39,030 nt of DNA from Methanospirillum stamsii. GTDB taxonomy: Archaea; Halobacteriota; Methanomicrobia; Methanomicrobiales; Methanospirillaceae. The notes beneath the pieces were generated by a model, which saw only the letters and a list, made by a program, of their open reading frames with translations, had not been told where the DNA came from and did not search any database. A program made the translations under genes and the position numbers. Of this stretch, positions 1 to 39,030 are shown in pieces. Positions within the stretch are counted from its first letter, which is position 1. Each line of letters begins with the position of its first letter. The stretch covers positions 1 through 39,030 of the forward strand of contig NZ_QGMZ01000035.1 of assembly GCF_003173335.1 (NCBI RefSeq). Reading direction: 5' to 3'.

Positions 1-34
1 GGAGACTGGAGGTTACAGTTTTTCATGAGTTAAG

Positions 35-63
35 CATGAGGCGGAGCCTCATGGGTGTTTTTT
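35..63 (+). terminator. Hairpin plus T-run terminator of an upstream gene
   Basis: An 8-bp perfect stem (35-42 with 46-53, core ATGAGGC/GCCTCAT) around a GGA loop is followed after a few bases by six T (58-63). This is a good terminator shape for a plus-strand gene that lies left of the window. Confidence 0.55.
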
Positions 64-66
64 CAG

Positions 67-101
67 GATCAAAAATTACATTCCACATCAAATTTTTGAT
101 C
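67..101. promoter_or_regulatory. Long perfect inverted repeat upstream of modA
   Basis: GATCAAAAATT (67-77) and AATTTTTGATC (91-101) form an 11-bp perfect inverted repeat with a 13-bp spacer. It lies about 45 bp upstream of the modA TATA box, so it may be an operator; it could also be a second hairpin of the upstream terminator. The left arm and part of the spacer recur near 37.7 kb. Confidence 0.4.
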
Positions 102-143
102 TTATTTAATTAATATGATTAATATGAAGATTAAATAATGTGA

Positions 144-184
144 TTTATAAAACATGAAATCTTATAATACTTAGTTTTGGAGTG
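144..184 (+). promoter_or_regulatory. modA promoter and ribosome binding site
   Basis: TTTATAAA at 144-151 is a good archaeal TATA box; transcription would start near 170-175. GGAGTG at 179-184 is a Shine-Dalgarno site five bases before the ATG at 190, which fixes the modA start. Confidence 0.5.
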
Positions 185-189
185 CTATT

Positions 190-993
190 ATGAAAAAAAT
201 TTCATACCTCATGGTAGGTCTGGCTTTTCTCCTGCTCTTTATGCAGGCAGGCTGTGTTTTTGCCGAAGAAACTGAGCAGAAAGAACTTATGATCTTTGCA
301 GCGGCATCACTGACCGGTGTTGTTGGAGACATTGAAACCATCTTCGAAGAATCTCATCCGGGAGTGAGTGTTACAGCCAACTGTGACAGTTCAGCGACCC
401 TTGAAACCCAGATAAAAGAAGGTGCATATGCAGATGTCTATCTTCCGGCAAGTGTAAAGAACATGGACAATCTGCTCAAAGAAGAGATGATTGATGCAGA
501 GTCAGTGACACCCTATGCAACCAATAAACTTGCAATCATCGTTCCAATTGATAACCCGGCAGGAATTACCGGTCTTGCTGACCTTGCAAAACCTGATGTG
601 AAGATCGTAAGTGAGACTTCAGAAGTTCCGGTCAGAAGATATACCGAGCAGGTTCTCAACAAAACCCTGAACAGCACAGATTATGGACAGGCATTTGTAG
701 ATGCTTTCAGGGAAAATGTCATATCTGAAGAGACAAATGTTGCTGGGGCCACAACCAAAGTAGCACTTGGAGAAGCAGATGCAGGAATCACATATTATTC
801 AGATGTGACAAAAGATCTTGCAGACAAGATTAAAATCATTGACATCCCTGATGATCTTAATGTGGTTGCCACTTATGAGGCAGGTATTCTTTCAGAGTCA
901 ATGAATGAGGAACTTGCTGATGAGTACATCGGCCTGCTCACATCAGAGGAAGGACAAGCTGTATTGAAAGAATATAATTTCAATCCGGCATAA
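190..993 (+). CDS. modA: Molybdate/tungstate ABC transporter binding protein, ModA family
   Basis: Extracytoplasmic binding protein that captures molybdate or tungstate for an ABC importer. The 267-residue product has a lipoprotein signal with Cys22 in an AGC lipobox, so it is probably tethered to the outer membrane face. After the signal come the ModA hallmarks: the AAASLT segment near residues 37-42 and the SSATLETQI segment near 68-76, which hold the oxyanion-binding serines, then ADVYLPAS, which corresponds to the family ADVFxSA motif. Length is normal for ModA. No modB or modC lies downstream within the window; the next plus-strand gene is a hydrolase 328 bp away. The permease and ATPase must therefore be elsewhere, possibly left of the window, although a terminator and promoter separate it from that side. 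It resembles bacterial ModA more than archaeal WtpA, judged by eye. Tungstate is a likely ligand given the fwd genes in this window, but the sequence does not decide this. Confidence 0.88.
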   Translation: MKKISYLMVGLAFLLLFMQAGCVFAEETEQKELMIFAAASLTGVVGDIETIFEESHPGVSVTANCDSSATLETQIKEGAYADVYLPASVKNMDNLLKEEMIDAESVTPYATNKLAIIVPIDNPAGITGLADLAKPDVKIVSETSEVPVRRYTEQVLNKTLNSTDYGQAFVDAFRENVISEETNVAGATTKVALGEADAGITYYSDVTKDLADKIKIIDIPDDLNVVATYEAGILSESMNEELADEYIGLLTSEEGQAVLKEYNFNPA

Positions 994-1321
994 TTTTCTT
1001 TTAAATTGACAAATACTTTTCCTTTTGATGAATCAAGGGAAAATTTCTCCTTTTCTACCAGATGCAACTAATTGCGTTTTTCCCAAATCTAATCTTCTAT
1101 CATTCGAATCATTTCTGAAATACTGATTTGGGGGGCCAATTTTGATTAAAAAGACCATTTTTTATAACTAAATCTGCGATGATTCTTTTCTCTCCGGCAG
1201 GAATCTCACCAAAATACCTACACACTATGCAGTGCCTTCCCGGGAATTTATACAATTTACGAAATCATTTATTCGACCTGTTTCAAGATATTACTCATTC
1301 TCATCAGTGAGCAAATGAATC
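994..1321. other. Intergenic region between modA and the hydrolase gene
   Basis: This is 328 bp of AT-rich DNA. CCCAAATC (1082-1089) and GATTTGGG (1125-1132) form an 8-bp inverted repeat that could lie in the modA 3' end. The minus strand holds a short open frame that looks protein-like (separate entry). No clear RNA gene is visible. Confidence 0.5.
1109..1255 (-). pseudogene. Possible small gene or gene remnant with a CxxC motif
   Basis: The frame is open from a stop just above 1264 down to a stop at 1109-1111. If the TTG at 1253-1255 is used it would encode 48 residues, including RHCIVCRYFGEIPAGEKR and then IIADLVIKNGLF. The composition is protein-like, and a CxxC pair followed by an amphipathic helix is a common small zinc-site pattern. 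There is no ATG and no convincing ribosome binding site, so this may be a decayed fragment. I do not recognise the family. Confidence 0.25.
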
Positions 1322-2128
1322 ATGAATGTTAGAAAATATGGAGACTCTCCTTACCGTATAGCAGTGATACATGGCGGGCCAGGGGCAGCGGGTGAAATGG
1401 CTCCGGTGGCTCGATTTTTAAGCCATCATTATGGAATTTTAGAACCAATGCAGACAGCGGTCACCATTCAGGGACAAATCGAGGAACTAGCAGAAATTCT
1501 GGTTAAAGAAACGGATACGCCGGTTATTTTGATAGGATATTCATGGGGTGCCTGGCTTTCTGCAATGGTTGCAGCCCGTTACCCCTATAAGATACATTCA
1601 TTGATCCTGGTATCCGCAGGACCTTTTGAGGAGCAGTACTCCACCGTTTTTCAAAACCGAATGAATCGCCTTACACCTGAAGAACAACGAGAGATTTCTG
1701 ACCTTATCAGGAGTATGAATGATCCGGACTGCACTGAAAAAGACCTGGTGTTAAAAAAATTTGGAGAGTTCATGGGTAAAACCGATATTTTTAATCCGGG
1801 TCCGGATTTAAGAAGAGACAGTGACATGCTTTCCTCTAACCATGAGATATTCGCCAGGATTTGGGACGAAGCTGCAAAATGTAGAGAAAGCGGAAAGTTA
1901 ATTGAGATCTGTAAACAGATCCGATGTCCGGTTATCGCTATACATGGAGACTATGATCCTCATCCTGCTGAAGGGGTAAATGGTCCTCTTTCCCGGGTAA
2001 TTCCGGAATTCAGGTTTATTCTTTTAGAACATTGTGGTCATTGTCCCTGGATGGAAGCAGAAGCAAAAGAGCGATTTTTCGCTATACTGATTGATGAACT
2101 CTCTGGTTTGGTACCATCATCTCTATGA
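1322..2128 (+). CDS. Alpha/beta hydrolase
   Basis: Predicted cytoplasmic hydrolase of the alpha/beta fold; the substrate is unknown. The 268-residue protein begins with a short strand and the oxyanion-hole motif HGGPG (residues 17-21). The nucleophile elbow is GYSWG with Ser74, the acid is Asp210 or Asp212 in IHGDYDPH, and the base is His240 in LEHCGHCPW. The HGGPG motif and overall length fit proline iminopeptidase-like or general esterase-like members. In-frame stops just upstream exclude an earlier ATG. Its last 91 bp overlap, tail to tail, the last 91 bp of the HD-domain gene on the other strand. Both proteins look intact, so the overlap appears real. Confidence 0.8.
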   Translation: MNVRKYGDSPYRIAVIHGGPGAAGEMAPVARFLSHHYGILEPMQTAVTIQGQIEELAEILVKETDTPVILIGYSWGAWLSAMVAARYPYKIHSLILVSAGPFEEQYSTVFQNRMNRLTPEEQREISDLIRSMNDPDCTEKDLVLKKFGEFMGKTDIFNPGPDLRRDSDMLSSNHEIFARIWDEAAKCRESGKLIEICKQIRCPVIAIHGDYDPHPAEGVNGPLSRVIPEFRFILLEHCGHCPWMEAEAKERFFAILIDELSGLVPSSL

Positions 2129-2877
2129 TACACAATCTGAAATGGAGATATCCCATACTTCCTGCAAATAATCCCTGATGTTTTACAGTCATCATCCAGA
2201 TGAGGAACAATTCTTCTCCGGAAAAATGGATTTTCCGGATCATAAATAGTTATCACAATCTCCGGGTAGGCAATAACACATCCTTTGACATTCTGATGAG
2301 CCTTCCAGTGCCTTCTGCTATGCTCATCAAGACCATCTTCAATAAGACAGAAAACTTCCGGAGGACACCGGTCTTTTCCGATATCTATTGCATCAGCCAG
2401 ACGGAATAATCCTGCAAGAAGAGGGATTTTAAGCGTAGAAGAAGTTCTTATTTTTAACAGGTCTGAGTGAGTATCATGAAATCTGACGATAACCGCAAGA
2501 TTTTCCCGCTCTTCTGGAGAGAGTAATTCCGAAAGAAACAGGTCTCTCATTATCATATCTTCAGATATTTCCGGGTGTCTTCCCCTGTTATGAATTGAAA
2601 GGGGATGGAGAAAACCAATATCATGGAACCATGCTGCAAGGTAGAGGAGAAATATCTCCTGCTGCTTGAGTGGAAGTGGAAAAGAGATTAATAATTGATT
2701 TATATACGTAATTATTGCTTGTGAATGGCCGACTCCATGTGATTGAAATACCGGCAGTCCGCGTGGAATAAACGGTAGCAAATGACTGGCATACTCTTCA
2801 GCGGAACAAATCCTACGGAAATAATCCGGGTGGGAAGCGAGCAAGTGGTAGCTTTTTTCTGCATTGGTATGTGTCAT
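2038..2877 (-). CDS. HD-domain metal-dependent phosphohydrolase
   Basis: Predicted metal-dependent phosphohydrolase of the HD superfamily, probably acting on a nucleotide or nucleic acid. In the 279-residue protein the metal ligands expected for HD enzymes are visible in order: His51 in SHGVGHS, the His85-Asp86 pair in AAWFHDIG, His134 in VRFHDTHSD, and an Asp at 162 or 165 in RLADAIDIG. The region after residue 170 is not recognisable to me. The start is an ATG with no strong ribosome binding site. The C-terminal ~30 residues are encoded by DNA that also encodes the end of the convergent alpha/beta hydrolase. Upstream on the same strand lies a DUF364 remnant and then fmdE. No functional link with these is clear. 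Confidence 0.75.
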   Translation of the reverse strand: MTHTNAEKSYHLLASHPDYFRRICSAEEYASHLLPFIPRGLPVFQSHGVGHSQAIITYINQLLISFPLPLKQQEIFLLYLAAWFHDIGFLHPLSIHNRGRHPEISEDMIMRDLFLSELLSPEERENLAVIVRFHDTHSDLLKIRTSSTLKIPLLAGLFRLADAIDIGKDRCPPEVFCLIEDGLDEHSRRHWKAHQNVKGCVIAYPEIVITIYDPENPFFRRRIVPHLDDDCKTSGIICRKYGISPFQIVYHRDDGTKPESSSISIAKNRSFASASIQGQ

Positions 2878-2903
2878 TTTTACATTCAGGAACTATTCAT
2901 TCT

Positions 2904-3074
2904 TTACTTTTCTCTTATCAGAATCTTTTTCGCCGAAACTCCAAAGAAATGATATCCTAATCCTCCCTGCATTATTACAGATATGAGCTGATCCGGATCG
3001 GTTACTTTCACCCCACCGATGGCGATAATACCTCGCGTAAATAGCCGGGAGTCTCCACATGGATAAGGCCTTGT
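2904..3074 (-). pseudogene. Remnant of a DUF364 gene (C-terminal end)
   Basis: The minus strand has an open frame ending in TAA at 2904-2906. Its product matches the C-terminus of the intact DUF364 protein at 15130-16038. The remnant has LFTRGIIAIGGVKVTDPDQ, then QGGLGYHFFGVSAKKILIRE; the intact protein has FFSRKVTVLAGNRVVAPDK, then EGGSGYHFYGDSSRKVMIIKE. Both end within one or two residues of the same position. The frame is closed by a stop at 3075-3077, and the N-terminal ~250 residues of the family are missing. I read this as the tail of a deleted DUF364 gene just downstream of fmdE. The match was made by eye. Confidence 0.65.
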
Positions 3075-3142
3075 TCAGGTATTGTTTATCATTGTATACT
3101 CATATCATTCAGGAATGCCTTACAATGCATAATTGTTTGGGA

Positions 3143-3694
3143 TTATAAACTGGAGTAATATGCTTCTCCGGAACAGCTTTTACAGAGTATGAGCTCCCCT
3201 TTTTGTATATCTCTGCCATCCATAATTTGTTCTTTGCACTTGGAGCATGTAACAGACCTTGAAGGAAATCCGGGCATATCTTCCGGAGGAATCTGAACTG
3301 AAACCTCCTGGATCCGGATTATCTGTTCTTCTGGTGCATTCAGGATCATATCACGAAGTTCATTCATATCCGTAGGCTGATCCTCTTTTTTAGGAAGTTG
3401 TGAAACGCGGACGGCTTTCCCATTCTGTGTATCAACAAATGTAGCAGCAAATTTCCCAAAATTTAGAACCTTTAATGTCCGGTGCCCGAGTGAACACCCG
3501 GTAATTGCCTGGATTGCATCTGTTGCACACCTGTCTATCTCAACGTAAACGATAAGGTTTTGGTTTTTCTCTAAAGGGTTCATACCGAGTTCTCTCATCG
3601 CAGCTATAGTCATCCTGGTTCCGGTAGCAATCCCCGGACAGATATCTCCATGGAACTGTTTTGCCTTCTCTAAAAGGGTAGTAATTGCGTTCAT
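3143..3694 (-). CDS. fmdE: FmdE-family protein with C-terminal zinc ribbon
   Basis: Member of the FmdE family, named from the molybdenum formylmethanofuran dehydrogenase operon of methanogens; its biochemical role is not established. The 183-residue protein carries the family signature FHGDICPG (His15, Cys19) near the N-terminus. A conserved middle region includes VEIDRCATDA and ITGCSLGHRTL, with Cys56 and Cys67. The C-terminal zinc ribbon has CSKC (150, 153) and CKSC (171, 174). This is the usual domain order and length. A DUF364 remnant lies 69 bp downstream on the same strand, so the two may once have formed an operon. The fwd operon is about 18 kb away. A role in metal handling or insertion is inference. 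Confidence 0.85.
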   Translation of the reverse strand: MNAITTLLEKAKQFHGDICPGIATGTRMTIAAMRELGMNPLEKNQNLIVYVEIDRCATDAIQAITGCSLGHRTLKVLNFGKFAATFVDTQNGKAVRVSQLPKKEDQPTDMNELRDMILNAPEEQIIRIQEVSVQIPPEDMPGFPSRSVTCSKCKEQIMDGRDIQKGELILCKSCSGEAYYSSL

Positions 3695-4099
3695 GTTCAG
3701 TGTACCTATTTACTTTGTTAAATTTATTTTTTTTACTTTCTATTTCCCTTGAATATGAGAAACAAGTCAAACAATTTTAATAACATTAAAGTATAAATTA
3801 ATATGTGGTGTTTAGTACTTCCTGCAAAGTTAAGATATGACCAGAGAAATACCATGGGATAATCCCGAACCGGGAAAAAGAATACAATCCGATCATGCCT
3901 TTCGTTTACCGGTTAATTCTCATTCATCAGGAACAAACGGTCTAACCACCACTTTCTTTTTAAATTTTTTATTTATTGCTTTTTTCCGATTAGAATTGAA
4001 GTTACTTTACCAGATTTAGTGAGTTATCCCTCTATTTAAAACAGAATAGATAAATGGGATGATGTTCCATGTTATTATGTAACCTTTAGGAGTTGACAG
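3695..4099. other. Intergenic region between fmdE and a small gene
   Basis: This 405-bp AT-rich stretch holds divergent promoters. GTATAAATTAATATG near 3790-3805 is a TATA-like element on the plus strand. A 60-codon frame at 3837-4019 begins with a plausible hydrophilic stretch (EIPWDNPEPGKR) but ends in low-complexity hydrophobic residues and has no ribosome binding site, so I do not call it. TTTAAAACAGAATAGA near 4037 could serve the gene at 4100. Confidence 0.4.
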
Positions 4100-4345
4100 A
4101 TGGTAAAAGTTAAAGACATCTACGAGATATCTTTGTATCCGGCTGAGTGGAATTCAGTTGTAAAACAGTTCCAGGTTAATCAAGATAATGGAAAAGGAAC
4201 CCTGCTTGAGCGAAATATTGCAGGTACGCAGGTTAAATGTGAGATGACCGGATATTCCTGGAACGGAGCAAAAAAGCCAGCATCTCCTTTAAAACAGAGA
4301 ATCAAGGTACAAGTCACTGAAATTGTAAAAGTTCAGCAAAATTAA
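4100..4345 (+). CDS. Small protein of unknown function (81 residues)
   Basis: I do not recognise this family. The start is well supported: AGGAG at 4088-4092 lies seven bases before the ATG. The product is soluble, basic and rich in beta-type sequence (LYPAEWNSVVKQFQV, then TQVKCEMTGYSW, and a closing strand RIKVQVTEIVKV). It has a single cysteine, no signal peptide and no membrane segment. It has its own upstream region and is followed by about 290 bp before the papain-family peptidase gene, so joint transcription is possible but not shown. Confidence 0.6.
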   Translation: MVKVKDIYEISLYPAEWNSVVKQFQVNQDNGKGTLLERNIAGTQVKCEMTGYSWNGAKKPASPLKQRIKVQVTEIVKVQQN

Positions 4346-4637
4346 TTTTTTTATTTATTTTCTGAATAGATATTCAAAATCCAGCAAATATTAGATAACC
4401 CGGCATAGTATGATAATAGACTAAGATAAAATAATCGATTTTTGATTCAAAAAACAAATATATTCGCGTTAAAAATATTTATAATCATAATTATCGTTTG
4501 TTTTATTTTGTATAGCCTGCATTGAATGCATGGCAAATATTTATTGTATACTATTACAATCGGCTTATTGTTCAATAAGTTCGTTCCAGGAATTGGTTTT
4601 TGTCCTCAAATGAATTTGTTGAAATGAGGAAAATGTT
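4346..4637 (+). promoter_or_regulatory. Promoter region of the C1 peptidase gene with a palindrome
   Basis: This is strongly AT-rich leader DNA. ATATTTATAATCAT near 4475-4488 and AAATATTTATTG near 4531-4542 are TATA-like. CTTATTG-TT-CAATAAG at 4564-4579 is a 7-bp perfect palindrome with a 2-bp centre, 58 bp before the start codon, and could be an operator or leader hairpin. Confidence 0.35.
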
Positions 4638-5567
4638 ATGGTTGGACCGAATAATAAATTTGGAATGGGGTGGTTACATGATTACCCCGATTTCAGGGAT
4701 TATACGCCGGATTATGATAAAATCTCTCCTACTCGAAAAGCACTAGGACAGAAAGATTCCATAAAATCCATGTTATCTCAAGTAGGTTTGGAGAACCTAG
4801 CTAAGAAAAAAATGGAAAATTCTGTTGATTTACGTCAATGGTTTCCTCCTGTGGAGAATCAGGAGGATATTGGATCGTGTACAGCACATGCCGGCGTTGG
4901 AATGTTAGAATATTTTGAAAAAAGGGCCTTTGGGAAGCACATTGATGCATCCAGACTTTTTCTCTATAAAGTTACGAGAAACCTGTTACAATTAACCGGA
5001 GACACGGGAGCATATCTTCGAAGCACGATGGGTGCATTAACACTATTCGGAGTTCCTCCTGAAAAATTCTGGCCATATAATGTTGAAGATTATGAAAAGG
5101 AACCTTCAGCATTTTGTTATGCATATGCCCAGAATTATCAGGCCATAAATTATTACCGATTAGATTCGTCCCGGATTGCAGGAGAAGAACTCCTGAGAAG
5201 GATAAAAGCCAATCTCTCTGCCGGACTCCCGATAATGTTTGGATTTACCGTGTATAGTTCGTATCAGCAATCTAATCAAGCGGGTGAAAATATCGGAAAA
5301 ATACCATATCCGGCGTTTGGAGAAGATGTGGTTGGTGGCCACGCAGTCATTGCTGCAGGTTATGATGACAACATGAAAATAAAAAATAAAAACGTGTATT
5401 CCAAAGAAACAACCGGAGCAATTCTCATCCGGAATTCTTGGAGTGAAGAATGGGGAGAAAAAGGGTATGGCTGGTTACCCTATGATTATATCCTAAATGG
5501 TCTTGCTGATGACTGGTGGTCAATATTAAAGAACGAATGGGTTGATTCAGGTCAGTTCGGAGAATGA
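4638..5567 (+). CDS. Papain-family (C1A) cysteine peptidase
   Basis: Predicted cysteine peptidase of family C1, probably cytoplasmic because no signal peptide or membrane segment is present. The catalytic set is complete in the 309-residue protein: Gln75 and Cys81 in VENQEDIGSCTAHA, His235 in VVGGHAVIAAGYDD, and Asn266 in LIRNSWSEEWGEKGYGW. Residues 1-62 are a short charged N-terminal region that might act as a propeptide, with a DYPDFRDYTP motif seen in other prokaryotic C1 proteins. GAGG lies about ten bases before the ATG. Papain-type peptidases are not common in methanogens and no inhibitor or partner gene is recognisable nearby, so the physiological target is unknown. Confidence 0.85.
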   Translation: MVGPNNKFGMGWLHDYPDFRDYTPDYDKISPTRKALGQKDSIKSMLSQVGLENLAKKKMENSVDLRQWFPPVENQEDIGSCTAHAGVGMLEYFEKRAFGKHIDASRLFLYKVTRNLLQLTGDTGAYLRSTMGALTLFGVPPEKFWPYNVEDYEKEPSAFCYAYAQNYQAINYYRLDSSRIAGEELLRRIKANLSAGLPIMFGFTVYSSYQQSNQAGENIGKIPYPAFGEDVVGGHAVIAAGYDDNMKIKNKNVYSKETTGAILIRNSWSEEWGEKGYGWLPYDYILNGLADDWWSILKNEWVDSGQFGE

Positions 5568-5678
5568 ATTCTGAATTATAATAATCCCGGGTTCAATTTT
5601 ATCAGGATTTTGTAACGAAAACTGGATTCGTGAATAATAAAAATACAAAAAATTTTTTAAAAAGATTTCATCGGGAAT

Positions 5679-6725
5679 TTATGATGATGAAGGTTTATTC
5701 AGAACAACTTTACTCTTGTCCTGAAGAAGGTTCTTGACATCCTCGTCTGAAAGTTCAATCCGATAGAATTTCTTGTAAAAGTCCTGAATTTCTTTTGCAA
5801 GATCAAAGGTAACCGCATCCGGATAAACCATACTCTGCAGCCACATCGTTCCAAGGATTGATTCCGGAACCGGAAGTTCCCAGCTCATAAGGTACTTTGG
5901 CATCTGGTAAACCTGCTTTTCCTGGACTGCCGGAAGGGATTCCCATGCAGAATCAGATAAAATATCTTCAACATTTGCTGAATTATACGGGAGGAGAATT
6001 ACTACAGATGGATCCCAATTATAAACCTGGTCGATGGTTACAGTGTTATCTCCACCGGATAATCCCTGTGCTACATTTGCTGAACCGATGATACGTGCAA
6101 TTTCTGCTTCATAATAATCATCACCCAGTGTCTGGAGAGGGGACCTCTGACCAAAGTAAATAGTCTTTTTATCAGTGTCGGTGATCGAATCTCCGGTTTC
6201 CTGGATGGATTTCATCTTCTGATTGTAATAATCAATGAATTCCTGTGCTTCTTCTTCTTTACCAAAGACTTTTCCGATTATATCATAACTTTTTGCAAGG
6301 TTATCTGCCTGTTCAAGATCAATTTTTACTATTGGAATACCCACTCTTTCGATATCATCGTTGATCTTGGTATAGTCAACAGAAGAAATCACAACCTCCG
6401 GCTCAAGTTTCATTAATTCTTCAAGGTTTACATTAGTTTTACAACCAGCTGAAGGTAATGCACCAAGTCTTTTTTGTGTTTTATTGACCAACTCGCGGTT
6501 TGCCGGTCCGATACAGGTTGCAACCAGGCGGTCATCTGCCCCGATGACATAAATAAACTGGCTGGAGAAAGGATCAACGGTAACAACCCTGCTCACATCA
6601 GCAGGTATCTGAACATCAGTTCCGGTAATGTCAGTAATCGTAATTTCTTCGGCTACTGCACATCCTGTCAGCAATACGATTCCTGTCAGAAGGATACAAC
6701 ATACATGAATCAGAGATAATTTCAT
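5679..6725 (-). CDS. Class III ABC transporter binding lipoprotein (BtuF/FecB/MolA type), copy 1
   Basis: Extracytoplasmic binding protein of an ABC importer for a metal chelate, cobalamin or oxyanion. A signal peptide of about 20 residues ends in the lipobox LLTGC (Cys22 from the start used here). The N-lobe begins with TDITGTDVQIPADVSRVVTV and contains LGALPSAGCKTNVNLEELMKLEPEVVI, the class III pattern. A long linker helix with FGKEEEAQEFIDYYNQKM is followed by the C-lobe ending SWELPVPESILGTMWLQSMV. I use ATG 6725 rather than GTG 6731 because GGTG sits about seven bases ahead of it. No permease is adjacent; the nearest is at 16.8-17.9 kb. It is a paralogue of the three binding proteins at 10.5-14.1 kb but is diverged from them. 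Confidence 0.85.
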   Translation of the reverse strand: MKLSLIHVCCILLTGIVLLTGCAVAEEITITDITGTDVQIPADVSRVVTVDPFSSQFIYVIGADDRLVATCIGPANRELVNKTQKRLGALPSAGCKTNVNLEELMKLEPEVVISSVDYTKINDDIERVGIPIVKIDLEQADNLAKSYDIIGKVFGKEEEAQEFIDYYNQKMKSIQETGDSITDTDKKTIYFGQRSPLQTLGDDYYEAEIARIIGSANVAQGLSGGDNTVTIDQVYNWDPSVVILLPYNSANVEDILSDSAWESLPAVQEKQVYQMPKYLMSWELPVPESILGTMWLQSMVYPDAVTFDLAKEIQDFYKKFYRIELSDEDVKNLLQDKSKVVLNKPSSS

Positions 6726-6794
6726 ACACACACCATTTAGTGATCTTATGATCTGAGTATGTTATGTTAACTTGAACTTAAGAAATTACCTAAT

Positions 6795-6824
6795 TTGATC
6801 TAAAAATAAATTAAATTAGATCAA
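6795..6824. promoter_or_regulatory. Inverted repeat upstream of binding-protein gene 1
   Basis: TTGATCTAA (6795-6803) and TTAGATCAA (6816-6824) form a perfect 9-bp inverted repeat with a 12-bp AT-only spacer, about 70-100 bp upstream of the lipoprotein start at 6725. TTAGATC also occurs at 11655-11661, between the divergent binding-protein genes 2 and 3. It may be a regulator site; this is a guess from position. Confidence 0.35.
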
Positions 6825-6833
6825 CTTAGTTAA

Positions 6834-7250
6834 TTAATCTACAATAAGTTCTTTGATTTCAGAAAATTCCGGATTAGAGTATCTATTTTTGCGTAATTTT
6901 AAAAAAAGATAATTTTTTATGTCTCTATAATACGTAATGATAAATGATCCAGAAGACTGGTTTTCAGGAATGAGTGTAAGAAGTGCTGAGAGATAATCTT
7001 CGACATAGTGTGCATTTTTTTCAGGATATGTGACCCAGATTACATCGCTATCGAGAATACCGCTTATCTGAATATCATCAGGTTTTTCAATAAGGTATAC
7101 AGGTGTCAGATATTGGTATCCGGTAATGATATGAGTACCCTGGGAAAGGGTGTTCAGGTTTTCCAGTGTTATTTTCCCTGATAACTGGTAATCGGTTCGA
7201 AAAATGCCTATCCTGATTAACTGGGTCCAGAGTGTTTTATAGATAATCAC
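6834..7250 (-). CDS. Unknown protein (about 138 residues)
   Basis: I do not recognise this protein. The frame opens at a GTG at 7250 just after a stop codon, without a clear ribosome binding site, so the true start is uncertain and the gene may be truncated at its 5' end. The product is soluble and mixed alpha/beta, with alternating hydrophobic stretches (GTHIITGYQYLTPVYLIE, DVIWVTYPE) and a basic C-terminus (FLKLRKNRYSN). It ends about 110 bp upstream of the start of the class III binding-protein gene on the same strand. A transcriptional link is possible. Confidence 0.5.
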   Translation of the reverse strand: MIIYKTLWTQLIRIGIFRTDYQLSGKITLENLNTLSQGTHIITGYQYLTPVYLIEKPDDIQISGILDSDVIWVTYPEKNAHYVEDYLSALLTLIPENQSSGSFIITYYRDIKNYLFLKLRKNRYSNPEFSEIKELIVD

Positions 7251-7328
7251 ACAAGATCATAGATACCTTGTTTTCATGGATAAAGAATTTATTTCTTCAT
7301 GAATACGACAAAACCCTTCCGAGAGACG

Positions 7329-7354
7329 AAAAAAAGATCCTGATTAATTCAGGA
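7329..7354 (-). terminator. Terminator of the repeat-protein gene
   Basis: On the minus strand a 6-bp stem (TCCTGA/TCAGGA, 7338-7343 with 7349-7354) is followed by seven T (7329-7335 on the plus strand as A). It sits just downstream of the repeat-protein stop codon. Confidence 0.5.
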
Positions 7355-7371
7355 GTTTAATGAATTACAAC

Positions 7372-7977
7372 TTAACAGGTTTTTGATGCTTCTATTGCAG
7401 CCTTGAGGGCATCCTCAGACACACCAAGTGTTTTTGCTGCATCTGCAAAGTGTCCACCGTCACCAGGTGTTCCCATTACTGCATTTAATGCTTCTTCAGA
7501 AACACCTAAGTTTGCGGCTATTGCTGCATTATCTGGTCTTTCACCTGGCTGACCGTTCCCTTGTTCACCCATTGCTGCTTTCAGTGCATCCTCGGCAACA
7601 CCAAGCGTATTTGCCATTGCAGCAAAATCTCTTTCCGGCTGCTCTTTCATACCCATTGCTGCCTTAAGAGCGTCTTCAGTGACACTAAGAGTCTTTGCAG
7701 CTGATGCAAAGTCCATTCCCTTCTCACCACTGCCCATTGCTGCCTTAAGAGCATCTTCAGTAACACCAAGAGTTTTTGCAGCTGATGCAAAATCAGGTCC
7801 CGGATGAATTGCAGACTTGAGAGCATCTTCAGTAACACCAAGTGTTGCTGCGGCCTTTGCATAATCAGTACAGTCCTGTGGTGGCTGACCCTGTGGAGCC
7901 TGGTCTGCTGCATATACTCCACTGACAAGGAGAGCAAACAAACTAATGATTCCTAATATTTTGATGATTGATTTCAT
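7372..7977 (-). CDS. Secreted protein of six ~30-residue helical repeats
   Basis: Unknown exported protein. Residues 1-23 are a signal peptide (MKSIIKILGIISLFALLVSG, cleavage likely after VYA). The rest of the ~201 residues is six copies of a motif of the form DFASAAKTLGVTEDALKAAMG, separated by Gly/Pro/Gln-rich linkers of 4-20 residues. Each copy looks like a small helix-turn-helix unit. Only two cysteines follow the signal region, one before the first repeat (QDCTDY) and one as the last residue, so a disulfide could close the array. The frame continues 13 codons further upstream, but ATG 7977 fits the signal peptide; a TATA-like TTTTTTAAATAG lies near 8037-8048. No anchor or sorting signal is visible at the C-terminus. 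The function is not known to me. Confidence 0.75.
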   Translation of the reverse strand: MKSIIKILGIISLFALLVSGVYAADQAPQGQPPQDCTDYAKAAATLGVTEDALKSAIHPGPDFASAAKTLGVTEDALKAAMGSGEKGMDFASAAKTLSVTEDALKAAMGMKEQPERDFAAMANTLGVAEDALKAAMGEQGNGQPGERPDNAAIAANLGVSEEALNAVMGTPGDGGHFADAAKTLGVSEDALKAAIEASKTC

Positions 7978-8089
7978 GATATCTATTCCCTTACAATAGC
8001 GATCTTCAGAGAACAACAGATGTTGAACAGAACGCTATTTAAAAAATGATAGTCCGGTTGGTTGGAATGGACAACCAAATGGTTTGATG

Positions 8090-9838
8090 TTAACGGGCAG
8101 AAGCCTTGATAAACGATCGGGTAGGATGGATTTTTTCAAATGGGACTCCATAAAAACGCCGGTAAAAACGATCTGCTTCAGATGTGACATCCCATGAGCA
8201 TCTGTCCGGATGAAAAGATTTTGCAAGGAGCATAAGTCCCAGTATCCACCGTGGACTGCCAAAATCCCACGATGCAGGCATCTCCAGAATATTTTTCTTT
8301 TCGATAGCCGGAACAATCAGGTCGTTTTTGAGACAATACGCAAGACATGCATCTTTCGGAAGTGAGAACAGTCCAGATATACAGATCCAGTCAGGGTTTA
8401 CCGCATAAAATTCTTCGGAAGTGATATTTACTCCCGGTTTTCCGGTTCTGGGGATCATCCGGTTTACCGGATTTCCTCCTGCTGTTTCCACCAAATGATT
8501 CTCAAATCTCCCACCATTCAGTGAAAAAACCGGATAACCCATGGTATAAAGCACCCTTGGGCGTGCGGCCCCTGAAACAGCAGTGGTAACCCTGGCAGTC
8601 ATCTCTTTGAGAACCGCGGTTAATTCTTCTCCGGTCTCTTTCCGGTCTACGATTCCAGCCACCTCATCTATGATACCATAATACGAAGAAATCTTCTGGA
8701 TCCGGTCATGAATGGAACTAATACCGCCTTCTGCAAGGAAGGACCTCCAGAGTCTCGGGGCACATGATGGATCATCCACACCAAGACAGGAAACGATCCC
8801 CTGAATAAATTCAAGCGCCCTCGTTGGTCTGTACCCTCCATCCATCCCTTCTTCTTCGAACCGCTCAGAAGATACTATCCCTGCTATCGGCAGATGATAT
8901 CCACATGAACACATGTTTGTATGGGAAAATGATACAGGTCTGCATCCCATCGGACCATACATCTCCCGTTTTGCAAGTACCCTGCCACAATCCGGGCAGG
9001 TTGTATCCAGACAGGAGGTTCCGGGTGAATTGAGGAGATAAACATGAGGGGTGAATTCATGAATCCTGGCACATAAGTGTTCTGATTCAGGAATAGAAGG
9101 CTCGTATTCCTGTCCCAGGTCACCAAAAGCCATGCATCTCATGATCTGAATGGGTATCCGGTCAGATATAGAAACAACTTCCTTTGCCTGTTGAATCAGG
9201 TCATTATCAAAACCTGTGGCATGCATGAGGGCTACTTCAACATGAACTCCTGCTGCCACGAGTTTTTTGATATTTTCCATGACTATCCGATTATTTACAA
9301 TACCGCACTCTCTCAGATTTCCCGGATTGATACCTTTCAATCCAATATTTACCATATCCAGAACCGGAAGCAGAAGGTTCAGGGTATAGTCAGAAAAGTA
9401 TCCATTTGATGAACATGCAACAAACAGTCCCTTTTCTTTTGCAAGTTTTGCTACCCGGAGAAAAGACGGGAGAGATACCGTTGGCTCATTCAGACAAAAG
9501 ACAATTCCCAGGCATTCCTCTTCTTTTGCCTGTCTGATGAGCGTCTCTGCATCTATCTTTCGAAGACCTGTTCCTATTGCTTCAGGAGTTCGGGCAAGAA
9601 TTTCTGAAACGCATCCCGGACAGGAAAGATTACAACCAACTGTGCTGATCTGAAGGGCTTTTGCCTTTGGCCATCCATGAACAAAAGGAATGGTTTCTAC
9701 AGAGACCGAGGTTACTACAAGCCAATGGTCCGGATATCTCTCTACTATCTCATTATTGGATGAAGAATACATGGCACATCTGCCTGTACTTCCTTCTGAA
9801 ATGTCACAATGATGCGGACAATAGAGACACTTTGTCAT
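8090..9838 (-). CDS. Radical SAM enzyme fused to a class III binding-protein lobe
   Basis: A 582-residue two-part protein without signal peptide, so cytoplasmic. Residues 1-270 are a radical SAM domain of the COG1180 (PflA/AmmeMemoRadiSam-like) type: an N-terminal cysteine set (Cys4, 7, 11, 21 in CLYCPHHC and GRC), then the cluster motif VGCNLSCPGC (Cys69, 73, 76) and LNEPT at 116-120. Residues ~275-320 hold more cysteines (CPDCGRVL, CSCGYH), probably a metal site. From ~385 the sequence follows the linker helix and C-lobe of class III ABC binding proteins: RPRVLYTMGYPVF, GGNPVNRM, VNPDWICISGLF, SWDFGSPRWILGLMLLAKSFHP, FYRRFYGV. The gene starts inside the stop of the upstream methyltransferase gene (ATGA overlap), so the two are translationally coupled and follow binding-protein gene 2. 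The reaction is unknown; the fusion suggests the enzyme senses or modifies the ligand of the transport system. Confidence 0.8.
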   Translation of the reverse strand: MTKCLYCPHHCDISEGSTGRCAMYSSSNNEIVERYPDHWLVVTSVSVETIPFVHGWPKAKALQISTVGCNLSCPGCVSEILARTPEAIGTGLRKIDAETLIRQAKEEECLGIVFCLNEPTVSLPSFLRVAKLAKEKGLFVACSSNGYFSDYTLNLLLPVLDMVNIGLKGINPGNLRECGIVNNRIVMENIKKLVAAGVHVEVALMHATGFDNDLIQQAKEVVSISDRIPIQIMRCMAFGDLGQEYEPSIPESEHLCARIHEFTPHVYLLNSPGTSCLDTTCPDCGRVLAKREMYGPMGCRPVSFSHTNMCSCGYHLPIAGIVSSERFEEEGMDGGYRPTRALEFIQGIVSCLGVDDPSCAPRLWRSFLAEGGISSIHDRIQKISSYYGIIDEVAGIVDRKETGEELTAVLKEMTARVTTAVSGAARPRVLYTMGYPVFSLNGGRFENHLVETAGGNPVNRMIPRTGKPGVNITSEEFYAVNPDWICISGLFSLPKDACLAYCLKNDLIVPAIEKKNILEMPASWDFGSPRWILGLMLLAKSFHPDRCSWDVTSEADRFYRRFYGVPFEKIHPTRSFIKASAR

Positions 9839-10488
9839 GTACGCTCCATCATAAGCCAGAAGCTGGAATCATCATCAACAATTGAATATTTATTTACTCC
9901 TGCCTTCTGTAATGCTGATGAGATCACTTCAGGAGAACGTGAGATGAATCTTTCTTTTATCGAATTTTCAAACTCTGGATCCCGCTCTTTCATCTTTTCT
10001 ACAATGTCTTTTTTAAGAGAAGCATTTCCAAATCCTCCCCCGACGTAAGAGACTCCTCCGGGTTTTAATACCCGGTATATCTCCTTAAGACCCTTTGATA
10101 AGTCTTCCCAGAAAAACCATGATCCCCTGCTGAAAACGAGATCAAAGGTTTCATTATCAAAAGGAATCTCACAAACATCTCCAACTGTAGGTATTACTCT
10201 CTTTGAAAGTCCTTTTTCTGTAATCCGCTCGGTACATGTCTGGATCATATCAGGCGATACATCAAGGGCATATACGGTTAATTCTGAAATAGCAGCAAGG
10301 GATGTGCCCAGATGTCCAGGACCACATCCGATTTCCAGGGCAGTTCCAGAAGATACACCGGTATTTTTAATGATCTGTTCTGCGATAATAGGATAAATAG
10401 GAGCAAAGATGGTATCTGCAATTGTTAAAAAATGTTTGCTGTCTTTTTCCCCCATTTTCGTCGCTGATTTTTCTACCATGCTCTTCAA
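9835..10488 (-). CDS. Class I SAM-dependent methyltransferase
   Basis: Predicted S-adenosylmethionine-dependent methyltransferase of 217 residues, small-molecule type (UbiE/Methyltransf_11 like). Motif I is ALEIGCGPGHLG (50-61), the acidic end of strand 2 is VYALDVSPDMIQ, the motif II region is GDVCEIPFDNETFDLVFSRG, and the motif III region is EIYRVLKPGGVSYVGGG. It lies five bases after the binding-protein gene 2 and overlaps the radical SAM fusion gene by four bases, so the three genes form one minus-strand operon. The operon context suggests it modifies a metal ligand or cofactor handled by the same system. The acceptor is not visible from sequence. Confidence 0.82.
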   Translation of the reverse strand: MKSMVEKSATKMGEKDSKHFLTIADTIFAPIYPIIAEQIIKNTGVSSGTALEIGCGPGHLGTSLAAISELTVYALDVSPDMIQTCTERITEKGLSKRVIPTVGDVCEIPFDNETFDLVFSRGSWFFWEDLSKGLKEIYRVLKPGGVSYVGGGFGNASLKKDIVEKMKERDPEFENSIKERFISRSPEVISSALQKAGVNKYSIVDDDSSFWLMMERT

Positions 10489-10493
10489 TTATC

Positions 10494-11588
10494 TCATTTG
10501 TATTCAGGAACTCTTTTTAATAGTCCGTCAAGCTCTGTAGATGTCAGGGTTACATCGTAAAACGATTCATAAAACTCTGACACTTTTTCCCGAAGTTGGT
10601 CGGTTGTGTATTTTTCAGGATACAGGGTGTGAAGCATCCAGTATAGTCCAGGAATCTGGTTGGTTCCCGGTGGCCGGTCAAACCAGGAAAATGGTGCAGC
10701 AGGTACTGCATATACTTTCTCTGACTTTACTGCAGGAATATCCTGCCAGAGGGGATCGTCAAGGACTGATGATGCAAATGATGAATCACTGGCTATGATA
10801 ACATCTGGTTTCCAGGTCATAACCTGTTCAAGAGAAATCGGCGTCATACCATATCCGGGAGTGATGGTCGTTTCTGCAACATTTTTGCCCCCACAATAAT
10901 CAATTAGAAGTGAGTGTTGTGATCCGCTCGGGTCGGTTGCAAGGCCATCTGGTCCTTCAGCATAAAATACCCTCACTTTTTCTGCATCCGGGATGGTTGA
11001 TACGGTCTCTTCTACAGTTTTGAGAGCCTCTTTATAATAGGCGTTCAGGGCATTTGCCCGTTCTTCTTTTCCAAGGACTGAACCAATAAAGGTAATTGGT
11101 CCGGAATATTTGGATATGTTAGCGGTATCCTGAACAGTTACAAGCGGAATATCACCAAACCGTACCTGTCGCTCTTCAACCTCATCGACATTTTTCGGAT
11201 CTCCGGTAATAGTACGTCCTTCAAAGATGATATCCGGATTCAGGTTGATGAATGTTTCATAATTTCCATCAGTTTTTCCAAACCATCCTCCAACCACCGG
11301 CAGGTTTTGATACTGCTCCGGCATGTACATCATGTTCAGGTCAGTGGGTTTGGAATTCCACGCTGCAAGAAGTTCAGGAGCCACCAGGTACAATGTCATG
11401 GTAGTCGGTGGGGCGGTGCTGACAACACTGGTTATTTCTGTCGGTATTGAAAGTTCTCTACCAAGATCATCGGATATTACGTGGTCAGAAGAGACAGTGT
11501 CTGCATACATTGGTGAAATACACAGAATACTTGCGATTATTGCAATGAATGCAATTATTAATCCTTTATTAGTCATGCCTTTCCTCAT
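10494..11588 (-). CDS. Class III ABC transporter binding protein, copy 2
   Basis: Extracytoplasmic binding protein of the BtuF/FecB/MolA fold, 364 residues. The N-terminal hydrophobic segment (GLIIAFIAIIASILCI) ends near MYADT; there is no clear lipobox, so it may be a cleaved signal or a membrane anchor. The N-lobe starts with VISDDLGRELSIPTEITSVV and the C-lobe contains PFSWFDRPPGTNQIPGLYWM, which matches FWWDRPSPES in copies 3 and 4. The first ATG is 11588; ATG 11576 is also possible, since AGGAAAGG lies directly before it. It is the first gene of the operon with the methyltransferase and the radical SAM fusion, and is divergent from copy 3. Its substrate could be a metal chelate, cobalamin-like compound, molybdate or tungstate; the family covers all of these. 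Confidence 0.83.
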   Translation of the reverse strand: MRKGMTNKGLIIAFIAIIASILCISPMYADTVSSDHVISDDLGRELSIPTEITSVVSTAPPTTMTLYLVAPELLAAWNSKPTDLNMMYMPEQYQNLPVVGGWFGKTDGNYETFINLNPDIIFEGRTITGDPKNVDEVEERQVRFGDIPLVTVQDTANISKYSGPITFIGSVLGKEERANALNAYYKEALKTVEETVSTIPDAEKVRVFYAEGPDGLATDPSGSQHSLLIDYCGGKNVAETTITPGYGMTPISLEQVMTWKPDVIIASDSSFASSVLDDPLWQDIPAVKSEKVYAVPAAPFSWFDRPPGTNQIPGLYWMLHTLYPEKYTTDQLREKVSEFYESFYDVTLTSTELDGLLKRVPEYK

Positions 11589-11834
11589 CTTAAGTTACTG
11601 GTTTTAGTAAACTTAGTTATGAGGTACATTTTATTAATTAAAAAAAGATACTATTTAGATCTGGTTAGATACTTCTCGTTTCCCATCTTATTCGGCTGAA
11701 ATTTTGGATAATTTCAAAGATGATAAGAATTAGCATACTCATTATAGTTAATAAAATTAAAAGATAAATAACTTTATTTGTAAACCGCGATAATCAACAG
11801 GAATGATAATTACTATCTTCCTGAAGTGAATCAT
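11589..11834. promoter_or_regulatory. Divergent promoter region between binding-protein genes 2 and 3
   Basis: About 240 bp of AT-rich DNA. TTAGATC (11655-11661) and TTAGATA (11665-11671) resemble the arm of the inverted repeat at 6816-6824. AGTTAATAAAATTAAAAGATAAATAAC near 11747-11773 is TATA-like for the plus-strand gene. GTGAATC at 11826-11832 resembles the GTGATC part of the archaeal ribosome binding site and favours ATG 11835 for copy 3. Confidence 0.4.
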
Positions 11835-12881
11835 ATGCAAAAGAATGTATATTCTCTTATTCTGGTTATATTCCTCATTTTGGGGTGTATGAGTATCTGC
11901 CCGGTAAGTGGGGAGACGGTATCAACAAAGATCATCACCGATATGGGTGGAAATGATGTTACGATCCCGGCCGATGTACAGCGTATTATCATTACCTGTT
12001 ATGGTGGGGCTACACAGGAAGTTGCAGTAATGGATGGTGAAAGTAAGGTAATCGCTCAACCTCCCCAGAGTTTCCCGGCTTTTCTAAAGATGTATCCGGA
12101 TCTCACAAATGTTCCAGATGTAGGGAAATTTGATGAACTCAATATTGAATCCATTATGGAACTCAATCCTGATGTTGTGATAAACAGTGTAACTGCATCT
12201 AAAGGTAATGCAAAACTTAAGGAAAATTCGATACCGGTAATTCAGGTTTATACAGGGAAGGCGAATTTAAGCAATATCTATAATGAATTCAGAATGATGG
12301 GAGATCTTCTCAATGAACCGGTCAGGGCGGAACATCTCATTTCGTATTGGGATGAGAAAAAGGCATTATTAAACGAAAGAATCAGTAAAATCCCAAAAGA
12401 TAAGAAAAAAACGGTCTATTACATGCTCGGAAGTCCCTTACATACAAATGGTGAGAAGTGGTGGGGAGATTCCTTTGTTACCATTGCCGGAGGCATTAAT
12501 GTTGCTGCTGATATTGGTGATGTCAGAGATATCAATGCAGAACAACTTGCACAGTGGGATCCGGACGTAATCGTGGTAAGTGCCAATGAAGGTTCATACG
12601 TATCTGATGAGACTATCAATAGTGATCCACAACTTGCAGGTTTAAAAGCGATTAAAAATGGAGAAGTGTATCACATTCCGATTGGTGGATTCTGGTGGGA
12701 CCGGCCTTCTCCGGAAAGCCCACTCGGATTCTTATGGCTTGCAAAGACCCTTTATCCGGAAACATTTAGCGATATCGATATGGTAAAAGAAACAAAAGAA
12801 TTTTTCAGTGATTTTTATGGTGTAGAATTATCTGATGATGAGATCAGTGAGATACTTGAAGCAAAAAACCCTGCATTCTGA
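11835..12881 (+). CDS. Class III ABC transporter binding protein, copy 3
   Basis: Extracytoplasmic binding protein, about 348 residues. The signal sequence (YSLILVIFLILGC) contains a possible lipobox ILGC. The N-lobe begins TDMGGNDVTIPADVQRIIITCYGG, and the C-lobe carries GGFWWDRPSPESPLGFLWLA. It is strongly similar along its length to copy 4 downstream: both have FDELNIE or FDDLNME, LNPDVVINSVTASKGNAK or LKPDVVINSVTASKGNAK, and VQAYTGKA-like segments. A recent tandem duplication followed by divergence is likely. The frame extends to a GTG at 11826, but ATG 11835 with GTGAATC upstream is preferred. It ends about 120-170 bp before copy 4, with AT-rich DNA between, so copy 4 may have its own promoter. 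Confidence 0.85.
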   Translation: MQKNVYSLILVIFLILGCMSICPVSGETVSTKIITDMGGNDVTIPADVQRIIITCYGGATQEVAVMDGESKVIAQPPQSFPAFLKMYPDLTNVPDVGKFDELNIESIMELNPDVVINSVTASKGNAKLKENSIPVIQVYTGKANLSNIYNEFRMMGDLLNEPVRAEHLISYWDEKKALLNERISKIPKDKKKTVYYMLGSPLHTNGEKWWGDSFVTIAGGINVAADIGDVRDINAEQLAQWDPDVIVVSANEGSYVSDETINSDPQLAGLKAIKNGEVYHIPIGGFWWDRPSPESPLGFLWLAKTLYPETFSDIDMVKETKEFFSDFYGVELSDDEISEILEAKNPAF

Positions 12882-13053
12882 ATCCGGTATATTCAATTTT
12901 TTTTACTTTTTTATGTATGTATTATATGACCAACATTCGCTCATAATAGATCAGATATACTTTCTATCGTTAATTAAATGAATAAGTTAATTAGATAGTG
13001 TGTTAATTTTGTACAAACAGGATGAGCCTAAAGTTCATCCGGATGTGGTATGT

Positions 13054-14082
13054 ATGAATATGAAATCTTATTCTACTATTTTGTTACTTTTCCTTTTTAT
13101 TGGATTAATCACATTTACTCAAGTAGCTGGCGATGCAACGACACGGACACTCACCGATATGGGTGGCAATGAAATAACTATTCCAACAGATATTGAGCGA
13201 ATTGTAGTTGCCTGCCAGGGCGGAGTGGCTCAGGAAATTGTCATAATGGGCAGTCCGAAAACGGTGGTAACAATGTCATCAATGAACATGTTTCCTATGT
13301 TCGTAAAGATGTACCCGAATTTTAAGGATTTACCAAATGCAGGAAGTTTTGATGACCTTAATATGGAAACCATTCTCAAATTAAAACCTGACGTGGTAAT
13401 TAACAGTGTTACGGCATCAAAAGGAAATGCGAAAATTACAGAAAATGATATTCCTGTTTTTCAGGCGTATACCGGAAAGGCTTCAGCTGATACAATTTAC
13501 AATGAATTCAGGGCTTTTGGAGAATTATTTAACAATCAGGTAAAAGCCGAAGAACTCATCTCCTACTGGGACGAAAAGAAGAATTTTATCAATGATAGGA
13601 TGAAGTCCATTCCTGAAGATGAGAGAAAGACCGTCTTTTATACCTCAAACAAGGATTTGGGAACTGATACCAATTGGGGCGTCTCGTATGTTGCAACATC
13701 CGGAGGAATTAATGTTGCCAAAAACCTGGGAGATGCAAAAGTCAATCCGGAAAAACTCGCTGAATGGGATCCGGATGTAATCATTATCAGGGGTAATACA
13801 GACGGTACCTATCCGGACCAGGAAATTATTAGCAATCCACAGTTATCTGGTCTTTCTGCAATAAAGAATGGTGAGATCTATAATGTACCTATGGGTGGTT
13901 TCTGGTGGGACCGACCATCTCCGGAAAGTGCACTTGGATTTTTATGGCTTGCAAAGATTCTCTATCCTGATACATTCAAGGACGTTGATATGGTGGGTGA
14001 GATGAAATCTTTCTTTAAGAATTTCTACCGGTATTCCCTCTCTGATGAAGAGGCCAACGAAATTCTATCGGTGAATAATTGA
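13054..14082 (+). CDS. Class III ABC transporter binding protein, copy 4
   Basis: Close paralogue of the preceding gene. The frame opens at 13000, but the signal peptide (MKSYSTILLLFLFIGLITF) shows that translation begins at ATG 13054 or 13060; GGATGTGG lies ahead of both. The N-lobe begins TDMGGNEITIPTDIERIVVACQGG and the C-lobe has GGFWWDRPSPESALGFLWLAK. No lipobox cysteine is present, unlike copy 3. Copies 3 and 4 differ around the predicted cleft (YMLGSPLHTNGEKWWGDSF against YTSNKDLGTDTNWGVSY), so their ligands may differ. It is followed after 10 bp by an O-methyltransferase-type gene and then a DUF364 gene, forming one plus-strand operon. Confidence 0.85.
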   Translation: MNMKSYSTILLLFLFIGLITFTQVAGDATTRTLTDMGGNEITIPTDIERIVVACQGGVAQEIVIMGSPKTVVTMSSMNMFPMFVKMYPNFKDLPNAGSFDDLNMETILKLKPDVVINSVTASKGNAKITENDIPVFQAYTGKASADTIYNEFRAFGELFNNQVKAEELISYWDEKKNFINDRMKSIPEDERKTVFYTSNKDLGTDTNWGVSYVATSGGINVAKNLGDAKVNPEKLAEWDPDVIIIRGNTDGTYPDQEIISNPQLSGLSAIKNGEIYNVPMGGFWWDRPSPESALGFLWLAKILYPDTFKDVDMVGEMKSFFKNFYRYSLSDEEANEILSVNN

Positions 14083-14092
14083 GGCGTGTATA

Positions 14093-15130
14093 ATGGAAAA
14101 TTCCCAAAATACCCTCATATCTTCACTTCAGTTTCCTGATGGTTTTCAGGAGATTGAAACAAATATTTCCGGGTATAAACGGCATATGATCCTTACCAGT
14201 GCCCTGAAAATGGGACTTTTTGATCATCTTGAAAAATGTGGAGTTTCATCCAGGGAGGAGATTGTTTCCTCTCTTCCCCTGTGTGGAATGCTGAGCCGAA
14301 GTTACCTGAATGCACTCGTGTCCATGAATCTCCTGGTAGTAGAAGGAGAAAAGTATCAAAACAGCCAGATTTGCCGGGATTTTTTAACGAAGAAAAGTCC
14401 GTATTACCAAGGGGATCTGATTCTTGGCAATTCAAAATCCGGATCACGATGGGATCTTCTCTCTGAAGCAATGCAGAGCAGTGATGGAATGGCTAAATCA
14501 TCCGGACCTGGGCCATCTATCGACCATCTTAATACTCTTGCCCAGCGGGTAATTCAGGGAGAAGCCCAGGCACTCACTACATGGATATCCGAACTCCCGG
14601 GATTTTCCGAAATGAAAAAAATGCTGGATATTGGAGGAGGACACGGGCTGTATACAATCGGCATCTGCCAGATGAATCCTGATATAAAAGGAGTTATCCT
14701 GGACCAGCCCCATGTTACCGATCTCACAAAAATGTATATCCAAAAATATGACATGGAAAGGAGAATCCTGTCAAAACCCGGAGATATCAAAACAGAAGTC
14801 TACAAACCCGAGTATGACATAATTCTTATATCCCATCTTCTGTATAAGTTCAGAAATGACCTTGATGAGATATTCAGGCTGGTAAGTGGAGGCCTAACAG
14901 AAAATGGCATTCTTGTTTCCAATCACTGGTTCTGCTCTCCGGGATGTCTCCCTTCACAGGATCCGGTAAATGAACTTGAACGTTCGCTCCAGAGTGCTGG
15001 TCATCCTCTCTGTCATCCGGAACATTTTGCGGAATTATTTAAAAAATATGGACTCACCTGTATCAGAACAGGAACCATTGAAACTGCCAATGGCTCATCC
15101 ATGCTCCATGCAGCACAAAGGGGAAAATAA
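14093..15130 (+). CDS. O-methyltransferase-type SAM protein, copy 1
   Basis: 345-residue protein with the layout of dimeric plant/microbial O-methyltransferases: an N-terminal winged-helix dimerisation region (residues ~25-105, with ALKMGLFDHLEK and SRSYLNALVSMNLLVVEGEKY) and a C-terminal Rossmann methyltransferase domain. Motif I is MLDIGGGHGLYT (177-188), followed by VILDQP, DIILISHLLYKF and VSNHWF. The acceptor is unknown. GAGG about nine bases before the ATG supports the start. Its stop overlaps the start of the DUF364 gene (TAATG), which implies coupled translation. A diverged paralogue, sharing YYQGD, GGHGLY and SNHWF, lies at 20287-21315 inside the fwd region. Linkage of both copies to metal or fwd genes suggests a role in a metal ligand or cofactor pathway. 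Confidence 0.82.
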   Translation: MENSQNTLISSLQFPDGFQEIETNISGYKRHMILTSALKMGLFDHLEKCGVSSREEIVSSLPLCGMLSRSYLNALVSMNLLVVEGEKYQNSQICRDFLTKKSPYYQGDLILGNSKSGSRWDLLSEAMQSSDGMAKSSGPGPSIDHLNTLAQRVIQGEAQALTTWISELPGFSEMKKMLDIGGGHGLYTIGICQMNPDIKGVILDQPHVTDLTKMYIQKYDMERRILSKPGDIKTEVYKPEYDIILISHLLYKFRNDLDEIFRLVSGGLTENGILVSNHWFCSPGCLPSQDPVNELERSLQSAGHPLCHPEHFAELFKKYGLTCIRTGTIETANGSSMLHAAQRGK

Positions 15131-16038
15131 TGAGTAGTGAATCCCAGTTCTCTCAGGGAGAAAAGTCATTTGATTTTTATTCTGCAGAAAATGACCGGTA
15201 CCAGGGAGGTATCATTCTCCAGGAGACAAAAGACCGTTTAATCGAAAGATATGGAGAAAAATTAGATAACCTTACCTTAAAGCGGGTAGTAATTGGAATT
15301 TTCTACACCGGTGTCCTGTTGTCTGATGGTTCATCAGGTATCTGTTTTACTCCTATCAAGGCGATTCCGGAATCAGTTTGCTGTCCTTCATCTGCACGTG
15401 CAATGCCACGGGCTGGAAAACTGAGAGGGATGAAGGTAACTGATATTTTTCAGTATCTGACACAACCGGCTCCCATTAAACGTGCAATTGCTATTGCAAC
15501 CCTGAATGCCCTTTCAGACAGGATTTGGCGGAACAATCCTGATGAAGGTGCAGGCAAATACCGGATTGAGGAAGGAGACGATATCTTTTCGATAGTTGAC
15601 TTACAGTCAATTAAAAAGGCCGTAGTCGTCGGAGCCTTAATTCCGGTGATTAAATCGTTTAAAGAAAAACAGATCCCATACCGGATTGCTGAACTGGATA
15701 TCCGGACGTTAAAAGAAGAAGAACTCCCTTTCTTTGTAAGCCAGGAGGATCTCCCCGGAGAACTTGCATCTGCCGACATGGTCATTATATCCGGAACAAC
15801 CCTCCTAAATGATACCCTGGAGAGTATTCTTTTTACATGCAGTCCGGCAGCAAACATTATGCTCATTGGTCCGACTGCAACCATGCTTCCGGAGAGTTTT
15901 TTCTCAAGAAAAGTTACTGTCCTTGCAGGAAACCGGGTAGTCGCACCTGATAAAGTATTAGATGTCCTTATCGAAGGCGGATCCGGTTATCATTTCTATG
16001 GTGATTCGTCAAGAAAAGTAATGATAATAAAAGAGTGA
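15130..16038 (+). CDS. DUF364 family protein (putative heavy-metal chelation)
   Basis: 302-residue protein of the DUF364 family with the DUF4213-type N-terminal region. The family was proposed from structure to bind heavy metals; its reaction is not established. Visible features are an N-terminal domain with GIFYTGVLLSDGSSGICFTP and the cysteine segment ESVCCPSSARAMPRAGKL, and a Rossmann-like C-terminal domain (VVVGALIPVI, DMVIISGTTLLNDT, IMLIGPTATMLPESFF) ending GGSGYHFYGDSSRKVMIIKE. The ATG overlaps the methyltransferase stop codon. It is the last gene of the operon binding protein 4 - methyltransferase - DUF364. A remnant of a second DUF364 gene lies next to fmdE at 2904-3074. No signal peptide, so it acts in the cytoplasm, presumably on the imported metal species. 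Confidence 0.82.
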   Translation: MSSESQFSQGEKSFDFYSAENDRYQGGIILQETKDRLIERYGEKLDNLTLKRVVIGIFYTGVLLSDGSSGICFTPIKAIPESVCCPSSARAMPRAGKLRGMKVTDIFQYLTQPAPIKRAIAIATLNALSDRIWRNNPDEGAGKYRIEEGDDIFSIVDLQSIKKAVVVGALIPVIKSFKEKQIPYRIAELDIRTLKEEELPFFVSQEDLPGELASADMVIISGTTLLNDTLESILFTCSPAANIMLIGPTATMLPESFFSRKVTVLAGNRVVAPDKVLDVLIEGGSGYHFYGDSSRKVMIIKE

Positions 16039-16046
16039 ACCCAAAA

Positions 16047-16063
16047 ATCCCTTTTTTAGGGAT
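16047..16063. terminator. Hairpin shared by two convergent operons
   Basis: ATCCCT-TTTTT-AGGGAT is a 6-bp stem with a T5 loop, located between the DUF364 stop and overlapping the last codons of the ATPase gene on the other strand. It may terminate both transcripts. There is no long T-run after the stem, so the call rests on position and symmetry. Confidence 0.35.
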
Positions 16064-16835
16064 AAGAAGGCACACATACATTTCTATTAGCTTGTTTGAT
16101 GAAATGAACACCGATGGATATCTGGTAAGTATCTTCAAGTGTCTCTTCTGTTACTACTTCTTCAGCCTGCCCGACCAGTGATACAAAGCCGTTTTTCATA
16201 ATGCCTGCCTGACAGGAAAGCAGAAATGTATGATCGGGATAATGGGTTGACATGATAATGGAGATGTTTCGTTCCTTTGCCAGTTTATCAAGGATATGAA
16301 GGATTTTTACCTGGTTTCCGAAATCAAGATGGTTTGTTGGTTCATCCAGGATTAAAATTGATGGTTCCTGGGTAAGCGCCCGGGCAATCATGGCCAACTG
16401 GCATTCACCCCCACTAATCCGATTTACCGGGGCATCTTTAAGGTGCTCAATACCGACACTCTGAAGCGATTGTTCAGCAATTTCGACATCTCTTTTTCCC
16501 GGACGTGAATAAGGAGAAATGTGCGGATTTCGTCCCAGCAGGACAAGTTGGAGAACAGAAAAAGGAAATACAATGTTATGTGCCTGTGGAACATATCCTA
16601 TTTTTTGAGCCAGTTCCCTGCGTGTCCAATGTTCAATCGCTTTTCCATCAATGCAAACCTCACCTGTCCGAACTGGAAGAATTTTTGCGCAACATTTGAG
16701 AAGTGTTGATTTACCTATACCATTCGGACCTAAAATACACAGGACTTTACCTTTCTGAAGAGAAAAAGTAACGTTCCCGAATATTACACGTTCTGGATTG
16801 TACCAGAACCCAGCATTTTTAATTGAAAACATCAT
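16056..16835 (-). CDS. FecE/BtuD-type ABC transporter ATPase
   Basis: ATP-binding subunit of an importer for metal chelates, cobalamin or oxyanions. About 259 residues, a normal length for the family. Walker A is GPNGIGKSTLL (near residue 36), the Q-loop is GYVPQAHNI, the signature is ISGGECQLAMIARAL, Walker B is ILILDEPTNHLD, and the H-loop is MSTHYPDH, all intact. The frame opens at GTG 16841, but ATG 16835 overlaps the permease stop as ATGA and has GGGTGG upstream, so it is preferred. With the permease it forms a two-gene minus-strand operon, opposite to the plus-strand operon of binding protein 4, methyltransferase and DUF364. Confidence 0.9.
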   Translation of the reverse strand: MMFSIKNAGFWYNPERVIFGNVTFSLQKGKVLCILGPNGIGKSTLLKCCAKILPVRTGEVCIDGKAIEHWTRRELAQKIGYVPQAHNIVFPFSVLQLVLLGRNPHISPYSRPGKRDVEIAEQSLQSVGIEHLKDAPVNRISGGECQLAMIARALTQEPSILILDEPTNHLDFGNQVKILHILDKLAKERNISIIMSTHYPDHTFLLSCQAGIMKNGFVSLVGQAEEVVTEETLEDTYQISIGVHFIKQANRNVCVPSYP

Positions 16836-17875
16836 GTCCACCCAACATCACGTCTTGCCATAATGTATGCAAAAAAGGGAACCCCGACAATAGCAGTCAG
16901 GATTCCCAGAGGAATTTCTGCAGTTGTGGCATTCCTGGCAATGTTATCTATAAGAATAAGATAAGCCGCTCCAAGAAAGAATGAGACCGGGATGAGACAT
17001 GCATTGTCCGGCCCGACCAGCATCCTTCCAAGATGTGGGATAACTAGGCCAATCCAGCCAATTATCCCGCAGATACAAACAGAATACGCAGTAATCATCG
17101 TTGAGATGAGAATTAGGATGTATTTCATTCTCCGGGTATCAACTCCAAGAGCTCCTGCCTCTTCATCACCAAGTGAAAATACATTGAGCCGCCATCCAAT
17201 CAGAATGCAATACGCAACTCCCGGGATGATGAACACTCCTGCAAGAAGGATATCCGGCATTGTTACTGCGCTCAGGGATCCCATCAGCCAGTAGGTGATT
17301 GCCGGGAGTTTCGATGTAGGATCAGCCACGAATTTCACCAAAGAAATAAGAGAGGTAAAAAGAGAACTCATGATAATTCCGGATAGAACCAGAACCAGAA
17401 TTGATTCTCCCTTGTATATTCTTGAAAGGGTAATAGCAAATCCCACCGATAAGAGCCCAAAAAAAAAGGCAGATGCTTCTATGAGGAGAAGCGGCAATGA
17501 AAAGAGAATTGCAATGGCTGCACCAAATCCTGCTCCTGAAGATACTCCCAGGATGTCCGGAGACACCATCGGATTACGAAAAAGACTTTGATAGACCGCT
17601 CCTGCTACAGACAGGCCACCCCCGATTAAAAAAGCACCAAGAATCCGGGGGATCCGAATGTTGAAGATTACATTCGCCTGAGCCTCAGTCCACGTTGAAT
17701 CCGGGTGAAAAACCGGAGATAAGAGGATTGTGAAGACGGTAGCGGGATCAAGAGTATACTGTCCGATAAAAAGTGATACTAAGGAAAGAATGAAGGGAGA
17801 TAGGATGATGCATGCAATACCTGCCGTTAAACCATATTTATTCATCCCTTCGAAGCGCATCAATTCCATTACCAT
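16832..17875 (-). CDS. FecCD/BtuC-type ABC transporter permease
   Basis: Membrane subunit of a type II ABC importer, 347 residues with about ten membrane helices, as usual for FecCD proteins, working as a homodimer. Recognisable segments are RIPRILGAFLIGGGLSVAGA and NPMVSPDILGVSSGAGFGAA in the N-terminal half, and GIIGWIGLVIPHLGRMLVGP, the coupling-helix region that contacts the ATPase. Several in-frame ATG codons lie in the first eleven residues; ATG 17875, 17869 or 17845 are possible. It is the only importer permease in the window and could serve all four class III binding proteins. The MolBC and BtuCD importers share this fold, so the substrate may be an oxyanion, a corrinoid or a chelate. 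Confidence 0.9.
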   Translation of the reverse strand: MVMELMRFEGMNKYGLTAGIACIILSPFILSLVSLFIGQYTLDPATVFTILLSPVFHPDSTWTEAQANVIFNIRIPRILGAFLIGGGLSVAGAVYQSLFRNPMVSPDILGVSSGAGFGAAIAILFSLPLLLIEASAFFFGLLSVGFAITLSRIYKGESILVLVLSGIIMSSLFTSLISLVKFVADPTSKLPAITYWLMGSLSAVTMPDILLAGVFIIPGVAYCILIGWRLNVFSLGDEEAGALGVDTRRMKYILILISTMITAYSVCICGIIGWIGLVIPHLGRMLVGPDNACLIPVSFFLGAAYLILIDNIARNATTAEIPLGILTAIVGVPFFAYIMARRDVGWT

Positions 17876-18136
17876 TACCTGTTGGGGTTCAGGTATAATA
17901 TAAGCGATCTATTTTCAATTGATGTAAAATTTTTCTAGTTAAATAAACATGTAAAATATTACCCGATTACTTTTAATTCTGCGGCGTTTTCTAATTTTAA
18001 AAGCAGATTTTCGAAAAATTCGATTATCGTAATGGGGTACCCTCTTTGGAAAATTTGTAATATACCCTGGTTAGTAACAATAAAAGGATTCGGAAAAGAA
18101 ACAGAAAAGAGATAATTTATTTGTATTTTTTGGAAT
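17876..18136. other. Intergenic region, permease promoter and fwdB2 3' end
   Basis: About 260 bp of AT-rich DNA upstream of the permease and downstream of the second fwdB. The minus-strand promoter of the permease-ATPase operon should lie in its left part, but no single TATA box stands out. I saw no gene. Confidence 0.3.
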
Positions 18137-19516
18137 TTATGGCCCTGCAGGAATTATTTTTTTATGGGAGTTGGTAATTGAAAACCCGATTTTCTCCTGT
18201 GCCAATATCTCTTCAACCTTGTTTGCAATACCCGATAACACCTCTTCATCTGAGAGCATTCCCTCCGGCATATCCACCACTTTCCTATACTGGATTGGAA
18301 CATTATCCATCCGGTACACAATCCCCGGAACTTCTACTCCGGAAATTCCAACAGGAATATGGAGATCTGCAATCTCTGCAGCCATACTCATATTTGGATC
18401 GATAGTTATCCAGGTATGTTTTTTCAGGTGCCTGACGGTATCAATTGGGAAATGGGCAGCAGCATCGGTCCCGATATTAATGAACAGATCAATTTCGTCA
18501 CGGTTCGCAAGGTCAATTGTACTGGTCTCTCCTGGATTCATGTGAGCACAGTTACCCTTGGTTAGATCGAGGCAATAGGGGAATCCATATGACCAGCACC
18601 AGACACGGTTCGCTCCTGCGACATTAAAATGACCCCGCATAGCCATAATAGACCATTTAGATATTTGGTTTAAATCCCGGGTAAGAGAGATTGCAATGTC
18701 AATATTGTGATTTCTTCCGTCAGTATGAGTAAGTCCCATCCCGAAAAAAAACACTCCGAATTTTGCTTGTTTTAAAATTCCCGCAACTTCAAGGATGGTC
18801 TGTTTTGGAATTCCTGCAACCATCTCCGGGAGTTCTTTTTCAAATCCATATATGACCATCCGGAAAGCATTGAAAAGTTCATAATCATGTCCAGGCTTAA
18901 CCTGAAGGTAATAATCTGCAATTCCCGCGGTATCTGTGTTCCGTGGGTCGACAACAATCACCGTCCGTTCAAAAAACCCGTTTCCTTTGAAAAAACCCAG
19001 GGGATAGATTGCATATCGTGACATATGTCTTGGATGGGCATGGATAGGATTTGCACCCCAGTACAGAATAACATCTGCCCGGTTTTTCACTTCTCCAAGG
19101 GTGCAACTAGGATATCCGTTATCAAAATGAGCGATTAATGAAGGGCCATGACAAATCGATGCACAATTGTCAAGAATGCCACAACCAAGTTCCATGAGTC
19201 GTGCAGCTTCCCGTTGTGCTTCACAGGTTGTTGATCCGAATCCATAGATAAGTGGTTTTTTTGCTGCAACGATTGCTTTCGCTGCATAATCAAACGCTTC
19301 AGGGTAAGAGATCTCCTTCCATGATCCATCTGACTGGCGAAGTCTTGGCCGTGTTATCCGGTCGGAACTGGTTGCCTGCAAAAAAATTTCTGTGCCGATT
19401 GCACAGGCATTTTCTACTTCGAGGATCTTCTTTCCGTCATCAGATACTACAACCTTGATATCATCACATGAGCAGCCACAATACGGACACCCGATTCCTT
19501 CAAGAATTTTTGGCAT
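18137..19516 (-). CDS. fwdB: Formylmethanofuran dehydrogenase subunit B, second copy
   Basis: Catalytic W/Mo-pterin subunit of formylmethanofuran dehydrogenase, which interconverts CO2 and methanofuran with formylmethanofuran in the first step of methanogenesis. The [4Fe-4S] site is GCPYCGCSCDD (Cys10, 13, 17) with Cys38, and the metal-ligand cysteine is Cys98 in GFGSTTCEAQ, so it is a cysteine and not a selenocysteine enzyme. The pterin-binding regions CASICHGPS and DVILYWGANPIHAHPRHMSRY are intact. The frame opens at 19537, but ATG 19516 has GGGAGG eight bases upstream and matches the other FwdB start. It overlaps the second fwdD by 17 bp. It is clearly diverged from the copy at 23964-25289 and has a longer C-terminus. 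Whether this is the Mo (Fmd) or W (Fwd) isoform cannot be read. Confidence 0.9.
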   Translation of the reverse strand: MPKILEGIGCPYCGCSCDDIKVVVSDDGKKILEVENACAIGTEIFLQATSSDRITRPRLRQSDGSWKEISYPEAFDYAAKAIVAAKKPLIYGFGSTTCEAQREAARLMELGCGILDNCASICHGPSLIAHFDNGYPSCTLGEVKNRADVILYWGANPIHAHPRHMSRYAIYPLGFFKGNGFFERTVIVVDPRNTDTAGIADYYLQVKPGHDYELFNAFRMVIYGFEKELPEMVAGIPKQTILEVAGILKQAKFGVFFFGMGLTHTDGRNHNIDIAISLTRDLNQISKWSIMAMRGHFNVAGANRVWCWSYGFPYCLDLTKGNCAHMNPGETSTIDLANRDEIDLFINIGTDAAAHFPIDTVRHLKKHTWITIDPNMSMAAEIADLHIPVGISGVEVPGIVYRMDNVPIQYRKVVDMPEGMLSDEEVLSGIANKVEEILAQEKIGFSITNSHKKIIPAGP

Positions 19517-19925
19517 CTGTAAATCCTCCCATGCCAACAGCCTGAAAAATCAGTTCTCTCGCACTGCGGACCTTCTCATTCGGAGCAGGAAAAATACACA
19601 CAGGAAAACCACTGTACTGAGGAACACCGGTTGATTGCGTTCTACCCGGAACAATCTGGTTAGCCCAGACACCCTGCCTGATATGACAGATTCCCGGACT
19701 TAATGTCTGAATGCCATAAATAGCCTTCACAATAACCTCACCACACTCACTTCTGACCCTGACCGGGGTATTCTCTTCTATGCCCATACGAAGCATATCA
19801 AGTTCATTCATCTCGATAACGCTACAGGCATTGAAATATTCCCTGGAATTTTTACCTTTTTCCATGGCAATGCCTTCTTCTATTGACCTTTGGGTTATCA
19901 TGGTCAGGGTCTGTTTTTGTGTCAT
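19500..19925 (-). CDS. fwdD: Formylmethanofuran dehydrogenase subunit D, second copy
   Basis: Molybdopterin-dinucleotide-binding subunit, 141 residues, the C-terminal-like domain that in other molybdoenzymes is fused to the catalytic chain. It contains TMITQRSIEEGIAMEKGK, the beta-barrel core VRVRSECGEVIVKAIYG, and the pterin-binding segment IRQGVWANQIVPGRTQSTG followed by PQYSGFPV. GTGAGGAACC lies before the ATG. It is coupled to the second fwdB. The 46-bp gap to the small upstream gene on the same strand is compatible with one transcript including the methyltransferase and the small protein. Confidence 0.88.
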   Translation of the reverse strand: MTQKQTLTMITQRSIEEGIAMEKGKNSREYFNACSVIEMNELDMLRMGIEENTPVRVRSECGEVIVKAIYGIQTLSPGICHIRQGVWANQIVPGRTQSTGVPQYSGFPVCIFPAPNEKVRSARELIFQAVGMGGFTDAKNS

Positions 19926-19971
19926 GCAGGTTCCTCACAATTTCTATCGGGTAAGGAAGTGATTATCGGAG

Positions 19972-20244
19972 TTATTCTCCAATGAGTTCTATCGCTAGTT
20001 CATAGGGATTTCTCGGACGTTCACTTCCGGGTTTATTCGTGAAAAAGGTATCCGGATGAATTTTTTTCATATCTTCGATACTAAGTTTATTAACTATATC
20101 TCTGACAACCTCATCTGCATCTTTGGATTTTCCGGGAAATTTCAGGATATATCCCATCTTGATATGCATGAGCATTGCTTCCCGGAGTTCATCGTCAGTG
20201 AGCCGGTCGAAGGGAGTAAATTTCAGGATTTCAGGTCTTCCCAT
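19972..20244 (-). CDS. Small unknown protein in the fwd region (90 residues)
   Basis: I do not recognise the family. The frame opens at 20277, but ATG 20244 has AGAAGGT six bases upstream and is preferred. The protein is highly charged and probably helical: FDRLTDDELREAMLMHIKMG, DADEVVRDIVNKLSIEDM, ending NPYELAIELIGE. It has no cysteines, no signal peptide and no membrane segment. It lies 42 bp after the methyltransferase copy 2 and 46 bp before the second fwdD on the same strand, so it is probably co-transcribed. A chaperone or assembly role for the dehydrogenase or its cofactor is possible, based only on position. Confidence 0.65.
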   Translation of the reverse strand: MGRPEILKFTPFDRLTDDELREAMLMHIKMGYILKFPGKSKDADEVVRDIVNKLSIEDMKKIHPDTFFTNKPGSERPRNPYELAIELIGE

Positions 20245-20286
20245 TGATGTACCTTCTCTTGTATTCTCTCTCAGCACAAGAAATAA

Positions 20287-21315
20287 TTATTCCACCTTTC
20301 TCTCTGCCATATGAATGGTTGATTGCCCGTATGAAGATCTGGTTATCCCAATCTGAAGTAATTTCAGGTTATTTTTTTCATAAAGGGATTCAAACAGTTC
20401 CTTATCAGGGAGAAGGTGATACCGGTTATGCATGGCAAGTTCAAGTTCATATAGACCCTGCGATCCGGTTCCGCCTGTAGGTGCTGCAAACCAGTGATTT
20501 GAAAGGAACAGACCATCAGGATTCAAAACATATGCAATCCCTTTGAGGATTTCATCAAGATTTTCTTTATATGGATAAAGTGAGTGAGAAAGAAGAACAA
20601 TGTCAGATTTATCTCCCTTGTAAGAGAGAATATCTCCAGGAATTACCTTAATTCTCTCATTCATTCCAAATTTTGAGATGTTCTCTTCTGCAGGTCCGGT
20701 GTCCAATGAACCACAAAGCACCACTGCGCTTAATTCAGGATTATTCTGACAGGCTGCAATTGCATAGAGTCCATGTCCACCATTCATTTCGATTAAGGTT
20801 CTGGCATTAGAAAACTGTGGCCATGACATGAGAGTTTTTGTGACATTCTGAACGGTTCCCCGGAGATCATGGTTGGCTCTGCCCCTGACTGATTCTGTGG
20901 ATACAGGATCAAAGGTATTTTTTTCATCCGGTTTTGTCAAGAATGTCTCTATATCCTGCCAGGGCGATTCATCATTCGGGAGATTTAAAATGTAGTCGCC
21001 CTGGTAATACATGCTTGTCCGGATAAAATTAAGCCCGGCTGCCGGAGAAATGTAATAAGAATCCTCCTTTCTTCTCACCATATCCAGGTAATAAAGCATG
21101 GAAAGAAGACTTGGCATATATTCCGGTTTAATTCCTGTACCTTCTGCAATTTGTTCAGGGGTGGAGGGACCGTTTTCCGAAAGCCATGTAAACAGATCAA
21201 TCTTTAAAGCCGCCCGAATAACCATGAATTCTTTGTAGACCTGAACCAGGTCATCTACAATTTCTATAACCGGTAGTTCCGGGATTTTCAGAATATCTTG
21301 TGTCTCATTGATCAT
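20287..21315 (-). CDS. O-methyltransferase-type SAM protein, copy 2
   Basis: 342-residue paralogue of the protein at 14093-15130, with the same winged-helix dimerisation region (ALKIDLFTWLSENGPSTPEQ, MPSLLSMLYYLDMVRR) and a Rossmann methyltransferase domain. Motif I reads IEMNGGHGLYAI (175-186), with Glu in place of the usual Asp before the glycines, followed by VVLCGS, DIVLLSHSLYPY and LSNHWFAAP. Strand-2 VVLCGS lacks the acidic residue that normally binds the SAM ribose, so cofactor binding may be altered. It lies 118 bp downstream of fwdC and upstream of the small protein and the second fwdD-B pair, all on one strand. Position suggests work on the dehydrogenase, its cofactor, or a metal ligand; the substrate is unknown. 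Confidence 0.8.
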   Translation of the reverse strand: MINETQDILKIPELPVIEIVDDLVQVYKEFMVIRAALKIDLFTWLSENGPSTPEQIAEGTGIKPEYMPSLLSMLYYLDMVRRKEDSYYISPAAGLNFIRTSMYYQGDYILNLPNDESPWQDIETFLTKPDEKNTFDPVSTESVRGRANHDLRGTVQNVTKTLMSWPQFSNARTLIEMNGGHGLYAIAACQNNPELSAVVLCGSLDTGPAEENISKFGMNERIKVIPGDILSYKGDKSDIVLLSHSLYPYKENLDEILKGIAYVLNPDGLFLSNHWFAAPTGGTGSQGLYELELAMHNRYHLLPDKELFESLYEKNNLKLLQIGITRSSYGQSTIHMAERKVE

Positions 21316-21433
21316 GGATTATCACATAGTATACTTTTTTTCACAAAAAGTGAATGGAAATGCTCATTTACCTGCCTTAAAAACCTGCGTTAGAATATTA
21401 ATGGATGGCAGATACATTGAAAAGAAAAAGAGG

Positions 21434-22234
21434 TTATTTTTTCAGGTAAATATTACCGTAAATAATCTCGCCTTTCTTCGTCATTTTTCTCTCACCCAGG
21501 TCACCGATGTACTGGTCAAAGGTGTAGGTTGCACCGTCGACTTCCTTTTCGACGGTTCCAATCATCTTATATCCTGGAAGAGGATAGAGAAGGTTTCCGA
21601 AGATGTATGCATCTCCTTTCACTAACTGACCGCCGACACGGCCCTCAACATCTCCCTTGATGATGACGGTTCCGCCTTCTGCATGGGTCAGGACATGGAT
21701 AAATACATCTCCTTCGATGATGATGGTACCACCGGTCATAGCGGTTCCGATATCATTTCCGGCCTTTCCTTTAACCCGGATGAGACCACCGGACATGCCA
21801 CGCCAGTCACCACGGTATGCACTGCCGACATGATTCTGGGCATCTCCTTCAATAAGGATTTCCCCGCCTTCCATGGCAATACCAAGGAAACTGTCTGCAT
21901 TTCCTTTTACCGTGATTTTTCCGCCTCTCATCCAGCCGCCGATGTACATATCAGCATCGCTGTTGATGACAATCTCTCCATCGGTCATCTGCTGACCAAA
22001 ACGCTTCATCCGGCGAACATCGCCATTGACAACGATCTTTGTATCAGCGGCAGTTGCGCCGGATTTTCCTTCAAATTTGAAGAAATCTCCAAGTTTCCAC
22101 TGGACTTTTCCTTCATGTGCCGGGAGATCGGCTATTTCTGCAAGGCTCTTTCCTGCAAATTTGTCTGGTGTCACACTGTAGCATTCAAGGAAAAGCTCCG
22201 GCTGCTGAACCAGGGTCATTTTTACGGTTTCCAT
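21434..22234 (-). CDS. fwdC: Formylmethanofuran dehydrogenase subunit C
   Basis: Structural subunit of the dehydrogenase, 266 residues. The central region is a series of beta-helix turns of the glycine-rich type seen in glutamate synthase: GGWMRGGKITVKGNADSFLG, AMEGGEILIEGDAQNHVG, AMTGGTIIIEGDVFIHV, EGGTVIIKGDVEGRVGG. In known structures this subunit scaffolds the A and B subunits. GAGGGGA before the ATG supports the start. It follows fwdA by 11 bp. Only one C subunit is present in the window, although D and B are duplicated. Confidence 0.93.
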   Translation of the reverse strand: METVKMTLVQQPELFLECYSVTPDKFAGKSLAEIADLPAHEGKVQWKLGDFFKFEGKSGATAADTKIVVNGDVRRMKRFGQQMTDGEIVINSDADMYIGGWMRGGKITVKGNADSFLGIAMEGGEILIEGDAQNHVGSAYRGDWRGMSGGLIRVKGKAGNDIGTAMTGGTIIIEGDVFIHVLTHAEGGTVIIKGDVEGRVGGQLVKGDAYIFGNLLYPLPGYKMIGTVEKEVDGATYTFDQYIGDLGERKMTKKGEIIYGNIYLKK

Positions 22235-22245
22235 TTTTATTCCCC

Positions 22246-23961
22246 TCAGGCTACTTCCACTTCAATTGCCCGTGCATTGTGCACATGTTCATCGAAGACT
22301 GCGTAGTTCTCAAGATTGACGGTGTAGTTTCTGGCGAACTTCTCTTTGATATCGTGCATAACCTGTGCATTATCCGGCATATTGACTTTTGTCCAGATGG
22401 TGTACTTGTGTGGTTCTGCAACTATCTTTTTGTCCTTGACGACAACTACTCCTTCTTTTAAGGTATATGCAGTGTTCGAGAATGCCTCTTCGATCAGTTC
22501 GGGATCGGATGGCATTTTTGCCGGGTTAAGGTCATAAATGGCCACATTTGCGTCGGCACCCTTTGCAAGGCTTCCGAACATATTCGAAAGACCAAGAGCC
22601 TTTGCAGGTCCTGCACGGGTCATCATAGCGATTTCGTACAGGTCAAGTTCACGGTCCATTGAAGCGATATTACTTGCAGCAATGACCTTGTCCTTCCACT
22701 TCATAGTGTCAAGGGTTGCTTCACGTGCTTCCTGGGACATAAGCCACTTTATGACACGTGGGTACCTGGTGAATGGTCCTGCATTCGGGTGATCGGTTGT
22801 GATGTGTACCCGCATCATATCTTTTGCATATAAGGCTATTTCAAGACCAATAGCCCACTGAATACCACAGACCTTGATATTCTTGTCATAGATGTATGGC
22901 ACAATACCTGATCCGGTCTCAAGTTCCACGTCCACGTTAGCCCACTTGATGTGGTTAAGCTGGTTAAGGTGGTATTCAAATGGACCGTCAGCGGTCATCG
23001 TGGTGGTTTCGTCAAGGGTTACCTGTCCCATGTCAACAGTAATGTTTTTGTTACTGTTTACGTAGTCCATGACTTCCTTTGCAGCGGATTCAAAGTCTGC
23101 CCAGGAATTACCCTTGTAACTGTGGAACTGAAGGTGGGTGTTGTGAAGAATCTGTTCTCTGCCGAACTTGTTCTTTGTTTTGACTCCTTCAGCAAGTCTC
23201 AGGGTGTCAATGGTATCCTTGTAGTTACCGGGGTTTCCAAGGTTGTTCCCGTGGATATGAACTGAGTGGGGAAGACCAAGGTACTCGTTGGCGTCGATAA
23301 GGCCTTTTACAATCTCCGCAGGGGTAATCTCGAAGTATGGAACCGGGTCATGGATGGTGGTACAGTTCTCTCCCCATGCCCATGCTTCCGTTCCACCAGG
23401 GTTGACTACTTTTATACCAATACCTTTTGTTGCATTGAGCAGCCATGCAATATATGCTGCATTGTTCTCGATTTCCTTGTTCTTGATGTATTCAAAGCAG
23501 AACCAGTTGTTACCGAACACCGGCATGGCACTGACATCGATGATGGGTGTATCCCTTATTTCTTCATGCACGTGAGGAGCAAGAAGTGGGGGCATTGCAG
23601 CTTCATTGGCATAGGTGTATCCAAGACGTGCATATGAATACCCGGTTTTCCAGGTTGACGGAATTGAGAATCCCATCTCCATACGCTTACCCTGCTTGAC
23701 GATTCCACCTCTGAAATCTCCCCGGAATAATTTATCTTCCGGCCGCATTTCACGTCCGAGATTGACTTTTGGGCCTACAATGTGAGTATGGATATCGACA
23801 CCACCGGCCATCACAGTCTTACCGGATGCATCGATCACTTCTGCCTTGTTTGAGACTTTATCGACGATTTTGCCATCCTTAATGGCTATGTCTGCCTTGT
23901 CACCCTTGATGCCGGAAATCGGGTCAAAAACATGCCCGTTTTTAATAAGAAGTTCTGCCAT
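22246..23961 (-). CDS. fwdA: Formylmethanofuran dehydrogenase subunit A (amidohydrolase)
   Basis: Amidohydrolase subunit with a binuclear metal site that couples formate, made from CO2 on subunit B, to methanofuran. The 571-residue protein begins with a short beta domain, then the metal motif GVDIHTHIVGPK (His58, His60). Further likely ligands lie in HIHGNNLGNPG, HNTHLQFHSYKG and the late aspartate of HITTDHPNAGPF. AGGAGG seven bases before the ATG is a strong ribosome binding site placed over the fwdB stop. Length is normal for the family. It is a single copy and must serve both D-B pairs if both are used. Confidence 0.95.
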   Translation of the reverse strand: MAELLIKNGHVFDPISGIKGDKADIAIKDGKIVDKVSNKAEVIDASGKTVMAGGVDIHTHIVGPKVNLGREMRPEDKLFRGDFRGGIVKQGKRMEMGFSIPSTWKTGYSYARLGYTYANEAAMPPLLAPHVHEEIRDTPIIDVSAMPVFGNNWFCFEYIKNKEIENNAAYIAWLLNATKGIGIKVVNPGGTEAWAWGENCTTIHDPVPYFEITPAEIVKGLIDANEYLGLPHSVHIHGNNLGNPGNYKDTIDTLRLAEGVKTKNKFGREQILHNTHLQFHSYKGNSWADFESAAKEVMDYVNSNKNITVDMGQVTLDETTTMTADGPFEYHLNQLNHIKWANVDVELETGSGIVPYIYDKNIKVCGIQWAIGLEIALYAKDMMRVHITTDHPNAGPFTRYPRVIKWLMSQEAREATLDTMKWKDKVIAASNIASMDRELDLYEIAMMTRAGPAKALGLSNMFGSLAKGADANVAIYDLNPAKMPSDPELIEEAFSNTAYTLKEGVVVVKDKKIVAEPHKYTIWTKVNMPDNAQVMHDIKEKFARNYTVNLENYAVFDEHVHNARAIEVEVA

Positions 23962-23963
23962 TT

Positions 23964-25289
23964 TCAGGCCTCCTGAGCATTGAGTTCGTCAAGACGGTCT
24001 GCTATCTTGTTTAACAGTTCTTCATCGGTAAGAAGTCCCTGTGGGTCAAGAACTGCTCTGAACTGGATTGGCACATTGTCCATACGATAGACAATTCCAC
24101 CAGTATCAACACCACAGATACATACCGGAATGTGAAGGTCTGCTATCTCTGAAGCCATACAGACACTTGGATCGATGGTGACCCATGGGTGTTTCTTCAG
24201 GTGCTTAACTGCCGGAATGGGGAAATGTGCTCCTGCATCGGTTCCGATGTTAATGAACATATCAACTTCATCACGCATTGCCATGTCAACAGAACTGGTT
24301 TCACCAGGATTCATGTGTGCATGGTCTTTCTTGGTAAGGTCAAGACAGTATGGGAACCCGAATGTCCATGACCAGACCACTCCAGGGCCGGCAATATTAT
24401 AATGACCCCGCATTGCCATGATCGTCCACTTTGCGACCTTGTTCAGGTCACGGGTAAGGGAGATGGCAATGTCGATGTTATGGTTTCTTCCGTCAGAGTG
24501 AGTCAGACCCATCCCGAAGAATGTTGTTCCAAACCGGGCATTTTTCATGATCTCTGCAACTTCAAGGATCTGTTCCTTCTTAATTCCTGCGACTTCATCA
24601 GGGATATCGGCTGCATGGCCGTGAATGACCATCCGGAATGCGTTGAAGAGTTCGTAGTCATGACCCTGTTTGACCTGCAGGTGATAGTCTGCTACGTTTG
24701 CAGTGTCAGTATATCGTGGGTCGATTACAATGACAGTTCTCTTTTTCTGTCCCTTTCCGGTGAAGAAACCACGGGGGAAGATTGAGTACCTTGACATGTG
24801 ACGTGGGTGAGCATGTGCCGGATTTGAACCCCAGTATACAATCACGTCAGCACGGTTCTTGACTTCTCCAAGGGTACATGTTGGATACCCATTGTCGAAT
24901 ATTGCAAGGAAAGAAGGTCCGTGACAGATGGTTGCACAGTTATCAAGCATACCACCTGCAGCTTCCATAGTACGGGCTGCGGCTGCCTGTCCCTCACAGT
25001 TGGTTGAACCAAATCCGTACATGAGGGGTTTTTTTGCTTTGTGAAGGTGCTGTGCAGTCCATTCGATGGCTTCCTCATAGGTGATATCTTTCATTGAGCC
25101 ATCTGGCTGGCGGAGCCGTGGAGACCTGATTCGGTGATCTGAACTACCATGCTTGAAGATTTCTGTTCCGATTGCACAGACGTTCTCAACTTCCAAAACC
25201 TTCTTCCCGTCATCAGAGACGGTAACTCTGACATCATCACAGGAACAGCCACAGTATGGGCATCCTACGTTTTCAATGACTTTAGGCAT
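23964..25289 (-). CDS. fwdB: Formylmethanofuran dehydrogenase subunit B, main operon copy
   Basis: Catalytic W/Mo bis-pterin and [4Fe-4S] subunit of 441 residues. The cluster motif is GCPYCGCSCDD (Cys10, 13, 17) with Cys38, and the metal ligand is Cys98 in GFGSTNCEGQ. Pterin regions CATICHGPS, WGSNPAHAHPRHMSRY and GMGLTHSDGRNHNIDIAISL are intact. It sits two bases after fwdD and two bases before fwdA, so the operon is tightly packed. Compared with the second copy it differs around the metal ligand (STNCEGQ against STTCEAQ) and ends earlier. Such differences are expected between Mo and W isoforms, but the assignment is not possible by eye. Confidence 0.94.
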   Translation of the reverse strand: MPKVIENVGCPYCGCSCDDVRVTVSDDGKKVLEVENVCAIGTEIFKHGSSDHRIRSPRLRQPDGSMKDITYEEAIEWTAQHLHKAKKPLMYGFGSTNCEGQAAAARTMEAAGGMLDNCATICHGPSFLAIFDNGYPTCTLGEVKNRADVIVYWGSNPAHAHPRHMSRYSIFPRGFFTGKGQKKRTVIVIDPRYTDTANVADYHLQVKQGHDYELFNAFRMVIHGHAADIPDEVAGIKKEQILEVAEIMKNARFGTTFFGMGLTHSDGRNHNIDIAISLTRDLNKVAKWTIMAMRGHYNIAGPGVVWSWTFGFPYCLDLTKKDHAHMNPGETSSVDMAMRDEVDMFINIGTDAGAHFPIPAVKHLKKHPWVTIDPSVCMASEIADLHIPVCICGVDTGGIVYRMDNVPIQFRAVLDPQGLLTDEELLNKIADRLDELNAQEA

Positions 25290-25291
25290 AA

Positions 25292-25702
25292 TTATTCACT
25301 CTTCCACATTCCGACAGCTCCCTGTACAAGTTCAAGGGCTGATTTCAGTCTCTCTTTTGGAGCTGATTCAACTGTCACCGGAAAACCACTGTACTGAGGT
25401 GCTCCTGTTGACTGGGTCCGTGGTGGAACAACCTGGTTTGCCCATACTCCCTGTCTGATGTGACAAAGGCCTGGATAACAGGTCTGGCGACCAACAACTG
25501 CTTTTACTATTACTTCACCGGACTCACTAGTGACATGAACATTGGTATTCTTCATGATGCCTAGTTCTTTCATGTCCTGTTCGTTCATCTCGATGATGCT
25601 ACAGGCATCGAAGTATTCCTTGGAGGTTTTTCCAATCTCCATGGCAATTCCTTCTTCAACTGCCCGCTGGGTTATCATGTTTAATGTTTTTTTTGCTGTC
25701 AT
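25292..25702 (-). CDS. fwdD: Formylmethanofuran dehydrogenase subunit D, main operon copy
   Basis: Molybdopterin-dinucleotide-binding subunit, 136 residues, first gene of the operon D-B-A-C. It shows NMITQRAVEEGIAMEIGK, VTSESGEVIVKAVVG and IRQGVWANQVVPPRTQSTG followed by PQYSGFPV. GGGAG lies before the ATG at 25702. No fwdE, F or G polyferredoxin genes are next to this operon, so the electron-transfer subunits must be elsewhere in the genome. Confidence 0.92.
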   Translation of the reverse strand: MTAKKTLNMITQRAVEEGIAMEIGKTSKEYFDACSIIEMNEQDMKELGIMKNTNVHVTSESGEVIVKAVVGRQTCYPGLCHIRQGVWANQVVPPRTQSTGAPQYSGFPVTVESAPKERLKSALELVQGAVGMWKSE

Positions 25703-26161
25703 AGGATCTCCCGAAAATCCTATTTTATCAAAGCGCCTGAAATCGCCTTGAATATTATCAGATAAGGATCAGGTAATGCAGTCTTTCCAAATGGTTAGGC
25801 ATGACACATAGATATCCTGATCGTGAAGAGTAGTCTTTGGATGTCCCTATAAGAACATATTTAATCTGTTGAGTTAGGCATGGATTTACCTAAAAGGATA
25901 AAATGTTTTAAATTTTTTGTCTAATTGTTTACTATCCTCCATACCGGTTATTTTCTTTATGAAAATTACCAAAAACCAAAGATTTTTCGTCTAATACTAT
26001 GTTAGTGTCTTATATGACTTTTGACAGATCGGTAAATACATTGAACTAACACGATAGAGAAAGATCTATGAAATTGTTTACTGACCATCGCTATCATGAG
26101 ATACTTTCACATGCGATAATGCCCAAAATAGTTAGGCACTAAACCCAACTTTCCATCAATC
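25703..26161. other. Long divergent regulatory region upstream of the fwd operon
   Basis: 459 bp without a gene. GTTAGGCA occurs three times (25794-25801, 25873-25880, 26131-26138). TTTTTTGTCTAAT (25913-25925) and TTTTTCGTCTAAT (25983-25995) are near-identical direct repeats exactly 70 bp apart. GATCAGG (25767-25773) pairs with CCTGATC (25816-25822) and could close a leader hairpin in the fwd transcript. On the minus strand TTTAAAAC at 25906-25913 is a possible TATA box, giving a leader of about 180 nt. Confidence 0.45.
25874..25893. promoter_or_regulatory. Candidate operator at the fwd transcription start
   Basis: TTAGG (25874-25878) and CCTAA (25889-25893) form an inverted repeat with a 10-bp spacer. 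It would cover the start site expected from the minus-strand TATA-like element at 25906-25913. The TTAGG/CCTAA arms resemble those of DtxR-family metal-dependent repressor sites, but five-base arms are short and the regulator is unknown. Confidence 0.35.
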
Positions 26162-27685
26162 ATGAAACCCTTTGTCCGGATAAAAAAGATCAAAGGAAAT
26201 GAGTATCTGTATGAGATAACTCCTTTCTTTGATGAAGAAACAGGAAAATGGAAACAAAAATCCCGGTATCTGGGGAAAAATGTAGATGGAGAACCGGTAA
26301 GAAAAGGTAAAATACCCAATACAACCCGGGTATACGATTTAGGACAATATATTCCCGCTCATTGGGCTATCAAGGAATACAAGTTCATTGAAGCTCTCCT
26401 CTGTTGTTTTGCGCCGGAGGAAGTTGGATTATTATTGATTATTGCTATTAATCGCCTTGTTATGCCGTGTTCTCCACGGCACATGAATACCTGGCTTTCA
26501 GGGACATGGCTTTCCCGTATGCTACCCGGGGCATCTCCGGATCCGACAACAGTATTAAACCTTTTGGATATTCTTTCCAATCGTTCTGTCATTGGTTTGT
26601 TTTCACGGATGATATCAATGATTACAAATTTTTCTGATAGACGAATCATCATGTCAGGTCGGATTACTGACTTTTCCCAATATGAGGGTGCAAGAGGGGG
26701 CGGATATCCATATAAAGATCTTCTCGAAGGCGATCTTGGTATCCGGATGTTTTATGATCCCGATGAGAGGGTTCTGACCGGATGTGAAATCGCTGATATC
26801 AGGAAAAATTTTATTGAGGATTCCATGAGTATAATCAGTTCAGGCAGGATTCCAGGCAGTTCGTTTCTACCCAACTGGGATTATTTCTCACCGGTTTTGA
26901 TACAAAATCTGGTAACAATATCATATCCATTTATTATCCGGCCTGATTCCGCATATGAACCAGTCAGTTCGGAAATTCTTGACTGGGATGAAAGACAATC
27001 ACCTGGTATTGAATGTACCTATCATGGGGAACCCTGTTTTCTTAAAAAATTCACTGCAATGGTGGGATATACTCCGGTTAGAGGATATATCCTCCATAAT
27101 TCAAAAAAGGAACAAGCAATCAGGCATGTTTTTGAAAAAAATTTGCAGAATATTCAGGACATTATCCTCCAGGGAGAGAATGATTTTGAAACCCTTGATG
27201 ATCTTATTCATGAAGTTGCCGGATTTGAAAGTTCCTTTTTCTTTCGAAAAGATCATAAATCAGGGATAGGAAGAAACAGGGAGATGATTACCCGGGAAAT
27301 CCGTAGACTATCCCGTACTTGCGTATTATACTTAGGTGACTATACCTGGGAGGAGTGTTTTTCTCTTACTGATACACGGTGGAAAATCGAACGGGAACTA
27401 TTCTCCTTATATCGTGAGTTTAAACGGGATCTCACCGGATACCAGACTGAAAGAATCAAGATGGGAATACTATTCGTGAGTTTTTTGTCAGTGATGATAA
27501 AAACTCTTGTCATGAAACGATTAAAGCAGGCACATTTTGAAGATATAACATCCATTAATGCCCTTATGGCCGAATTAACCCCAATTCATGTGGTTAAATC
27601 ATATCAACCATTTATCGTCCCTGGAAAACTTAGCCGAAGACAAAAAACCATATTATCATATTTCGGGGGAGTTCCGACATTATAA
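26162..27685 (+). CDS. IS4/IS1634-like transposase homologue, apparently without catalytic aspartates
   Basis: 507-residue intact frame related to IS1634-type DDE transposases. The N-terminus (FVRIKKIKGNEYLYEI, KQKSRYLGKN) is the beta-rich domain typical of that family, and the C-terminal RWKIERELFSLYREFK holds the conserved Glu (410). Where the family has YDIT with the first catalytic Asp, this protein has SGRITDFS, with Arg167 at the Asp position; where it has DRGF/Y with the second Asp, this protein has NWDYFS, with Asn238. I found no terminal inverted repeats or target duplication around the gene. It may be an immobile, domesticated transposase or an old element kept in frame by chance. 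The alignment is from memory of the family. Confidence 0.65.
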   Translation: MKPFVRIKKIKGNEYLYEITPFFDEETGKWKQKSRYLGKNVDGEPVRKGKIPNTTRVYDLGQYIPAHWAIKEYKFIEALLCCFAPEEVGLLLIIAINRLVMPCSPRHMNTWLSGTWLSRMLPGASPDPTTVLNLLDILSNRSVIGLFSRMISMITNFSDRRIIMSGRITDFSQYEGARGGGYPYKDLLEGDLGIRMFYDPDERVLTGCEIADIRKNFIEDSMSIISSGRIPGSSFLPNWDYFSPVLIQNLVTISYPFIIRPDSAYEPVSSEILDWDERQSPGIECTYHGEPCFLKKFTAMVGYTPVRGYILHNSKKEQAIRHVFEKNLQNIQDIILQGENDFETLDDLIHEVAGFESSFFFRKDHKSGIGRNREMITREIRRLSRTCVLYLGDYTWEECFSLTDTRWKIERELFSLYREFKRDLTGYQTERIKMGILFVSFLSVMIKTLVMKRLKQAHFEDITSINALMAELTPIHVVKSYQPFIVPGKLSRRQKTILSYFGGVPTL

Positions 27686-27761
27686 GGATGGAATCTTTCT
27701 TTTTTAATATCAGTTAAGGCAATTCCAACCTTTTTTTACTATCATGTGAACATACTGAGTT

Positions 27762-29042
27762 ATGGATCCTCTCCCTGCTTTTTTTATTGTGATTATCTGT
27801 ATCACCATATTCAGTACCTGGTTTCGAATATCTCCATTTTTCATTCTTATTGGTGGTGCAATGTTATTCGGGCTTCTTGTCGGTATGACCTGGGATATGG
27901 TCATGATGGGAATTATTGATGGGGTTGGAAAGGTATTTTCAGCATTTGGTATCATTATCCTGTGTGGAGCGGTCATTACAAAACTTCTGCAGGAACAAAA
28001 CCAGATTGAACATCTCATTTCTGATATAAAAAAATTAATTAAAGCACCTTCATTGATTGCAGGTTTTTCCGGTTACCTGCTTTCCGTTCCGATTACCTGT
28101 TGTATTACCGCGTATATCATGCTCCATCCAGTACTGAAGACCTTGGAAAAAGACCGGAAAAAACAAAATATTCTTCTTTACCTTGTAGCAACCGGGAGTA
28201 TCGTCTCCTATGCCCTTATTTATCCAACACCTGTGATAATACCCCTGTTCTCTGCATTTTCATCCGGAATGAGTCCGGTTTTTTTTAATGCAATAACAAT
28301 TCCGTTATCACTTCTTCTCCTGTCTGGATTATTCATATATTTCAGGTTTTTATATCCGGATAAAAATCAGGTTAAAATAAGAATTAACTCTGTATTACCT
28401 GAATCAATGAGAGATGAAAATTCAGAGACAAATCAGAAGATACACTGGCGTGCATGGGCACCATTTATTGCAATTATTATTGCAATACCTGTTTCTTTTT
28501 TCTTTCTGAATCTCTCTCATGCAAGTATGGTAAATTTTATCATGCTTATTGGTGCCACTACAGCCATCGTAATTTCCCCTTCGAAAATCAGGACATCAGG
28601 GTTATCTCAGGGAGCCAAACATGCCGGAATTATTATCTTTGATATTTGTGGTGCCGGAGCACTTGGATACGTGATAGTCGGGACCGGGTTTGCTATGGAA
28701 GCTCTTGAATGGTTGGGTCTTTTTATTCCGGTCATATTTATTCCCTTTATTCTCGCTGCACTCATTGAGACGGCTCAGGGTTCACGAGTAGTAACTGCAG
28801 TAATTACCGGACAAGTACTCACTGGTTCGGTAGTTTTAGATCTCCTCCATCCGGTAACACTAATTCTTCTCATTAGTGCTGGTTCCTGCATGATCTCATA
28901 TGTAACAGACCCATACTTCTGGCTTATACAGCGGACAACCGGAGACGATATGAAAACCATTGTAAAAAATTATACGGTTCCTATTGCCCTTGTTGGCGTA
29001 GGTATTTTACTTGTTGCAATAGTTCTTGAATCCATATTATAG
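27762..29042 (+). CDS. GntP-family permease
   Basis: Predicted secondary transporter of the gluconate:H+ symporter (GntP) type, 426 residues with about 12 membrane segments. Family-like regions include ISPFFILIGGAMLFGLLVGM near the N-terminus, PTPVIIPLFSAFSSGMSP in the middle, ALIETAQGSRVVTAVITGQV, and near the end SAGSCMISYVTDPYFWLIQR, which matches the family segment usually written as NDSGFW. Gluconate is not an obvious methanogen substrate, so the compound carried is likely another organic acid. The start ATG 27762 has only a weak ribosome binding site. It stands alone, 76 bp after the transposase-like gene and 280 bp before the DUF1538 cassette. Confidence 0.75.
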   Translation: MDPLPAFFIVIICITIFSTWFRISPFFILIGGAMLFGLLVGMTWDMVMMGIIDGVGKVFSAFGIIILCGAVITKLLQEQNQIEHLISDIKKLIKAPSLIAGFSGYLLSVPITCCITAYIMLHPVLKTLEKDRKKQNILLYLVATGSIVSYALIYPTPVIIPLFSAFSSGMSPVFFNAITIPLSLLLLSGLFIYFRFLYPDKNQVKIRINSVLPESMRDENSETNQKIHWRAWAPFIAIIIAIPVSFFFLNLSHASMVNFIMLIGATTAIVISPSKIRTSGLSQGAKHAGIIIFDICGAGALGYVIVGTGFAMEALEWLGLFIPVIFIPFILAALIETAQGSRVVTAVITGQVLTGSVVLDLLHPVTLILLISAGSCMISYVTDPYFWLIQRTTGDDMKTIVKNYTVPIALVGVGILLVAIVLESIL

Positions 29043-29322
29043 GATTTTCAGGCAGAAATCCGGTAAAAACGAACTATTCATTATTACAATCAAAAACCAG
29101 GTAATGTGTTAATCTCTCCTGCAGTTTTAACTGATTTATCATAGATGGTACCAGAAATGAGATAGTTCCAGGATATTGGAAAAATTCTGGGTGAGAACAC
29201 CTATACCACATTATTCAACGCAAAAACTTTTTGGATGAGAATTTTTTGGAAAGTGTTTTTTAAAATATGATCTTATTATAGCATACCAGGATTGAGATTT
29301 TTCTCATCTTGGTCCATGAGAT
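29043..29322. other. Intergenic region with promoter and leader hairpin of the DUF1538 cassette
   Basis: AT-rich DNA with TTTTTTAAAATATG near 29255-29268 as a TATA-like element. At 29286-29312 an imperfect hairpin (arms CCAGGATTGAGA and TCTCATCTTGG, loop T4) lies just before the start codon of the first DUF1538 gene and may lie in the 5' leader, where it could control translation. The ribosome binding site of that gene is weak. Confidence 0.35.
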
Positions 29323-30018
29323 ATGTTATCAGATTTTCGAACCATGTTTGCCGAAGTCACCCGGGCAATTCTTCCGATTGTATTTCTAATTCTGGTACTT
29401 CATGTTTTTCTGCCAAGAACGTCGATTAACACGATTCTTATGCTTATCATCGGCAGTATCATGGTAATCCTTGGTATGACCCTCTTTCTCATGGGAGTAA
29501 AAATCGGTCTGCTACCTATGGGTGAGGCCATTGGTTCTGAAATTCCAAAAAGCGGTTCAATAATTCTCATTGTTATTACTGGCTTCCTTTTTGGATTTTT
29601 AGCAACAATAGCAGAGCCTGATGTCCGGGTCCTGGCAGACATGATCCAGACCGTATCTGATAATGGTATCTTAAAACTTCAATTGATTGTGGTAATAGCA
29701 GTAGGAGTAGGGTTTTTTGTAAGTACCGCAGTTCTTCGAATCATCTATAATATTCCCATTGCATACCTTTTTACAGCTGGATACCTTGCTATCATATGCC
29801 TCTCTCTTATATCACCTCCTGATTATGCCCCGATTGCTTTTGATGCAGGAGGCGTTACAACCGGGCCGATTACCGTTCCCTTTATCCTTGCTTTAGGTAT
29901 CGGTGTCACCTCCGTACTCGGAGGAAAATCCCCCCTTTCAGACGGTTTTGGTCTGATTGGTCTGGCTTCTATTGGTCCGATAATAGGGGTACTTCTTATG
30001 GGAGTAATTTTTGTATGA
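29323..30018 (+). CDS. DUF1538 membrane protein, first of a pair
   Basis: 231-residue integral membrane protein of the DUF1538 family, about six or seven helices; probably one half of a transporter or channel whose substrate is not known. Conserved family segments are LFLMGVKIGLLPMGEAIG, ATIAEPDVRVLAD and the glycine-rich FDAGGVTTGPITVPFILALG, which look like re-entrant or pore-lining regions, and GGKSPLSDGFGLIGLASIGP. Its stop overlaps the start of the second copy by four bases (ATGA). The two copies share the same motifs in the same order, consistent with a heterodimer made by duplication. A PII-like regulator follows, coupled in the same way. Confidence 0.82.
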   Translation: MLSDFRTMFAEVTRAILPIVFLILVLHVFLPRTSINTILMLIIGSIMVILGMTLFLMGVKIGLLPMGEAIGSEIPKSGSIILIVITGFLFGFLATIAEPDVRVLADMIQTVSDNGILKLQLIVVIAVGVGFFVSTAVLRIIYNIPIAYLFTAGYLAIICLSLISPPDYAPIAFDAGGVTTGPITVPFILALGIGVTSVLGGKSPLSDGFGLIGLASIGPIIGVLLMGVIFV

Positions 30019-30752
30019 TATACATTCCAATCGCTGATGGAATAGACCATGTGATACTTGATGTAATTCAGGCTTTACTCCCCCTTGTTGTTTTTTTCCT
30101 GATAATTCAGATATTGTCACTAAAACTGCCAGGACATTATATTATCAATCTTTTCAAAGGGTTATTCATCACCCTCTTGGGCATGGTACTCTTTTTTCAG
30201 GGGGTAAAAATTGCATTTCTTCCAGCCGGACAGAATATTGGTGCTTATTGTGGAACGCTGGAACAGATCTGGATCCTTATTCCTTTGGGTTTTCTGCTTG
30301 GATTTTCAACCACCTTTGCTGAACCTGCTGTCCGGGTGCTCTGTTACCAGGTTGAAACTTCATCTAACGGCTATATCAGGGGTTCACTTATTCTGTATGC
30401 TCTTTCCATAGGGGTTGCCTTTTCAGTAAGTCTGGGCATGGTACGGATATTGTATGGATTTCCTTTTCTTCCCTTTATCATAGGAGGATATCTCCTTGCA
30501 CTGATTCTCATCCGGTTTACCGACCATGATTTCATTGCCATCGCTTTTGATTCAGGGGGAGTTGCTACAGGGCCGATGGCAGTTACTTTTCTTATGGCGT
30601 TTGCTGTAGGTGTTGCGGATTCGATTGGGGGCAGAGATCCCTTTCTTGATGGATTTGGTATGATTGCTTTCATTGCACTCACCCCTATTCTCACGATTCT
30701 TATCCTTGGGATTATCTTCAAAATGAATAAAACGGCGGGAGAAATATCATGA
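30015..30752 (+). CDS. DUF1538 membrane protein, second of a pair
   Basis: 245-residue paralogue of the preceding protein. Matching segments are LFFQGVKIAFLPAGQNIGAY, TTFAEPAVRVLCYQVE, FDSGGVATGPMAVTFLMAFA and GGRDPFLDGFGMIAFIALTP. It begins and ends in ATGA overlaps with its neighbours, so the three genes of the cassette are made together. The different residues within the AEP.VRVL and D.GGV.TGP motifs suggest that the two subunits are specialised and not interchangeable. Confidence 0.82.
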   Translation: MIYIPIADGIDHVILDVIQALLPLVVFFLIIQILSLKLPGHYIINLFKGLFITLLGMVLFFQGVKIAFLPAGQNIGAYCGTLEQIWILIPLGFLLGFSTTFAEPAVRVLCYQVETSSNGYIRGSLILYALSIGVAFSVSLGMVRILYGFPFLPFIIGGYLLALILIRFTDHDFIAIAFDSGGVATGPMAVTFLMAFAVGVADSIGGRDPFLDGFGMIAFIALTPILTILILGIIFKMNKTAGEIS

Positions 30753-31099
30753 TTTATGAAGGATGTAAAAACCTGATTGTAACTATTGTAAAAAAGGGAT
30801 GGTCAGAAAAGGTGGTTCATGCATCACGGGAAGCGGGGGCATCAGGGGGAACAATCCTGATGGGAAGGGGATCTGGGATTCATGAAACCCAGTCGCTCTT
30901 CGGACTTCCTATTGAACCAGAAAAAGAGATTATTCTAACAGTAGTGGAAGTGGATCAGACTGACAAAATTTTGTCAGCGATTGAAAAAGCGGCAGAACTT
31001 AATAATCCCGGTATGGGGATCGCCTTTGTACTAAACCTTGAAAAAATTGCAGGTAGAGTCCATATGACCTGCCAGCATGATAAAGATAAACCTGCATGA
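30749..31099 (+). CDS. PII-like signalling protein linked to DUF1538
   Basis: 116-residue protein with the ferredoxin-like fold expected of the PII superfamily: a first strand CKNLIVTIVKKGWSEKVVHA, the T-loop/B-loop region GASGGTILMGRGSGIHETQ, a second half EKEIILTVVEVDQTDKILSAIEKAA, and a C-loop PGMGIAFVLNLEKIAG. The short GRGSG segment stands where classic GlnB has the longer T-loop, so it is a PII-like protein and not a canonical GlnB/GlnK; the uridylylated tyrosine is absent. Coupled translation with two DUF1538 proteins suggests that it binds a nucleotide and gates that transporter. It ends three bases from the convergent universal stress protein gene. Confidence 0.82.
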   Translation: MIYEGCKNLIVTIVKKGWSEKVVHASREAGASGGTILMGRGSGIHETQSLFGLPIEPEKEIILTVVEVDQTDKILSAIEKAAELNNPGMGIAFVLNLEKIAGRVHMTCQHDKDKPA

Positions 31100-31102
31100 T
31101 AC

Positions 31103-31978
31103 TTATACAGAACAAGTGTTAACCTCCCTGTTTCTCAGGATTAACACAGGTATCTGTGTGGTTCTGGCAACATAATCAGTAGTAGTTCCAAGAAGATTTT
31201 TAATGAAACTTTTTTCACCGGTTGATTTTAATACAATCATCGAAACATCTTCTTTTTTGGCATAGGCAAGGATCTCCTGAGCAGCATCACCAATCGCCAC
31301 ATCAATATGAATATCCTTTGCATGAGGAGATAATTTCTCCTTCATTTTTTCTAATTTTTCTTTTGCAACGTTACAATTTTCCTGTACTTCTTCTTTGCTG
31401 TCTCCGGTAGTGATAACATGGAATAATGTAACGGAGTTCTTATGGATGAGGTCAGAGATACAGAGTTCTTCAATATAAGGTTTTGAGAAATCTGTACAGA
31501 TAAGGATCCTGGATAAAAGGTCAGGACAAGGTGTGTTGAATCCCCTTCCGTCTTTTTCGGATTCAGGGGGATGGATGAGCAGAAGGTTTTTTGTTCCATA
31601 CTTCAGGAGGTCAATGGCAGTGCTACCGATAAGGAGTGTTTCAATAACACCCCTGCCTCTCCTACCCATTATGACAAGTCCTGCCTCTTCTTTCACAGCC
31701 ACTTTTTCGATAATTTCCGATGTAGTGCCTCCGGTAATCTCCTCGACAAGAACCTTGATCTTTGACCGTGGCATTGCAATGACTTTTCTTAATTCTTCCA
31801 ACCGGAGTCTTGCATAATCCACATCGGGATTTATTGTATCTGTTTGTTTGGTGAGATACAGGCTTTTTGTGATATTAAGAAGAATCACTTCCCTGATCTG
31901 TGGTATTTTTGACAGACATTTGATGATATATTTTGAGTCCTCAGAAAAATCTATGGGAATAATAATCTTTTTAAACAT
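31103..31978 (-). CDS. Tandem universal stress protein (two UspA domains)
   Basis: 291-residue protein with two UspA domains, residues ~1-145 and ~160-291. Each begins with a first strand (FKKIIIPIDFSEDS; RILICTDFSKPY). The first carries the ATP-binding pattern G-x2-G-x9-G-S in GRRGRGVIETLLIGS. In the second the motif is STGEKSFIKNLLGTTTD, with G-x10-G-T, which is less canonical. GGTGAGAT before the ATG supports the start. It lies 26 bp downstream of the CPA2 antiporter gene on the same strand, so the two are probably one operon; Usp-antiporter pairing is common and often means nucleotide-dependent control of ion transport. Confidence 0.9.
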   Translation of the reverse strand: MFKKIIIPIDFSEDSKYIIKCLSKIPQIREVILLNITKSLYLTKQTDTINPDVDYARLRLEELRKVIAMPRSKIKVLVEEITGGTTSEIIEKVAVKEEAGLVIMGRRGRGVIETLLIGSTAIDLLKYGTKNLLLIHPPESEKDGRGFNTPCPDLLSRILICTDFSKPYIEELCISDLIHKNSVTLFHVITTGDSKEEVQENCNVAKEKLEKMKEKLSPHAKDIHIDVAIGDAAQEILAYAKKEDVSMIVLKSTGEKSFIKNLLGTTTDYVARTTQIPVLILRNREVNTCSV

Positions 31979-32004
31979 GATTTATCTCACCGATCAGGTT
32001 TACC

Positions 32005-33750
32005 CTATATCAGATTCTCTCGTGTCTGAACGATAAGCTTTTCATGAATCCGATCCCGCTCACGGTCAATCTGCTCCGGTGTTGCGCCGGATTGACGGAT
32101 TATGAATTCAGTGATTGAAAGGGCAAGTTCACCTTCATCTGAAAAGACAACGTCGGCTCCGGCACTGCAAAGGTCCGAGATTTCTGACAGGTAAACTGTC
32201 CTTGCTATAATCCGGATATCCGGGTTTAAATATTTTGCCTGTTTTACCACCTCAACACTTCCTGGAATATTGGCAACACTGATAATTAGGACTTCTGCAT
32301 GGGTGATTCCTGCTTCCTTGAGGGTATCAGAACGGGTGGCATCCCCATATATTGCACTAAATCCCTCTTTTAGCAGACCTTGGACCGTTTCCACGTTTAA
32401 TTCAATTATCGTCGGATGAATGTCATTTTCCATGAGAAGCCCGGTTACGGTCTGGCCGACCGGCCCATAACCAATAACGACAGCTTTTGTTTCTCCCGGG
32501 TAATCGGGTTTTTTAACCTTCGTGTCCATCGGCCCACACCGATTGTGTATTTTCCTGGAAAATCCAGGGGAACAATCATTCAGCCAGCACTCCAGTTTTC
32601 CAGCTCCCCGGTACAGAATGGGATTTACCGTTATTGAGATAATTGCAGCAGCAACAAGTATATTTGTAGCGTTTTCCGGTAAGATATGAAGGTCCCTGCC
32701 CATGGTCGCCAGGATAAAAGAAAATTCACCAATCTGTGCCAGAACAATTGCGACTGATAATGCCACCTTAAGTGGATATCGCATGATAATGACAATTAAA
32801 AAAGCAACCAGGGGTTTTCCGATGAGGATAATTACCAGGGTAACAATAACCAGCCCAAAGGAATCAGTAAAGCCTGACCAGTCAAAAAGCATCCCGACTG
32901 AAACAAAAAATAACACTGCGAAAGCGTCACGAAGAGGGAGCGCCTCCGTTGCTGCCCGTAAACTGAATTCTGAACGGCCGACAACCATACCAGCAAGAAA
33001 TGCCCCAAGAGCCATGGATACATCAAATACGTAAGCTGATCCAACGGCTATACACATGGCTATTGCAAGAATTGCGAGAGTAAAGAGTTCCCGCGATCCG
33101 GTTTTAGCTATATTGGTAAGGATTTTCGGGATAAGCCAGCCCCCGACCGCAAAGGTAAATCCTACCAGAATGAGGATTTTTAGAATTGCAATACCTGTTG
33201 CAGTGGCAATACCACCAAATCCGATGACCGTACTTCCAAATATTTCCGGTAGAAGGACTAATACGAATACCGTGAAGAGATCCTCCATCACCAGCCATCC
33301 AATGGCAATGTGACCTGTTTTGGTGTGGAGGTCATTATTATCTGATAACACCCGGGTCAGGACCACAGTACTTGCAACTGATATTGCAAGCCCAAAAACA
33401 ATGCCTGCTTCAATACTCCACCCAAGCCAGTACATTATCAGAGCACCTACCAATGTTGCTGAAAAACTCTGGAGGAGGGCTCCGGGTAGTGCAATCTTTC
33501 GGACAGCGAAAAACTCTTTGAAATGAAACTGCAGTCCAACCCCGAACATAAGAAGGATTACACCTATCTCTGCCAGTTGTTCTGCTAACTCGTAATTTGC
33601 CACAAATCCGGGTGTGTTGGGACTGACCACAATTCCGGCCATCAGATACCCAATGATAGGGGATAATCCAAGCCGGTGCGTAATGTACCCAAAAAGGAGG
33701 GCAGCAGCAAATCCTCCGGTTAACGTAAGAATTAGTTCAACACTGTGCAC
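32005..33750 (-). CDS. CPA2 cation:proton antiporter with RCK/TrkA-N domain (Kef type)
   Basis: Predicted K+ or Na+/H+ antiporter of the CPA2 family, about 581 residues. Residues ~1-385 form about 12 membrane helices with the typical LGLSPIIGYLMAGIVV start, FGLAISVASTVVLTRVL and the FDVSMALGAFLAGMVVG region. After a cytosolic linker, a TrkA-N nucleotide-binding domain starts at about residue 410 with AVVIGYGPVGQTVTGLLMEN. No TrkA-C domain is obvious at the end. The frame opens at GTG 33759, but GTG 33750 has AGGTG six bases upstream and is preferred. The universal stress protein gene follows 26 bp downstream. Confidence 0.88.
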   Translation of the reverse strand: MHSVELILTLTGGFAAALLFGYITHRLGLSPIIGYLMAGIVVSPNTPGFVANYELAEQLAEIGVILLMFGVGLQFHFKEFFAVRKIALPGALLQSFSATLVGALIMYWLGWSIEAGIVFGLAISVASTVVLTRVLSDNNDLHTKTGHIAIGWLVMEDLFTVFVLVLLPEIFGSTVIGFGGIATATGIAILKILILVGFTFAVGGWLIPKILTNIAKTGSRELFTLAILAIAMCIAVGSAYVFDVSMALGAFLAGMVVGRSEFSLRAATEALPLRDAFAVLFFVSVGMLFDWSGFTDSFGLVIVTLVIILIGKPLVAFLIVIIMRYPLKVALSVAIVLAQIGEFSFILATMGRDLHILPENATNILVAAAIISITVNPILYRGAGKLECWLNDCSPGFSRKIHNRCGPMDTKVKKPDYPGETKAVVIGYGPVGQTVTGLLMENDIHPTIIELNVETVQGLLKEGFSAIYGDATRSDTLKEAGITHAEVLIISVANIPGSVEVVKQAKYLNPDIRIIARTVYLSEISDLCSAGADVVFSDEGELALSITEFIIRQSGATPEQIDRERDRIHEKLIVQTRENLI

Positions 33751-33960
33751 TGGATACACCTGATACTTAAGGATTTAAAATTTTTATCTAACATACTTGC
33801 ATGCCGGTTGACAACCCGGTATTTCATGGTATCATCAATTTTTTTACCTTTGATCCTGATTTCGATCCTGCCAGCCTGGAAAAACCATTTGGAAATCTTT
33901 AATAGAAATTCCATCATTCATCAACATGTTAAAACGCAAAATTTGTGATGTGTGGTTACC

Positions 33961-34320
33961 ATGAAAAAGCAGATGAAACCCTATAAATGCGAAATTTGTG
34001 GATATATTTATGATCCGGTGCGGGGCGAACCAAAGAATGGAATCCCGCCGGGCACCGCATTCGAGGACCTTCCGGATACCTATGTTTGTCCGGTTTGTGG
34101 AAAGGCAAATATAACCAAGAAAGAGTTTGTTCCAATGGAAGCACCATCCGGCCGGTACCGCTGTGTTGCCTGTGGATACATGTATGACCCCAAGAGAGGG
34201 GAGCCGAAAAACGGGATTAAACCCGGAACAGCTTTTGAAGACCTGCCTGATACATATGTATGTCCGATATGTGGTGTCTATGCAAAGGTTGGAAAAAGTG
34301 AATTTGTTGCAACCGAATAA
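33961..34320 (+). CDS. Two-domain rubredoxin
   Basis: Electron-transfer protein of about 119 residues made of two tandem rubredoxin domains. Domain 1 has CEICGY and CPVCGK, domain 2 has CVACGY and CPICGV, so both iron sites have all four cysteines. The segment GEPKNG[17 protein letters not shown] is nearly the same in both domains, which shows a recent internal duplication. Most rubredoxins are single domains of about 53 residues. ATG 33961 is taken; a GTG lies three codons upstream. It is likely to deliver electrons to an oxidative-stress enzyme; a MarR-type regulator and a flavodoxin-ferredoxin protein follow. Confidence 0.92.
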
Positions 34321-34393
34321 CCCCTTTTTTTGAAAATTTTTCAATCACTGTTTTTTGTTCGTTTTTTTCAACCATTTTGAATCACGAACTTTT

Positions 34394-34418
34394 ATATTGT
34401 TAAACTGCTTAACAATAT
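34394..34418. promoter_or_regulatory. Palindromic operator of the MarR regulator
   Basis: ATATTGTTAA (34394-34403) and TTAACAATAT (34409-34418) form a perfect 10-bp inverted repeat with a 5-bp centre, about 30 bp before the MarR start. The size and symmetry fit a dimeric winged-helix regulator, so autoregulation is likely. Confidence 0.65.
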
Positions 34419-34448
34419 TGGATATATATCAGGAACGTGATCAATAGA

Positions 34449-34916
34449 ATGGTAACTCATGCAGAGTTGATGAACATATCTGCCGGATGGATCAGGGTTC
34501 TGAATATCATGAATGAACTGGAAAGTTCTCCCCGTGACTTTGGAACCGGTGATCTTCTCCATTGTTCAGAGATTCATACCCTGATGGTCATTGGAAAAAA
34601 TCCGGATGTAAATGTTACCAATCTTGCAACACTCCTGGGTATTTCAAAGAGTGCTATCTCCCAGATGATAACCAGATTAGCCAGAAAAGGACTGGTAGAG
34701 CGGTATAAATGTCCTGAAAATGAGAAAGAGACGAAATTATGTCTGACTCCCAGAGGAACGATTGCTTTTCTCGGTCATGAACAGCATCATGCCATTATTT
34801 TCACACGAATGCAGGAAAAACTTGGAATCATGACCACCGAACAATATGAATTTCTAATCAGAGTTTTTCACGCTATTGAAGAGACTGCAAAAGAGTTCAA
34901 AGACAGTCAGGGATAA
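34449..34916 (+). CDS. MarR-family transcriptional regulator
   Basis: 155-residue winged-helix regulator. The recognition region is VTNLATLLGISKSAISQMITRLARKGLVERY, followed by the wing CPENEKETKLCLTPRG. N- and C-terminal helices for dimerisation are present. The frame opens at GTG 34437, but GTGATC at 34437-34442 is itself complementary to the 16S rRNA end and is correctly spaced for ATG 34449, which I use. The perfect palindrome just upstream is the likely operator, and a half-site lies before the next gene, so the regulator probably controls itself and the flavodoxin-ferredoxin gene 50 bp downstream. MarR proteins of this kind often respond to redox or phenolic compounds; the signal here is unknown. 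Confidence 0.85.
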   Translation: MVTHAELMNISAGWIRVLNIMNELESSPRDFGTGDLLHCSEIHTLMVIGKNPDVNVTNLATLLGISKSAISQMITRLARKGLVERYKCPENEKETKLCLTPRGTIAFLGHEQHHAIIFTRMQEKLGIMTTEQYEFLIRVFHAIEETAKEFKDSQG

Positions 34917-34934
34917 TTTTTTTCGAGCATTTAA

Positions 34935-34941
34935 TTGTTAA
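34935..34941. promoter_or_regulatory. Half-site of the MarR operator before the flavodoxin-ferredoxin gene
   Basis: TTGTTAA at 34935-34941 equals one half of the core TTGTTAA-n5-TTAACAA in the palindrome upstream of the MarR gene. The second half is degenerate (AGCAAATTA). A shared regulator is plausible. Confidence 0.35.
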
Positions 34942-34966
34942 GCAAATTACCAAAAAAGGAAAGACG

Positions 34967-35806
34967 ATGACAAATAAACAAAACCCATTAAAGATTGATA
35001 TCTGGTACTTTTCAGCCACCGGAAATACCAAAGCAATTGCTCGTGTTCTTCAGGAAGAGTTCTCAATTCTTGGGGCAGATACAAATCTTATTGATATCAC
35101 TCCACTGGATTCAAGAAATCCGGGAATACTACCTGGAACAGGTGATGTCATAGTTCTTGGACTTCCGGTTCATTCCTGGCGTGCCCCCCGGGTAATCAGG
35201 GAGTGGCTGGTAACTCTTAAGGGTCAGGGAAAAAAATGTGCCATGTTCTTTACCTATGGGGGCTTTGGGATTCACCCGTCACATTATTCGACCAGGAAGA
35301 TTCTGGAACAGCAGGGTTTTTCTGTTGTTGGTTCTGCTGAATTTCCAGCAAGCCATACATTTAATCTGGGCGGATGGAATGCACTAAAAAATCGTCCGGA
35401 TCGGTCTGACTTTGATGTGGCACGTGAATATGCAGCTGCTGTTTTACGCCGGTTCACCGGTGAGGATCCCGGATTTCCACCTGAAATGGAACCCACAACT
35501 CACCCTGAATCTATTCTGGACTCTATCGAACAATTCAGATTTAAAATACTTACAAAACTTCCATCTCGTGATGGAACATGTTCAAATTGTGGGATATGTG
35601 CGGACGTTTGTCCTACCGGTTCAATGGATGCGATAGCAGGAAAAGCAAATAGGGATACATGTATTGCCTGTCTGGCTTGTGTCGTATCCTGCCCGGAGCA
35701 GACGATAACCATCAATGATATGACTGAAAGCTGGGCATATAAACTCACTGTTGAACAGATTTCAGAGGCCGCCATGCAGGAAAAGAAGAGTAAAATCTAC
35801 CTATGA
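34967..35806 (+). CDS. Flavodoxin-ferredoxin fusion (EFR1-type)
   Basis: 279-residue redox protein. Residues ~8-160 form a flavodoxin-like domain with the FMN phosphate loop FSATGNTKAIAR (15-26) and further loops VLGLPVHSWRAPRV and FFTYGGFGIHP. Residues ~198-245 hold two [4Fe-4S] ferredoxin motifs: CSNCGICADVCP (Cys205, 208, 211, 215) and CIACLACVVSCP (Cys232, 235, 238, 242). This is the layout of the EFR1 family. AGGAAAG before the ATG supports the start. It follows the MarR gene by 50 bp and is probably controlled by it; the two-domain rubredoxin gene just upstream suggests a small redox or oxygen-response module. The electron partner is not known. Confidence 0.85.
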   Translation: MTNKQNPLKIDIWYFSATGNTKAIARVLQEEFSILGADTNLIDITPLDSRNPGILPGTGDVIVLGLPVHSWRAPRVIREWLVTLKGQGKKCAMFFTYGGFGIHPSHYSTRKILEQQGFSVVGSAEFPASHTFNLGGWNALKNRPDRSDFDVAREYAAAVLRRFTGEDPGFPPEMEPTTHPESILDSIEQFRFKILTKLPSRDGTCSNCGICADVCPTGSMDAIAGKANRDTCIACLACVVSCPEQTITINDMTESWAYKLTVEQISEAAMQEKKSKIYL

Positions 35807-35855
35807 TAATAAAAATGGATTATGTATTAATGATCGTAACTGATAATCCGGATGA

Positions 35856-36992
35856 TTAATCATCACTAATAAACACCTCTTTTAGTTCATTCAGGGTTTT
35901 TATGTTAAAAAGATTGGAAATATTGACGCCAATTGAATAGGTAGGAAAAAGACCGAACATCTGCCTTCTGTTAAAGGCATACAATTCAGTCTCTTTAAGC
36001 GCCCTTAAGGGCACTTTAATCTGTTGGAAATCATTTTTTAAATCTTCTGATCCGCATTTTGTCGGATCCAAATATTTCCCAGGGTTTAGATATTTCTTTG
36101 AATCATTTAGTCTGAATATCAGGTCATTGCACATTTTAAGGCTAATCCGAAGACTTAACACACTCTGTAAAAATTGCATGATGATAAACTGACTAATAAG
36201 GATGATAAAAATCCAGACATCGGTTCTGACCCTGACAAATTCAGCAACATTCATGAAACTTGAAAGTGTAAACCCGGGTAGGAGAATTGCGATGAGAAGG
36301 AGGAATACAACGATAGTTCCTACAATAAGAAAAATAAATCCAAGTATCGACAGGACGATAAGTTTTTTCCATTCCAGTGACTTTTGTCTCCGGACGTACT
36401 CTGCAAAATTGAATAGATGGTGCCTGAAAAAGAATATCTCGATATAAAACAGAATAATTCCAATACACTGGACCAGAATAAGGGCGGATGTATCAGCCGG
36501 AATGACTCCTGTGTTACCAAGATAGAGTGAAAAGAAGACTGACATGAGATAAATACAGATCATCCCAATGGTAAGTGGGAGAAGACTGAGAATAAAAAAC
36601 CTCATAAATAATCTGAATCCGATTCTTTTATTCTTAAAAATCTTTAAATCTCTGGCCCAATTTATTAGATCATTCTTATTTATTGAAACTTTGGGTTCAG
36701 ACGGTTTCTTGGTAAAATATCTTAATGGAAAAAGAAAGATAGGAAGCATCGGGTAAAAAAGGTAAAAATAGAGACTTGCGGATATCCAGATAACCAAATA
36801 GGTAATATCCAAAGTCCAAAAGGCCCAGATATTCAGAACCACTGCAAACGCCAATGCTAACAGAGGTTTACATCCGATTTTTTCACTTGCAATCTGAATT
36901 TTTGTTTTATTTAGACTCCTCATTTCTTCATCAATTCTCGAGGAGATAATGTCAGGTTTTGGTACATCAGATGAGAGCATATTTTCAGTCAC
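35856..36992 (-). CDS. Unknown multi-pass membrane protein
   Basis: I do not recognise this 378-residue protein. About six membrane segments are visible at residues 43-60, 62-90, 128-157, 169-189, 210-240 and 257-280, between a charged N-terminus (~40 residues) and a soluble C-terminal region of about 95 residues (KKYLNPGKYLDPTKCGSEDL, RQMFGLFPTYSIGVNISN). The frame opens at GTG 36992; ATG 36980 is also possible, with GTGACTG upstream. It is a single gene, convergent with the flavodoxin-ferredoxin gene. The soluble tail after the last helix may be the functional or partner-binding part. Confidence 0.6.
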   Translation of the reverse strand: MTENMLSSDVPKPDIISSRIDEEMRSLNKTKIQIASEKIGCKPLLALAFAVVLNIWAFWTLDITYLVIWISASLYFYLFYPMLPIFLFPLRYFTKKPSEPKVSINKNDLINWARDLKIFKNKRIGFRLFMRFFILSLLPLTIGMICIYLMSVFFSLYLGNTGVIPADTSALILVQCIGIILFYIEIFFFRHHLFNFAEYVRRQKSLEWKKLIVLSILGFIFLIVGTIVVFLLLIAILLPGFTLSSFMNVAEFVRVRTDVWIFIILISQFIIMQFLQSVLSLRISLKMCNDLIFRLNDSKKYLNPGKYLDPTKCGSEDLKNDFQQIKVPLRALKETELYAFNRRQMFGLFPTYSIGVNISNLFNIKTLNELKEVFISDD

Positions 36993-37109
36993 GGCAGATA
37001 GACCCTTCCAATTTCATTGTTTAACATCCCATATTTTTATTTGTATTAACGTCAGTATTCAGAATTAGTCATAATTTAAAAATGAGTCAATTGATGAGAG
37101 AAAAAGGAG

Positions 37110-37622
37110 TTATTTCTTCCAGAAGAAGACACTCATGACTAATGAAAGAAAACCAAAGATTATGAAAAAAATACCCATTACAAGAGTCAGGAATGCAGTA
37201 CCTGCATCGGGGTTGATGAACAGAAAAATTCCTACGATAAAACTTACCACTCCCCCTAATCCTGTGATAATCCGGTGTTTTTCCCAGGTGATAGATACAG
37301 CATATGCAATTGTCAGAAGACCATTAATGACAAGCCATAACGCAATCAGGTATCCTATTGCAATAGTAGCAACATATGGTGAGATGATTGCCAGAAGACC
37401 AATTACAATGCTGATAAGGCCTGAACTCAGGAGAACCATCTTCGGCCCTCCATTTTCAGCAGAAAGAGCAAGACCAGCAGTGAAAATACCGATTATCAGA
37501 AAAATGATGCCGAGAACCAGCACTAAAAATTCGAAAACGACTCCGGGAGCAGTAAATGCTACGATTCCAAATAACAGTACGATTATACTGAGAATTATCG
37601 CGAGAATTCTATCTCTATCCAT
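37110..37622 (-). CDS. DUF308 (HdeD-like) membrane protein
   Basis: 170-residue protein with about six short membrane helices arranged as repeated hairpins, as in the DUF308/HdeD family: ILAIILSIIVLLFGIVAFTAPG, LVLGIIFLIIGIFTAGLAL, GLISIVIGLLAIISPYVATI and GVVSFIVGIFLFINPDAGTAF. The family has been linked to acid or general stress in bacteria, but its mechanism is not known. A TATA-like TTTTATGG lies upstream on the minus strand. Confidence 0.8.
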   Translation of the reverse strand: MDRDRILAIILSIIVLLFGIVAFTAPGVVFEFLVLVLGIIFLIIGIFTAGLALSAENGGPKMVLLSSGLISIVIGLLAIISPYVATIAIGYLIALWLVINGLLTIAYAVSITWEKHRIITGLGGVVSFIVGIFLFINPDAGTAFLTLVMGIFFIIFGFLSLVMSVFFWKK

Positions 37623-37688
37623 TGCATAAATAATCCATCGGTAACCATAAAATTCTTCGTATAAACAATCCTCTGATTTATCCCTTCC

Positions 37689-37706
37689 ATCAAAAATTAC
37701 ATTCCA
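37689..37706. repeat. 18-bp repeat shared with the modA upstream region
   Basis: ATCAAAAATTACATTCCA here is identical to 68-85. The other copy forms the left arm and part of the spacer of a long inverted repeat; here no second arm is visible. It may be the trace of a small mobile or regulatory repeat. Confidence 0.4.
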
Positions 37707-37786
37707 TTATGCATCATAGGGAAAACAAGGGAAGAGAATTAACCATTTTTTAGAGAGAATACTATCTAAAATAGTTTTTCGGGAAT

Positions 37787-38434
37787 TTATATCCCCGGAA
37801 ATTTCAGCATCGTAATTTCATTCATCGCATCGATGAAAAACAGTGCCATAAACAAAATGATACCAAATCCGGTAATCAGGAGGAGTGTTGGAATAAGGAT
37901 TGTAGCACCTGCTTTCCCCCATGAAAATTCCTGGAAGACTTTTATTCCAACGATACAGAGGGCCACTGACCAGATAAGACCGATTATTCCAATGTAAGGG
38001 ATCCACCCCAGAAGCATAAACGGAGTAGCTGCATAGAGAATCGCGATGAGTGTTTTTGATACCCCTTGTTCTCCTCCGAGGAGAAGAACGAAAAGATGCA
38101 AGAAGAATCCTTTGAGAAAAATGAGAATCATGAGTAAGATGAACCACAAATAAATCAGGAGAAGGCTCCAGTTGAGAAAAAATGGCTTAAACAGAGCTAA
38201 TTCATTCATGAGAACCGGACCGATGACCGGCACCATTTCCAACTGTGCCTGATACGCAGTAAAAGACATCAGAGATGAAATGAGTGATATTATTCCCATT
38301 AACACAGAATTACAAATGAGTAATAAAACATAATGCTGATATGCTTTAGAGAGAGTAGATGTTTTTAATCGTTTAAAAGTCTCCTGAGGATGGAATAAAA
38401 TACCTCTGATATTCTCGATATATGATTCAAACAT
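37787..38434 (-). CDS. Yip1-domain membrane protein
   Basis: 215-residue protein of the YIP1 domain family. The N-terminal amphipathic part, IENIRGILFHPQETFKRLK, is the usual family start, followed by about five membrane helices (LLICNSVLMGIISLISSLMS, LLIYLWFILLMILIFLKGFF, IAILYAATPFMLLGWIPYIG, IGLIWSVALCIVGIKVF, LIPTLLLITGFGIILFMALF). Its function in archaea is unknown. No ribosome binding site precedes the ATG; a TATA box at the right distance suggests a leaderless mRNA. Confidence 0.78.
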   Translation of the reverse strand: MFESYIENIRGILFHPQETFKRLKTSTLSKAYQHYVLLLICNSVLMGIISLISSLMSFTAYQAQLEMVPVIGPVLMNELALFKPFFLNWSLLLIYLWFILLMILIFLKGFFLHLFVLLLGGEQGVSKTLIAILYAATPFMLLGWIPYIGIIGLIWSVALCIVGIKVFQEFSWGKAGATILIPTLLLITGFGIILFMALFFIDAMNEITMLKFPGI

Positions 38435-38455
38435 AGCATTTTTTCCGCAGGATAG

Positions 38456-38463
38456 TATTTATA
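38456..38463 (-). promoter_or_regulatory. TATA box of a leaderless Yip1-domain transcript
   Basis: TATAAATA on the minus strand is centred about 25 bp upstream of the ATG at 38434. Archaeal transcription starts about 25 bp after the TATA box, so the mRNA would begin at or next to the start codon. Confidence 0.5.
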
Positions 38464-38833
38464 GTCCATTATTTGACTTTAAAAATACGGAAAAATAGAA
38501 TAATCCGGAATAGAGGCTATGGTTTGAACAGGTGAAAAGTACAGGTGATTCTATACATTGTAGTTTAAAAGGGAGGGAATGCCTATAAATATCCGATTCC
38601 TTGTGTCCCATTTATGTTAATAGGGTTTTTGATTCAATCACCTGTTTTACAATTCTTAGCCACTTAAAGACATTCGTATTCGAGGGAAAAAATTCTAATT
38701 GGATAACAAAGATCGCTTGCGCGATAGGTTAAACGGTAAAAATAAGAAAATCCGATAAATAATCGGTTTATGCTAAAGTGTAGTATCCTTTGGATTCAGG
38801 TTATACAGCACGATGTTATGATGTCTGGAATGA
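38464..38833. other. Intergenic region with repeats and an orphan TATA box
   Basis: This gene-free stretch holds ACAGGTGA at 38528-38535 and 38541-38548 and its inverse at 38638-38645 (as AATCACCTGT at 38636-38645). A good TATA box (TATAAATA, 38584-38591) has no protein gene behind it. Two short hairpins follow, ATCGC-TTGC-GCGAT near 38710 and CCGAT-AAATA-ATCGG near 38752-38766. A small RNA is possible but unproven. Confidence 0.35.
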
Positions 38834-39030
38834 TTATCGTATCTTCAGTATCTGTTCTTTTATTTCCGCTGCGATATCTTCTCCGCAAAAAATTTTGAGA
38901 ACTTTTTCAACCCAGCCTGCTATTTTATTGATATTTTTTAATGAGATTTCTTCAGGTGTAATTCCTAATGTTTTCGCCGGTCCAATTTTGACCCATACCG
39001 CCGATCCAAAAATGATCCACCCCCTAAGGT
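38834..39030 (-). CDS. C-terminal part of an unknown protein, cut by the window edge
   Basis: An open minus-strand frame runs from the window end to TAA at 38834-38836, about 65 codons. The visible part has WIIFGSAVWVKIGPAKTLGI, then TPEEISLKNINKIAGWVEKVLK and an acidic-basic helix IAAEIKEQILKIR. The composition is that of a real protein C-terminus with two amphipathic helices. I cannot name the family. It could also be a fragment of a broken gene. Confidence 0.5.
   Translation of the reverse strand, partial: LRGWIIFGSAVWVKIGPAKTLGITPEEISLKNINKIAGWVEKVLKIFCGEDIAAEIKEQILKIR

Follow-up and report, generated by a model that had tools for sequence, protein, structure and literature searches.

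How anaerobes in sulfidic, metal-poor settings obtain molybdenum (Mo) and tungsten (W) for their CO2-reducing enzymes is the question raised by this locus, where importer genes and several SAM-dependent enzymes lie beside a fwd operon. The window, i.e., the whole stretch of DNA that was analysed (39,030 nucleotides), is an entire contig of a genome of 3.74 Mb. An earlier note on positions 8090-17875 had guessed at Mo/W acquisition from the fwd neighbours. We consider it likely (probability of about 0.7) that the genes form a system for acquisition and processing of Mo or W, common to methanogenic archaea and anaerobic bacteria, and the gene set is probably an undescribed route to these metals. 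The system also bears on the roles of DUF364, FmdE and the radical SAM fusion, and the question is directly testable, given a conserved operon, a Mo/W riboswitch and cultivable bacterial hosts. The features of the window are as follows (PBP, binding protein; L numbers denote loci in other genomes):

190-993, plus strand: ModA, molybdate-binding protein (TIGR01256, 136 bits against a cut-off of 62.5)
3143-3694, minus strand: FmdE-domain protein, of a family enriched near RSAM-PBP
5679-6731, minus strand: PBP0, fourth class III substrate-binding protein, found downstream of RSAM-PBP in L070 and L071
6834-7250, minus strand: 138-aa protein without Pfam match, kept beside RSAM-PBP in close relatives (L069, L070, L071)
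8090-9838, minus strand: RSAM-PBP, radical SAM enzyme with the C-terminal half of a class III binding protein (Pfam/NCBIfam, AF2, hhalign)
9835-10488, minus strand: MT11, class I SAM methyltransferase (Methyltransf_11)
10494-11588, minus strand: PBP1, class III substrate-binding protein (Peripla_BP_2)
11589-11825: divergent promoter region common to two operons (from gene coordinates)
11826-12881, plus strand: PBP2, class III substrate-binding protein (Peripla_BP_2)
13000-14082, plus strand: PBP3, class III substrate-binding protein, paralogue of PBP2 (Peripla_BP_2)
14093-15130, plus strand: O-methyltransferase-type protein, OMT (OMT dimerisation domain and Methyltransf_2)
15130-16038, plus strand: DUF4213-DUF364 protein (both domains matched)
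16056-16841, minus strand: ATPase of the FecCD-type importer (ABC_tran, E 6e-32)
16832-17875, minus strand: FecCD/BtuC-type permease (FecCD, E 3e-84)
18137-25702, minus strand: fwd operon, neighbour and presumed metal user (family matches), made up of the next seven entries
18137-19537, minus strand: FwdB2 (TIGR03129, 606 bits)
19500-19925, minus strand: FwdD2
between FwdD2 and OMT2, minus strand: 101-aa protein
20287-21315, minus strand: OMT2
between OMT2 and FwdB, minus strand: FwdC, then FwdA
23964-25289, minus strand: FwdB
25292-25702, minus strand: FwdD

Every gene that had been named between 8090 and 17875 is an open frame at its place with a significant family match (Peripla_BP_2 E-values of PBP1, PBP2 and PBP3 range from 2e-21 to 2e-32), and coordinates and strands agree with the description of three tight operons adjoining two fwdD-B pairs (18137-19925 and 23964-25702, both FwdB genes being recovered). 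The three transcription units are PBP1, MT11 and RSAM-PBP on the minus strand, PBP2, PBP3, OMT and DUF364 on the plus strand, and FecCD with its ATPase on the minus strand. Neighbouring genes in them mostly overlap or are separated by at most 11 bases, e.g., MT11 overlaps the start of RSAM-PBP by 4 bases, and the gap between PBP2 and PBP3 is 118 bases. While the genes were right, the limits had been drawn too narrowly: downstream of PBP1-MT11-RSAM-PBP, the closely related loci L070 and L071 carry homologues of the 138-aa protein and then of PBP0, and because of this shared gene order the unit should be extended out to 6834 and 5679.

Matches to RSAM-PBP were present in 27 of 197 genomes sampled from the phylum, a few of these matches being fragments or lacking the binding lobe, and its closest relatives belong to Methanomicrobiales/Methanospirillum genomes (68-80% identity). 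The scan of named genomes, which covered 80 loci (the best 80 of 167 relatives), found RSAM-PBP in Methanomicrobiales, Methanosarcinales, Methanolliviera, Desulfobacterota, Campylobacterota, Firmicutes, Deferribacteres and a gammaproteobacterium. The conserved neighbourhood on which the original proposal depended thus exists across archaea and bacteria, being kept in Sulfurospirillum, Syntrophomonas and Sporomusa, among others; Sulfurospirillum cavolei and Sporomusa ovata are examples of bacteria with the operon. Among these best 80 of 167, the operon of RSAM-PBP also holds MT11 in 58 cases, a binding protein in 47, an ABC ATPase in 37 and FecCD in 34. The constant core of the system is the enzyme pair MT11 and RSAM-PBP, accompanied by MolA-like binding proteins and a FecCD importer, which TonB receptors join where an outer membrane is present, and DUF364, the OMT-like protein, further methyltransferases, FmdE, MoeA or ModABC are optional around it. 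A single operon of a member of Desulfobacterales (L110), with the order TonB-MoeA-MT-MT11-OMT-DUF364-TonB-PBP2-RSAM-PBP-PBP1-FecCD-ABC on one strand, contains all the families found in the window and, in addition, MoeA and TonB receptors; since it unites the families of the three operons of the window, it supports the view that these form one system.

Several observations link the system to Mo and W, among them bacterial RNA elements. RF01055, the Mo/W-cofactor riboswitch, is present in 11 of 30 bacterial genomes and lies, on the same strand, in the 5' leader of the RSAM-PBP operon in L120, L124, L125, L126, L146/L160, L149 and L150; a Moco-II RNA precedes the operon in L143, so that 8 of the 13 RSAM-PBP loci of these 11 genomes have one or the other leader. 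A separate DUF364-TonB-PBP-MoeA operon (L126/L158) carries two RF01055 copies and one Moco-II element. With uniform placement as the null, a distance within 15 kb, and P values that are optimistic because the genomes are related and the loci phylogenetically non-independent (e.g., L124 and L125), RSAM-PBP lies near DUF364 in 18 of 61 loci (0.83 expected, P 2e-18), near FmdE in 10 of 61 (1.1 expected, P 3e-7), near ModB in 6 of 61 (1.3 expected, P 2e-3) and near a riboswitch in 7 of 33 (1.0 expected, P 8e-5). MoeA was close to archaeal RSAM-PBP in two of 28 loci among the matches listed, which is not significant on its own. Furthermore, ModE adjoins the operon in Sulfurospirillum, an HTH-PBP_like protein stands beside it in three other loci, and ModABC shares one operon with MT11 and RSAM-PBP in L037, L081 and L129 and is divergent in L082. 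Other archaeal genomes (L151, L153) have clusters of DUF364, FmdE, MoeA, ModABC and fwd genes from which RSAM-PBP is absent.

No Rfam match was obtained in the archaeal window and no riboswitch was found in archaea, nor was an operator found that is common to 11589-11825 and other Mo-gene promoters of this genome; a common archaeal operator was also sought through inverted repeats, which yielded nothing usable. The operon of Methanosarcinaceae has no Mo gene beside it, and therefore the assignment there rests on homology. Overall, the Mo/W role that had been guessed is borne out by the riboswitch leaders, by ModABC, ModE, MoeA and FmdE in operons or loci and by MolA-like binding proteins; the assignment is strong for bacteria, and for archaea by homology, and at its weakest in Methanosarcinaceae, where it should be taken as predicted.

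What did not survive is the idea that, in general, the system supplies the formylmethanofuran dehydrogenase encoded next to it. FwdB occurs within 15 kb of RSAM-PBP in 3 of 28 archaeal loci (24 archaeal genomes; 0.9 expected, P 0.06, not significant), and many bacteria also carry the system, so a metal supply specific to fwd was rejected. As proximity to fwd is not generally conserved, the system would serve Mo/W supply in general.

The importer itself points the same way. The closest solved chains to PBP1 are its Sulfurospirillum relative 4pag (E 8e-49), 4ovk and MolA 3psa (E 1e-20), and PBP2 matches 4ovk (E 2e-41) and MolA 3psa (E 5e-26), with MolA well ahead of BtuF for both (best BtuF about 1e-5). 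PBP1 and PBP2 are thus relatives of MolA and may, like it, bind molybdate/tungstate. Against BtuC equivalog models, the permease scores 188-220 bits, under the cut-offs of 334-461. TonB receptors similar to those for siderophores and B12 are found in 12 of 25 diderm loci, none of 8 monoderm and none of 48 archaeal loci; a need for TonB favours a bulky or scarce complex over free molybdate.

The most unusual member is RSAM-PBP (Radical_SAM, E 7.7e-12, and Peripla_BP_2, E 4e-7), in which no signal peptide was seen. Among 17 diverse members aligned, the CxxxCxxC motif (C69/C73/C76) is invariant, as are N-terminal C4/C7/C11/C21 and C281/C284/C310/C312. A fold comparison of two domain regions of its AF2 model (pLDDT 87) matched approximately residues 32-270 to PFL activase, QueE and NifB, and residues 339-573 to binding proteins including MolA. 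By hhalign profile comparison, the C-terminal part aligns to columns 166-377 of 387 of the PBP family, i.e., the interlobe helix and the C-terminal lobe, and the N-terminal lobe is missing; therefore, the radical SAM barrel occupies the place of the first lobe, and we infer that a ligand would be held between the barrel and the half-PBP lobe. The best NCBIfam match is TIGR04337 (AmmeMemoRadiSam; residues 3-301), at 72.5 bits far below its cut-off of 220, and the fusion itself is not covered by any NCBIfam model. No single PBP class could be singled out as the source of the fused lobe: in the tree, the fused lobes make up one clade (support 1.0), which sits on a long branch without a resolved sister. 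The c18 protein beside split radical SAM genes was considered as the missing binding lobe and discarded, as hhalign shows no relation.

For OMT, the nearest solved chains are the DSYB/MTHB methyltransferases. The family has a conserved Cys/His set (C281, C285, H304, C307, H308) and many members have a Cys-rich C-terminal tail, which the window copy lacks; owing to these features, thiolate metal binding by the family is possible, as judged from the alignment. The DUF364 assignment is clear (122 bits against a cut-off of 23, E 2e-35; 75 bits against 23.5 for the N-terminal DUF4213 domain). Heavy-metal chelation was already proposed for this family in a 2010 structure paper, which also noted tungstate and molybdate transport genes in its context and suggested action on flavin- or pterin-like compounds (PMC2954201).

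To hypothesize, under Mo/W shortage the cell would import Mo or W in complex with an organic ligand by way of TonB (if present), PBP and FecCD-ATPase, and in the cytosol the half-PBP lobe would hand this ligand to the active site of the radical SAM enzyme. Together with the methyltransferases, that enzyme would either build or tailor the ligand or else open the imported complex, and the freed metal would pass to MoeA and to enzymes that use Mo or W, Fwd among them. Both the methylation of the ligand and its very nature as an organic chelate are putative; an organic ligand is not required, since MolA itself carries the bare oxyanion. We give building or tailoring slightly under an even chance, favoured by the constant presence of methyltransferases; opening of the imported complex with release of the metal seems rather unlikely, though a half-PBP enzyme beside an importer is equally compatible with it. 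ModABC in the same operon would fit ligand building, or else handling of the bare oxyanion. Only tentatively, and with more doubt than belief, can it be proposed that RSAM-PBP, MT11 and the optional methyltransferases synthesise a new, small secreted Mo/W metallophore that is re-imported through the MolA-like/FecCD (and TonB) route. No synthetase genes were recognised among the annotated neighbours of RSAM-PBP (some neighbours are without annotation), and an exporter (MATE) lies inside the operon in L127 only. If true, the metallophore proposal would mean a dedicated molybdo- or tungstophore pathway common to methanogens and anaerobic bacteria.

The genes could instead encode a MolBCA-like importer of bare molybdate/tungstate, with the radical SAM enzyme, methyltransferases and DUF364 serving some other Mo/W task such as storage, insertion or a modified cofactor. 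MolA is, after all, the closest characterised protein to the binding proteins and binds molybdate and tungstate (PMC4031551), and the three operons which RSAM-PBP and MT11 share with ModABC fit as well. We nevertheless regard this explanation as improbable: the lobe of RSAM-PBP is homologous to the importer's own binding proteins, and siderophore/B12-type TonB receptors in nearly half of the diderm loci would be unexpected for a small oxyanion.

Such receptors and FecCD-type uptake genes under RF01055 control would also suit salvage of the Mo/W pterin cofactor or its breakdown products, in the manner of cobalamin salvage by BtuB-BtuFCD under its own riboswitch, and the flavin- or pterin-like substrates suggested for DUF364 (PMC2954201) agree with that. 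However, nothing speaks for uptake of free cofactor, and MoeA, which inserts the metal, is present in some loci and fits metal delivery better than a ready cofactor, so salvage appears very improbable. Least credible of all is a common uptake system for siderophores, heme or cobalamin whose position near Mo genes is due to chance. Such systems typically have FecCD permeases, class III PBPs and TonB receptors, and the Methanosarcinaceae neighbourhood, with no Mo gene adjacent, would be in keeping with one, but the Mo/W riboswitches, ModE and the enrichment of DUF364 and FmdE argue against it, and a scan of 23 loci against the whole of Rfam reported no cobalamin riboswitch.

Acquisition and processing of Mo or W, as preferred here, has its nearest known parallel in MolBCA of Haemophilus influenzae (HI1470-1472), where a class III binding protein likewise works with a permease and ATPase of FecCD type; that binding protein, MolA (3psa/3psh), ranks among the nearest solved structures to PBP1 and PBP2. 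To our knowledge, MolBCA lacks a radical SAM-PBP fusion, methyltransferases, DUF364 and a TonB receptor. The TIGR04337 and PFL-activase-like enzymes have the same radical SAM fold as RSAM-PBP, which differs from both by its fused half binding protein and accompanying importer. An analogy in function is the anaerobic heme opening by ChuW/HutW, where an importer is likewise combined with a radical SAM enzyme whose substrate is a metal chelate brought in from outside; ChuW/HutW belongs to another radical SAM family, and no ChuW/HutW model was among the NCBIfam matches of RSAM-PBP. MolBCA is a low-affinity carrier of bare molybdate/tungstate (PMC4031551).

The RF01055 regulon includes seven operons of this gene family from bacteria; the archaeal window, without an Rfam match, cannot be joined to it in this way. 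The passages searched of the founding paper of RF01055 name molybdate transporters, Moco biosynthesis and Moco enzymes, and those passages do not mention this gene set (PMC2408646). The window protein is a member of the DUF364 family (PF04016; Dhaf4260, 3l5o; 3npg), whose 2010 paper is without the radical SAM-PBP enzyme, MT11 or riboswitch-controlled operons (PMC2954201). In the open-access literature searched (subscription journals lay outside), there was no description of RSAM-PBP as a fusion, of its association with MT11 or of the control by riboswitch. The association of DUF364 with Mo/W transport was noted in 2010 (PMC2954201), and metal-chelate uptake is a known kind of system, while the enzyme architecture of the radical SAM-PBP fusion is new here; a half binding protein serving as ligand clamp for radical SAM chemistry would, if true, be a new protein architecture.

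Within the fwd operon there is a second protein of the O-methyltransferase type, a paralogue of the one encoded at 14093-15130; this paralogue has neither the Cys/His set that is conserved in the family nor the acidic residue of the SAM site, and may therefore be non-catalytic. It is given here with two other features of the window:

20287-21315, (-) strand: second O-methyltransferase-type protein
2919-3050, (-) strand: short DUF364 fragment (model positions 103-146, in a 56-aa frame), directly downstream of the FmdE gene
7372-8016, (-) strand: secreted-looking protein made up of imperfect repeats 'AKTLGVTEDALKAAMG', between the gene of the radical SAM-binding protein fusion (RSAM-PBP) and that of the 138-aa protein

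The DUF364 fragment is probably a remnant. A divergent DUF364 subfamily (approx. 245 aa, scores of 30-50 bits) lies near RSAM-PBP in loci L129 (18927-19661), L112, L121 and L134. Genes for fwd, MoeA, ModABC and FmdE are clustered in L154 (contig C45 of the same genome), L151 and L153, the last two also containing DUF364, and these clusters likely represent the molybdenum-type fmd locus.

The repeat protein is absent between the corresponding homologous genes in the close relatives L070 and L071. In Sulfurospirillum (L123, L132), ModE/ExbBD and the operon of RSAM-PBP are flanked by two truncated-globin genes.

The c18 family (390-430 aa, no Pfam match; L104:7303-8475, L105, L106, L109, L061, L062 and L063) is accompanied by a stand-alone radical SAM gene plus the class I methyltransferase MT11 or the FecCD permease, and shows no relationship to the binding proteins. 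In L146, the Mo/W riboswitch is directly followed by the gene of a second radical SAM enzyme (8893-9756, (+) strand), and then by RSAM-PBP; this second enzyme is similar to BioB, HmdB and PylB.

Follow-up and report, generated by a model that had tools for sequence, protein, structure and literature searches.

The window analyzed here is the whole 39,030-nucleotide stretch of Methanospirillum stamsii DNA, one entire contig (NZ_QGMZ01000035.1) of a 3.74-Mb genome. On its minus strand lies a gene that joins a radical SAM domain to part of an ABC importer binding protein, among genes for methyltransferases, binding proteins, and a permease-ATPase pair (Table 1). The frame begins with ATG, contains no internal stops, and shares 4 bp (ATGA) with the end of the methyltransferase gene upstream of it. 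The original prediction had placed a radical SAM enzyme and the C-lobe of a class III binding protein in this single reading frame, and Pfam, the predicted fold, and the homologues all agree with it. Pfam finds Radical_SAM (PF04055) at residues 65-204 (7.7e-12; 46.1 bits against a cut-off of 29.5) and Peripla_BP_2 at residues 384-522 (4.3e-7; 30.0 bits against 27.5), the second match spanning profile positions 93-233 of 235 and thus the C-lobe only.

Table 1. Fusion gene, its parts, and neighboring genes in the window
Feature	Position	Strand	Basis or remark
Radical SAM/C-lobe fusion gene	8090-9838	-	582 aa; open frame, Pfam, full-length relatives
AmmeMemoRadiSam-like radical SAM domain, residues 1-320	8879-9838	-	Invariant cysteines; PFL-activase fold
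Helices overlaying part of binding-protein N-lobe, about residues 338-387	8678-8827	-	Predicted structure
Linker helices and C-lobe of class III binding protein, about residues 388-571	8126-8677	-	Pfam, hhalign, structure
Class I SAM-dependent methyltransferase, 217 aa	9835-10488	-	Methyltransf_11 3.7e-23
Cognate extracellular class III binding protein, MolA-like branch	10494-11588	-	Peripla_BP_2 2.1e-21
FecCD/BtuC-type permease	16832-17875	-	FecCD 3.1e-84; adjoins fusion in related operons
ABC ATPase, FecE/BtuD type	16056-16841	-	ABC_tran 5.6e-32
Further class III binding protein, downstream of fusion	5679-6731	-	Peripla_BP_2 8.1e-28
Class III binding protein, divergent	11826-12881	+	Peripla_BP_2 2e-32
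Class III binding protein, divergent	13000-14082	+	Peripla_BP_2 2.6e-29
O-methyltransferase-like protein	14093-15130	+	Pfam
DUF4213/DUF364 "putative heavy-metal chelation" protein	15130-16038	+	Pfam

The same domain order recurs in other genomes. Since unbroken full-length copies are present in many independent genomes, misassembly and readthrough are both ruled out as its cause; three relatives (G045, G052, and G194) carry a stop or frameshift, and most are intact. The maximum 19-residue hydropathy within residues 1-60 is 0.9, whereas the median among the binding proteins is 2.5, in keeping with the predicted lack of a signal peptide and supporting a cytoplasmic location.

The N-terminal half is a radical SAM domain, as first read, with the correction that it is AmmeMemoRadiSam-like and carries three cysteine sets. 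The SAM-cluster motif is C69-X3-C73-X2-C76, with all three residues present in 52/52 fusions, and it is accompanied by an N-terminal set (C4/C7/C11/C21) and a C-terminal set (C281/C284/C310/C312). An alignment was made of 52 fusions, 15 same-order standalone AmmeMemo-type enzymes, and 4 closer standalone enzymes. The eleven cysteines are common to all three groups, being invariant in the fusions (52/52, with C310 at 50/52) and in the AmmeMemo-type enzymes (15/15). As all 11 cluster cysteines are kept, this half of the fusion should be active. Its predicted structure (residues 34-268) overlays that of PFL activase (3c8f; Z 16.5, rmsd 3.3, 220 residues).

The fusion shares with AmrS (TIGR04337) the order of the cysteine sets, the NEPT, K168, and N145 motifs, and 22-29% identity over residues 3-320. 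It differs from AmrS in adding a binding-protein lobe, sitting in importer operons, and forming a separate clade. Residues 3-301 score 72.5 bits against the AmmeMemoRadiSam model TIGR04337, for which the cut-off is 220, and this score together with the tree rejects membership in the equivalog. In the radical SAM tree the fusions form one clade (100/99) and the standalone AmmeMemo-type enzymes another, with a small set of standalone enzymes beside the fusions; long branches meet between the fusions and the AmmeMemo type, and the rooting is unsure.

The C-terminal part belongs with class III binding proteins by several comparisons. Its best PDB sequence match is 4hn9 (residues 394-565, 3.5e-10), and hhalign against the 63 binding proteins of these loci gives a probability of 100 and an E value of 2.6e-48. 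AlphaFold2 models were obtained for the whole fusion (pLDDT 77, pTM 0.77) and for residues 321-582 alone (pLDDT 80.7, pTM 0.83). Predicted residues 342-568 align with residues 79-354 of 4hn9 (Z 19.7-20.4, 217 of 227 residues, rmsd 2.4-2.5 Å), and the lobe also matches MolA (3psa; Z 17.6-17.7) and BtuF (Z about 14-15). As the input alignment for the 321-582 model contained the C-lobes of four window binding proteins, that model cannot count as independent evidence of homology; the whole-protein model, for which fusions alone were aligned, leads to the same class III structural match.

The prediction was to fall if the modeled structure of residues 385-582 did not match the class III fold; this was not borne out, the lobe corresponding most closely to 4hn9 (Z 20.4), followed by MolA (Z 17.6). 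The C-lobe and linker are present as proposed, while the start moves from residue 385 to near 338-342. Neither model has strands between 338 and 427, so that the N-lobe sheet is missing, and the joining segment (318-338) is modeled with low confidence. As modeled, the fused lobe keeps the C-lobe and linker and has lost most of the N-lobe. Class III binding proteins (MolA HI_1472 3psa, 4hn9, 4pag, and BtuF) share this C-lobe and linker fold. Whereas they have two lobes and an export signal, the fusion has no signal peptide and an N-lobe cut down to helices, and it differs further in its ligand-face residues; across the family, the docking glutamate also tends to be relaxed.

The docking glutamate, the C-lobe residue that contacts the permease, is E202 in BtuF, the numbering of which was checked on the known E72 and E202. 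At the corresponding column (position 475 of the fusion), an acidic residue is found in 30/52 fused lobes versus 63/63 neighboring binding proteins; the window fusion keeps E475, the loss being a family trend. On loops presumed, from the class III fold, to face the ligand, P436, N459, and R/K444 are invariant (each 52/52), C502 (51/52), W531 (50/52), and S488 (49/52) are kept in nearly all fusions, and G489 is also near-invariant. This pattern of seven positions is absent from the binding proteins. It suggests that the lobe has been retained by selection for some role, most simply ligand binding.

The 52 full-length fusions that were aligned come from Methanomicrobiales and Methanosarcinaceae. 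In the C-lobe tree, a long branch with full support (100/100) divides the group of fused lobes from that of the binding proteins, which suggests that the fusion is of old date and, on the simplest reading, had a single origin. A scan of genome contigs with the fusion returned close relatives only, the nearest records being Methanospirillum and Methanomicrobiales MAGs; in the bacterial plasmids scanned, separate halves were found and no full-length relative.

Gene order around the fusions ties them to methyltransferases and importers. A methyltransferase gene lies immediately upstream in 33/52 loci, often with the 4-bp overlap, and one of another kind immediately downstream in 5. Within 8 kb, a methyltransferase (any of three kinds) is present in 45/52 loci and a binding protein in 37/52. 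Methanosarcinaceae-like genomes, and one further genome, encode, on one strand, the binding protein, methyltransferase, fusion, FecCD permease, and ATPase, while a frequent order in Methanomicrobiales is binding protein, FecCD, ATPase, methyltransferase, and fusion. The automatic ATPase label takes in other ABC ATPases such as ModC, and the specific counts are those of permease and binding protein. The window has its permease and ATPase genes (16056-17875) on the fusion strand, 6 to 8 kb off, with four divergent genes between; the ATPase has NCBIfam matches of the F420-0/haem type, below cut-off. The importer is absent around some fusion paralogues (e.g., L051 and L093). Rfam gave no riboswitch or other regulatory match in seven loci, a tRNA being the sole hit, and riboswitch control of these loci was accordingly rejected. 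No convincing regulatory palindrome common to the window promoters was seen.

Other genes of the window were noted in passing. Formylmethanofuran dehydrogenase-like genes (molybdopterin, GXGXG, and amidohydrolase), FmdE, and ModA occupy 18137-25702, 3143-3694, and 190-993; as they flank the binding-protein cluster, the contig has the look of a Mo/W locus. Immediately beyond the downstream end of the fusion, 7372-8016 encodes a secreted-looking protein with about six ~20-residue repeats (AAKTLGVTEDALKAAM), and 4638-5567 reads like a papain-type (C1A) cysteine peptidase and has no NCBIfam match.

The operon binding protein, of the same family in most fusion loci, gives the best clue to the ligand. 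Its sequence matches are 4pag (8e-49), 4ovk, and MolA HI_1472 (1.1e-20), with haem and B12 binders far behind, and the order of nearest matches is similar for the binding protein of a Methanosarcina-like genome. MolA serves a type II importer and binds molybdate and tungstate (PMC4031551). Of 63 ModA genes, 11 are no more than 12 kb away from a family member, against 0.73 expected by chance; outside Methanospirillum there are 5 against 0.55 expected (Poisson 3e-4, with relatives that are not independent), and three of these five adjoin standalone enzymes. No such linkage is seen in Methanosarcinaceae or in several genera of Methanomicrobiales. Near fusions in several genera are modA, fmdE, or xdhC, DUF364 recurs too, and in Methanospirillum so do formylmethanofuran dehydrogenase-like genes. 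As the binding protein is MolA-like and modA, fmdE, or xdhC are nearby, our best guess for the ligand is a molybdenum or tungsten species. Since radical SAM enzymes carry out chemistry on organic groups, molybdate or tungstate by itself would be an unlikely substrate, and an organic ligand has to be assumed.

Inside the cell, the fusion probably takes hold of a metal complex that has been imported and alters it chemically. We tentatively put forward the fuller reading, in which it is a cytoplasmic radical SAM enzyme that modifies a metal complex delivered by the importer and held by the C-lobe. In such a scheme, the MolA-like binding protein would hand its cargo, a metal complex or oxyanion, to an importer of the BtuCD/MolBC type made up of the FecCD permease and ATPase. 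The fused C-lobe, possibly what is left of a duplicated binding protein after loss of the export signal and of most of the N-lobe, would hold the imported complex in the cytoplasm, with the other side of the site closed by the radical SAM half or by a partner, e.g., the co-translated methyltransferase. SAM-derived radical chemistry, with methyl transfer before or after, might then modify or open the organic part and make the metal usable. In this scheme, what is bound, how it reacts, how the site is closed, and what the methyltransferase does are all inferences. The original prediction had offered two readings, capture of a transported ligand as substrate and docking to a transport component; the importer operon and the near-invariant residues on the presumed ligand-face loops favor the former over the latter.

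A precedent for such coupling is ChuW, a radical SAM enzyme encoded in the haem-importer operon chuTWXYU-hmuV that acts in anaerobic breakdown of imported haem (PMC12670364). The fusion resembles ChuW/HutW anaerobilin synthases in that both are radical SAM enzymes of anaerobes whose genes accompany those of a class III importer. Whereas ChuW acts on imported haem, action of the fusion on an imported compound is an analogy drawn from the genes, and ChuW, unlike the fusion, is not known to have a binding-protein lobe. A bolder form of the capture reading, in which the radical SAM barrel replaces the N-lobe and clamps the metal complex against the SAM-bound cluster in an undescribed methanogen route for Mo or W, is doubtful.

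Among the alternatives, one that is unlikely has the enzyme and methyltransferase building a metallophore or modified cofactor for export and later uptake by the adjacent transporter, with the lobe holding the growing chelate. The Methanospirillum clusters, with their several methyltransferases, O-methyltransferase, DUF364 proteins, and up to five binding proteins, would suit such a pathway, but the loci showed no gene noticed as coding for an exporter or for scaffold building, and the Methanosarcinaceae operon, consisting of importer, methyltransferase, and fusion only, is thin for synthesis.

Slightly less likely still is that the lobe binds the imported ligand in order to sense it or to switch the enzyme on or off allosterically, the substrate being something else (a protein, tRNA, or cofactor precursor). 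Btr-type regulators sense a ligand in the cytoplasm with a class III domain joined to an AraC domain; the fusion is like them in having a class III domain inside the cell as part of a fusion, and differs in that its partner is an enzyme and one lobe is kept. The Btr model gives a weak match to a neighboring binding protein. Conservation of the presumed ligand-face residues in the fused lobes would also be expected of a sensor. However, nearly all type A loci encode the importer together with both methyltransferase and enzyme, as would suit a pathway that processes the imported compound, and the best-kept face residues are unlike those of the cognate binding proteins, as for a changed site rather than a copy.

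Rather improbable is that the ligand is a corrinoid or other tetrapyrrole instead of Mo or W, with the enzyme remodeling or opening a ring compound as ChuW does. Besides that precedent, the best NCBIfam match of the permease is BtuC (below cut-off) and methanogens depend on corrinoids, but the operon binding protein is far closer to 4pag and MolA than to BtuF or haem binders, and none of the seven loci searched with Rfam has a cobalamin riboswitch. Docking by the C-lobe to the transporter from the cytoplasm, which operon linkage would suit, is very improbable, and the lobe was probably not retained for contact with the permease, as the docking glutamate is relaxed across the family and belongs to a face that lies outside the cell.

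Both halves of the protein are of known kinds and, as far as the literature searched goes, their fusion and intracellular use are undescribed. A published description was not found, a weak negative as most subscription journals lay outside the search. Proteome reports on pyrite-grown methanogens list an iron-dicitrate-like binding protein (M. barkeri) and several radical SAM proteins (M. voltae), and no such fusion. Capture by the fused lobe, if true, would make a binding-protein lobe the substrate grip of a radical enzyme and show transport proteins turning into enzymes. Methanogens need Mo, W, Co, and Ni for methane formation, and the fusion and its methyltransferase offer a widely conserved, named gene pair for an undescribed step of methanogen metal acquisition. 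The cognate binding protein indicates which ligand to try first, and since Methanosarcina-like genomes carry the fusion and Methanosarcina is genetically tractable, the question is testable.

Several relatives depart from the arrangement in the window. The standalone enzymes closest to the fusions (L053:4253-10415, L054, L056, and L117, from G054, G049, G059, and G279; also L055, C1:80000-99000) adjoin FecCD and ATPase genes and a tandem double-Peripla_BP_2 binding protein (~760 aa). Beside them are also a PF09818 P-loop ATPase and a conserved protein of 389-438 aa that has no Pfam or NCBIfam match. A second fusion type, about 35% identical, occurs at L049, L052, L048, and L047, partnered, instead of by an importer, by another methyltransferase or by XdhC, DUF364, and an NTPase_1 gene. 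Finally, L025:826-1302 (G010:C37:23066-23542) is the remnant of a fourth fusion gene, its middle deleted, beside three intact paralogues, pointing to repeated duplication and loss.
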